In this document: positions 1-41,319 of the stretch, one piece after another
Layout: the number at the start of each line of letters is the position of its first letter
How positions within the stretch are numbered: position 1 is the stretch's first letter
Assembly: GCA_029012285.1 (NCBI GenBank)
Contig: JAQXLU010000066.1
Coordinates: 1 to 41,319 of the forward strand
From: Clostridiales bacterium
GTDB lineage: Bacteria; Bacillota; Clostridia; Christensenellales; Aristaeellaceae
Length of the DNA stretch: 41,319 bases
Reading direction: 5' to 3'
Notes under the pieces: generated by a model
Told to the model about the DNA's origin: nothing
Database searches by the model: none
The model's input: the letters and a program-made list of their open reading frames with translations, nothing else
Translations under genes and position numbers: made by a program

Positions 1-326
1 GAATCCTGGTCATAGTGATCCCACACCGCTACCGGGATATCCTCCGGCGTAATGCTGCGGTTTACTCGAACAAACCAGGCACTCTTGCGTGCACTCCTGC
101 ATACATTGATCGCAATACTTGTCAGCCAAGTCTTTTCTTTACATTCACCACGGAACGAGTCCAATGCTTTGTACGCCTTCAGAAATGTCTCCTGTACAGC
201 GTCCTCCGCCAATTCACGTTCGTGGAGGTAAGCATAGCACAAAGTCAGCAGAGAGGATTGATACTGCTCGACCATGTGCGTCAGCCGTTCTTCTCGGTTG
301 CTGTCCGGGCCCTTGACAACTTCCAT
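1..326 (-). CDS. ECF-family RNA polymerase sigma factor, 3' end cut by the window
   Basis: Read right to left, a frame opens at ATG 326 and runs off the left edge. It begins MEVVKGPDSNREERLTHMVE and continues with YAYLHERELAEDAVQETFLK, the usual sigma region 2.1-2.2 (E-A-E-D-x-x-Q-E-T-F). An FRGECKEKTWLTSIAINVCR stretch follows, typical of region 2.3-2.4 (W-L, I-A-x-N). The ribosome binding site GAGGTGATC lies about 5 bases before the ATG. Region 4 is outside the window. ECF sigma factors redirect RNA polymerase, usually under control of an anti-sigma factor; none is visible here. It is transcribed away from the secreted SH3/peptidoglycan-binding gene at 816. The family call is firm; the regulon is unknown. 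Confidence 0.88.
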   Translation of the reverse strand, partial: MEVVKGPDSNREERLTHMVEQYQSSLLTLCYAYLHERELAEDAVQETFLKAYKALDSFRGECKEKTWLTSIAINVCRSARKSAWFVRVNRSITPEDIPVAVWDHYDQD

Positions 327-486
327 CTGCTGATCACCTCCTTCACCCAATTAGACCACGAATATCATAAGAAGTTGAATGCTTTTTCACTTTTTCTGCA
401 AACTATTTTCCAAGAATCTGCATGCCTGTATTCTACATCATCCCTGACTGTCTGTCATCCATTTTTCACGATTATCAACCATGCTT

Positions 487-560
487 GAAATTTGCCAGGA
501 ATCTGCGCGAACTCTTCAATTTTCAAAACGCCCTTTTTACCCTACAATATAAGTGTCCCA
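487..560 (+). promoter_or_regulatory. Duplicated promoter block upstream of SH3/PG-binding gene 1
   Basis: The block has a conserved upstream half (TTTGCCAG, then CTGCGCGAACTCTTCAATTT) and a conserved TACAATATA at 543. A near-identical block lies at 2272-2343 before the paralogue at 2512, with the same 51-base distance from TTGCCAG to TACAAT. A -35/-10 reading of TTTTCA, 17 bases, TACAAT fits both copies. Conservation extends well upstream of the -35, which suggests an activator site or a special sigma factor. That last step is inference. Confidence 0.6.
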
Positions 561-636
561 AGGGGAAAGCCCCACAGGGCAAAACAAAGAAAGAGGGTGA
601 TTCCATTGATGGTCTTCGGGCATGCATGAAGCGCAG

Positions 637-680
637 ACGAGCTTGGCCGCTGCTATCCCAAAGGGGATGGTTGTTCTGCA
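637..680 (+). promoter_or_regulatory. Conserved leader element with hairpin, copy 1
   Basis: The segment shares ACGAGCTTGGCCGCTGC and TTCTGCA with 2406-2447 in the leader of the paralogous gene. Between these blocks sits a hairpin, ATCCC (655-659), loop AAAG, GGGAT (664-668). The other copy has CATCC, loop CGAC, GGATG. The stem sequences differ but both pair, and the spacing differs by two bases, so an RNA or operator structure is more likely than a coding sequence. A 32-codon frame (622-720) also crosses it, but its frame is not kept in the other copy. No known riboswitch class was recognised. Confidence 0.45.
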
Positions 681-815
681 AGACTCCATAGCATGCAACA
701 GCGCTGAGCGCTTTCATTAGGTTCATACCCCTGACTGCTACTACCCCAACAACAAAAAGAAGGGCAGCACGCAGTTGTGTTTCGTGCGCCCAAAATCGAA
801 AGGAGAATCTCCATT

Positions 816-1391
816 ATGAAGAAGTCTTTTATGAAGCGCCTGGTTGCACTGGCGCTGGTCATTGTTTCTGTTTGCTCGATGTCCGCCGTGGCTTTTGCAG
901 CAGGCAACAAATATGTTAAACTGCAGAATGGCGTCAATTTCCGCGCAGCACCCGATGAGAACTCTGACCGACTGGCCATCATCCCTTATAATGGCGGCAT
1001 GGGCTATCACTACTCTGTAACCGGTGACGATGGTCAGAACTGGAGCTATGTAACATTTGCCGGTAAAAACGGTTTTGTTATCACCAGCGCCCTGACAGAT
1101 ACGCCTACTAACACTCATCCTACATCTCCCGTGCAGGCATTCGGCAGTGAAACCCTTGAGAAGGGACACAAGGGGTATTTCGTTGTTAACGTACAGCTTG
1201 TACTGAAAGAATTGGGTTACCTCGATGATGCTGCAGATGGTATTTTTGGTAAAAATACCAAGGCTGCTGTTGAAGAATTCCAGACTGCAATGAACCTGAC
1301 GGTTAACGGTAAGGTCGGTGAGAGCACCCGAACTAAGCTATGGAATGTATATGGCTGGTGGCTGGTGCAGAACGGTGTCATGATCTATTGA
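816..1391 (+). CDS. Secreted SH3-like plus peptidoglycan-binding protein
   Basis: 191 residues. Residues 1-29 form a signal peptide (KKSFMKR, a hydrophobic stretch, then AVAFAA). Residues about 32-95 resemble a bacterial SH3 domain (VKLQNGVNFRAAPDENS, WSYVTFAGKNGFV). Residues about 122-182 form a PG_binding_1 repeat (VNVQLVLKELGYL, ADGIFGKNTKAAVEEFQ). It probably sits in the cell wall and binds peptidoglycan; no catalytic domain is present. ATG 816 is chosen because AAAGGAGA precedes it and the signal peptide begins there; an upstream in-frame ATG at 777 lacks such a site. It is a paralogue of the protein at 2512, and both share promoter and leader elements. A terminator follows at 1422. Confidence 0.85.
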   Translation: MKKSFMKRLVALALVIVSVCSMSAVAFAAGNKYVKLQNGVNFRAAPDENSDRLAIIPYNGGMGYHYSVTGDDGQNWSYVTFAGKNGFVITSALTDTPTNTHPTSPVQAFGSETLEKGHKGYFVVNVQLVLKELGYLDDAADGIFGKNTKAAVEEFQTAMNLTVNGKVGESTRTKLWNVYGWWLVQNGVMIY

Positions 1392-1421
1392 TCGTCTCAC
1401 TATTACAGCATCATAACAAAG

Positions 1422-1456
1422 CAGGGGGTTCACCAGCCCCCTGTAATTCATTTTTT
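1422..1456 (+). terminator. Rho-independent terminator after the 816 gene
   Basis: CAGGGGG (1422-1428) pairs with CCCCCTG (1437-1443) across an 8-base loop, followed by a T6 run at 1451-1456. It lies between convergent genes and overlaps the last codons of the leftward gene. Confidence 0.8.
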
Positions 1457-2084
1457 AGTGTAGAAAACAAGAGCAATCGAAGAGTTTTCCTTCAGAAGCA
1501 ATATCTAAAACAAGCCCTTCATTACTCATAAGCACATACCAGTTTTCTTCGTCAGCAGACGAGAGCGTTACAATCCATACAGGCTCTTCCCCCCACATAT
1601 ACCATTCATTATCGACAAGCTGAATGTCAACTTCCATCGTGTCAATAGTCACATCATATTCCTGTAATTGTAGTGCTTCTAATGCAGTATCTTTTACCAT
1701 CTGCCGCGAAGCCGACTTTTCATTTGGCGTTCCCGGTGTACAGTTGTCAAATATCGTGCTGTTAATTGGATAATATGGCGTTCCAGGTCCTTGCAGAGCG
1801 ATTACATCACCTTCATTTGAAATTGCCACACCATATGCTTGTCCCCACCCAAATCGGATCTTCCAATACGGTTGATCTGTAGGTGCTCCGTAATAGTTTT
1901 CTGTATCAATAACAAAAACGGCATCCAGATTATTGTGTATGAAATCTTCCCTGTGGACATCAAAATGCATCTCAAGTGCATCAACCGCAATATCAATCGC
2001 TTCATCTTTACCAATATCCGCATAGGACACATTCCCAATCGCCAGGATTAAAAATACTAACAAGACTACTGTTTTTCTTTTCAT
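1455..2084 (-). CDS. Secreted hypothetical protein with PepSY-like repeats
   Basis: 209 residues. The signal peptide (MKRKTVVLLVFLILAIGNVS, then YA before ADIGKDEA) is clear. Two stretches resemble PepSY/YpeB-type modules: KDEAIDIAVDAL with YWKIRFGW, and KDTALEALQLQEYDV with PVWIVTLSS and an SNEG turn. Such domains are found in secreted peptidase inhibitors and wall proteins; the molecular role here is unknown. ATG 2084 is preferred over an in-frame ATG at 2102 because GGAGG lies 10 bases upstream of it. It sits between the two SH3/PG-binding paralogues in the opposite direction. Confidence 0.7.
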   Translation of the reverse strand: MKRKTVVLLVFLILAIGNVSYADIGKDEAIDIAVDALEMHFDVHREDFIHNNLDAVFVIDTENYYGAPTDQPYWKIRFGWGQAYGVAISNEGDVIALQGPGTPYYPINSTIFDNCTPGTPNEKSASRQMVKDTALEALQLQEYDVTIDTMEVDIQLVDNEWYMWGEEPVWIVTLSSADEENWYVLMSNEGLVLDIASEGKLFDCSCFLH

Positions 2085-2271
2085 GATAGCTTTACCTCCC
2101 ACTCAATTTTCTTATTATACTTTTATGCGGTAAGTCATTGTGTATGTGCTCGCACAGCTAAGAATGAACTCACCTCCTCATAGTATTAGACGCATGTTCG
2201 ATTAGAATTTTGAATTACTTCCGAAAAAAACCTTAATGCGATGCGATTATATGTAGGTGAGATCTGCATGT

Positions 2272-2343
2272 AATTTGCCAGAAAGCTGCGCGAACTCTTC
2301 AATTTTCAAAGTTCATATTGTGTACTACAATATAGGTGTACCA
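2272..2343 (+). promoter_or_regulatory. Duplicated promoter block upstream of SH3/PG-binding gene 2
   Basis: Second copy of the block at 487-560. It carries TTTGCCAG, CTGCGCGAACTCTTCAATTT and TACAATATA (2326) at the same spacing, with TTTTCA as a possible -35 17 bases before TACAAT. The stretch between -35 and -10 has diverged while the rest is conserved, which argues for selection on the flanking motifs. Confidence 0.6.
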
Positions 2344-2405
2344 AGACATCACAGAAACGAGGTGATCCCCTTGGCCTGATCGGAAGGCGTCATTGGTTCC
2401 TCACA

Positions 2406-2447
2406 ACGAGCTTGGCCGCTGCCATCCCGACGGATGGATGTTCTGCA
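2406..2447 (+). promoter_or_regulatory. Conserved leader element with hairpin, copy 2
   Basis: ACGAGCTTGGCCGCTGC is followed by a perfect stem CATCC (2423-2427), loop CGAC, GGATG (2432-2436), and by TTCTGCA. It matches the leader of the 816 gene, where different bases make the equivalent stem. Upstream at about 2355 an unusually complete anti-SD match (GAGGTGATCC) precedes a minimal frame TTG-GCC-TGA, so a tiny leader peptide is possible. Confidence 0.45.
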
Positions 2448-2511
2448 GGAATCTTTGCACGCCACAACCAGCACTTCTGCATACTCAACACAACGAAAGT
2501 GAGGCTACCAA

Positions 2512-3075
2512 ATGAAAATGGCTCTGGCTGTGGTGCTCCTTATGAGCTTGCTATTCTCTATCTCTGTTGCTTCTGCTGATGAAATCATGTACATCGTAGG
2601 TTATCCCGATACATTCCTCCGCCGCGACCCCTCCACCGAGAATCCCTATCTTGCCCGTATGCCCTATGGGTCTGCTGTCAGTGTTATTGATGAAGGGCGC
2701 ACATGGTCTCTCATCTGCTACAATGGGCAATATGGGTACTGTATGCGTGAGTTCCTCAACGAAGACGATCCCTACTATCTGATGGAGCCGCGTCCTGAAT
2801 CCGCCGAGCAAGCTTTCGGAACCAATCTCCTGCGGCGTGGGAACAAGACACCCAACATCTTCGTCATGAATCTGCAAATTTGCTTGGTTCAGGGGGGCTA
2901 CCTCGAATGTAACCCTGGTGTGGACGGCTACTTTGGAAAAGACACGAAAGTCGCCCTTGCTGAGTTCCAGAAAGAACATGATTTGGAGGCCAGTGGAGTG
3001 GCAGGTGATATTACCAAAGCTGTGCTCTGGGATGAGTACGCTGATTTACTGATGCAGATTGGATATAAGCGTTGA
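2512..3075 (+). CDS. Secreted SH3-like plus peptidoglycan-binding protein (paralogue)
   Basis: 187 residues. Signal peptide at 1-22 (ALAVVLLMSLLFSISVASA). An SH3-like part spans about 25-85 (TFLRRDPSTENPYLARMP, WSLICYNGQYGYC). A PG_binding_1 repeat spans about 115-175 (VMNLQICLVQGGYL, VDGYFGKDTKVALAEFQ). Architecture matches the protein at 816, including the short linker ending in QAFG before the second domain. The likely role is a wall-associated peptidoglycan-binding protein without a visible catalytic domain. GTGAGG lies 7 bases before the ATG. A strong terminator follows. Confidence 0.85.
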   Translation: MKMALAVVLLMSLLFSISVASADEIMYIVGYPDTFLRRDPSTENPYLARMPYGSAVSVIDEGRTWSLICYNGQYGYCMREFLNEDDPYYLMEPRPESAEQAFGTNLLRRGNKTPNIFVMNLQICLVQGGYLECNPGVDGYFGKDTKVALAEFQKEHDLEASGVAGDITKAVLWDEYADLLMQIGYKR

Positions 3076-3080
3076 GACTT

Positions 3081-3117
3081 GCTCGTATTGCATGAACTGC
3101 AATACGAGCTTCTTTCT
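3081..3117 (+). terminator. Rho-independent terminator after the 2512 gene
   Basis: A 12-bp perfect stem, GCTCGTATTGCA (3081-3092) and TGCAATACGAGC (3098-3109), with a 5-base loop and a following TTCTTTCT. From here to 3375 I see no convincing gene. Confidence 0.8.
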
Positions 3118-3375
3118 GAAACAAAGAGAGACATCCTTTGGACATGCTATACTGGTATCGTCGAAAGAGTGAAGGACACCTGCGAGACCAGGCAGGCAAT
3201 TTCTCCTTCGACATGTACTGGTGCACTTCGGAACAGAAGCACAGCAGTACCGTGACCCCAAACCCCATAGAAGACACAGGCCGCTCAGGTTATTTTTTTA
3301 TGGTTCTGGATTGTTTCGTATACATACTTCTTTATCAGCATTCACATTCAGTATTTGAGTTGATGGGAGGGTTGA

Positions 3376-4963
3376 TTACTGTTCCATACTTCCCAACCTG
3401 AGTTTCTCGCAGCCCGCCTCGACCAAGTATTGTTGTACTTCATCAATAGAATCCATGAAAAGGCAGTCAAGGATCAGTTGGTAAACTAAATGCTGTTTTG
3501 TTTGCCTGAATAAGAAACCGGCTTTCTCAATCATCTTGCGAGACAAGAGAGGCGGAAGATTAAGTGCGATGCAAATAGCGATAACTTGATCCAGAGAGTA
3601 TTCTCGCCGTTCTTGTGTGCGAAGTCTTGATATTGTTCTGCTTGATATTCCTGCTTTCTCCTCTAACTCCTCAATGGTTACATGAGCACGCTTCATTAAG
3701 TACCGTAGTGCGTCATGAAAAGCAACGGGGAGGTCATTGATTACTTCAGACATTACCGAGATTTTATCTTGTAAGCTACTGTTATCCTTTAGCTGTGCGA
3801 ATTCGACATAGTGACGGTTATACTCTTCGTCACTATTCATTACGCCAAAGTGATAGTCAGCAATTCCGCATTGCTCGTATATACTTAGAAACCGAAGGCA
3901 ACACTGATCCACATGAGCATTTGCCCACGGTGTAAGCCTTGGACCGGATTCTGTGAAATGGATATACTTGGCATCATTTATACATACATGTCCATCCACA
4001 AATATATATGTTCCACAATTGAGTTGTTCACGGAAAGCTTTATTCTGTTCATATACCGATAGGAGATTTTTCTTATCAATTACAAAGCTGTAGTTTCCTC
4101 CGCCGTTGCTTATTGTGAAAGCAAAAGGGTCAATATATCGACCATCTATATAGTTAAGGGCGCCTTTTGCAGCAATATGACCCATTTGAATTAGGCGAGC
4201 TCTTACTCTGAATTTGGGAAGCTCATACTCTCGAGCGATCCTACGAGCCATCCTATCATATTTCGTTCCAGCATGATAATTCATCGCTGATTGCTCTACC
4301 CAGAGTTTTGAAACTAATGGCTCCATCATCTTTAATGGCATCATTAGTCCAAAACTTCCACGTCGAGCTTGCCATTCCATCCATTTGAGTGGATTTGCTG
4401 GTGTTTTGTCATTATGAATCACAACGCGCTTTGTTTTTAGGATGCTTATGTCACTGTTGTGCATGTCCTGAAGCCGAAAAAACATGAAATGCCAATCGTA
4501 ATGAATACATTCATGATATATTTCCAGTTGGCAATAGTCCTTATGAACTGCATTGGTGTTTATAACGATAGTACCAGCCGGGATGTCAATGACTTGTGGA
4601 ATATCGAGTACATCACCATTCTTATCGACCTGCTCAATTGTTACACTACCAGAGTCGAAGAATAGTGTGCTGAGTGCTGTTTGCTGGTGAAATAGTGGAT
4701 AGCGAGCAACCTTGAGTCCCATTCTGTCAGCAAGAACATAAGCATTATGCTCCTGGAGGTCATTTAGAGCGTCTGGGCAGTGACGAAAAAGTAAAGTTTC
4801 AGCTCCTTTTTCTACCTCATCTTTTCTTAGAATTGGTACGAGGTAATTGCTGAGCATCCACATATTCCGAATTGGTTTTTCGTCAAGTAGTCCGCATTCT
4901 CCACACGTAAAAGACATCTTCGTGCTCATATCCACCCATAATTCACAGTAGAGACTAAACGCA
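3376..4963 (-). pseudogene. 3' part of an IS21-split metallopeptidase plus HTH gene (ImmA/IrrE-like)
   Basis: The open frame (519 codons from GTG 4935) carries a zincin motif, HECIH, about residues 141-145 of this part, in the context EIYHECIHYDWH, as in ImmA/IrrE metallopeptidases. Near its C-terminus is an XRE-like helix-turn-helix (IEELEEKAGISSRTISRLR, LDQVIAICIALNLPP). There is a Cx2C pair near the start (FTCGECG). ImmA/IrrE proteins cleave or inactivate repressors in mobile elements and stress responses. The true N-terminal part lies at 7608-7971, on the far side of an IS21 element. Without the IS and one copy of the target duplication the two parts form one 648-codon frame. This part could still be translated from ATG 4929 or GTG 4935, but the upstream site is weak. 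Confidence 0.8.
4956..4963. repeat. IS21 target-site duplication, left copy
   Basis: TAAACGCA directly abuts the left IS end and is identical to 7608-7615 beyond the right end. Confidence 0.9.
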
Positions 4964-5024
4964 TGTGAATGCTAAAATGGACTTGAGCCACTTTGGGTAA
5001 AATGCCAACGAATATTTGAGCCAC
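4964..5024. repeat. IS21 left-end transposase-binding repeats
   Basis: Terminal TGTGAATG followed by two TTGAGCCAC units (4983-4991, 5016-5024). The second is preceded by CAACGAATA, the same context seen at the right end on the opposite strand. Confidence 0.75.
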
Positions 5025-5076
5025 CGGACTATATGCCCTACAATAGTCACAGCACTATTGGAAGGGGCGTTGAAAG

Positions 5077-6498
5077 GTGGTTACAACCTTGGATGTTTAC
5101 AAGGAGATTCGTCGGTTGCAGTTGGAGGGCGTGACCAGCCAGCGCACAGCGGCGAAACGATTGGGGATCTCGCGGAACACGGTGAAGAAATACTGGGAAG
5201 GAGACAACGTTCCGTGGGAGCACAAACCCTACAACCGTGATGCGACAGTCATGACGCCCGAAGTGGTTCAGTTCGTGAAGGACTGCCTGGATGAAGACGA
5301 TGCCGTCAATATCAAGAGGCAGCGACATACGGCACGCCGGATATACCAGCGGCTTGTTGAAGAACGCGGCTTCACAGGCAGCGAATCCTCCGTGCGCAAC
5401 CTTGTACACGACATGAGGGCGGCACGGAGAATCAGTCAGGTTTTCATCCCACTGCGATTTGCGCCAGGGGACGCGATACAGATCGACTGGGGTGAGGCCA
5501 CGATCATCATGGACGGTGAAAAGGAGAAGGTCAACCTCTTCTGCGCCCGTCTGTGCCACAGCTGTGCGCCCTATGTCATAGCGTACAAGCGGCAGAATCT
5601 GGAAAGCTTTCTGGATGCCATCATCCACACGTTTCAGTACTTTGGCGGCGTTCCCCGGCGTCTCATTTTCGACAATGCCAGAGTTGCGGTGAAGAGCGGC
5701 TTTGGTGCTCAGGCCGCAGCCCAGGATGATTACAGCCAACTGGCTGCCCACTATGGCTTTGAGCCGGTCTTCTGCAATCCCGCTTCCGGCAACGAAAAAG
5801 GACTGGTTGAGAACCTGGTGGGCTACATTCGCCGCAACGTCTGCGTCCCGCTGCCCCGGGTGAAGAGCCTGGATGAACTGAACGCGAAGCTGCTGGCAAA
5901 ATGCACTCAGTACCTGAATCACCAGATTGAGGGCCGTCCCGACAAGGTCGGCGTAATGCTGAATGAGGACCAGGCAGCCTTGCAGCCCATGCCCCGCTAT
6001 ACGCCGGACATCTCCAAGAAGGTGTATCCCACGGTTGGCCGGTATTCCACGGTTCTATTCGAGACGAATCACTATTCCGTCCCCTGCAAGTATCGCGGCA
6101 AGGCAACCACGGTGAAGGCTTATCCGAACCACATAGAGGTTTGGATTGAAGGTACCATGGTTGCCCGGCATGACCGGCTCTTTGGGCGTAAGGAAGAATC
6201 GCTGGACTTGCAGCATTATCTCCCGATCCTCGCTCAGAAGGGGCGTGCAATACGCTATGCCCGGCCTGTGCAGAACGCCGTTCCAGCCCAGTTTATTGAT
6301 TGGCTGGAATGCCAGGAACTTACAGCCAAGGAGATCGTGGAAATGCTGACCCGGTGTCTGGAAGTCGGCTACATTGCTGTTATGGCCGGGATCGTGTCTG
6401 CGAAAGAACAGCCGGCAATTCAGGATGCCGTTACCGTTCCTCCTGTGGATCTCGAGGCGTATGATTCCCTGTATGGAAAGGGGGCTGCCGTCTCATGA
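5077..6498 (+). CDS. istA: IS21 family transposase IstA
   Basis: 473 residues. An N-terminal helix-turn-helix spans about 18-40 (TSQRTAAKRLGISRNTVKKY). An rve-type DDE integrase core follows, with D137 (IQIDWGEA), D199 (RLIFDNARVAV) and a glutamate in NEKGLVENLVGYIRR (E245 by the usual KGxVE alignment). The C-terminal part fits the IstA beta-barrel region (PNHIEVWIEGTMVARHDR). It catalyses strand transfer of the element in partnership with IstB. The start is GTG 5077 with GAAGGGG upstream. Its last codons overlap the istB ATG (ATGA at 6495-6498), so translation is probably coupled. Confidence 0.93.
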   Translation: MVTTLDVYKEIRRLQLEGVTSQRTAAKRLGISRNTVKKYWEGDNVPWEHKPYNRDATVMTPEVVQFVKDCLDEDDAVNIKRQRHTARRIYQRLVEERGFTGSESSVRNLVHDMRAARRISQVFIPLRFAPGDAIQIDWGEATIIMDGEKEKVNLFCARLCHSCAPYVIAYKRQNLESFLDAIIHTFQYFGGVPRRLIFDNARVAVKSGFGAQAAAQDDYSQLAAHYGFEPVFCNPASGNEKGLVENLVGYIRRNVCVPLPRVKSLDELNAKLLAKCTQYLNHQIEGRPDKVGVMLNEDQAALQPMPRYTPDISKKVYPTVGRYSTVLFETNHYSVPCKYRGKATTVKAYPNHIEVWIEGTMVARHDRLFGRKEESLDLQHYLPILAQKGRAIRYARPVQNAVPAQFIDWLECQELTAKEIVEMLTRCLEVGYIAVMAGIVSAKEQPAIQDAVTVPPVDLEAYDSLYGKGAAVS

Positions 6499-7247
6499 TT
6501 GACCACAGAGAAGAGCAGATAAAGCTGCTGTCCAAGCAACTGAAGCTGCCTACATTCGCCAATTACACGGATATCCTGCGCCAGGCCAAGCCCAACGCGG
6601 ATTTCAGTGATCTGCTGCTGGATCTGCTCATGACTGAGGCAAATGCGCGGCAGGAGAACCAGAACCGCAGGCGTCTCAAAGCCGCGGCGTTCCCTTACCA
6701 GAAGACCTTGGACGATTTCGACTTTACCCAGCTGAACGAGAGCGTCACTCCGGTGTTCATTCAGGAATTAGCATCCTGCAAATTCATTGATGAACACAAG
6801 AACATCGTCATGATTGGCAATCCCGGAAGGGGCAAGACTCACATTTCCATTGCCATTGGACTGAAAGCCTGCCTGCAGGGATATCGGGTTCTGTTCAAGA
6901 ACGCCGGAAGCCTTTCCACAGAACTGACGGAAGCCCGTGACGCATACCAGTTGGGTCGCATTGAACGTCTGCTGGATAAGACGGATCTGCTGATTCTGGA
7001 CGAGCTCAGCTACATGAGTTTCAACAAATACGAATCTGAGCTGCTCTTCAAGGTCATCTCTGACCGCAGCGAAAGGTCCAGCACCATCGTCACCACCAAT
7101 CTGCCGTTCTCCCGTTGGACGGAACTGTTTGAGAACAACACCCTGGTTTCGGCACTGGTCGACCGGCTGACCTTCCGCTCCCATGTCCTTGATATGAGCG
7201 GCCCGTCCTACCGGCTGCTTACCGCTCAAGCCAGTGCAAACCAGTAA
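6495..7247 (+). CDS. istB: IS21 helper ATPase IstB
   Basis: 250 residues. AAA+ ATPase with Walker A GNPGRGKT (108-115) and Walker B LLILDE (165-170), and a sensor-like VTTNLPFSRW. IstB-type proteins form ATP-dependent rings that bend DNA and recruit IstA for target selection. The length is normal for the family and no catalytic motif is missing. It is followed by about 360 bases of non-coding IS DNA before the right end. Confidence 0.93.
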   Translation: MIDHREEQIKLLSKQLKLPTFANYTDILRQAKPNADFSDLLLDLLMTEANARQENQNRRRLKAAAFPYQKTLDDFDFTQLNESVTPVFIQELASCKFIDEHKNIVMIGNPGRGKTHISIAIGLKACLQGYRVLFKNAGSLSTELTEARDAYQLGRIERLLDKTDLLILDELSYMSFNKYESELLFKVISDRSERSSTIVTTNLPFSRWTELFENNTLVSALVDRLTFRSHVLDMSGPSYRLLTAQASANQ

Positions 7248-7251
7248 CGCC

Positions 7252-7268
7252 CTGGGGCTCTGCCCCAG
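7252..7268 (+). terminator. GC-rich hairpin just after istB
   Basis: CTGGGGC (7252-7258) pairs with GCCCCAG (7262-7268) around TCT. No U-run follows, so terminator function is uncertain. Further inverted repeats follow: GGGAGTG near 7300 with CACTCCC near 7357, and CACGC with GCGTG inside them. This makes 7250-7430 a structured non-coding part of the element. Confidence 0.4.
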
Positions 7269-7475
7269 ACCCCGGAGTTTATGGCTTTGGTTTCCAGGGG
7301 GAGTGTCGCGCTCACGCGCAGGTCATTAGCGTGAAAAAGGAGCAATACCAAGCGGTATCACTCCCCCCGTAACCCCATGGACGCCCCAGGGTCGCTCTCC
7401 AGCGTTGCCCCTTACCTTCCATGGGGAAAGACACTATTATAGTACCAGTATCAGGGGGTGGTGTCAAGAGCTGCG

Positions 7476-7607
7476 GTGGCTCAAGTTTCATTCACACGTG
7501 GTTCAAGTATTCGCTGTCACTTTTGGCGTTGGTGGCTCAAGTATTCGTTCGCACAAGTGGCTCAAATATTGGTTAGCACTTGGCTCAGATTTTCGTTGAC
7601 ATTCACA
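7476..7607. repeat. IS21 right-end transposase-binding repeats
   Basis: Five GTGGCTCAA-type units at 7476, 7498 (one change), 7532, 7557 and 7580 (TTGGCTCAG), ending in CATTCACA. Several are followed by GTATTCG or a close variant. They are inverted relative to the left-end units. Confidence 0.75.
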
Positions 7608-7615
7608 TAAACGCA
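7608..7615. repeat. IS21 target-site duplication, right copy
   Basis: TAAACGCA, identical to 4956-4963. Confidence 0.9.
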
Positions 7616-7971
7616 TGCGATTTACATTCTGTTGCAATATGGATATCAATGTGTACATCAGCCAATAGTGTGTAGGTGTTATAACGCCAGAAGCACATTT
7701 CGCGAAACTCACAATTGCTGGAACTTAATCTCATGTTGCTGTTCAGTTGTTCAGCTATCTTGTGTAGAGTACCACCCGAAAGCTGTCGGTTAATTTCAGC
7801 AAGAATCAGCCTCTTATGGTGTTTGAGGATATACTCTTGCATTGATTGTACTTTGGGTACAATCAGAGATTTTCGCTTTGTGCTCTGAGTAGCTTCTACC
7901 TCAAAAAAATCTGTTTCATCCCATAAGGTGTGATTGTCTGGGAGAATAACACGCGGCGTGTCACCCTGCAT
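7608..7971 (-). pseudogene. 5' part of the IS21-split metallopeptidase plus HTH gene
   Basis: The frame opens at ATG 7971 (GCGGAGG about 10 bases upstream) and encodes about 120 residues (MQGDTPRVILPDNHTLWDET and on), ending KSHAFM. The last Met and the stop are supplied by the IS end (ATG TGA). Joining base 7608 to 4955 gives KSHAF-SLYCELWVDMSTKM in frame with the HECIH and HTH part. The joined length, 1944 bases, is exactly divisible by three. I do not recognise a domain in this N-terminal piece. Confidence 0.82.
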
Positions 7972-8192
7972 TTTTTGTTGTCCTCCGCATAAGTACGAGA
8001 TCGAGCTCCTTTCATATACTAAGCAATACGAATATATTATAGCAAACGATTGTTCTCTTGTAAACTTGCGTTAGAAAGAAAACTGGGGTTAGCAACATCA
8101 ACTGGTGAAATAGGGAACTTGTAATCAGCGACAAGAAACTTATGAGAGTAGATGTAACTTGCGGATAGTATCTGCTCAGCAAGTTTCGTACA

Positions 8193-8447
8193 TTAACTCT
8201 GTTCGGAATATGTTTGAAGAAAGGAACAGCATTTGTCACAGATCTGTTTGCCCATATAGGTATGTAGATTGGTGGATGTGTAACAAAAGATGCAGCACGG
8301 ATGGTGTTTTTTCAAGATTATCAGATTGTTTTCTACATAGATTTCAACTAAGTCTTTTGCATTAATATCCATGGTGCGACGCAGCTCAATGGGGAGGACA
8401 ATGCGCCCGAGGGAATCGAGCTGACGGACAATACCGGTTGCTTTCAT
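8193..8447 (-). CDS. AbrB/SpoVT-type transition regulator with zinc ribbon
   Basis: 84 residues. The N-terminal swapped-hairpin DNA-binding domain is unmistakable (ATGIVRQLDSLGRIVLPIEL, RRTMDINAKDLVEIYVE, NNLIILKKH). The C-terminus carries two Cys pairs (CCIFC and CDKCC), a zinc-ribbon tail common in clostridial AbrB-like proteins. These proteins regulate the shift to stationary phase and sporulation. ATG 8447 has TGGAGG upstream. It is transcribed away from the TIR/caspase cassette, so the 258-base gap holds both promoters. A role in controlling the cassette is conceivable but unproven. Confidence 0.88.
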   Translation of the reverse strand: MKATGIVRQLDSLGRIVLPIELRRTMDINAKDLVEIYVENNLIILKKHHPCCIFCYTSTNLHTYMGKQICDKCCSFLQTYSEQS

Positions 8448-8608
8448 AAATGAACCTCCAGGAGTATATTTCATTATATTATAGCGCATTAATGGCCTAA
8501 AAGGCACAACTTGAGATAAAAAATGGAGTACTTGGAAATTTGTCATGTCTCCTTGCTATCTATTTTCCTGTGAATGCAAAAAAGATAGGGGTCTATGTCT
8601 TTAATATT

Positions 8609-8638
8609 TTGAAAAGACATGTGCGGTTTTACGATAAT
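8609..8638 (+). promoter_or_regulatory. Candidate promoter of the TIR/caspase cassette
   Basis: TTGAAA (8609-8614), an 18-base spacer and GATAAT (8633-8638), about 68 bases before the first ATG. The match is moderate and other hexamers in this AT-rich gap could serve. Confidence 0.35.
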
Positions 8639-8705
8639 TATGTTCTATATCCAATAATCCGGTTTTACTGAGATCGGAGTCTATTCTGATTTAGGAGGGG
8701 AGACA

Positions 8706-9185
8706 ATGAAAGTTTTTATCTCTCATAAGCGCGAGGATGCAGCTGAAGCAGAACGTGTTGCGAGGCTATTACGCGTTCATGATGTTGAGACTTATCTTGA
8801 TATCTTAGACCCTGTTGTGTTCAATGACGGCAAATCGCTTACTGATCACATTAAGAATAGCCTCAACTCATGTACAGACATTCTCGTAGTTATGTCTAGT
8901 GCTACTAAGTATTCACAATGGGTGCCTTTTGAGATCGGTATGGCCGCTCAGGTGGATCTTCCCACTGTTACTTATTTAGCAGAGAGGGTTCAACTTCCTG
9001 ACTACTTAACATACTGGCCCTGCCTACGAGAACTGGCAGATATAGGCAAGTATGTTGCGGTGCGTCGCAGTACAGCGCTTGAGATCCAGCGGCATTATCA
9101 AGGAAGATATGCCGTTGCAACCGCTGAGAAAAAGGCGCATGAAACCCGTATGTTCTATCAGAATCTGAAAAACACTTTGAAATAA
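8706..9185 (+). CDS. TIR-domain protein (predicted NAD-consuming immune signalling enzyme)
   Basis: 159 residues. The start KVFISHKREDAAEAERVARL is the TIR box 1 (FISH plus acidic residues). LNSCTDILVVMSSATKYSQW leads into the W72-x3-E76 motif (WVPFEIG) that holds the catalytic glutamate of bacterial TIR NADases. The rest (YWPCLRELADIGKYVAV and a helical tail) completes one TIR fold; there is no extra effector domain. It probably cleaves NAD or makes a cyclic ADP-ribose signal on infection. GGAGGGGAGA precedes ATG 8706. It is 51 bases upstream of the caspase-like gene in the same direction and probably co-transcribed. Confidence 0.88.
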   Translation: MKVFISHKREDAAEAERVARLLRVHDVETYLDILDPVVFNDGKSLTDHIKNSLNSCTDILVVMSSATKYSQWVPFEIGMAAQVDLPTVTYLAERVQLPDYLTYWPCLRELADIGKYVAVRRSTALEIQRHYQGRYAVATAEKKAHETRMFYQNLKNTLK

Positions 9186-9236
9186 CTGGTACAGTAAGTT
9201 ATGCTGTAAATACATAGAGTAGGAAAGGATGACATT

Positions 9237-10205
9237 ATGAGGAAGGCACTATGTGTAGGTATTGACAGTTACAGCCTCATTGACGATTTGGCAGGATGTG
9301 TTCATGATGCTAATGCTGTAAAAGCTGCACTTGAGAGAAATGGGGATGGCACACGAAATTTTGACGTGAAGCTCATGTGTGCTACGAGTGAGTCCACATA
9401 TATCACGCGCGGAGCTCTGAAAGACGCTGTAGAAGATCTGTTCCGAAGTGAAGATGAGATTGCTCTTTTTTACTTTGCAGGACACGGTTCTCTGGATGCC
9501 TGTGGTGGCTATTTGTGCACTAGCGAGAATTTTCGCATTGATGATGGCTTCTCGCTGAATGATCTGATGCAATATGTTGCCAAATCACCGGCGCATAATA
9601 AGATCATTGTTCTGGATAGCTGCCATAGTGGTGCTGTTGCCGGAGTACCTAGTATGCCAACCTATTCTGCGCTGGGTAATGGAACAACAATCCTTGCTGC
9701 CTGTGGTCCACGAGAAGGTGCAGCTGAATATGATGGTCATGGTGTGTTCACTGCACTATTCACCGAAGCGCTGTATGGTGGGGCGATGACACTGCTTGGA
9801 GATGTCACGCCTGGTAGTATTTATGCCTATATTGATCGCTCACTGTGCGCCTGGGATCAGCGCCCCATTTTCAAAGCGAACATCAGTAGTTTTGTATCCT
9901 TGCGCAAGTGTGCTCCCCTCATTAGTGTTGGAGAGCTTCATAAACTAACGGAGTTCTTCGAAACACCTTCTTATGAGTATCCGTTGGATCCAAGCTATGA
10001 ACCTGATAAGCACGAGGTTGAGGATAAGTCGGTGAATAAGGAGCATGAGGAGATTTTTGCTCTGCTTCAGAAATATGTGAAACTGAACCTTGTTGTGCCC
10101 TATGGCGAAGAGCATATGTATTATGCTGCAATTCGTAGTAAGGCTTGTAAGCTTACTGTACAGGGCCAACACTACTGGAATCTAGTAAAGAAAGGAACTA
10201 TATAA
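9237..10205 (+). CDS. Caspase-like (peptidase C14) protease
   Basis: 322 residues. The caspase fold spans about 1-235: KALCVGIDSY (first strand), YFAGHGS with catalytic His83, and IIVLDSCHSG with catalytic Cys129, followed by AACGPREGAAEY and GVFTALFTEAL typical of prokaryotic caspases. Both dyad residues are intact. The C-terminal part (about 245-322; HEEIFALLQKYVKLNLVVPY, KLTVQGQHYWNLVKKGTI) looks like a small helical or winged domain seen at the ends of bacterial caspases; it is a good candidate for sensing a signal, which is inference. There is no signal peptide. It lies between two TIR genes and is the likely effector of the cassette. AGGAAAGG precedes ATG 9237. Confidence 0.9.
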   Translation: MRKALCVGIDSYSLIDDLAGCVHDANAVKAALERNGDGTRNFDVKLMCATSESTYITRGALKDAVEDLFRSEDEIALFYFAGHGSLDACGGYLCTSENFRIDDGFSLNDLMQYVAKSPAHNKIIVLDSCHSGAVAGVPSMPTYSALGNGTTILAACGPREGAAEYDGHGVFTALFTEALYGGAMTLLGDVTPGSIYAYIDRSLCAWDQRPIFKANISSFVSLRKCAPLISVGELHKLTEFFETPSYEYPLDPSYEPDKHEVEDKSVNKEHEEIFALLQKYVKLNLVVPYGEEHMYYAAIRSKACKLTVQGQHYWNLVKKGTI

Positions 10206-10247
10206 GCCAGAAGGCTGTGTCTGTGATAGATATAGAGGAGGTTCATT

Positions 10248-10628
10248 ATGCTAAATGTATTCATCCCTCATCGCTGGAATAATGATGATTATGCAGAGAT
10301 CAGCGCCTTGCTTGATCGCACCAAATTCAAGGTGCGCGACTACTCTGTTCCGAGCTGGGCTCCTTTTGATGCGATTGATCGACGGTACAATCTGGATCCG
10401 CAGCTCCAACGGCAGATTAAGTATGCCAGCGTGGTGGTTTGCTCTAATCGTCCCGCTAATAATAATGGAATGGCAATGGATGAGATTAAGTATGCACTTA
10501 GCATCGGAAAGCCAGTTGTTGCTGTGAGGATTACCGACAATACAAGTACCGCTATTACAAGTCTTGGGATTCCCGTGGTTGCAAAGCGAAAAGATGCGCT
10601 GGAGAACTGGATTATGCGTAATACCTGA
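10248..10628 (+). CDS. ThsB-like TIR protein (DUF1863 type)
   Basis: 126 residues. The order VFIPHRWNNDDYAEISALLD, FKVRDYSVPSWAPF, LQRQIKYASVVVCSNRPA, MAMDEIKYALSIGKPVVAV follows the Thoeris ThsB / DUF1863 TIR-like fold. The glutamate in MDEIKYA (E79) is at the expected catalytic position. In Thoeris, ThsB makes a cyclic ADP-ribose isomer after sensing phage and the signal activates an effector. Here the neighbouring effector would be the caspase. It is 42 bases after the caspase stop, with GGAGG upstream of ATG 10248. The short C-terminus is normal for the family. The first TIR (8706) is not closely similar, so these are two different TIR types. Confidence 0.85.
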   Translation: MLNVFIPHRWNNDDYAEISALLDRTKFKVRDYSVPSWAPFDAIDRRYNLDPQLQRQIKYASVVVCSNRPANNNGMAMDEIKYALSIGKPVVAVRITDNTSTAITSLGIPVVAKRKDALENWIMRNT

Positions 10629-10665
10629 TATGCATTGACTATTCCTGGGCATTCTAATCATAAAG

Positions 10666-10704
10666 AGACCGCCTGATGCGAGCTGCATCAGACGGTCTAT
10701 TTAA
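10666..10704 (+). terminator. Terminator of the TIR/caspase cassette
   Basis: AGACCG-C-CTGATGC (10666-10679) pairs with GCATCAG-A-CGGTCT (10685-10698), leaving one mismatch and a 5-base loop, followed by ATTTAAC. It sits between convergent transcripts and may serve both. Confidence 0.65.
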
Positions 10705-10717
10705 CTACACAGGGATA

Positions 10718-11122
10718 TCAATATGTGCGTTCGTTGGAACAGCGAGTTATGGAATGGCCATCGGCATCATAGGTTGCCCATACGCGGTATGTGCCACTGC
10801 CGATATAGCTTGAATAGTCAACAGTTGCAGAGTAAGCATAGGCATCGTAGAACTTAGTTGTAGGCGCCGGTAAGGAACACACATAGGACCAGCTTCCGTC
10901 ATCATTTTTGATTTCTAGATAACATGAAGTGACTGAAAGGCAATCTTTAGTATCATATGTCACAGCTCTAAAAGAAACCTTTTTGGTTGACTTAAGAGTG
11001 GTAGAGGCAGAATCAAACTCAGTATCAGCATATGGAACAATTTCTTCAGAAAATGCTATACCCATTATGATGAAGAGACTCGCCAAGCTAACAATCAGAA
11101 TCCGGAAGAATATTTTACTCAT
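10718..11122 (-). CDS. Small secreted hypothetical protein
   Basis: 134 residues with a signal peptide (KIFFRILIVSLASLFIIMGI, then AFSEE). The mature part is rich in beta-forming residues and Ser/Thr/Tyr (YLEIKNDDGSWSYVC, SGTYRVWATYDADG) and looks like a compact beta-sandwich. No family is recognised. TAGGAG lies upstream of ATG 11122. Its start overlaps the end of the anti-sigma-like gene by 8 bases, so it belongs to the sigma-factor operon and may be a secreted output or target of it. Confidence 0.7.
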   Translation of the reverse strand: MSKIFFRILIVSLASLFIIMGIAFSEEIVPYADTEFDSASTTLKSTKKVSFRAVTYDTKDCLSVTSCYLEIKNDDGSWSYVCSLPAPTTKFYDAYAYSATVDYSSYIGSGTYRVWATYDADGHSITRCSNERTY

Positions 11123-11993
11123 GTGAACACGCTCCTACTATATTCTCAAGTATTGATAGACTTTTCTCAATTGAAATCGATCCTGCCACTTTATACACTG
11201 TGGAATCAACAATCCAGGTGAATGAGTTGGCTTCGATATTGGAACTAGTATAGACAGAGGTACCACAGATATCTATGTGCTCACCCTCATTGTCCTGCTC
11301 AAACGAAATGAATGCATCTTCAATATCTGTATAATGGTATATTGTCATCACGACAGTTTCATCGGTTGTTGATAGTGTATACTTGATGATCAGCATGATA
11401 ACTTCAGGTTCGACAAAAGCGGTATATTGGGTGTCCGTAGCGCTTAACGCGGATGGGTCGATTATTGTTGGAATGAAACCTAGGAATTCACAGAATTCTT
11501 TCCAATCATGTGTCTTCATGGTAGCATAATGGTCGTGCTCAGCAATGCTGTTCATGATGAGGTCGATGTTAACGTTGTGCCCCTCAATGATGTATTGCTG
11601 CTCGTCGGAACTAGAGTTCTGCGAAAACCATCTGAAACGTATTGCGCCCTGTGTAAGACAGATGAGTACAACAAACGCTGTGCAAACGAGCGCTATTCGC
11701 TTTGCAAATCCAACTGAGGAAGTATTTCTAGAATGAATCGGCGTTGCAACCTTTGTGTGCTGTCCTATGACTTTTAAGTATCGATCCTTAACGGAGACAT
11801 ACTTCTGTTCTTCTGTGGCTCTAATCTCCCACAGAAAATCTTCACAGGATTCAATGAAGTCGATGTTTGGTGAGTCTTTAAGGTACTCGGTTTCGATTGC
11901 TATGGTAAGTCTTTTGACAATATCATCGTATGTTATTCTGCCCGATAACACTTCCTGACGAAGCTTATCAATGAGCATACGATCATTATCCAT
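11115..11993 (-). CDS. Membrane anti-sigma-like protein
   Basis: 292 residues from ATG 11993, chosen because AAGGAGGTG lies 8 bases before it; an upstream in-frame ATG at 12014 overlaps the sigma stop but lacks such a site. The cytoplasmic N-terminal part is about 85 residues (DNDRMLIDKLRQEVLSGRIT, EDFLWEIRATEEQKYVSV). A single transmembrane segment follows (RIALVCTAFVVLICLTQGAI), then an extracytoplasmic domain of about 175 residues. Position directly after an ECF sigma gene and this topology fit an anti-sigma or sensor role. No known anti-sigma motif is visible, so the function is inferred from context. Confidence 0.65.
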   Translation of the reverse strand: MDNDRMLIDKLRQEVLSGRITYDDIVKRLTIAIETEYLKDSPNIDFIESCEDFLWEIRATEEQKYVSVKDRYLKVIGQHTKVATPIHSRNTSSVGFAKRIALVCTAFVVLICLTQGAIRFRWFSQNSSSDEQQYIIEGHNVNIDLIMNSIAEHDHYATMKTHDWKEFCEFLGFIPTIIDPSALSATDTQYTAFVEPEVIMLIIKYTLSTTDETVVMTIYHYTDIEDAFISFEQDNEGEHIDICGTSVYTSSNIEANSFTWIVDSTVYKVAGSISIEKSLSILENIVGACSHE

Positions 11994-12010
11994 TATCATC
12001 ACCTCCTTCG

Positions 12011-12586
12011 TCATCTATAGAACAGAAGAAGCAGTAAAAAGCACGGCAACTTATAATGTTTCTTCAGCTTTTTACGGATCCGGCTTATTCGACCTCGAAC
12101 GGTATCATTACTTACACTTTCAAGGATGGCAGTCTCTTCTGTTGTAAGGCCACACAAGAAGTGATCATAAAAAGTCTCAGCTTCATCCGGGGTCAGAATT
12201 GCATTTGCGACTTCTTCAAGCTCCTTCAAACGAGGATAGTGATCGAACTCGTCGAAAGCATCAAGCACGATATGCAGTTTCTTGTCAGGATTGTCGTCAA
12301 TAGTCTCCTTTGCATCTTCGTATTTCCAGTGCTGTTCACGCTTAATGTTTAGCAAGATATTCCGTAAGCTTACTTTGAGCCAGCCGATTTTGTTCGGATG
12401 CTTCATAAGAGACTCAACATCCTCGACGGCTTTCAGGTAGGTATCTTGCACTGCTTCTTCTGCGATCTCTCGCATGTGAGGTTGGTAGCCGAAAAAACGG
12501 TAGGCGTACTTTGTCAGCACATCCGCGCTTTGAAGGGTCAATTCGCGCAAGTAAGTTGCTTGTGCTTCAGTTAGTCTCTTCTTCAT
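12011..12586 (-). CDS. ECF-family RNA polymerase sigma factor
   Basis: 191 residues. Region 2 is visible as EIAEEAVQDTYLKAVEDVES with NKIGWLKVSLRNILLNIKRE. Region 4 is visible as ILTPDEAETFYDHFLCGLTT and ETAILESVSNDTVRGRISRI, followed by RKKLKKHY. The tail after it is oddly hydrophobic (CFLLLLLFYR). It differs from the truncated sigma factor at 1-326. It lies downstream of an XRE repressor and upstream of a membrane anti-sigma-like gene, the usual arrangement for a signal-responsive ECF module. GAGGAG lies about 12 bases before ATG 12586. Confidence 0.88.
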   Translation of the reverse strand: MKKRLTEAQATYLRELTLQSADVLTKYAYRFFGYQPHMREIAEEAVQDTYLKAVEDVESLMKHPNKIGWLKVSLRNILLNIKREQHWKYEDAKETIDDNPDKKLHIVLDAFDEFDHYPRLKELEEVANAILTPDEAETFYDHFLCGLTTEETAILESVSNDTVRGRISRIRKKLKKHYKLPCFLLLLLFYR

Positions 12587-12638
12587 AAGTGCAGTGTGCT
12601 CCTCGTGAGAAGTTTATGTCCTGAGATGCCCACGTTCT

Positions 12639-12986
12639 TTACGGCATCTCCTTTATCTCTTTGAATACTTGCTTCATTTCTTGAACCAAATGAACAATTC
12701 CATTTCGTTCGGCAGGAGAACAGTCTGCAAGCAGCAGATCGACTTCTTCCGACAATTGCCTCTGTGATTCTGGTGAACGATTATACAAGAGTTTGTCAGC
12801 TGAGATCGCGAGGGCGTCGCATACTCGTGAGAATACTGCGACGCTCATTTGCTGATCACCTTTCTCAATGTGGCTTACATATTGCGCTGAGATGCCAGCT
12901 TTCTCAGCGAGTTGTGCTTGCGTTAATTTCAGCGCGATTCGTTGCTTCTTAATGCGTTTGCCCAACTCTACTACATAGTGATCCAT
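12639..12986 (-). CDS. XRE-family transcriptional regulator
   Basis: 115 residues. An HTH_3 domain fills residues 7-66 (LGKRIKKQRIALKLTQAQLA, EKAGISAQYVSHIEKGDQQM, VFSRVCDALAISADKLLY). A helical C-terminal part probably dimerises. CGGAGGAG precedes ATG 12986. The upstream DNA has repeated GATAGT(A/G) motifs that could be its own operators. It is first in a leftward row with the sigma, anti-sigma-like and secreted protein genes and is 52 bases from the sigma gene, so it probably represses this operon. Confidence 0.88.
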   Translation of the reverse strand: MDHYVVELGKRIKKQRIALKLTQAQLAEKAGISAQYVSHIEKGDQQMSVAVFSRVCDALAISADKLLYNRSPESQRQLSEEVDLLLADCSPAERNGIVHLVQEMKQVFKEIKEMP

Positions 12987-13037
12987 GAACTCCTCCGACT
13001 ATCTCCTTGATCACTACTATTGTATTGTTTCTTGTCC

Positions 13038-13084
13038 GATAGTAGAATATACTATAGTTATAGACTAAAACGATAGTGATAGTA
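13038..13084 (-). promoter_or_regulatory. Candidate operator cluster upstream of the XRE gene
   Basis: GATAGTA/GATAGTG occurs at 13038, 13072 and 13078, and a palindrome ATACTATAGT lies between them. An inverted CACTACTAT is at about 13012. Clustered short repeats before a repressor gene suggest autoregulation. Between here and 13492 the only other structure is an inverted repeat at 13252; no gene is supported. Confidence 0.45.
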
Positions 13085-13251
13085 TTACATGATTTCTTCT
13101 TTGCCAGATCAACAAATAGGGATGCTTCGTCTCCTGTCACTCAATGCGTGATGCTTATCAGATTAAGTTATGTTCTATATCATCTTGTCAAGGTGTACAC
13201 CATATGCGCGATCAGAGAGTGCGACTAAAGCACTTGAGACAGGTTTGCCGT

Positions 13252-13273
13252 CTATGCGTTATCTATCGCATAG
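13252..13273. repeat. Short perfect inverted repeat
   Basis: CTATGCG (13252-13258) and CGCATAG (13267-13273) flank TTATCTAT in an otherwise empty stretch. It could be an operator or a recombination-related site. Confidence 0.4.
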
Positions 13274-13492
13274 CGAGGAAACTGCTAAAAATGTGCATGC
13301 ACAAAGGTGTAGAACTCTTTGATTGCATTACAAAATTGTATGTATTGACTAAAATGTTCGATGATATTCGATTAGTGATTGTACAATACGACGAATTTTC
13401 GTGATGTACCAATATATGGATAAATCACGACAAAAGGTTGCGGGTATTTTTGCTATCTTTGTTTCATCCCGAACCGGAAGGGGTGAGCATGT

Positions 13493-13810
13493 CTGAATCC
13501 GACTGAGCGGCGATCAGCGATTTTTGCTGTAATCACTGCGCGGCGATTTGATTCATTTCTGCATTTGGCAGAAGAATTTGACGTCAGCGAACGAACGATT
13601 CAGCGTGACATCATGCTCCTCATGCTTTCCTATCCTGTGGAAACGGTTCGGGGGCGAGGCGGCGGTGTCAAAATCGCGGAATGGTTTGATCCGGATAGTC
13701 CGGTTTTGAACCCAAAGCAAGTTTTATTGCTACGCAAGATCGAACCATTACTGAATACTGAAGACAAGGTTGTTTTGAACAGTATCTTACTTCAGTTTTC
13801 ACCTCGTTGA
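13493..13810 (+). CDS. Small HTH protein (DeoR/HTH_11-like) with apparent CTG start
   Basis: 105 residues if CTG 13493 is the start. The frame reads NPTERRSAIFAVITARRFDS, HLAEEFDVSERTIQRDIMLL, SYPVETVRGRGGGVKIAEWF, matching small clostridial HTH proteins that begin M-x-P-T-E-R-R and end in a G-x-GGG-V wing. The frame is open only from a TGA just before CTG, and no ATG or GTG is in frame at the right place. AAGGGG lies 8-9 bases before CTG. TTG 13565 would delete the first helix. Alternatives are a frameshift from the out-of-frame ATG at 13489, or a sequence error. It is probably a regulator of the recombinase module. Confidence 0.6.
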   Translation: MNPTERRSAIFAVITARRFDSFLHLAEEFDVSERTIQRDIMLLMLSYPVETVRGRGGGVKIAEWFDPDSPVLNPKQVLLLRKIEPLLNTEDKVVLNSILLQFSPR

Positions 13811-13849
13811 TCTAGCATCAATCCTTATTGAGGCCAATCTGCTAGATCA
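13808..13849. terminator. Inverted repeat after the HTH gene (weak terminator)
   Basis: TGATCTAGCA (13808-13817) and TGCTAGATCA (13840-13849) are perfect 10-base inverted copies, with a smaller CAAT/ATTG pair inside. There is no U-run, so it may equally be a protein or recombinase binding site. Confidence 0.4.
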
Positions 13850-13865
13850 TGCTGTACCTTGACAA

Positions 13866-14158
13866 GTGAATAGCGTGTTCAGGACGTTCCCATGTGGAGA
13901 AGCGGCTTATGGAGCGGCGCGATGATGGCATAGCTGGAGCGATAAACGTGATCCATAGATCCTGATGTGGCAATCAGGGCGCGATGAGGATACATGGGCA
14001 TAATGATACTTTCTCACGACCCCGCAAAGACTGACGGGGAGTTCCTGTGGCATACGCCAGTCCGGGGTGGACAGCGGTGCATATGGGGCTATGATGCGGT
14101 GCCCGCCGCAGCCTGATACACGCATTGTTTTCATCAATGAATGGAAGGAGTGTTCCAC
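13866..14158 (+). other. Non-coding leader with several hairpins
   Basis: No convincing gene. Local stems are visible: CCTGAT/ATCAGG near 13960, CCCCG/CGGGG near 14020-14040, and GACTG/CAGTC near 14030-14061. It may be an untranslated leader of the small gene at 14159, but no known RNA family was recognised. Confidence 0.3.
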
Positions 14159-14380
14159 ATGGCATTTGCCGTTGCTTCTAATGTCATAACAAACGAAAAC
14201 CTGGTTGACATTCGTGATGTGAAGGTAGATAAGACGCTCCCCAAGAATGAGCGCATAGCATCCTTCATTCGTCAGATCAAGAATCCCTATCATTTCCGTT
14301 GTGGTGATTTCGTAATCACAACAAGGTTTACTGAGGGGGGACAAACCCTTGAACAATGTCTGCAAGGTATCCTGCGTTGA
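14159..14380 (+). CDS. Small DUF6870-like protein of the recombinase module
   Basis: 73 residues, beginning AFAVASNVITNENLVDIRDV. The stretch VDIRDVKVDKTLPKNERIAS, then FIRQIKNPYHFRCGDFVI, resembles the small DUF6870-type proteins often found near site-specific recombinases in clostridial mobile elements; I recognise it by pattern only. ATG 14159 is preceded by GGAAGGAG. Function is unknown. It lies 117 bases upstream of the first serine recombinase in the same direction. Confidence 0.65.
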   Translation: MAFAVASNVITNENLVDIRDVKVDKTLPKNERIASFIRQIKNPYHFRCGDFVITTRFTEGGQTLEQCLQGILR

Positions 14381-14390
14381 ATCGGCAAAG

Positions 14391-14419
14391 TCGATTTTGT
14401 TTTTGATGAGTGCTATAAT
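14391..14419 (+). promoter_or_regulatory. Candidate promoter of the recombinase operon
   Basis: A consensus TATAAT at 14414-14419, with a weak TCGATT 17 bases upstream. The leader that follows carries an unusual mini-frame context (AAGGATGACC then CCCTGGCCTGA) resembling the leader of the 2512 gene. Confidence 0.45.
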
Positions 14420-14497
14420 GGTCGTGGAAAAGGATGACCCCCTGGCCTGACAACTGCTCATTGATCGCGGGACTTCCCGGGAGAAAGGAGTGGAATC

Positions 14498-16162
14498 ATG
14501 CCAAAATTCAGAGCGACCAAGTACATTCGCCTCTCTTACACCGATGATCGGAGCACTGAGAGTGACAGTGTAGGAAACCAGAGGAAGCTCATTGACGATT
14601 TTGTATCCAGGAATCCGGATATCGAGATCGTTTCGGAGCGAATTGACGATGGTTACAGCGGTACGATCTTTGACAGGCCTGCATTCAAGGAGATGATGCA
14701 GGATGTTATGGATGGAACGATCAACTGTATCATTGTAAAGGACTTGTCCCGTTTAGGCCGCGAGTACATTGAGACAGGACGGTACCTTCGCCGGGTTTTC
14801 CCCAGCTACGGCGTTCGCTTCATTGCCATCACGGATGGGATCGATACTGCCCACGATGCCTGCGCAGATGATCTTGCTGTATCGGTCAAGAACATAATGA
14901 ACGAAGCTTACGCAAGAGACATTTCTGTGAAGACCCGTGCAGCTTTGCGAGTCAAGCGCCGTAACGGTGACTTTGTTGGTTCCTTTACGGTATATGGCTA
15001 CATGAAGTCTGAAACGGATAAGAATCAGCTTGTGCCAGATCCGTATGCGTCACGGGTTGTGCAGGACATATTCCGTATGCGGCTGGATGGCCTGAGTGCC
15101 AACAAGATTGCCGGCGAACTGAATCGCCTTGGTATTCTGTCGCCAATGGCGTACAAGAAGAACCACGGTATCCCGTACGCCCGTAGGGGCTGGAGTGCCG
15201 ACAAGGATGATTGCAAGTGGTCAGCGACCACGATTATCCGGATATTACAGGATGAAGTGTATATCGGAACCCTTGTCCAGGGAAAACAGGGATCGCCTCA
15301 TTTCAAGATAAAAGAGATGGAGCAGCTCCCGGCTTCTGAATGGATTCGTGTTCCGGATGCTCATGAGCCGATCATTACCCGTGAATCATTTGAGCTTGTG
15401 CAGCGGATCAGAGGACTGGATACCCGATCTGCCCCCGATCAGAACGGGGTGTACATGTTTTCCGGTTTGCTGATCTGCGGCTGCTGCGGCGGGAAGATGA
15501 TCCGGAAGACTAACAAGGTCGGTGAAAGAACCTACCATTACTATTACTGCCCGACCGGGAAGAAGGGATGCACGCACCCGACCATGCTCAAGGAAGAAAC
15601 GCTCGCGGCATGTGTTCTGAACCTTCTGAAAGCGCACATCGGCAATCTCGCTTCCCTGGAAGCGCTGCTTGCCGGGATTGATCAGGACAGTATCAATCAA
15701 GCGCTTGTCAAGGAGTATCGGGAACACATTGCTGAAAATGAGCAAACACTTGCCAAGGCGCTGGAATATAAAGCGCGCCTGTATGAGCATCTTGTGGCAG
15801 GGGACATCACACGTGAAGAGTATGCGACCTTCAAGGAAGACTATACTCGCAAGGCGGCATCCGCGCAAGAGAGTATCCGACTTCTGCAGGAGAAGCTGAC
15901 TGATGTGTTGGAGAACAAAAGCGAGAGGAATCGCTGGATCGCTAACTTTACACAGTTCGCTGAACTGGATGCGCTGGATCGAAAGGCTCTCATTCATATG
16001 GTGAAGTACATCAGGGTAATATCCAAGACAGAGTTTGATGTATCCTTTGCTTTCCAGGATGAGTACAAGAAAGCGATTCAGCTGCTTGCAGAGGCTTCCC
16101 GCATGGCAACAGAATCCGGGAGTCACCTTGCAGGGGCTTCGGCTGGCAGAAAGGTAGGATGA
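14498..16162 (+). CDS. Large serine recombinase 1
   Basis: 554 residues. The resolvase catalytic domain starts KYIRLSYTDD with nucleophile Ser13. Conserved DGYSG, IIVKDLSRLGRE and the ISVKTRAALR region follow. A Recombinase domain spans about 165-270 (GYMKSETDKNQLVPDPYASR). A zinc beta-ribbon follows (LLICGCCGGKM, YYYCPTGKKGC), then a coiled-coil region and a C-terminal tail. Such enzymes excise and integrate mobile DNA between short att sites. All catalytic motifs are intact. AGAAAGGAG precedes ATG 14498. Its stop overlaps the start of recombinase 2 (ATGA). Confidence 0.93.
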   Translation: MPKFRATKYIRLSYTDDRSTESDSVGNQRKLIDDFVSRNPDIEIVSERIDDGYSGTIFDRPAFKEMMQDVMDGTINCIIVKDLSRLGREYIETGRYLRRVFPSYGVRFIAITDGIDTAHDACADDLAVSVKNIMNEAYARDISVKTRAALRVKRRNGDFVGSFTVYGYMKSETDKNQLVPDPYASRVVQDIFRMRLDGLSANKIAGELNRLGILSPMAYKKNHGIPYARRGWSADKDDCKWSATTIIRILQDEVYIGTLVQGKQGSPHFKIKEMEQLPASEWIRVPDAHEPIITRESFELVQRIRGLDTRSAPDQNGVYMFSGLLICGCCGGKMIRKTNKVGERTYHYYYCPTGKKGCTHPTMLKEETLAACVLNLLKAHIGNLASLEALLAGIDQDSINQALVKEYREHIAENEQTLAKALEYKARLYEHLVAGDITREEYATFKEDYTRKAASAQESIRLLQEKLTDVLENKSERNRWIANFTQFAELDALDRKALIHMVKYIRVISKTEFDVSFAFQDEYKKAIQLLAEASRMATESGSHLAGASAGRKVG

Positions 16163-17823
16163 ACATGGCGAGAAAGAGCAGAAAGAACTTGTCACCTGTG
16201 GTCAATGAGGAATACTCATTTGCTGGCTGGCGCGCTGCCGTTTATGTCCGCTTGTCTGTTGAGGATTCCCGAACCCGCACTGACTCCATTGAAACGCAGC
16301 AGATGATAATTCATGAGTTCCTTGAGGATCATCGGGATATTCAGGTGTTCGATACCTACATTGATAACGGAACGACCGGAACGAACTTCCAGCGCCCTGC
16401 CTTTCAGAGGATGTTGGATGACATTGAAAGCGGCAAAGTGAACTGTGTGATCGTGAAGGATCTGTCGCGGCTCGGCAGAAATTCCATTGATACCGGGTAC
16501 TACATTGAACGCTACTTTCCTGGCAAGAAGGTCAGATTCATTGCTGTCAATGAGGACTATGATACCGAGCAGGAACATAGCGAGCAGGACGCTCTGATGA
16601 TCCCGCTGCGCAACATGATCAACGAAGCCTATTCCATTGATATTGGCAAGAAGATCAAAGCGCAGCAACGGCAAGCCATGAAAGACGGCAAGTTTGTCGG
16701 AGCCCGCGCTCCTTATGGCTATCGGAAGTCGCCTGATGATTGTCATCAGCTGATTGCCGATCCGGTGGCCTCCAAGGTGGTTCAGCAGATGTTCCAGTGG
16801 GCTGCAGAAGGTGCTGGTATTAACACTATTGTTATGAAGCTGAATGAAGCTGGTTACTTGCCGCCAAGCCTGTATAAAGAATCCATCAATGAGTTCCCAG
16901 ACAAGGTGCAGCATTATCGCCTGAGCGCCGGTCATTGGTCAAGCTGGTCAGTACGCAGAATCCTGTTCAATCAGGTTTATGTAGGTGATCTGGTTCAGGG
17001 CAAGAGCAAAATCATCGACCATCAGCAGGTTAGGGCTGATGAAGATGAGTACACCATTGTACAGAACACGCATGAGGCAATCATCAGCCGGGAGCTGTTT
17101 GAACAGGTACAGCGCCTGATTATACAAGCGGGGCAAAAAGCCGTTGCTGCAAGGAAGAAGTCCTTTTCTCCTAATCCACTGAAGGGACTGGTGTTCTGCG
17201 GACACTGCGGCAGAAGCCTACACCGTGGCGACAATGAGCGTAAGAAGAGTGATAATGTATATGTATGGGCATGTCTGACACGCTATAGATATGACCGCAA
17301 CGGCTGTCCAGGCGTTCATATCTATGAACATAAGCTTATCGCAGCTTTAACCGAACTGCTCCAGAATGAGCTGGATACCGTGCTGGGGAGCCTCGAGCTG
17401 GCTTTGGATCAAACTGATGAGGAGCAGAGAAAGGTCGAAGCTATCCGACGTGAGATCAGTGCCTGCCGGAATGAGATTCAGCGGCTGCACGGTCTCAAAC
17501 GAGGGCTGTATGAGAATCTTCTGTCCGGGGTGTTGACGCAGGAAGAATACCAGTTCATGCGAACCAGGTACAACGGACAGGTTGAGCAGCAGAACAGTGT
17601 TATGAATACTCTTGAAGCGTCGCTGAAGCTGCTGCATCAGCATGACCAGCTCCGTTCCAGGCTTAAGGATGATGCGCAGTTCCTTCGGAACCGTCCAGAA
17701 CTGGCTGTTGAGATCATCAATCGCCTGATCAAGCGAATCGAGATCACCCATGATCGCCACATCACGGTGTACTACACCTTCACAGATGAAGTGAAGGCGT
17801 GGATGGGGGCGCATAGTGAATGA
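16159..17823 (+). CDS. Large serine recombinase 2
   Basis: 554 residues. A 25-residue N-terminal extension precedes AAVYVRLSVEDS (Ser33). The core motifs DNGTTGTNFQRPAF, VIVKDLSRLGRNSIDTGYYI and KKIKAQQRQAM are present. The Recombinase domain (YGYRKSPDDCHQLIADPVAS), zinc ribbon (LVFCGHCGRSLHRGD) and coiled-coil follow. ATG 16159 overlaps the previous stop; ATG 16165, two codons later, has slightly better ribosome-site spacing. Its end overlaps recombinase 3 by four bases. The three enzymes are clearly homologous but well diverged, which argues for separate roles rather than recent copying. Confidence 0.93.
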   Translation: MNMARKSRKNLSPVVNEEYSFAGWRAAVYVRLSVEDSRTRTDSIETQQMIIHEFLEDHRDIQVFDTYIDNGTTGTNFQRPAFQRMLDDIESGKVNCVIVKDLSRLGRNSIDTGYYIERYFPGKKVRFIAVNEDYDTEQEHSEQDALMIPLRNMINEAYSIDIGKKIKAQQRQAMKDGKFVGARAPYGYRKSPDDCHQLIADPVASKVVQQMFQWAAEGAGINTIVMKLNEAGYLPPSLYKESINEFPDKVQHYRLSAGHWSSWSVRRILFNQVYVGDLVQGKSKIIDHQQVRADEDEYTIVQNTHEAIISRELFEQVQRLIIQAGQKAVAARKKSFSPNPLKGLVFCGHCGRSLHRGDNERKKSDNVYVWACLTRYRYDRNGCPGVHIYEHKLIAALTELLQNELDTVLGSLELALDQTDEEQRKVEAIRREISACRNEIQRLHGLKRGLYENLLSGVLTQEEYQFMRTRYNGQVEQQNSVMNTLEASLKLLHQHDQLRSRLKDDAQFLRNRPELAVEIINRLIKRIEITHDRHITVYYTFTDEVKAWMGAHSE

Positions 17824-19346
17824 AACGATATGTGATTGCCAAATACATCCGGCTATCCCTTGAGGATACCAAGTATGAAAGCCTGAGCATTGAGAATCAG
17901 CGGTTGGTGATCGATACGCATATCGCTGGAATGCCGGAATCAGACTGCGCGGAGATTCTTGAGTTTGTCGATAATGGCTACTCCGGCACAAACTTTGAGC
18001 GCCCGGAAGTGCAGCGCCTGATTGAGTTGGTACGAAGTAATCGTGTTGACTGCATCATTGTGAAGGACTTCTCCCGATTCGGGCGTAACAGCATCGAAAC
18101 CGGCTACTTCATAGAGAGAGTTTTCCCGTTGTTCCATACTCGCTTCATTGCCATAGGTGATGGCTTCGATACGGACGAACACAGAGGCGATACGGGTGGA
18201 CTTGAGGTAGCTTTCAAGTATCTGATCAACGAGCAGTACAGCCGGGATATGTCGATCAAGTGCAAGAGTGCGAAGTACGCAAAAATGCGTCGGGGAGAGT
18301 ATCAGTCAAAGGAGTGCATCTTCGGTTATCGCAAAGGTGCAGACGGCAAATTGGAACCCGATCCGGATCAGGCTCCTGTGGTGCGGTTGATCTTTGAACT
18401 GGCGGCATCGGGCATGGGCTTCACTGCAATTGCCGCAGAACTGACCAAAAGGAGAATACCAACTCCTGGCGAAGTTAAAGCAGCTAAGGGAAACGGCACA
18501 TACGATGTGTCGCGTTGCAATGGCCGCTGGAACACAAGTACTGTCATCAGGATTCTTGATGATGAGCGGTTCCTTGGACACTATGTTCAAGGTGTCCGAA
18601 CTGTTACGGAGATCGGTGGACACCGGATCAGAAAAAAGGCAAAAGACAAATGGTTCTTTGTGCCAGATCAACATGAGCCCATTGTGGATCGGGAGCTTTT
18701 CGACAAAGCGCATGAGGGCCAGATCCGTTTTAACCTGAAAAACAAAAAAGTCCGCAACACGCCGTTGTGCGGGAAGGTCATCTGCGGTTGCTGTCATCAT
18801 GCTCTATCATATTACCCGAAGAAGGAGCCGGTGTATGTCTGCCGTGTCTCCCGCATGGATGAGACGCTGGCTTGTTATGGATTCCAGATACCTGTGTCGG
18901 ATGTTTTTGAGGCTGTATTCAATGTCGTCAGACAGCAGCTGATGGCTGCGGCGCCGGTAACGACGGATGGAGATCCGGCATTATCGTTGGCCGATGTTCA
19001 TCAGCAGCAGTACGAAGATCAGGTCGCCGAGATCATGGAATCCAAGCGGTTGCTGTATGAGCAGCTCATTGCAGGCGAAATAGAGGCAGACGCCTTTCAG
19101 CAGAGCAAATCATCCCTTGATGAAATGCTTGCGAAAACAAAAAGCACCTTTGCTGCGATAAGAGCAAAGGCTGAAGAAAAGCAGACGGCTGAAAACAGAC
19201 AGCAGCAGAGGCGGCGGATACTTGCTGATATGCAGGCTGAAGGCACCTTTTCCAATGAGCTAGCGGAACAGATCATTGATCGCATTCTGATCTACCCGGA
19301 TAAGCGGATTGAAATCATTTATAAGGTAGCTGATTTGTTTGCGTAA
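17820..19346 (+). CDS. Large serine recombinase 3
   Basis: 508 residues. The catalytic domain begins KYIRLSLEDTKYESLSIENQ (Ser13), with DNGYSGTNFERPEV and IIVKDFSRFGRNSIETGYFI; DLSRLGR is here DFSRFGR, a conservative variant. A Recombinase domain, a zinc ribbon (GKVICGCCHHALSYYP) and a helical region (QQYEDQVAEIMESKRLLYEQ) follow. ATG 17820 overlaps the stop of recombinase 2. It closes a three-gene translationally coupled operon, so the enzymes may act as a set. Confidence 0.92.
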   Translation: MKRYVIAKYIRLSLEDTKYESLSIENQRLVIDTHIAGMPESDCAEILEFVDNGYSGTNFERPEVQRLIELVRSNRVDCIIVKDFSRFGRNSIETGYFIERVFPLFHTRFIAIGDGFDTDEHRGDTGGLEVAFKYLINEQYSRDMSIKCKSAKYAKMRRGEYQSKECIFGYRKGADGKLEPDPDQAPVVRLIFELAASGMGFTAIAAELTKRRIPTPGEVKAAKGNGTYDVSRCNGRWNTSTVIRILDDERFLGHYVQGVRTVTEIGGHRIRKKAKDKWFFVPDQHEPIVDRELFDKAHEGQIRFNLKNKKVRNTPLCGKVICGCCHHALSYYPKKEPVYVCRVSRMDETLACYGFQIPVSDVFEAVFNVVRQQLMAAAPVTTDGDPALSLADVHQQQYEDQVAEIMESKRLLYEQLIAGEIEADAFQQSKSSLDEMLAKTKSTFAAIRAKAEEKQTAENRQQQRRRILADMQAEGTFSNELAEQIIDRILIYPDKRIEIIYKVADLFA

Positions 19347-19368
19347 GTAGTCTACTATGGATATTCGG

Positions 19369-19397
19369 TTGATTCTTTGCGGAATACCGTGTATAAT
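19369..19397 (+). promoter_or_regulatory. Promoter of the BRO/DinD-like gene
   Basis: TTGATT (19369-19374), 17-base spacer, consensus TATAAT (19392-19397), 31 bases before ATG 19429. It is a good housekeeping-type match, so the gene can be expressed apart from the recombinases. Confidence 0.65.
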
Positions 19398-19428
19398 AAG
19401 TACAATCTGATAAGGCACGGAGGATAAG

Positions 19429-20313
19429 ATGAGCAATCTGCCCACAACTACAGATCAGTTGAAGCAATATGAGCAGCGCATGATCCGAACTCACTGGGAT
19501 GATGCAGAGGAGAAGTGGTACTTCTCCATTGTCGATGTTGTCCAGGTATTGACAGACAGTGTTGACGGCCGCAAGTATTGGAATAAGCTGAAGCAGCGTC
19601 TCAAAGCCGAAGGAAATCAAACGGTGACAAATTGTCACCAGTTGAAAATGCTTGCTTCAGACGGCAAAATGCGCAAGACCGATGTAGCGGATGTGGAACA
19701 ACTGCTGCGTCTGGTGCAGTCTATTCCATCACCCAAGGCAGAGCCGTTCAAGCTGTGGCTGGCGCAGGTAGGCAGCGAACGAATTCAGGAGACGATTGAT
19801 CCCGAACTGAGCATTGATCGTGCGCTGGAAACCTATGCCCGCAAGGGATACTCCCGCGAATGGATCAACCAGCGTTTGCAGGCGATCCAGGTTCGCAAGG
19901 AGCTGACAGACGAGTGGCAGAGCCGTGGTGTACAGAAGGGCCTGGAATACGCTATTCTTACCGATGAGATCACCAGGGCTTGGTCGGGCTTGTCCACCCG
20001 CGAATATAAGCGGCTCAAGGGCTTGCGGAAGGAAAATCTCCGGGACAATATGAGTACCACCGAGATTGTTCTGAACATGCTGGCAGAGACGTCCACTACT
20101 GATATTTCCCGTGAAGAACAGCCGCAGACCTTTGCCGAGAATCGAGCTGTGGCGCAGAAAGGCGGCGAGGTCGCTGGCATTGCACGTCGTGCGTTGGAAG
20201 AACGTACTGGTCGGCCTGTTGTAACGAGTAAAAACGCGATGGATTTCCATCAACTGCTGATGGAGATTATTGTAGATTCAGCTGCATTGCCAGAGAATCC
20301 TGAGAGAAAATGA
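19429..20313 (+). CDS. BRO-N / DinD-like phage antirepressor-type protein
   Basis: 294 residues. An N-terminal BRO-type domain spans about 10-120 (RTHWDDAEEKWYFSIVDVVQ, RKYWNKLKQRLKAEGNQ, LWLAQVGSERIQETIDPELS). The C-terminal half contains RKELTDEWQSRGVQKGLEYA, ILTDEITRAWSGLSTREYKR and LRKENLRDNMSTTE, which match DinD and related phage antirepressor proteins. These bind DNA or antagonise repressors in damage responses and mobile elements. GGAGG lies 6 bases before ATG 19429. Placement after the recombinases suggests a regulator of the element, but this is context only. Confidence 0.82.
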   Translation: MSNLPTTTDQLKQYEQRMIRTHWDDAEEKWYFSIVDVVQVLTDSVDGRKYWNKLKQRLKAEGNQTVTNCHQLKMLASDGKMRKTDVADVEQLLRLVQSIPSPKAEPFKLWLAQVGSERIQETIDPELSIDRALETYARKGYSREWINQRLQAIQVRKELTDEWQSRGVQKGLEYAILTDEITRAWSGLSTREYKRLKGLRKENLRDNMSTTEIVLNMLAETSTTDISREEQPQTFAENRAVAQKGGEVAGIARRALEERTGRPVVTSKNAMDFHQLLMEIIVDSAALPENPERK

Positions 20314-20329
20314 AACCTGATTATCCAGA

Positions 20330-20362
20330 GGACAGTCTAAATTAATGGGCTGTCCATTCTTT
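20330..20362 (+). terminator. Weak terminator after the BRO/DinD-like gene
   Basis: GGACAGTC (20330-20337) pairs with GGCTGTCC (20348-20355), with one G-U pair. ATTCTTT follows. The loop is A/T-rich and the U-run short. Confidence 0.5.
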
Positions 20363-20386
20363 ATGCTGGCGATATATCCATAATGG

Positions 20387-20602
20387 TCATTTGGGTGGAA
20401 TATAGAATATGCTTCGTTGACTTGATGGTGAAAATAGTTTTGTCTTTAGCTTGACATAAGGGTGACGAAGATCATGCAGGCGAATATCGCGCAGGCCAGC
20501 CTTCTTCAGCATTCGCTTGAAGCCAGCGGAAAGCGTGTTTGGCTTCAAACGCTGTCCCATTTCGTTGACACAGATATAGTCAAGATACTGTGTGCAATTC
20601 AC
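20387..20602 (-). pseudogene. Remnant of a tyrosine recombinase (phage integrase)
   Basis: The frame contains YLDYICVNEMGQRLKPNTLS, AGFKRMLKKAGLRDIRLHDL and RH, which align with the integrase catalytic core up to the H-x-x-R-H motif (HDLRH). The usual continuation (S-x-A-S-L-L and on, then G-H and the catalytic Tyr) is absent; the sequence changes to unrelated PYVKLKTKLFSPSS. The N-terminal three quarters are missing as well. GTG 20602 opens the frame inside the end of the neighbouring small gene. It is a scar of an older integration event. Confidence 0.75.
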
Positions 20603-20852
20603 TCTGATTCACCTCCCTCAAAACGCCGGGGGCAACAATCACCAGCCGCAACGGCTGGGTGCGCAGGGTCGATACCTCATCGACGGAGTAGGGGCAGTAG
20701 CGATACACGCAGGTCTGAACGGGGTCAAATGGTCGATGCAGCCGACATGACCGGCACTCAGGAAGAATGCCGTCTGTGCCGCTGTCATACTGATCGTTCT
20801 CCGGTTCCTCCATCAGGAGCCTCATTGCGTTAAAACCGCCTCGGATTGCCAT
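20580..20852 (-). CDS. Small Cys-rich hypothetical protein
   Basis: 90 residues from ATG 20852 (GAAAGGA 9 bases upstream). The start is AIRGGFNAMRLLMEEP. A Cys cluster, C33-x2-C36-x11-C48-x4-C53, in ECRSCRLHRPFDPVQTCVYR-YC looks like a small zinc- or metal-binding ribbon. The C-terminal 30 residues may be altered by the junction with the integrase remnant. No family is recognised. It sits between recombinase scars. Confidence 0.5.
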   Translation of the reverse strand: MAIRGGFNAMRLLMEEPENDQYDSGTDGILPECRSCRLHRPFDPVQTCVYRYCPYSVDEVSTLRTQPLRLVIVAPGVLREVNQSELHTVS

Positions 20853-20896
20853 GGGAATCATTCCTTTCTGTTACGGATTTTGAGCAGCAAAAGCAG

Positions 20897-20925
20897 CCCC
20901 CGCTATGCAGTACGCATAACGGGGG
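20897..20925 (-). terminator. Terminator of the WG-repeat gene
   Basis: CCCCCG (20897-20902) and CGGGGG (20920-20925) flank an inner TATGC/GCATA pair. Read leftward, the hairpin is followed by GCTTTTGC. It lies about 80 bases after the stop of the 21003-21686 gene. Confidence 0.7.
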
Positions 20926-21002
20926 ACTGGAATGGAAATGTTCAGTTATCTTGCAAAGAAGTATCCATCTGCTTGAACGTACTAGACACAGTATTAACTC
21001 AA

Positions 21003-21686
21003 TTACTCAACAATGCTACCATATTTATCAATATATAGCCGCTCGCCATTGATTTCAACTTCGGCCACTCCATTAAGGAAACTTGCATCTGCCCAGGAGA
21101 AAATGCAAGGAATGGCCAATTGCAATGAACTGTCCAAATATCCATAAAGCCCATCTTTTTCAACCAATAACCGATCTTCGCTAAAGCCATCCCCCCAGGC
21201 AAAATGATAAGGTGCAATACTGTGAAGGTTTCCTTCAACATCCAGTAAGTATTCGCCTCCATCGGAAATGACGCACGCATAGCCATTGTGGAATCCGTAT
21301 GCAAACTCAAAAAACCAACCAGTAGTAGTTCCATCTACTGAGTAGAATTCATAAAGAGAACCGTTCTCTTCATTATGAGAAACTACATAGAATCCATCCT
21401 CTGGAATGGTAACTGAATCGAAGATACACGGTGCGAGCAGCCTCCCGCTTGTATCAATTAAGCCCACTCCACTGTCTGTATATACGCAGGAGTACCCATT
21501 TGAAAACCCAGAAATTTCAGAATAAATTGGAGAAACAATAACATTTCCCTGTGCGTCCATTACGCCCCATAGATCATTTTCCTCATAAACAACAAGCTGT
21601 TCATCATCGGCGCTTTCAAAAAGCGAAAGACTCCACCAACCAGCTATTGTACATAAGAGAAATAACAAGACCAATTTCTTTTTCAC
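21003..21686 (-). CDS. Secreted or membrane-anchored WG-repeat protein
   Basis: 227 residues. The N-terminus has a signal anchor (KKLVLLFLLCTIAGWWSLSL). Several degenerate WG/KWG repeats follow: LWGVMDAQGNVIVSPIYSEI, GVGLIDTSGRLLAPCIFDSV, GGEYLLDVEGNLHSIAPYHF, GLYGYLDSSLQLAIPCIFSW. WG repeats form beta-propeller-like structures of unknown function in many Bacillota. GTG 21686 is used because GGAGG lies 7 bases before it and the signal anchor begins there. The upstream DNA is a serine recombinase remnant, so its promoter may be new or lost. Confidence 0.8.
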   Translation of the reverse strand: MKKKLVLLFLLCTIAGWWSLSLFESADDEQLVVYEENDLWGVMDAQGNVIVSPIYSEISGFSNGYSCVYTDSGVGLIDTSGRLLAPCIFDSVTIPEDGFYVVSHNEENGSLYEFYSVDGTTTGWFFEFAYGFHNGYACVISDGGEYLLDVEGNLHSIAPYHFAWGDGFSEDRLLVEKDGLYGYLDSSLQLAIPCIFSWADASFLNGVAEVEINGERLYIDKYGSIVE

Positions 21687-21716
21687 GGTTCAACCTCCAC
21701 TCTTCGATTCTCTGAA

Positions 21717-21810
21717 CGTACACGGCGTTGATGAAGATGTCAACCAGGCGGCGGAAATCCGGATCGGCGGGATCGCCGTCGCGGAAGGCCTTTATCCTTC
21801 GGTTTTGCAT
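21717..21810 (-). pseudogene. C-terminal remnant of a serine recombinase
   Basis: The frame reads RRIKAFRDGDPADPDFRRLV and DIFINAVYV, the conserved segment near the C-terminus of many clostridial large serine recombinases (F-R-x-G-D ... F-x-N-A-V-Y). After VYV the match stops and the sequence passes into the leader of the WG-repeat gene. Only about 30 codons survive. It abuts the ABC exporter end and marks the boundary where GC content rises. Confidence 0.6.
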
Positions 21811-23984
21811 TCCCCTTGATCCGGTTCCATCTGCTTTTCCACAAGCCGTGCGAATTTCCCCTGTCTGGCCATCAGTTCCTCAAAGGTGCCCTGCTCAGCA
21901 ACTCTTCCTTCGTCCAGTACGACGATTCGGTCGCAGTTTTTGACCGTCGACAGTCTGTGGGCGACCATCAGGACGGTGGCCTTCGTCTCGAAAATGGCAT
22001 CCAGCACCTTGCTCTGCGTCACATTGTCCAGGGCGGAGGTCGCCTCGTCCAGCAGTAGAATTGGCGGGTGGGCCGCCAGCGCGCGAGCAATCAGAATCCG
22101 CTGCCTCTGTCCTCCGGAGAAGCCGCCGGTTGCCGTCTCCGAAATCTCCGTGTCCAGACCATAGGGAAGCGCCTTGATCACATCTTCAAGCTGCGCCCTT
22201 CTGGCCGCATCCCAGATGTCCTCCTCGGTCAGCCAGTCGGACGTGAAGGCGATATTGGAGCGTACAGTACCCGGGAAGACGCGGCTGAACTGAAAGACGG
22301 ATCCCACATGCTTGCGCACGGAGCGATGATTGAGCGTCTGCAGCGGTTTCCCGTCATAGAGCACCGAGCCGGCATTCGCCTTTTCAAGACCAAGGGCGAT
22401 TTTTAGTAGGGTGCTCTTGCCACAGCCGCTTTCTCCCACGATGCCGATCTTTTCGCCCTTTTTCACGGAGAACGACACCCCGTTCAGACACCGGCCTGCC
22501 TGAGCGCCGTAGGAGAAGACGATATCTTGAAACTCGATGCTGCCACGCAGCGCCTTGACGTATTCCGCACTTTGGGACGTTTCCAGGCTTTCCTCCCAAA
22601 AGGACTTCACCTGCTCCGCCAGGGGCTTGACCTTGAAAAAAGAACTAAACACATAGATGATCTGCTTGACCGCGCCATCCGAAAGAGCAAAGGCTGCGTG
22701 AAACGAGATGTAATCTGCCCGGCTGACGCCCGAGGGCACAGCAATACCCAGCAACAGAATCACACCAAGGGAAGAGATGGCTGACATGATGAGCCCGCTG
22801 AGCTTGATGAGTACCGGCTTGTTATGGACGTAGTGCAGCATCTTCTGGTAATACATGGCCCATTTGGCGTAAACCCTTGCTTGTGCACCTGAATTCTTGA
22901 TCTTCTGCATCCCCTTGATGGTCGCATAGTTGAAATTGGACAATTCCATCGAAATGTCCATTTTCTTCTTCTCATTCTCCGCCGAGGCTCGGCAGGTCAG
23001 AAAGGAGACCGCCAGCTTAGCCACAAGAATCCCCAGCGCCGGAATTGCCAGTGGCGGCGCAAAGAGAAACATCTGGGGAATGTAGATCAGGGAAAACAGG
23101 CCTGTCAGGGACAGGTCAAACACGATGTTCACCAGCAGCGTGGTCAGGGTTCTGACATTGCTCACCCGCTGGGAAAGGCGGCCCGCTGTGGAGCTGCGGA
23201 AAAAGTAATGGGACAGGTACAGCATTCTCGCCATCACTGCCGCCTGGGCCGATGTGGTGATGCGCGTCTTCGACCTGTGCAGAAGGAGCGATTTTGCCGC
23301 TCTGATGCACGCCGTGGCGGCGCCTGACATGAGGAACAGCAGCGCTGCCATCACGAGCGGGGCATAAGCCTCCTGACCCCGGGGCAGCAGCGTACCCAAC
23401 ACCGCGTGATGAATTTGCGGGGAAACCGTGCCCATCACGGCTGCCAGAGCCATGAGGACGCAGATCGGCACAACATCCCGCGGCGTGAACAGCTTGAGGA
23501 TGAAGCGCACAAAACGCCCGAATGTGAAGGTCTCCTCGTTCAAGGGGCGGTAGATGACCACGGCCTGAGGCTTCAGCGCCATCCCTTTGCCGACTCTCCC
23601 CGATGCGCCATTCGCCAGACAGAGGTAGCGATACCCAAACACTGTCGGGAACAGCCCGACAGCCTCTCCACTCTTCAGGAAGCCCAGCATGACGTCGGTA
23701 TCCCGCTTCCATGTCCTGGGCTCCAGCTCCACCTTTTCATACATCATGCCTTTCGGCTCCAGAACCCTGTCCAGCATTTCCTCCAGCGTCTGGCAGCCAT
23801 AGACATAATCCGCGGCGATATCCCATTGATTCAAGATGTAGCGGAGCATTCCCTGAGCGTCATCGATGCTTGTTTCCTGGAAAGAGCCCGGTTTTCCGGT
23901 GCCAAATAGGCTCTCATCCGCCTGCCGCTCCAGCTGACTGTCCCGCTGTTCCCGCTCCAATAGCTGCTCTGTATACAGTCCCAT
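21792..23984 (-). CDS. NHLM-type bacteriocin exporter, ATP-binding/permease subunit without peptidase
   Basis: 730 residues. An N-terminal domain of about 150 residues without protease motifs is followed by a DUF-like segment, an ABC transmembrane domain of about six segments (residues 170-450; VVPICVLMALAAVMGTVSPQ) and a nucleotide-binding domain with Walker A GESGCGKST, signature FSGGQRQRI and Walker B ILLLDEATSALD. This is the architecture of the second, peptidase-less exporter of nitrile-hydratase-leader microcin (NHLM) systems. ATG 23984 is chosen for GTGAGG about 8 bases upstream; an in-frame ATG at 24008 overlaps the previous gene. It is the third gene of the RT operon and appears intact. 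Confidence 0.85.
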   Translation of the reverse strand: MGLYTEQLLEREQRDSQLERQADESLFGTGKPGSFQETSIDDAQGMLRYILNQWDIAADYVYGCQTLEEMLDRVLEPKGMMYEKVELEPRTWKRDTDVMLGFLKSGEAVGLFPTVFGYRYLCLANGASGRVGKGMALKPQAVVIYRPLNEETFTFGRFVRFILKLFTPRDVVPICVLMALAAVMGTVSPQIHHAVLGTLLPRGQEAYAPLVMAALLFLMSGAATACIRAAKSLLLHRSKTRITTSAQAAVMARMLYLSHYFFRSSTAGRLSQRVSNVRTLTTLLVNIVFDLSLTGLFSLIYIPQMFLFAPPLAIPALGILVAKLAVSFLTCRASAENEKKKMDISMELSNFNYATIKGMQKIKNSGAQARVYAKWAMYYQKMLHYVHNKPVLIKLSGLIMSAISSLGVILLLGIAVPSGVSRADYISFHAAFALSDGAVKQIIYVFSSFFKVKPLAEQVKSFWEESLETSQSAEYVKALRGSIEFQDIVFSYGAQAGRCLNGVSFSVKKGEKIGIVGESGCGKSTLLKIALGLEKANAGSVLYDGKPLQTLNHRSVRKHVGSVFQFSRVFPGTVRSNIAFTSDWLTEEDIWDAARRAQLEDVIKALPYGLDTEISETATGGFSGGQRQRILIARALAAHPPILLLDEATSALDNVTQSKVLDAIFETKATVLMVAHRLSTVKNCDRIVVLDEGRVAEQGTFEELMARQGKFARLVEKQMEPDQGECKTEG

Positions 23985-23994
23985 CTTCTTTACC

Positions 23995-26114
23995 TCACTG
24001 CGCGTCAATCAGCTGACGGTAGAGCGTGCCCTCCTGGGAAAGCTCCTCATGTGTTCCCCGCTCCACGATCTTGCCGTTTTTCATCACCAGAATCTGATCA
24101 CACTGCCTGACCGTCGAGAGCCGGTGCGCCGCCAGGATGCAGGTCGTCCCCTTGTTCCGGATGGCCTCAAAGACCTTCTCCTCCGTCAGTGCGTCCAGCG
24201 CAGAGGTGAATTCATCCAGGAGCAGAAGCGTGGGCTCCTGGGCCAAGGCTCTGGCGAGCTCCAGCCGCTGAAGCTCGCCGCCGGAGTAATTCCGGCCGCC
24301 TTCCAGAACCGGTGCGTCGTAGGTTTCGCTGTTGCGCATGATTCTTTCATGGATCTGGGCGCCCTTGCAGCCAGGATCATCTCGTAATCCTCAATGGTCC
24401 TGTCCCACATCTTCAGGTTTTCCTTGAGGCTGTCCTCAAAAAATGTCAGTTCCTGATCAACGGAGCTCACCGAGGCTCGAAAGACCACCTCCGGGATTTC
24501 TGCCCTGCGCCTCCCGTCATAGAGGATCTCGCCGGAAGATGGATTGTACAGGCCGGCCAGCATTTTCAGCAGCGTGCTTTTGCCGCAGCCCGTCGCGCCG
24601 ACGACGGCCACCATCTGCCCCGGTTCTGCCCGGAAGGACACATTGTCAACCGCCAACGCGTCCCCGGTGTGGTAGCGGTACGACAGGCCACGCACCTGAA
24701 GCGCGCCGTTTGGTTTGTCCATCATGCCCTGGGCGGGTATAGGTTTCTCGCCCTCGTGCGCCAGAATGTCGTCCACGCGTTCCATGTCCGAACGCATCAT
24801 TTGCAGGGACTGTCCCGTCGTCATGAACGTTTTCAGCGAAGCTCGAACCTTGGAGAACATCGCCTGAAAGGCGGACAGCATGCCCATGGTGAAATTGCCG
24901 TTGATGATGAACAGCACACCCCCGAACAGCAGCACCGCGCTCATCAGTGTGTCGTACGCCCCGCCCAGCAATGCCTGGTACGCGCTGAGCCGCTGGGTTT
25001 CCTCCTGACTGCTGCGGTATGCCCTCTGCGACCGGATCCATTTGGTAAAAAAGCTGCGTTCCGCGCCGAGGGACTTGATCGTTTCGATGTTGTTCAGGCC
25101 ATTGAGCAGCGACGTTTTCATGGCGCTGGTGTTTGTTCGCAGGCTGCGGTAAGCGTCCGCCTGTGCGCGCTGCATATATAGCGACAGCGTCAAATACAGC
25201 GCCTCGATGCCCAGGCACACCAGTGCAAGCGTCGGCTGATCATAAAACATCAGCACCAGATACAGCAGGGTTGTGATGCTGTCGCAGAATCTGGGCAGCA
25301 GCTTTTCCAGCAGCGAGTGGCCGATGTAGATGTTCTGATCCAGCCGCTCCATCAGTTCGCCTGCAAAGTTCTGCTCAAAGAACTCCATGGGCAGACTGAG
25401 CAGCTTTTTGTACAGCTTCGAGCCGGAATGGGCCGCCATGCTTCGGCTGATCTGTGTGATCCTCAGGGCTTCATAGGCTGAAAACAGGATTCTGACGGCA
25501 AGCGTGATGCTCATCAGCAGGAGAACAGCCGCATACCCCCGGTGTGCTTCGTCCCCAGCGACCCGGTCGAGCATCACCTGAACCAGAGCCAGCGAGGTCA
25601 GGCTCATCAGCGCGCTCATACCATGTGCGCCAGCAATTGCCGCCGCGCTCCGGCGGAATTCCGCCATGCGGCTTCCGATTCTCGCCCACAGGCTGTCTGG
25701 CTTGCCCTCCGGCACAAAGTCCGGCCCCGGCATCAGCTCGAGAACCTTTCCGGTACAACCCTGGAAAAAGGCCTCCTCCCTGAGGCTGACCGCACCCATA
25801 AAGGGGTCATTGAGCCGCACTCTTCCCCTGGAAAAGCTGGTTACCACCACGAAGTATTTTCTCTTCCACTGCGCAATGCAGGGCAGATGAACATGCGCCC
25901 ATTCATCCCGCTTGACCCGCTTCACCTCGCTGTCAAGCCCAAAGGCCCGGGCCGCCTGGCACAGATGCTCCGGCGTCGATCCATTGCGGGTATTCAGGCA
26001 CTTTGAGCGGATCTGCTCCATGGGAAGGTATTTGTGATGATATGCAAGCATCATGGCCAGCGCTGTCGCGCCGTTTTCGCCGCTTTGCATCTGTATGATG
26101 ACAGGAACCCTCAT
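23995..26114 (-). pseudogene. Frameshifted NHLM-type ABC exporter with degenerate C39 domain
   Basis: The N-terminal 130 residues are C39-like (VIIQMQSGENGATALAMMLA, FVVVTSFSRGRVRLNDPFMG). The catalytic Cys position is Asn14 (ENG instead of ECG) and the His position is Tyr87 (KYFVVV); only Asp103 remains. A six-helix ABC membrane domain and a nucleotide-binding domain (Walker A GATGCGKST) follow. At about 24357-24364 (GGGCGCCC) one base is missing. The frame shifts after MILAARA and the true continuation (QIHERIMRNSETYDAPVLEG, signature YSGGELQRL, Walker B LLLLDEFTSALD) is in the next frame down to 23995. ATG 26114 has AAGGAGAAA upstream, 20 bases after the RT stop. Possibly a real pseudogene, possibly a sequencing error. 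Confidence 0.82.
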
Positions 26115-26134
26115 TCGTTTCTCCTTCTCCACGT

Positions 26135-27352
26135 TTATCGTTCATCCTTCAGGAAATCCCGATAATAGGCATGGACAGTGGTTCTGTACCCCAACTCCCG
26201 CATCTTCGCGTATTTCGCCCGGTATTGGCGGTCGGACAGCGTGCCGGTTGCTGCATAGCGGATGTACTTCTGCATGATCGCATCAATTCTCTTGAGACCC
26301 TTTGTCGTCGTGATCACGGGGAACGTCCAGACCGTCCAGTTCAGCACATGCCGGTTCTCATCCTGGTGAAAGAGAATCGCGTTGACCTTGCTGATCATGC
26401 GGCGCATGGCCTCCTCGTCAGAAAACCCATGCTTCCGCTTCAGGTACAGTATCCTCTCAGCCCTTCTTTTTACTTTCCGCTCGATTTTCATGATGGCATG
26501 CTCGGAAATATCGATCTCTTTGCCGGAAAAGCTGAAGCCCATCATCTCAAAGGGTTCTCCCGGCATGTAGTTCCGGGTCTTCTCCTCATTGAGCCCGAGC
26601 CCCTTTTCGCACAGCATGGCCTCCAGCAGCGCTCTGCATTGCAGCATCTGCTCCCGGTTGTCTGTCAGGATCAGAATATCATCGGCATACCGCGCATAGA
26701 AACGGCATTGTTCCGCAAAGTGCTTATCAATGTCCATCAAATACAGATTGGCGAGGAAATTGGAGAGCGGCATCCCGGGGATTGCGCCGGGATGACCTGC
26801 GGTCAGCACGCCGTCCACCGTATAGGTCCGCCGGAGCAGCAGCCAGTGAAGGAACTGGGCGAAGGCGGGATCACCTGCAAACACCCGGTCCGTGATCCCA
26901 ACCAGCTTCTCTTCATCAATCGAATTGAAATAGGCCCTTACATCCGTCCGGACTTTATAGCTTTCGTTAAGGCGGGGAAGCCTGCCGAGTTGCTTGGATA
27001 GCGTGACCGCGTTCCGGCTCGTGCGAAATGAGTAGAGATTGTCAGTAAACAGCGCATCATATCGTTCACCTGCGACAAAGGCCATATAGCTCATCAGCAT
27101 CCGGATTTCCGGCGCAAACAGATAAAGGATGCGCTTATTTCCGCCGAGGCTTTTTTTTATGGGCTTTTCTTCTGGCGGGTCAATAAAAAAATCCCCCGCG
27201 GCGAGGCGTTCAATCGCTTGTGTGTAGCTTTCACTGAACACATACGCCCGGAGTTTCTCCTTTTCACGCTCGCTCACTCCGATGGCCTGATCCCTGTGCA
27301 TAGTAAAACGCGTTTTGGTTTCACTTTGCAGCATCACGTCAAAAATCCCCAT
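26135..27352 (-). CDS. Stand-alone reverse transcriptase
   Basis: 405 residues. RT motifs are in order: YSFRTSRNAVTLSKQL; VRTDVRAYFNSID (first catalytic Asp); GAIPGMPLSNFLANLYLMDI; RFYARYADDILIL with YADD at 222-225; LNEEKTRNYMPGEPFEMMGF. A helical thumb-like part (ISEHAIMKIERKVKRRAERI) and a C-terminal segment (FPVITTTKGLKRIDAIMQKY, ELGYRTTVHAYYRDF) follow. There is no maturase or HNH domain and no intron boundary, so it is not an ordinary group II intron protein; it looks like a retron/UG-type or otherwise stand-alone RT. ATG 27352 has AAAGGAG 6 bases upstream. It heads an operon with two NHLM exporters and is preceded by strongly structured non-coding DNA. Confidence 0.88.
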   Translation of the reverse strand: MGIFDVMLQSETKTRFTMHRDQAIGVSEREKEKLRAYVFSESYTQAIERLAAGDFFIDPPEEKPIKKSLGGNKRILYLFAPEIRMLMSYMAFVAGERYDALFTDNLYSFRTSRNAVTLSKQLGRLPRLNESYKVRTDVRAYFNSIDEEKLVGITDRVFAGDPAFAQFLHWLLLRRTYTVDGVLTAGHPGAIPGMPLSNFLANLYLMDIDKHFAEQCRFYARYADDILILTDNREQMLQCRALLEAMLCEKGLGLNEEKTRNYMPGEPFEMMGFSFSGKEIDISEHAIMKIERKVKRRAERILYLKRKHGFSDEEAMRRMISKVNAILFHQDENRHVLNWTVWTFPVITTTKGLKRIDAIMQKYIRYAATGTLSDRQYRAKYAKMRELGYRTTVHAYYRDFLKDER

Positions 27353-27399
27353 GGCCTTCTCCTTTATCCACAACGTGCATGACAGCGCCAGATGGAAAG

Positions 27400-27580
27400 C
27401 AACAACACAAAGGGCCTGCACCAGCAGGCAACGCCTGCCAACACCGGCCCTTTGCATGGAATTGTACATCCTAAAGCGAGAGGAAGGGAACATACTTGAG
27501 GAAATGAATATTGATATACTCTCTATTCGCAAGGCCATCCGCCTGCAGGATGATTTCAAGGGCCTTGTGAATATTGCCAT
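27400..27580 (-). ncRNA. Candidate structured RNA upstream of the reverse transcriptase
   Basis: Two large hairpins occur here. H2 has AAAGGGCC (27409-27416) with GGCCCTTT (27446-27453) around an inner GCAGGC (27424-27429) and GCCTGC (27433-27438). H1 has TATTCGCAAGGCC (27524-27536) with GGCCTTGTGAATA (27561-27573), one non-Watson-Crick position, and an inner ATCC/GGAT pair. No gene is convincing on either strand between 27353 and 27742. Structured DNA directly before a stand-alone RT recalls retron msr-msd or other RT-associated RNAs. Strand is assumed from the RT; the one odd pair in H1 would be G-U on the plus strand. Confidence 0.45.
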
Positions 27581-27618
27581 GCAGGCACGCAGGACGCGCA
27601 TCCCTTCCTTTCCTGCTC

Positions 27619-27646
27619 ATTTTACCACAGGCAGAAGGATTTGTAA
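27619..27646 (-). promoter_or_regulatory. Candidate promoter of the RT operon
   Basis: Read leftward, TTACAA (27646-27641), 16 bases, TAAAAT (27624-27619). A transcript from here would carry both hairpins before the RT start, a leader of about 260 bases. The hexamers are moderate matches. Confidence 0.4.
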
Positions 27647-27742
27647 GCGTAAATGTTTCATGACAATGAAATACTCGATGAGGCTTCCTTTTTGTTGCTT
27701 TGTTTACAGCTTGCCCTATGGCAGCCCCTCTGACGATTGCAC

Positions 27743-29818
27743 TCAACCGATGATGAGTTTGCTTGTATCCAGCGTGAGCCCCTCGCCCCGGGCCACGGCC
27801 TTGCCATCCTTCACCTGCACATCCACCAGGGTCAAGCCGGCATCCAGATCAATGTGGGTGGTCTCGCCATCGTCGTCGTACAGGGTGAATGCGGTGCCGT
27901 GATCCAGCCAGCCCAGCAGTGTCAGATGCGTCCCGTCCACCCCGGCAACATACTCGGCGGGCTTGGACAGCGGAATCACCTGACCGCGCCGGATGAAGAG
28001 CGGGAATTCGTTCAACGCCAGGTCGATCCAGTGATCACCCTTGGTCATGGGCACCAGGTCGTAATCCGCCGCGCTGCGCAGGCGCACCAGGAGCATGTCC
28101 TCGGGCAGGTAGACATAGCGGCCCCGGGCGTTCTGCTCGTAGACGGGGGCGATCATGCACGCGCCGGCGAGCATCAGCTGATCCTCCACGCGGCAGGCCC
28201 GCTTGTCCGTCGGGTAGTCGAAGGCCAGGGGGCGGAAGAGCATATCGTCCTTGCAGGCAGCCTTGACCAATTCGGAATACAGGTAGGGGATGAGCGCATA
28301 GCGGACGGTCAGGGTGTCGCGCAGCTGCTCCCAGTTGCGGAAACGATAGATCTCCTGGTCGCGCGTGCCCATGGCGGCATGGTTGCGCATCAGCGGGGTG
28401 AACACGCCCAGCTGCAGCCAGCGCTGGAGCAGATCCTCGGTGGTATTCTGCCCGAAGCCGCCCAGGTCCGCGCCGGTGTAGAGGAAGCCGCACATGTTCA
28501 TGCCGGGCAGCTCCCTCAGGTTGAGCAGGATGTGGCTCCACCAGGAGAAGTTGTCGCCCTGCCACACGCCGCCGTCGCGGTGCGCGCCAATGAAGGACGC
28601 GCGGCTGAACAGCAGATGGCGCTTGTCCGGGTTGAAGGCCTTCATGCCCTGCGCACCGGCCTTGGTCATCATGGCGCCGTAGAGGTTGTGCACCCGGTCG
28701 TGGCGGACGCGCTTGCCGTCGATGAGATGGTAGAAGCGGCGGTAATCCTCCATGGAATTGGCCGTGCCGGTGAAGGCGTCCTTCAGCGCAAAAAAGTCGT
28801 ACACGCCGATGTTCTTGCCCCGCAGCTCCTCCGCCTTGGCGTAGGCGGCTGATAACCCCTCTTCGGAGTAGAAGATGGCCGGCTCGTTCATGTCGTTCCA
28901 GAAGGCCTCCACACCAGCCTCCAGCATGCTGTGGTATTTGCTGCCGAACCACTGGCGCACCTCGTCCCGCATGAAGTCCGGGAAAACCGCGTGTCCAGGC
29001 CAGACCGCGCCCACAAATACGCTGCCGTCCGCCTTTTTGACGAAGTAGTCCTTCTCCATGCCCTCGTCGTAGGTGGGGTCGCCGGGGCACTCCTTTACGC
29101 CCGCGTCGATGATGGGCATGACGCGGATGTGGTCAGCCTTGAAGTCAGCGATCATGCCGGGCAGGTCGGGGAACTTCTTCGCGTCCCAGGTGAAGTCCTT
29201 GAAGTCCTCCATGTAGTCGATGTCCATGGACATGGTGTCCAGGGGGATATGGCGCTCCCGGTGGTTGCGGACCACCTCGCGCAGATCCTCCTCGGTGGAA
29301 TAGCCCCAGCGGCTCTGGATGTAACCCAGCCCCCACTTGGGCGGCAGATAGCTGCGCCCGATGATATGGCGGAACTCCTTCACCGCGCCGATGAGCGTAT
29401 CCGCCTCGATGTAGTAGGCGGAGCAATCCCCGTTTTCGCAGGTGATGACGGCTTCGTCGCCCCTGGTGTAGCCCAGGTCGAAGGTGACTGCGCCGGGGTC
29501 GTCCACATACAGCCCGAAAATCCCCTGCTTGCCGGAGAAAATCACCAGGTTATGGCAGGCGTACAGGGAGGCCTTGTCCTCGGTGTGGGCACAATCATCG
29601 GAGCACCAGGCGCGGTAGCGGTGTCCGCGCTTGTTGATGCCGCGCACCGTTTCGCCCAGGCCGAAGATCTGGTCATCCTCGTCCAGCGCGACCCGGAAGG
29701 ACAGCGTGCCTTCGCCCCGGGTCACGGTGAAACGGGGCATCTCGTCCGTGCAGACGGGCTGGGGGAGATAGATGGCGCCGGTGGGGATGGGGGTGCCGTA
29801 ATCGTATCTGCGGATCAT
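27743..29818 (-). CDS. GH31 family alpha-glucosidase
   Basis: 691 residues. GH31 signatures are present: FGLGETVRGINKRGHRYRAW, PPKWGLGYIQSRWGYSTEED, DIDYMEDFKDFTWD and the nucleophile Asp309 in FWNDMNEPAIF; a second conserved stretch is SRASFIGAHRDGGVWQGDN. A C-terminal beta region is intact. There is no signal peptide, so it acts in the cytoplasm on imported alpha-glucosides. ATG 29818 is preferred (GAGGG 8 bases upstream) over ATG 29824. Upstream lies a palindrome and a cre-like site, fitting carbon catabolite control. Confidence 0.93.
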   Translation of the reverse strand: MIRRYDYGTPIPTGAIYLPQPVCTDEMPRFTVTRGEGTLSFRVALDEDDQIFGLGETVRGINKRGHRYRAWCSDDCAHTEDKASLYACHNLVIFSGKQGIFGLYVDDPGAVTFDLGYTRGDEAVITCENGDCSAYYIEADTLIGAVKEFRHIIGRSYLPPKWGLGYIQSRWGYSTEEDLREVVRNHRERHIPLDTMSMDIDYMEDFKDFTWDAKKFPDLPGMIADFKADHIRVMPIIDAGVKECPGDPTYDEGMEKDYFVKKADGSVFVGAVWPGHAVFPDFMRDEVRQWFGSKYHSMLEAGVEAFWNDMNEPAIFYSEEGLSAAYAKAEELRGKNIGVYDFFALKDAFTGTANSMEDYRRFYHLIDGKRVRHDRVHNLYGAMMTKAGAQGMKAFNPDKRHLLFSRASFIGAHRDGGVWQGDNFSWWSHILLNLRELPGMNMCGFLYTGADLGGFGQNTTEDLLQRWLQLGVFTPLMRNHAAMGTRDQEIYRFRNWEQLRDTLTVRYALIPYLYSELVKAACKDDMLFRPLAFDYPTDKRACRVEDQLMLAGACMIAPVYEQNARGRYVYLPEDMLLVRLRSAADYDLVPMTKGDHWIDLALNEFPLFIRRGQVIPLSKPAEYVAGVDGTHLTLLGWLDHGTAFTLYDDDGETTHIDLDAGLTLVDVQVKDGKAVARGEGLTLDTSKLIIG

Positions 29819-29873
29819 GTGCATATCCCTCGCTTGTTTTGATGGTGCGCGGGTGCCGCGCGTTGCCTATAGG

Positions 29874-29914
29874 TTTCGGCAGGAAGGACGTTTTTCCTGC
29901 CGAAAACGTTACCA
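29874..29914 (-). promoter_or_regulatory. Palindrome and cre-like operator upstream of the GH31 gene
   Basis: TTTCGGCAGGAA (29874-29885) and TTCCTGCCGAAA (29894-29905) form a 12-bp perfect inverted repeat. It overlaps CGAAAACGTTACCA (29901-29914), which matches the CcpA/LacI-type cre consensus except at two outer positions. Carbon-source control of the glucosidase is inferred. Confidence 0.45.
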
Positions 29915-29931
29915 ATCCTCGAAAAGTCCAC

Positions 29932-29957
29932 AAAAACGCCCTCCGCGATAGAGGGCG
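29932..29957 (-). terminator. Terminator of the FAD oxidoreductase gene
   Basis: CGCCCTC (29937-29943) and GAGGGCG (29951-29957) with a 7-base loop. Read leftward it is followed by TTTTT (29936-29932), 11 bases after the gene's stop. Confidence 0.8.
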
Positions 29958-29968
29958 GAATGGGCTTG

Positions 29969-31093
29969 TTATGCGTTTGCCGTGACCAGCTTTTTCACCT
30001 GCAGTGCCCGGGAGGTATCGCCCACCAGGATGGCGCCGACGACCTTGCCGTCCACGGAATAGATGCGCTCGCCCGGCTTGGCTTCCACCTGGTAGGTTTT
30101 GTCCGGATTGCGGCCCACATCGCCGATGGCGAACAGCTCGGTTTCAAAGCCGTGGAAGATCAGCGGGCGCGGCACCACCTTGTAGGCAGCCTCGCCGCCC
30201 GCCGCATTGACGCCTGCCACGCGGCCCATCTCGGCGGCCTCGGCCCACAGCGCGTAGGAGAAGCCGCACACGGCGCAGTCGCCCGCCGCATAGACGTCCG
30301 GCGCGGAGGTTGCCATGTGGTCGTCCACAATGATCTTGCGATCCACCTGGATGCCTGACGCCGCCGCGATTTCTGCATTGGCCCGCACGCCTGCGGACAC
30401 CAGCACGATGTCTGCCGGGATGAGACGCCCGTCGGTCAGGTGGAGGCCCTCATCATCCACAAAGGCGGTGCTGGCCCGGGTGAGCAGCTGCACGCCATGC
30501 TTGCCCATGACCTGGGTCAGGTGGGCGGCGGCTTCATCGTCGATCTGCCTGGACATGATCTGCTTGTCGAACTCGATCACCGTCACGTCCAGTCCGGCCT
30601 GGCGCAGCGACCAGGCGGCCTCCAGCCCCAGCACACCGCCGCCGATCACCGCGGCGGTCTTGGCGGTTTTGGAAAGGGCACGCACGCGCTCCGCGTCCGC
30701 CATGGTGCGCACTGCGATTACATTGGCCCTGTCGCTGCCCTCAAAGGGCGGGATGAAGCACCGCGCGCCCAGGGCATACACCAGCTTGTCGTAGGGGAAA
30801 AGGAGCCCGTCCGAAAGGGAAACCGTCTTGGCGGCGGTGTCGATGGCGGACACGGTGCGGCCCGTCAGCACCAGAATATCGCGGCCGGGCGCGTCGTACC
30901 AGGCGGCGGTTTCCAGCGCCAGGTCAGCGGCGGTCAGGTCGCTGAGTAGCTGCTTGGTCAGCGCGGGGCGGTTGTAGGGCAGTGCGTCCTCGTTGGTCAG
31001 CAGGACGATCAGCCCCGAGGCGTCCTGCTTGCGGATGGCCTTCGCCGCGGAAAGGGCCGCCATGCCGCCGCCCAGAATCAAATAACGCTTCAT
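29969..31093 (-). CDS. FAD-dependent NAD(P)H oxidoreductase (pyridine nucleotide-disulphide family)
   Basis: 374 residues. The N-terminal FAD Rossmann motif YLILGGGMAALSAAKAIR, the second NAD(P) motif AAVIGGGVLGLEAAWSL and the C-terminal FAD motif APDVYAAGDCAV are all present. The order matches rubredoxin or ferredoxin reductases and nitrite reductase-like FAD proteins; there is no redox-active CxxxxC near the N-terminus. The likely role is moving electrons from NAD(P)H to a small redox protein in anaerobic or oxygen-stress metabolism. ATG 31093 has AAAGGAG upstream. It is monocistronic with its own terminator. Confidence 0.88.
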   Translation of the reverse strand: MKRYLILGGGMAALSAAKAIRKQDASGLIVLLTNEDALPYNRPALTKQLLSDLTAADLALETAAWYDAPGRDILVLTGRTVSAIDTAAKTVSLSDGLLFPYDKLVYALGARCFIPPFEGSDRANVIAVRTMADAERVRALSKTAKTAAVIGGGVLGLEAAWSLRQAGLDVTVIEFDKQIMSRQIDDEAAAHLTQVMGKHGVQLLTRASTAFVDDEGLHLTDGRLIPADIVLVSAGVRANAEIAAASGIQVDRKIIVDDHMATSAPDVYAAGDCAVCGFSYALWAEAAEMGRVAGVNAAGGEAAYKVVPRPLIFHGFETELFAIGDVGRNPDKTYQVEAKPGERIYSVDGKVVGAILVGDTSRALQVKKLVTANA

Positions 31094-31214
31094 ATTCAAT
31101 GCACTCCTTTGCAGTGAAATCCCTACTGGCATTATACCACGTTTTGCAAAAATGGAAACCTCCCGCGCATAAAAAATGCGGCGGCGCACATGCTATCCCC
31201 CGAGGTGATGAAGC

Positions 31215-31658
31215 ATGAACTGGACGCAAAAAGAAACGTCCCTTCTCAAGGATCTGAAGGATCAGGAGCAGCTGTGTGTGGAGAAATACGGCGAATACGC
31301 CGCCCGCGCCAACGACCCGGAGCTGCGCACGCTGTTTGAGGACATCCGCCGCACGGAGCAGCAGCACCTGCAGACGGTCTGCGGCTGGCTCGGGGAGCAG
31401 CCTCCGCAATCCAAGCAGCCCGAGTGCAAGCAGACGCCCGCCAAGGACATGCGCGAGGCCATGGAGGCGGACAAGTACCTCTGCCAGGACGCGCTGTGCA
31501 CCGAAAAGGAGGTTTCCGGCGCTTACAACACCAGCATTTTTGAGTTCCGCGACCCCCAGGTGCGCCAGCAGCTGCATCAGATTCAGGGGGCGGAGCAGAA
31601 GCACGGCGAGATGCTCTACCAGTACATGGCCCGCAACGGCATGTACCAGGCTCAGTAA
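31215..31658 (+). CDS. CotF-like spore coat protein
   Basis: 147 residues. The whole protein is two ferritin-like helical hairpins: KETSLLKDLKDQEQLCVEKY and LRTLFEDIRRTEQQHLQTVC, then YLCQDALCTEKEVSGAYNTS and VRQQLHQIQGAEQKHGEMLY. This is the pattern of CotF-type coat proteins of clostridia. It supports a spore-forming host. GAGGTGATGAAGC precedes ATG 31215. It is divergent from the oxidoreductase and ends in a strong terminator. Confidence 0.8.
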   Translation: MNWTQKETSLLKDLKDQEQLCVEKYGEYAARANDPELRTLFEDIRRTEQQHLQTVCGWLGEQPPQSKQPECKQTPAKDMREAMEADKYLCQDALCTEKEVSGAYNTSIFEFRDPQVRQQLHQIQGAEQKHGEMLYQYMARNGMYQAQ

Positions 31659-31662
31659 CCCA

Positions 31663-31696
31663 GGGGGGGAGCTGTCGCAGACGGCTCCCCCTCGCT
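31663..31696 (+). terminator. Terminator between the coat gene and acpS
   Basis: GGGGGAGC and GCTCCCCC (about 31664-31690) form a GC-rich stem with an inner C-G pair, followed by TCGCTTT. It lies between convergent genes. Confidence 0.7.
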
Positions 31697-32056
31697 TTAT
31701 GATAGCCAGACGGCCATTCCCGCCGCCATGCCGCCCTCATGCGTGATGCTGATGAGGATGCGTCCGCCCTTTTCCGCCGCCTTCCCGGTGAGGGTGACGA
31801 CGGGCTGATGGAGCTCCGTGTGGCTGATGACGATCTCCGTCATGGGGAGGGTCAGCCCCGTGCCCAGGGCTTTGAGGACGGCTTCCTTCGCGGCGAACAT
31901 GCCCGCAGCGGTCTGTGCTGCGACCGCGCCCCTTTCGCGGATGTAGCCCTGCTCCTCCTCGGTGAACATCAGCCGCAGGGAATGTCCCGCTGCCAGCAGA
32001 CGCTCCATCTGCGCCACCTCGCACAGGTCGATGCCGATGCCCAGCACGTTACACAT
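31697..32056 (-). CDS. acpS: Holo-[acyl-carrier-protein] synthase
   Basis: 119 residues. It has GIGIDLCEVAQMERLL (metal-binding Asp) and MFAAKEAVLKALGTGLTLPM (catalytic Glu and Lys), and ends VSITHEGG-like (ISITHEGGMAAGMAVWLS). It transfers 4'-phosphopantetheine from CoA to acyl carrier protein in the cytoplasm. The length is typical. The start overlaps the end of birA by eight bases, so the two are probably translated together. Confidence 0.93.
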   Translation of the reverse strand: MCNVLGIGIDLCEVAQMERLLAAGHSLRLMFTEEEQGYIRERGAVAAQTAAGMFAAKEAVLKALGTGLTLPMTEIVISHTELHQPVVTLTGKAAEKGGRILISITHEGGMAAGMAVWLS

Positions 32057-32840
32057 AGCCCATCACCCCCCGCACGGACACGTCCCCCGCCATAACCGAG
32101 TGGAGCGTGCCGTCCTCCGTGCGCACCAGCAGCGCGCCGGAGGAGTTGATGTCCTCCGCCGTGCCGGTCAGGTCAACCGCGCCGCTCACATGGACGCGGC
32201 TGCCCAGGGTGACTGACCTGGCGCGGTACAGGGGCGCAATGCCGGCAAAGCCCTCCGCTTCAATGGCGGCAACGGCATCCTCCAGCGCCCGCAGATACGC
32301 GGCGATGATTTCGCCCCGGTCGGGGAGCGTGGCGTGCTCCTCCAGGGAGGTGGCTCGGTCTGATAGCTCCGGTGGATATGCGCCCCGACGGATGTTGAGC
32401 CCCGTGCCCGCAACGACGAACAGCCCCTGCGCGTCAAAGCCCATTTCCAGCAGGATGCCGCAGAGCTTGCGCCCCTGGAGCACCAGGTCGTTGGGCCATT
32501 TGATGCGCGCGTCCAGCGCGGTTACCTCCTTGATGGCTTGAGCCATCGCCAGTGCGCAGGCGAAGGTGATCAGCGGCGCGTCCTCTGCCCGAAGGGCTGG
32601 GCGGAGCAGCACGCTCATCCAGATGCCTTGCCCCTCTGGGGAGGCCCATACGCGATCCAGCCGGCCGCGACCTGCGGTTTGGCACTCGCACAGGCAGAGG
32701 CTGCCGTGGGGCGCGCCCTGCCTCGCCAGCTCCTTGAGGACGGTGTTGGTGGAGGTCAGCGTGTGTTCATAGTGGTTGATGGCGCGGCCCAGAGCATGGG
32801 TGGACAGCAGGGGCGTCCAGTGGGCGGGCAGGATGGACAT
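32049..32840 (-). CDS. birA: Biotin--[acetyl-CoA-carboxylase] ligase, class I (no HTH)
   Basis: 263 residues from ATG 32840. The ligase core shows TSTNTVLKELARQGAPHGSL, the biotin-binding GRGRLDRVWASPEGQGIWMS, KWPNDLVLQGRKLCGILLEM and a C-terminal SH3-like domain (GSRVHVSGAVDLTGTAEDIN). It activates biotin and attaches it to carboxylases. The N-terminal DNA-binding domain of regulatory BirA is absent, so it should not act as a repressor. The open frame extends upstream to 33635, but that part is antisense to rpsO and not coding. GGGAGC precedes the ATG. Confidence 0.92.
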   Translation of the reverse strand: MSILPAHWTPLLSTHALGRAINHYEHTLTSTNTVLKELARQGAPHGSLCLCECQTAGRGRLDRVWASPEGQGIWMSVLLRPALRAEDAPLITFACALAMAQAIKEVTALDARIKWPNDLVLQGRKLCGILLEMGFDAQGLFVVAGTGLNIRRGAYPPELSDRATSLEEHATLPDRGEIIAAYLRALEDAVAAIEAEGFAGIAPLYRARSVTLGSRVHVSGAVDLTGTAEDINSSGALLVRTEDGTLHSVMAGDVSVRGVMGYV

Positions 32841-32979
32841 GTGATCAGCTCCCGAAGCATTGATGCCTGTATTGTAGCTGATTTGCCGCCATCTGGCAAG
32901 CCCCGGCGGGCAGATTTGGCTTGAGAAGCAACCGCACGCATAAATTCCGCCCTCTGGCTGAAAATAATGCGGAAAACCA

Positions 32980-33008
32980 TTTACAAACGGCCTGGAATCT
33001 GTTAGAAT
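32980..33008 (+). promoter_or_regulatory. Promoter of rpsO
   Basis: TTTACA (32980-32985), 17-base spacer, TAGAAT (33003-33008). It leaves a leader of about 115 bases before the rpsO ATG, room for the S15 autoregulatory structure known in many bacteria, though I did not identify its fold. Confidence 0.6.
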
Positions 33009-33131
33009 AACCGATGGGTCTGTGAACCTCCCGCGCAGGCGGCCGATCACTCCGACGGCGCACTTCGTAGGAAGGCGATTGCCCAAGAATACCGCAGCGA
33101 TTGCCGCTGCAGGAAAAATGGAGGAATTCCC

Positions 33132-33401
33132 ATGAATCTGGCCGAAATGACCAAGTCCGAGATCATCGCTGCCTTTGCCCAGCACGAGGGCGACACCGGC
33201 TCTCCCGAGGTGCAGGTCGCACTGCTGACCGCTCGCATCAACCACCTGAACGAGCACCTGAAGAAGAACCGCAACGACCATCACTCCAACCGTGGCCTGC
33301 TGCTGATGGTTGGTCAGCGCCGTGGTCTGCTGGAGTACCTCAAGAAGACCGACATCGAGCGCTACCGTGCGCTGATCGCCAAGCTGAACCTGCGCAAGTA
33401 A
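33132..33401 (+). CDS. rpsO: 30S ribosomal protein S15
   Basis: 89 residues, the universal length. The signatures [40 protein letters not shown] and [20 protein letters not shown] are all present. It binds 16S rRNA early in assembly of the small-subunit platform. ATGGAGGAATTCCC precedes ATG 33132. It is followed by pnp, the usual bacterial pairing, after a 305-base structured spacer. Confidence 0.97.
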
Positions 33402-33500
33402 TGTGCGCAGGCCCTGCGGCCCTTGTGGAGCTTGCGCTCCCGGGCGAAGGGCAGTGACACGATCAACAGGCGGGTTTGCATGCCAAGGGCCGCCGCAGGG

Positions 33501-33650
33501 AGCATCTCCCCCGGCGGCTCTGCTTGCGAACCGCACAAAAAGACGGTCGAAGACCGCGGCTCTGCTTGCGAATCGAACGGAATTGTACACATGCCCGGAG
33601 ATGTTATCCCTTGAAAATCCCAGCGGGGTTTTCATATGATAGCATCTCCC
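33501..33650 (+). promoter_or_regulatory. Structured pnp leader with long hairpin and competing arm
   Basis: A long hairpin spans 33597-33649: GGAGATGTTATC and GATAGCATCTCC as outer arms, TGAAAATCCC and GGGGTTTTCA as inner arms, with only G-U exceptions. The 3' arm AGCATCTCCC (33641-33650) also occurs exactly at 33501-33510, so GGAGATG at 33597 could pair with either. Between them are two identical 17-base repeats (33514-33530 and 33556-33572) and a small stem CGGTC/GACCG (33544-33556). Long leader duplexes before pnp are known RNase III sites used in autoregulation in enterobacteria; here it is inference. Confidence 0.6.
33514..33572. repeat. 17-base direct repeats in the pnp leader
   Basis: GCGGCTCTGCTTGCGAA occurs at 33514-33530 and 33556-33572, 42 bases apart, with a CGGTC-GAA-GACCG hairpin between. 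Possible protein-binding sites or a small duplication. Confidence 0.6.
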
Positions 33651-33706
33651 GGCTTGGAGGGAAGGGCGAGGCGCTCTTTCCGGATGAAGAAGAAGGAGTG
33701 TGTCAT

Positions 33707-35857
33707 ATGGAATCCAAGAAGTATACGATGGACCTGGCGGGCCTCCCGCTGACCCTGGAATTCGGCAAGTACTGCGAGCAGGCTGCCGGTTCCGTGTGGG
33801 TGCACCTGGGCGACACCGTCGTGATGGTCAACGCCACCATGTCCCCCGTGGCCCGTCCCGGTGTGGACTTCTTCCCCCTGGCGGTGGACGTGGAGGAGAA
33901 GCAGTACTCCGTGGGCAAGATCCCCGGCGGCTTCATCAAGCGTGAGGGCCGTCCCACCGAAAAGGCGACGTTGACCTGCCGCCTGATCGACCGCCCCCTG
34001 CGCCCCCTGTTCCCCAAGGGCATGCGCAACGACGTGCAGGTGGTGGCCACCATCCTGTCCGTGGATAAGAACATCCCCCCGGAGATCCCTGCGATGATCG
34101 GCTCTTCCATCGCCCTGGCGGTGTCCGAGATTCCGTGGGGCGGCCCCACCGGCTCCGTGGTCATCGGGTTGGTGGATGGCGAATTCATCTGCTGCCCCAA
34201 CGAGGAGCAGATGGCCAAGTCCAAGATGCACCTGACCGTGTCCGGCACCCGCGACGCGGTGCTGATGGTGGAAGCCGGCGCACAGGAAGTGTCCGAGAAG
34301 GTTATGCTGGACGCCATCATGTTCGCCCATGAATGGATTAAGAAGATCATTGCCTTCCAGGATCAGATCATCGCGGAGATCGGCAAGGAAAAGGCCCAGG
34401 TCGCGCTGGTTGTCACCGGCGACGACGTGAAGGCCGCCGTGCGCGAGTTCGCCTACGACAAGTGCAAGTGGGTGTTCGACACCACCGAGCGCGAGGAACG
34501 TCAGAACCGCGAGGCCCAGGTGAAGGCCGAGACCGTTGAGGCCCTGGGCGCGCAGTTTGAGGGCCGCGAGAGCGAGATTGCTGATGCGCTGTACTACCTG
34601 AACAAGGAGATCATGCGCAAGAAGATCCTGGAGGAGGGCATCCGTCCCGACGGCCGCAGCGTCACCGAGATTCGCCCCATCTGGTGCGAGGTTGGCGTGC
34701 TGCCCCGGGTTCATGGTTCTGCCGTGTTCACCCGTGGCCAGACCCAGGCCCTGACCGTGACCACCCTGGGCTCCACCTCCGAGGGCCAGGTGCTGGACGG
34801 TCTGAGCAACGAGGACTTCAAGCGCTACATCCACCACTACAACATGCCGCCCTACGCCACCGGCGAGGCGGGCCGCCTCAAGAGCCCCGGCCGCCGCGAG
34901 ATCGGCCACGGCGCCCTGGCGGAGCGCGCGCTGCTGCCCGTGATCCCCTCTGAGGAGGAGTTCCCCTACGCGCTGCGCCTGGTGAGCGAAATCCTCTCCT
35001 CCAACGGTTCTTCTTCGATGGCCTCCGTGTGCGGCTCCACCCTGTCCCTGATGGATGCGGGCGTGCCGATCCACGCGCCGGTTGCCGGTGTGGCCATGGG
35101 CCTGATCAAGGACGCTGAGACCGGGAAGGTCTGCGTGCTGACCGACATCCAGGGCCTGGAGGACTTCCTGGGCGACATGGACTTCAAGGTCGCCGGCTCC
35201 ATGAACGGCATCACCGCCATTCAGATGGACATCAAGATTGCAGGCATCGACCGCAACATCCTGGAGACCGCGCTGGCCCAGGCGCTGCAGGGCCGTCTGT
35301 TCATCCTGGGCAAGATGCTGGACTGCCTGGGCGCGCCCCGTACCGAGCTGAGCAAGTGGGCTCCCAAGATCGTCCGCTTCACCATCAACCCCGAGAAGAT
35401 TCGCGAGGTCATCGGACCCGGCGGCAAGATGATCAACAAGATCATTGCCGAAACCGGCGTGAAGATCGACATCGAGGACGACGGCCGCGTGTTCATCTCC
35501 ACCCCCGACGCCGAGGCTGCTGCCAAGGCCCGCAAGATCATCGAGGGCATCGCCAAGGACATCGAGGTGGGCGAGGTGTACACCGGCAAGGTGGTGCGCA
35601 TCATGAACTTCGGTGCCTTCGTCGAGCTGCTGCCTGGCAAGGACGGCATGATCCACATCTCCAAGCTGGACAACAAGCGCGTGGAGAAGGTCGAGGACGT
35701 GGTGAACATCGGCGACGAGATCGAGGTCAAGGTCAACGAGATCGACGCGCAGGGCCGCATCAACCTGATCCGCAACGACATCGAGTACACCGCCCGCGAT
35801 CAGGAGCCCCGCCGTGCCGAGGGCTTCCGCGGCAACCGTCCTCCCCGCCGCCAGTGA
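33707..35857 (+). CDS. pnp: Polyribonucleotide nucleotidyltransferase (PNPase)
   Basis: 716 residues from ATG 33707 (AGAAGGAG upstream). Two RNase PH domains are present (first [40 protein letters not shown]; second [40 protein letters not shown]), then a KH domain ([20 protein letters not shown]) and an S1 domain ([20 protein letters not shown]). It degrades RNA 3' to 5' by phosphorolysis. The frame is open further upstream, but that part lies in the structured leader and is not coding. A strong terminator follows at 35902. Confidence 0.97.
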
Positions 35858-35901
35858 TGAATGACGGCTGAAGGAACGAGCGCGGTCACAACGGAACAAC
35901 G

Positions 35902-35940
35902 ATTCGCAAAAGTCCACACTGGGCTTTTGCGAATTTTTCT
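35902..35940 (+). terminator. Terminator of the rpsO-pnp operon
   Basis: ATTCGCAAAAG (35902-35912) pairs perfectly with CTTTTGCGAAT (35924-35934), followed by TTTTTCT. Confidence 0.9.
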
Positions 35941-35971
35941 TCATACTCACTTTGCATAGGAAGGGAATCCC

Positions 35972-37267
35972 ATGGAAAAGATACTCAAAAACAACCCGGG
36001 GGCGGATGATCTTATGCATGACGAATGGCTTTTGCCCAATGGCTTGCGCGTGGTCGGGGAGCGGCTGCCCTATCTGCGGTCGGTGTCTATCGGCGCATGG
36101 ATGCATGTCGGCTCCATGATGGAGGAACCGTCCGAAAGCGGATTGAGCCACTTCCTGGAGCATATGGTGTTCAAGGGCACAAAAAAGCGCACCGCCAGGC
36201 AGATTGCTGAGGAAATGGATGCGGTGGGCGGGCAGCTCAACGCCTTCACCGGGCGGGACTGCACCTGCTTCTACGCCAAGGTGATCGACGAGGACCTTGA
36301 ATTGGCGGTGGACATCCTTTCCGACCTGGTGATTCATGCCACGATGGACGAAGCCGAGCTGGAAAAGGAGCGCGGCGTGATCCTGGAGGAAATCTCCATG
36401 GACGAGGACACCCCGGAGGACTTGGTGCATGATTTGCTGCAAGCCGCCCAGTTCGGGGAGCAGTCCCCCGGTCAGCCGATCCTGGGCCCTGCTTCGCAGA
36501 TCGCTGCCTACACCCGGGAGGATTTGCTGTCCTTCCGCGCCAAGCACTACGCGCCCAAGGAAACGGTGATCGCCCTGGCTGGCAACTATGACCCCGACCA
36601 GGTGCTCAAATGGGTCACGACGTACTTCGGCGCTTGGCAGAATGAGATCGCTCCGGTGGAAACACCCGACTGGCAGGTGCGAAACGGACAGCATGTCCTG
36701 CGGGAGAAGGACACCGAGCAGATGCATATCTGCCTGGGCTTCCCCGGCATGGCCTATGGCACGGAGGGGGTGTATCCGCTCGCGGTGGCCAACAACATCC
36801 TGGGCGGCGCGATGTCCTCCCGGCTGTTCCAGCGCATCCGCGAGGAACTGGGATTGGCCTATTCGGTGTATTCCTACCCCAACACCTACATGGGCGTGGG
36901 CACCTTCGACCTGTATGCGGGGGTGAGCCCCAAGAACGCTGAGGTGGTGCTATCGGAGATCCGCGCAGAGCTACAAAAATTCGTGGCGGATGGCATCACG
37001 GAGAAGGAATTCCGCGACAGTGTGACCCAGCTGCGCTCCGGTTACCTGATGGGGTTGGAAAGCCCCGGTTCCCGCATGCAGAGCCTGGGACGCTCCACGC
37101 TCTTGCGCGGCAAGCCCATCTCTCATGAGGAAACCCTCGCCGCCATCGAGGCCGTCACCATGGACAAGGTGATGGCCGTCGCCCGGGAGATTCTGACCCA
37201 GACGCCATGCATCGCCATCGTGGGCAAGGGCGCGGAACGGGTGCAGCTGGATGCGCCCGCGCAATAA
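35972..37267 (+). CDS. M16 family zinc peptidase (processing-peptidase type)
   Basis: 431 residues. The inverted zinc motif H60-x2-E63-H64 lies in GLSHFLEHMVFKGTKKRTA, with the distal glutamate in ELEKERGVILEEI. Further M16 marks are GGQLNAFTGRDCTCFYAKV and GAMSSRLFQRIREELGLAYS. There is no signal peptide, so it is cytoplasmic. Its position after pnp is widespread in Bacillota (the mlpA/ymxG type). AGGAAGGGAATCCC precedes ATG 35972. The downstream ruvX gene follows closely. Confidence 0.92.
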   Translation: MEKILKNNPGADDLMHDEWLLPNGLRVVGERLPYLRSVSIGAWMHVGSMMEEPSESGLSHFLEHMVFKGTKKRTARQIAEEMDAVGGQLNAFTGRDCTCFYAKVIDEDLELAVDILSDLVIHATMDEAELEKERGVILEEISMDEDTPEDLVHDLLQAAQFGEQSPGQPILGPASQIAAYTREDLLSFRAKHYAPKETVIALAGNYDPDQVLKWVTTYFGAWQNEIAPVETPDWQVRNGQHVLREKDTEQMHICLGFPGMAYGTEGVYPLAVANNILGGAMSSRLFQRIREELGLAYSVYSYPNTYMGVGTFDLYAGVSPKNAEVVLSEIRAELQKFVADGITEKEFRDSVTQLRSGYLMGLESPGSRMQSLGRSTLLRGKPISHEETLAAIEAVTMDKVMAVAREILTQTPCIAIVGKGAERVQLDAPAQ

Positions 37268-37288
37268 GCGAAGTACAGAGGTATGCAA

Positions 37289-37996
37289 ATGAACGAACGC
37301 ATCGTCTGCCTGGACATCGGCGACGCCCGCATCGGCGTGGCGGTGTCGGATATGACCAGGCTCATCGCAACACCGATTGACACCATCTACCGGGTGGGCT
37401 GGGGGCCGGACACCAAGCAGGTCGCCGCCATCTGTGCGCAGTATGACACTACCCAGGTGCTCGCGGGCTGGCCGCTGAATATGGACGGCACGGCGGGCTT
37501 CCAGTCGGAAAAGGTGAAAAATTTCTGCGCACAGCTTGAAAAAGCGGGCCTGACGGTGTATTATCAGGATGAGCGGCTGACCACCGTCACCGCCACCAAC
37601 GCGCTGATCGAGGGCAACATGCACCGCGCGGAGCGCAAGCACAATGTGGATAAGGTTGCCGCCGCGGTGATCCTCCAGCAGTGGCTGGACACCCAGCGCA
37701 ACCTTGCGCAGCAACAACAGGAGGAAACAAAGATGGACGAGAATATCATTGAGCTGATTGACGACGAAACCGGCGAAAGCGTGCAGTTCCTGCACCTGGC
37801 CACCCTGATGCACGAGGACAAGGAGTACATCGCCGTGACCGACGCCGCCGAGGACGACGAGGAGTGCGGCGTGTTCTTCATGGAGATCATCACCGAGGGC
37901 GAAGAGGATTCCTATTCCCCCGTGGAGGACGAGGCGCTGCAGGACGTGCTGTTTGAGCAGTTTGTTGCCCTGATGGATGAGGACGACGATGAATAA
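37289..37996 (+). CDS. ruvX: RuvX/YqgF Holliday-junction resolvase-like protein fused to DUF1292
   Basis: 235 residues from ATG 37289 (AGAGGT upstream; an ATG two codons earlier is too close to it). Residues 1-140 are YqgF/RuvX (CLDIGDARIGVAVSDMTRLI, GWPLNMDGTAG, YYQDERLTTVTATNALIEG, DKVAAAVILQQWLD), an RNase H-like fold acting in 16S rRNA processing or recombination. A Q-rich linker (RNLAQQQQEETK) leads into a DUF1292 domain (IELIDDETGESVQFLHLATL) with an acidic tail. These are usually separate neighbouring genes in Bacillota; here no stop separates them. An internal AGGAGG precedes the second domain. Confidence 0.88.
   Translation: MNERIVCLDIGDARIGVAVSDMTRLIATPIDTIYRVGWGPDTKQVAAICAQYDTTQVLAGWPLNMDGTAGFQSEKVKNFCAQLEKAGLTVYYQDERLTTVTATNALIEGNMHRAERKHNVDKVAAAVILQQWLDTQRNLAQQQQEETKMDENIIELIDDETGESVQFLHLATLMHEDKEYIAVTDAAEDDEECGVFFMEIITEGEEDSYSPVEDEALQDVLFEQFVALMDEDDDE
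37733..37996 (+). CDS. Internally initiated DUF1292 product (alternative start within ruvX)
   Basis: ATG 37733 (MDENIIELIDDETGES) has a perfect AGGAGG at 37719-37724, 8 bases upstream, embedded in the Q-rich linker codons. A free 87-residue DUF1292 protein, as in related bacteria where it is a separate gene, would result. The fusion and the free protein may both be made. This is inferred from the ribosome binding site alone. Confidence 0.5.
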   Translation: MDENIIELIDDETGESVQFLHLATLMHEDKEYIAVTDAAEDDEECGVFFMEIITEGEEDSYSPVEDEALQDVLFEQFVALMDEDDDE

Positions 37997-38303
37997 TCCC
38001 GAATTAAACGAGGCCTTCGACGAGATACCGCTGGTGGAGCTGACCGGCCCTGACGGCACGCTTTACCACTTCCGCTACGGCGCGATGATCCCCTATGCGG
38101 GGGAGGAATACGCCGTGCTGTTGGAAATGGAGCTGGACGAAAGCGGCGAGGAGCAGGTGCTGATCACCAAGGTGGAAAAGACAGAGGACGGCAGTCTGGC
38201 TTTTGTGGTTGCCGAGGAGGACGATGTCATCCGGGCGGTGTTTGACAAATACGTGGCCCTCAGCGTGGAAAACGGCCTGGAAGGGCTGACCGATGCGGAG
38301 TAA
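37989..38303 (+). CDS. DUF1292-like small acidic protein
   Basis: 104 residues (MNNPELNEAFDEIPLVELTG and on; LYHFRYGAMIPYAGEEYAVL; EDDVIRAVFDKYVAL). The start/end pattern and acidic composition match the DUF1292 domain at the end of the previous gene, so this is a tandem relative. ATG 37989 overlaps the preceding stop and has GAGG about 6 bases upstream. Function unknown; DUF1292 proteins accompany ruvX in Bacillota. Confidence 0.75.
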   Translation: MNNPELNEAFDEIPLVELTGPDGTLYHFRYGAMIPYAGEEYAVLLEMELDESGEEQVLITKVEKTEDGSLAFVVAEEDDVIRAVFDKYVALSVENGLEGLTDAE

Positions 38304-38314
38304 TGAGGTGTGAC

Positions 38315-39673
38315 ATGCAAGTGCATATCAGAAAAACGCTGGCGCTGCTGATGTGCCTGTTTCTGCTGCCCTTCAATGCCCTGGCACAGAGCCGGCAGCT
38401 GCCGCTTCAGGACGCGCACCGCGTCACCCTCACCCAGAAGAAAAATACCATGGCCAATGGCGCGGAGGTGTACCGATGGGAGATCGTGACCGCCCAGTCC
38501 GCCGTCACGCAGGCGCTGAATGAGCTGGCCCAGGGCTATGTGGCGGAGGTGACCCCCACGCTGGCCAGGCCCGGCAAGGACGGCTCCAGCCGCCTGGACG
38601 TGGACATCTGCCACAGCCGCACTGGGCTGACCTGGATGAGCTTCATGGTGCAGTCCCGGTATGTGCTCAACAAGGTGACGACGGACGTGCGCTTCACCAC
38701 CCGGACCTATGATATGTCCACCAGGGCGCGCGTGCTGCTGACCGATATATTCCCGGCGGACAGCGCTGCCTGGTCCATGCTGGAAGCTGCCGTCCGGGAG
38801 GGCGTATGCGCCTATTACCCCGACCAGGAGCCCGATGCAGCTGCCCTGGAGGATGCCTGCCGCCGGGAGCGCATCGAGCAGATGGACTTTACGCTCCACG
38901 GCATGTCGCTGGTGCTGCACCTTCACGCGGCGGATTTCTACCCCGGCAAGCAGCAGCTCATCGAGGTGACGCTGTTCTATCCGGAGCTGCGCCCCTACAT
39001 GACCCAGAGGGCGCAGACCGAAACCGACAATCTGACCTACTACAACACCATCGCCCTGACCTATGACGACGGCCCCAATGGCTGGATCACCCGGGAAATG
39101 CTCAATGTGCTGCTCAAAACCGGCGAGCGCGCCACCTTCTTCACCATCGGAACGAAGCTGAGCCGCTATGCCCAGTATATGCAGCGCGCACATGACGAGG
39201 GCCATGCCGTGGCGACCCACACCTACGACCATTCCTATGCCCAGGATCTGACCGACGAGCAGATGCACGCACAGAAACGCAAGGTGGATCAGATCCATTT
39301 GGAGGTGCTGGGCATGGCGCCCAAGTACGCCCGCGCCCCCGGCGGTATCTATCAGCCCATGACCAAAGCGAAGCTGGGCTGGCCGCTGATCCAGTGGACC
39401 TCCCAAGGCACGGATTGGGCGGGCGAAAACGGCCGCGAGCCCACCCAGGTGAAGGACGCCGTGGTGGGTACGGCGGATGACGGCGGCATCATCCTCATGC
39501 ATGATTTGAAGGTGAATTCCGTCACCGCCAGCGAGCTATTCATCACCCGTTTGCAGGAGAGGGGCTACATCTTCCTCACCGTGGATGAGCTCTTCGCCAA
39601 GGATGGCGTGGCGCTCCAGCCGGACACCGTCTACTGGCGCTGCTCAGGCGGCGTGACGACGAACGAGCGATAG
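38315..39673 (+). CDS. Secreted polysaccharide deacetylase (NodB domain), copy 1
   Basis: 452 residues from ATG 38315 (GAGGTGTGAC upstream). The signal peptide is IRKTLALLMCLFLLPFNALA. A PdaC/DUF3298-like domain spans about 35-235 (SRLDVDICHSRTGLTWMSFM, MDFTLHGMSLVLHLHAADFY). The NodB domain follows with TYDDGPNG (Asp251-Asp252), HTYDH (His302, His306), RAPGG, TDWAG and ILMHD, a complete metal and catalytic set. It probably removes acetyl groups from cell-wall glycans outside the cell. A close paralogue lies at 39776. Confidence 0.9.
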   Translation: MQVHIRKTLALLMCLFLLPFNALAQSRQLPLQDAHRVTLTQKKNTMANGAEVYRWEIVTAQSAVTQALNELAQGYVAEVTPTLARPGKDGSSRLDVDICHSRTGLTWMSFMVQSRYVLNKVTTDVRFTTRTYDMSTRARVLLTDIFPADSAAWSMLEAAVREGVCAYYPDQEPDAAALEDACRRERIEQMDFTLHGMSLVLHLHAADFYPGKQQLIEVTLFYPELRPYMTQRAQTETDNLTYYNTIALTYDDGPNGWITREMLNVLLKTGERATFFTIGTKLSRYAQYMQRAHDEGHAVATHTYDHSYAQDLTDEQMHAQKRKVDQIHLEVLGMAPKYARAPGGIYQPMTKAKLGWPLIQWTSQGTDWAGENGREPTQVKDAVVGTADDGGIILMHDLKVNSVTASELFITRLQERGYIFLTVDELFAKDGVALQPDTVYWRCSGGVTTNER

Positions 39674-39674
39674 G

Positions 39675-39700
39675 GGAGACTCCTTAGGGGTCTCCTTTTT
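39675..39700 (+). terminator. Terminator after deacetylase copy 1
   Basis: GGAGAC (39675-39680) and GTCTCC (39690-39695) with a 9-base loop, followed by TTTTT. Confidence 0.85.
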
Positions 39701-39710
39701 CGTGCGGCGA

Positions 39711-39740
39711 TTGACAGAAGGCCGCGCGCAGGGGTATAAT
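39711..39740 (+). promoter_or_regulatory. Promoter of deacetylase copy 2
   Basis: Consensus TTGACA (39711-39716), 18-base spacer, consensus TATAAT (39735-39740), 35 bases before the ATG. Copy 2 therefore has its own strong housekeeping promoter. Confidence 0.85.
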
Positions 39741-39775
39741 ACTCCGTACACCCCCTTTGATACGGAGGAAACGCT

Positions 39776-41137
39776 ATGCGTAGAACAGTCAGCTGCTTAT
39801 TGGCCCTCATCCTGATCCTGGGGATGGCGCTCCCATCCGCCGCGGAAAAAGCGGAGCCCGGCATGGCTTTGCAGGATTGCCATCGGGTGAGCGTCACACG
39901 GGAGGACACCACCCAGAAGAACAAGAGCGTCATCCGCCTGTGGACGCTGGACACCTACGACGACCAGGTGGACGCGGAGCTTGCCGCCATTGCAAAGGCC
40001 TATGTGGATCGCCTCGGCCCTGACCTGAAGGCGGCGGAGAACGCCACCAGCAAGAACTCCCGCCTGGAGGTGGAAACGCGCTACTCCCGCACGGGGCTGA
40101 CCTGGATGAGCTTCCTGGTGCAGGCGCGTACCACCTATCACCGCAAGCTGGTCGGCCAGGAGATCACCAGCCGCACCTATGATATGCTCACGGGCCAAAG
40201 GGTGCTGCTGACGGACATCTTTGCCCCGGACAGCGCAGGCTGGACGCTTTTGCGAGATGCGGTGGAGGCCAAGGTGCGTGCGTATTTCCCGGACGAAGCC
40301 CCCAACGAGGAGGTGCTCTCGGCACTGTTGTCCGAGGAGGGCTTGCGCCAAATGGACTTCACGCTGCATGGGCTGTCCCTGGTCATCCACATCCCGGCAA
40401 GTACCCTGTATGCGGGGAAAAACACCCTCATCGAGGTGCCACTGTACTATCCCGACATCCAGCCCTACATGACCGAGAAGGCCATCCAGGAAACCGATAA
40501 CCTGACCTACTACAAGACCGTCGCCCTGACCTTCGATGACGGCCCTGAGCGCACCAACACCACCCGCATGCTCAACAATCTGCTGGAAATGGGGGAGCGG
40601 GTCACCTTCTTCGTGCTGGGCAACCGTATCAAGGAAAACGCCGACCTGGTGCAGCGCGAGCATGACGAGGGCCACGCCGTCGGTAGCCACAACTACACCA
40701 ACGGGGACGCCTCCAAGATGTCCGTTGCCACCATCCGCAGCCAAAGAACCCGCTTTGACGCGGCCTGCCTCCCGGTGCTGGGCATTTCCGCACGGTATGC
40801 CCGCGTGCCCTACGGGCTGTGCAACGACATGATCAAGGCCAAGGGCGGCATGCCGCTCATCCAGTGGTCGGTGGACACCTATGACTGGCGCGGACGCTCC
40901 ACGGCGACCATCATGAAGAACGTCACCAAGCAGTTCACCGATGGCGACATCGTGCTCATGCACGACATCAAGGATAACACCGCTGCCACGGCCAAGACAA
41001 TGATCGAGTGGCTGCACGAGAACGGCTACATGATTCTGACCATCGACGAGCTCTTTGCCAAAGACGGCGTGGTGCTCCAACCGGACGTGGTCTATTATCG
41101 CTGCGAGGATGGCGTGACCAGCCGCAAGCAGCGCTGA
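39776..41137 (+). CDS. Secreted polysaccharide deacetylase-like protein, copy 2, altered metal site
   Basis: 453 residues. Signal peptide RTVSCLLALILILGMALPSA. Same two-domain plan as copy 1: a PdaC/DUF3298-like domain (SRLEVETRYSRTGLTWMSFL, MDFTLHGLSLVIHIPASTLY) and NodB. The first metal/catalytic motif is TFDDGPERT (Asp254-Asp255). The His-x3-His motif reads HNYTN, so His305 is kept but the second His is Asn309. RVPYG (not RAPGG), DTYDW and VLMHD follow. Loss of one metal ligand may weaken or change activity; Asn can sometimes replace His. ACGGAGGAA precedes ATG 39776. Confidence 0.88.
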   Translation: MRRTVSCLLALILILGMALPSAAEKAEPGMALQDCHRVSVTREDTTQKNKSVIRLWTLDTYDDQVDAELAAIAKAYVDRLGPDLKAAENATSKNSRLEVETRYSRTGLTWMSFLVQARTTYHRKLVGQEITSRTYDMLTGQRVLLTDIFAPDSAGWTLLRDAVEAKVRAYFPDEAPNEEVLSALLSEEGLRQMDFTLHGLSLVIHIPASTLYAGKNTLIEVPLYYPDIQPYMTEKAIQETDNLTYYKTVALTFDDGPERTNTTRMLNNLLEMGERVTFFVLGNRIKENADLVQREHDEGHAVGSHNYTNGDASKMSVATIRSQRTRFDAACLPVLGISARYARVPYGLCNDMIKAKGGMPLIQWSVDTYDWRGRSTATIMKNVTKQFTDGDIVLMHDIKDNTAATAKTMIEWLHENGYMILTIDELFAKDGVVLQPDVVYYRCEDGVTSRKQR

Positions 41138-41155
41138 TTCCAAAGGAGAATGCCC

Positions 41156-41319
41156 ATGGAGATTCGCATTTTCGGTACGGTGGAGGATTCCATCGTCGAT
41201 GGCCCCGGGCTGCGCTTCAGCGTGTTTGTGCAGGGCTGCCCCCATCATTGCCCGGGCTGCCACAACCCCGGCAGCCACGATTTTGACGGCGGCCGGCTGC
41301 TGGACACGCAGGACATCAT
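41156..41319 (+). CDS. nrdG: Anaerobic ribonucleotide reductase activating protein, 3' end cut by the window
   Basis: The first 54 residues are visible: MEIRIFGTVEDSIVDGPGLR, FSVFVQGCPHHCPGCHNPGS. The radical-SAM cluster motif C28-x3-C32-x2-C35 with the following HN is the NrdG/PflA pattern. NrdG makes the glycyl radical on NrdD in anaerobes. AAAGGAGA precedes ATG 41156. The close PflA activases are the main alternative. Confidence 0.8.
   Translation, partial: MEIRIFGTVEDSIVDGPGLRFSVFVQGCPHHCPGCHNPGSHDFDGGRLLDTQDI

Follow-up and report, generated by a model that had tools for sequence, protein, structure and literature searches.

What brings a stand-alone reverse transcriptase (RT) into one operon with two ABC exporters of the NHLM type, and what might the three products do together? 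The locus that raises this question lies in a window of 41,319 nt, the whole stretch of DNA that was analysed, from a Clostridiales bacterium. The organism carrying the operon is known from sequence alone. RT, ABC1 and ABC2 lie at the positions given in the initial annotation, all of them on the minus strand (Table 1), and a domain search found the ABC exporters and a GH31 gene as the neighbours of the RT.

The RT belongs to the UG26 family, its leader contains an RNA of pseudoknotted architecture, the order RT-ABC1-ABC2 recurs in a second genus, and the catalytic Cys and His of the peptidase domain are lost in every RT-linked ABC1 compared. Judging from these features, we tentatively favour, at slightly less than even confidence, the view that the UG26 RT and its RNA form a unit whose membrane part is a dedicated exporter pair that does not cleave.

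Table 1. Features of the RT-exporter locus (positions in the window)
Feature	Position	Strand	Basis or remark
UG26-type reverse transcriptase, 405 aa, YADD	26135..27352	-	PADLOC RT_UG26, Pfam RVT_1
NHLM-like ABC1 (C39-like domain, permease, ATPase), broken frame	23995..26114	-	TIGR03796, two ORFs
NHLM-like ABC2 (permease, ATPase)	21792..24008	-	TIGR03797, E 1.4e-157
RT-5-like pseudoknotted RNA, 5' of RT, same strand	27479..27611	-	covariance models R2, R1
Pseudoknot 5' half GCCTGCA	27580..27586	-	pairs with 27541-27547
Pseudoknot 3' half TGCAGGC, within hairpin P5 loop	27541..27547	-	complement of 5' half
Candidate -10-like hexamer TAAAAT, 5' of RNA	27619..27624	-	by eye
Strong hairpin distinct from the RNA, between it and the RT	27405..27457	-	fold z -2.34, 5/200 shuffles as good

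The reverse transcriptase and its neighbours

The description of a stand-alone RT with a YADD motif holds: the protein matches Pfam RVT_1 (E 3e-16, searched with the longer ORF 26138-27601), and profile searches reported no separate maturase or nuclease domain. Its best candidate start is the ATG at 27352, which by eye stands behind AAGGAG. Two results place it among the RT classes. The PADLOC profile RT_UG26 (PDLC03764) matches it with an E of 1.4e-103 and 344.7 bits over profile positions 1-394 of 398, the runner-up profile scoring 100.8, and a tree of 34 RTs places it together with eight others from its family (support 100/98). This group is a deep sister clade, the window RT being 26-31% identical to the typical UG26 members aligned. 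The active-site Asp pair is intact, and both residues are invariant across 26 aligned RTs, whose motif is mostly YSDD, with YCDD in L048 and FSDD in L049. UG26 RTs were not found in plasmid and phage collections; in viral contigs neither the window RT nor ABC1 had a match, and typical RTs gave two partial, distant ones. A protein scan of genome contigs returned one relative, L002. Among the literature matches listed, UG26 occurs only as a name, in the available part of a virome paper that lists it among cold-seep viruses (PMC10504277), and 'RT-5 RNA' was not found.

The order RT-ABC1-ABC2 is also present in three species of another genus, g17 (genomes G289, G287 and G277). Recurrence beside homologous RTs, which the initial annotation had proposed to look for, is thus seen in a second genus, but most homologous RTs are without these exporters, so that the refuting observation named in that annotation, homologous RTs lacking these neighbours, is made in part: the pair is missing from 5 of the 9 RT loci of the window's clade and was found at none of 21 typical UG26 loci, where the contigs of L002, L038 and L076 end about 0.5 kb after the RT and leave the downstream side unseen. 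The four exporter-bearing RTs are not a clade in the RT tree. L042, which has no exporters, groups with the exporter-bearing trio L043-L045 (100/100), so that the exporters must have been gained or lost at least once; it nevertheless has the RNA described below and the same downstream 5'-nucleotidase-like flank as the trio. Evidence for the link between RT and exporters comes from two lineages, of which one is made up of three close species. Other UG26 loci have other neighbours. A WWNT-domain protein, for which searches gave neither a Pfam family above cut-off nor a convincing NCBIfam match nor a relative of solved structure, is encoded at 9 of the 21 typical loci and at 0 of the 9 clade loci, and in L049 the gene of an AMP-binding protein overlaps the RT. 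None of the five genus mates compared showed, within the stretches fetched, nucleotide similarity extending past the GH31 gene into the operon side of the window.

A pseudoknotted RNA in the leader

The initial annotation also described a structured leader. As a whole, the leader folds no better than shuffles (z -1.56, 9/100 equally good), and its overall fold was dropped as evidence, but a discrete element within it stands. Its fold, taken over 27477-27616, has a z of -2.40 (3/200 shuffles equally good), and its main support is comparison with relatives. R2, a covariance model made from 23 RNAs with the window RNA left out, gives it 27.4 bits (E 0.00018, whole window, filters off), the next-best place scoring 14.1 bits. 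An earlier model, R1, ranks it top in 20000-30000 (17.3 bits, E 0.012), with 6.3 bits for the plus strand at that place. The window RNA forms 29 of the 34 model pairs, and a 7-nt complement like that of its pseudoknot was reached in 63 of 20,000 shuffles of the 5' segment. For the nine clade RNAs, counted without a false short match (L046, 50-90) and with a single copy per locus from L043-L045, although each has two, 90.1% of cells are paired and 26 of 34 pairs have changed on both sides, pseudoknot included; the pseudoknot helix itself is formed in 97.8% of cells, with both-sided changes at all five pairs. In 13 typical UG26 RNAs, 88.8% of cells are paired, with both-sided changes at 28/37 pairs. 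Where the window has its candidate -10-like hexamer, many relatives have TATAAT or GATAAT.

The window RNA was assigned to the minus strand by eye at first, through comparison, and afterwards by the covariance models; a structure descriptor produced many chance matches on both strands, RT genes included, and at the window place it pointed to the plus strand alone. The Rfam RT-5 model (RF03026) gives no match in the window at E up to 10, its gathering score not being reached, whereas typical UG26 RNAs attain that score in 9/9 loci given. The L049 RNA was missed by Rfam and, at its true place, by R1. Across 308 family genomes, R2 found 10 matches in 10 genomes, all with a UG26 RT; since 8 of these genomes had contributed RNAs to the model, the telling part is the 0 matches in the other 298.

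A genome with this RNA has one or two copies of it, in nearly all cases adjoining the RT. At typical UG26 loci it is 5' of the RT on the same strand (20 of 21), and in the window's clade it can also be 3' of the RT or antisense, and in two copies. In G289, G287 and G277 the gap between RT and ABC1 contains two copies with promoter-like and terminator-like ends. For L043-L045, two other readings of these RNAs were rejected: a location on the RT strand (the models match the opposite strand only, and promoter-like and T-run signals, by eye, concur) and a genome-wide repeat (two places per genome in 3/3 and, by blastn, none in G000). The A-B-A' pattern of DRT10, looked for in the variable loop as a putative template, was present in 8 of 23 RNAs, the window's not among them, against 9.6 expected (259/300 shuffles as high).

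Loss of the peptidase site in the RT-linked exporters

Two NHLM exporters 20 bases after the RT had been described; order, spacing and NHLM-likeness are confirmed (ABC1 starts at 26114, 20 bases past the RT stop, with ABC2 next), but the ABC1 frame is broken and both proteins are below the NCBI curated cut-offs. In place of one open frame, ABC1 has the ORFs 24186-26132 and 23995-24339, which overlap but are read in different frames, both matching TIGR03796, at 440.8 and 167.6 bits against a cut-off of 853.3. The frame break alone may explain part of this low score; an ordinary NHLM ABC1 of the same genome passes with 944 bits. ABC2 scores 526.2 bits with TIGR03797 (cut-off 709.4); it shares 39.6% identity with its RT-linked counterpart in L043 and 34.6% with the ordinary NHLM ABC2 of its own genome.

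The C39-like domain of the window ABC1 is 45% identical to that of L043 and 39-40% to ordinary ones. Its catalytic Cys has become Asn and its His Tyr, with the Asp kept. Cys and His are lost in all four RT-linked ABC1 and kept in all 36 ordinary NHLM ABC1 compared, which are the best-scoring loci among matches in 141 family and 22 class genomes. In the ABC1 tree, the RT-linked proteins form a clade (100/100) separate from 27 others. The three g17 copies have intact open frames and dN/dS values of 0.10-0.28, indicating purifying selection. This exporter type was detected in 4 of 308 family genomes, beside an RT each time (at most five candidates scored per genome), and was not found away from RTs in 391 class genomes (at most four candidates scored per genome), the class sets being sampled evenly out of a larger group.

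The reported absence of precursor and modification genes agrees with our results, as the operon contains no modification enzyme, and a hidden precursor ORF was rejected by narrow criteria: a scan for short reading frames (20-110 aa) preceded by a Shine-Dalgarno-like motif gave no candidate on the two strands of 27345-27760 or on the minus strand of 21690-21800.

Possible roles and relation to known systems

This accessory unit seems to be a hitherto unstudied variant of the reverse-transcriptase defence systems of bacteria, and we infer that its function is probably anti-phage. According to our preferred reading, the RT would bind the RNA and, like Class 2 DRT enzymes, reverse-transcribe part of it, and the RNA-RT complex or the cDNA would set the state of the exporter pair, with the pair serving as membrane component or effector. 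Phage infection would upset this state, and the membrane part would then harm or arrest the cell. The C39-like domain, its protease function gone, may be a docking part, as it is in those type I secretion exporters that have such a domain. One may also speculate, with rather less confidence, on a reverse-transcription-gated exporter, in which the nucleic-acid product of the RT-RNA directly controls the ABC pair via what was once its peptidase domain, and an immune system based on RNA and DNA has made a peptide exporter its membrane effector or gate. The idea of a defence or competition unit, raised in the initial annotation, gains support because the gene order recurs in a second genus with a distinct exporter subfamily and because the RT has its own structured RNA; control of export by cDNA, which it also raised, is something that we infer.

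Since the exporters come from peptide-exporting stock, it is conceivable, if unlikely, that the unit serves peptide export or competition: the pair would move a peptide that is encoded elsewhere and is either left uncleaved or cleaved separately, and the RT-RNA would be a regulator or else an immunity module of its own within the operon. The ATPase motifs of the g17 copies appear intact by eye, and in HlyB a non-catalytic C39-like domain can still bind substrate, which counts for this alternative. However, the protease site is lost, the operons of the window and L043-L045 have no modification enzyme, and the small-ORF scan found no Shine-Dalgarno-preceded candidate in the window leader or the RT-ABC1 gaps of L043-L045 (a read at the first base of the L043 stretch, where the motif test fails, was not counted). 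Less likely still, the RT-RNA would be the working unit and the exporters an unrelated, co-transcribed passenger. The varied neighbours of UG26 RTs, the exporter-free L042 flank and the five genus mates fit this, but the identical gene order in two deep lineages, the failure to find the exporter type apart from an RT among the best-scoring candidates, and the shared catalytic loss in four ABC1 united by their tree argue against it.

The origin of the locus as a decayed RiPP cluster entered by an RT, the other idea of the initial annotation, would account for the missing precursor and modification genes and for the broken ABC1 frame of the window. It is weakened by the peptidase-site loss common to all four RT-linked ABC1 and by the three open g17 copies, which have the same catalytic changes under purifying selection; the RT moreover possesses an RNA of its own, and we regard such decay as highly improbable. 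Even less credence is due to a group II intron, a retron or another mobile retroelement. The RT fold is common to all of these and a group II maturase model does match, but at 104.4 bits against a cut-off of 300 (TIGR04416), and the Rfam search gave no intron RNA; the single retron model used (NF038233, retron St85) gave 47.4 of 235 bits, and the low copy number of the RNA and its place beside the RT also speak against mobility.

Catalogues already contain both UG26 RTs and the RT-5 RNA, and the present locus links the two within a three-part, testable unit. UG/Abi RTs are reportedly treated by Mestre et al. 2022, and structured RNAs by Weinberg et al. 2017. With typical UG26 RTs, the window RT shares a near end-to-end profile match and an RNA upstream on the same strand; it differs in its deep sister clade and in having exporters in the place of the WWNT partner. 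The window RNA has the helix order of RT-5, its loop-to-upstream pseudoknot and its place next to a UG26 RT, but is not reported by Rfam's model, and the RNAs of its clade include downstream, antisense and two-copy forms. The exporters share the two-gene form, the domain order and the best family match with the NHLM/NHLP bacteriocin exporters (TIGR03796, TIGR03797), from which they are set apart by sub-threshold scores, the changed peptidase residues, the linkage to an RT and an operon in which no precursor or modification genes were found. An exporter without protease site is a new kind of partner, and it narrows the possible roles of the membrane part. If our preferred reading is true, the locus would contribute to the notion of DRT systems using nucleic acids to steer membrane effectors, which is raised as open in the available part of the DRT10 report (PMC12632851). 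In DRT10, as described there, a UG17 RT and an ncRNA are joined by a SLATT membrane protein, and the system requires all three. The window has an exporter pair instead of the SLATT partner, and the two systems are alike in bringing together an RT, a structured RNA and a membrane protein at one locus.

Reverse transcriptase family and the RNA that accompanies it

Profile and tree both place the reverse transcriptase (RT), whose phylogenetic position the initial annotation had wanted checked, inside the UG26 family. It scored 344.7 bits (E 1.4e-103) with the PADLOC profile RT_UG26, against 100.8 bits for the runner-up profile; a group II or retron St85 identity was rejected, the scores lying far under both cut-offs. 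At E 1e-30 the UG26 profile had matches in 26 of 308 genomes of the family, with 276 bits or more at 15 places in 14 genomes, and class-wide 16 of 391 genomes, the window's own included, were matched at E 1e-50. In a tree of 34 RTs the window joined L042-L049, all from its own family, in a clade of nine RTs from eight genomes (support 100/98), next to the 21 typical UG26 RTs; the tree has some long branches, and its grouping of L047/L048 with L049 may be false. Within its own clade the window RT has 32-36% identity, compared with 26-31% for the typical RTs in the alignment.

The RNA of typical UG26 loci is a known class, RT-5 (Rfam RF03026), whose model matched the element in all nine typical loci tested (57.6-90.3 bits, cut-off 45.7). 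In three species of another genus (L043-L045, the g17 trio) the 420-430 nt between the RT and ABC1, the first exporter gene, include a 115-nt element in two copies, which blastn located at two places in each trio genome and nowhere else there; by eye, TTGCA(T/C)-N17-TATAAT precedes the copies and a T-run follows when they are read antisense to the RT. Similar architectures immediately upstream of typical UG26 RTs were then picked out by a structure descriptor whose output included many chance matches as well. Thirteen of these, when aligned, had 88.8% paired cells, both-side changes at 28 of 37 pairs, 73 double-changed cells versus 24.9 in shuffles, and a pseudoknot helix paired in all cells. 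A covariance model built from them (R1) found seven of the eight unused typical loci (L002, L037, L041, L069, L071, L072 and L080), missing L039, in whose genome the RNA is located on another contig. Altogether, in 20 of 21 typical loci the RNA shares the contig and strand of the RT and precedes it, at a distance of 1.2 kb in L069 and 7.3 kb in L071; searches of the four outgroup loci (L050-L052, L082) did not reveal it.

The window RNA is likely real. A second model, R2, made from 23 RNAs with the window, L042-L045 and L049 left out, matched it with 27.4 bits (a rough E of 0.00018 for 41 kb, both strands), the next place reaching 14.1 bits. R2 also matched L049 (28.1 bits) and L042 (23.9 bits), and more weakly L045, L044 and L043 (19.2-16.7 bits, E 0.06-0.23, as rough as all E-values of R1 and R2). 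For nine RNAs of the clade taken together, 90.1% of cells form the pairs of the structure, with both-side changes at 26 of 34 pairs (0 of 500 shuffles as high) and a count of further pair types equalled by 45 of 500 shuffles, all biased towards the model because the nested helices were fitted to it. The pseudoknot, absent from the model, pairs in 97.8% of cells, through sequences as unlike as CCTGC/GCAGG, TCCGT/ACGGG, TCTGC/GCAGA and TTCCC/GGGAA. The window hairpin loop has a 7-nt complement upstream, which 63 of 20000 shuffles match. RT-5 scores of L046, L047 and L048 (26.0-30.8 bits) fall under the cut-off, and L049 is not reported. Since the Rfam model does not report the window, even at E up to 10, nor L043-L045 at gathering score, we term the window RNA RT-5-like, outside membership by Rfam's rule.

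Run with stricter filters over the 308 family genomes, R2 matched once in each of 10 genomes, every one of them having a high-scoring UG26 RT, which nine of the matches adjoin; eight of these genomes had supplied RNA to R2, while G213 and G126 had not. The misses were the RNA of L042 and the four RT genomes with exporters, where RNA divergence is greatest. Within the clade the RNA lies upstream on the same strand in the window and antisense in L046, or downstream on the same strand in L047 and L048 and antisense in L042-L045 and L049. This variation, together with RNAs far from the RT in L071 and on another contig in G213, suggests that the RNA acts in trans.

Features of the operon, its surroundings and related loci
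Feature	Locus	Position	Strand	Remark
RNA	window	27611-27479	minus	5'-most element of operon
Hairpin	window	27457-27405	minus	between RNA and RT; strong, isolated, no clear T-run
RT	window	27352-26135	minus	
ABC1, NHLM-like exporter	window	from 26114	minus	ORFs 24186-26132 and 23995-24339
ABC2, NHLM-like exporter	window	to 21792	minus	
WG-repeat protein	window	21003-21686	minus	directly downstream of ABC2
Bro-N protein	window	19429-20313	plus	just past recombinase-like genes; PADLOC candidate PDC-S13, 457 bits
Three serine-recombinase-like genes	window	14498-19346	plus	tandem, ends overlapping; named by eye from ORFs
TIR-like (ThsB-type), caspase-like, second TIR-like	window	8706-10628	plus	side by side
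IstA/IstB-like pair, IS21 type	window	5077-7247	plus	named by eye
Two radical-SAM proteins, ordinary-type NHLM exporter	L047	10595-17499	minus	near UG26-like RT
AMP-binding protein, 1061 aa	L049	6656-9841	minus	gene overlaps start of UG26-like RT ORF by four bases
RT-5 RNA	L071	16175-16303	minus	apart from UG26 RT
RT-5 RNA	L125 (G213, contig C194)			apart from UG26 RT
WWNT-domain proteins	L036, L037, L038, L040, L073, L075-L078, L125			upstream of RT-5 RNA; domain doubled in L036, L038, L125

The linked exporter pair

The initial annotation described an RT followed after 20 bases by two NHLM exporters (ABC1 and ABC2); this order and gap hold, and ABC1 proved to be split into two ORFs in different frames rather than one open frame. 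Recurrence of the pair beside homologous RTs, also raised there, is borne out in part. The g17 trio (G289, G287, G277) repeats the arrangement, with RT, ABC1 and ABC2 collinear on one strand and about 38%, 40-41% and 39-40% identical, respectively, to their window counterparts; the trio's operon genes are under purifying selection (dN/dS 0.10-0.16 for RT, 0.12-0.28 for ABC1 as a whole and 0.13-0.37 within its C39-like part, and 0.15-0.19 for ABC2, with low dS in the L044-L045 pair). The L042 RT groups with the trio (100/100) and shares a 5'-nucleotidase-like flank gene, yet L042 lacks exporters, which are absent too from the fetched stretches of L046, L048 and L049. L047 has an ABC2 of ordinary NHLM type about 5 kb from the RT, with two radical-SAM genes between. 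No full-length ABC1 or ABC2 match occurs in the 21 typical loci, of which L002, L038 and L076 have contigs ending soon after the RT; matches of the ATPase domain only (104-230 residues) occur at six (L036-L039, L069, L070).

The RT-linked exporters are a special type. In all four linked ABC1 (window and trio) Asn replaces the catalytic Cys of the C39 peptidase domain and Tyr replaces the His, with Asp retained; Cys and His are intact in 27 of 27 other family NHLM ABC1 compared, the own genome's ordinary copy among them, and in 9 of 9 from the class. In a tree, the linked ABC1 cluster together (100/100), separate from the 27 ordinary ones and on long branches. A query of 462 N-terminal residues from L043 had some match in 141 of 308 family genomes and, with up to five candidates scored per genome, gave 1013, 938 and 927 bits in the trio, 302 in the window and at most 223 elsewhere. 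A four-sequence ABC1 profile that includes the window gave it 849 bits and others at most 320 (391 class genomes, up to four candidates each). Window and L043 ABC1 share 45% identity in the C39-like domain, 31% in the permease part and 62% in the ATPase part compared; against ordinary ABC1, identity of the C39-like domain of the window is 39-40%.

At 9 of 21 typical loci (seven seeds and two found with them) a WWNT-domain protein lies just upstream of the RNA, as it does beside the stray RNA of G213. It fits no known family, the WWNT motif being the end of a conserved domain, and is encoded at none of the nine clade loci. We infer that the exporters may stand in for it.

Genomic surroundings

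Comparison with genus mates shows the RT-exporter operon to be accessory DNA. The adjoining GH31 gene is present in 17 of 18 genus genomes; beyond it, the operon side had no nucleotide match in the five genus mates compared (9-16 kb stretches), and tblastn with the RT and RT-type exporter was negative there, the sole exception being an ATPase-like match of 230 residues in L160. The three recombinase-like genes are likely part of a mobile element, and the TIR-like/caspase-like/TIR-like trio may be an additional unit for defence or cell death.

A possible mechanism and comparison with known systems

In the literature searched, UG26 RT was mentioned only in a list of cold-seep virus RTs (PMC10504277); NHLM, reverse transcriptase and ABC transporter were not found together, nor was "RT-5 RNA" mentioned. 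We make no claim that the association is new to the literature.

As the protease site is gone, leader-peptide cleavage by the RT-linked exporters is unlikely; binding, transport or pore-like action would be the remaining roles. DRT2, DRT9 and DRT10 are reported to employ ncRNA-templated cDNA in phage defence (PMC12632851, PMC12483538, PMC12039810), and DRT10 requires a SLATT membrane protein, for which its authors propose modulation by the cDNA (PMC12632851). By analogy, the RT and RNA here would control the exporter pair. The variable loop of the UG26-associated RNAs showed no enrichment of DRT10's A-B-A' repeat (present in 8 of 23 RNAs versus 9.6 expected), so any cDNA made need not be a tandem repeat.
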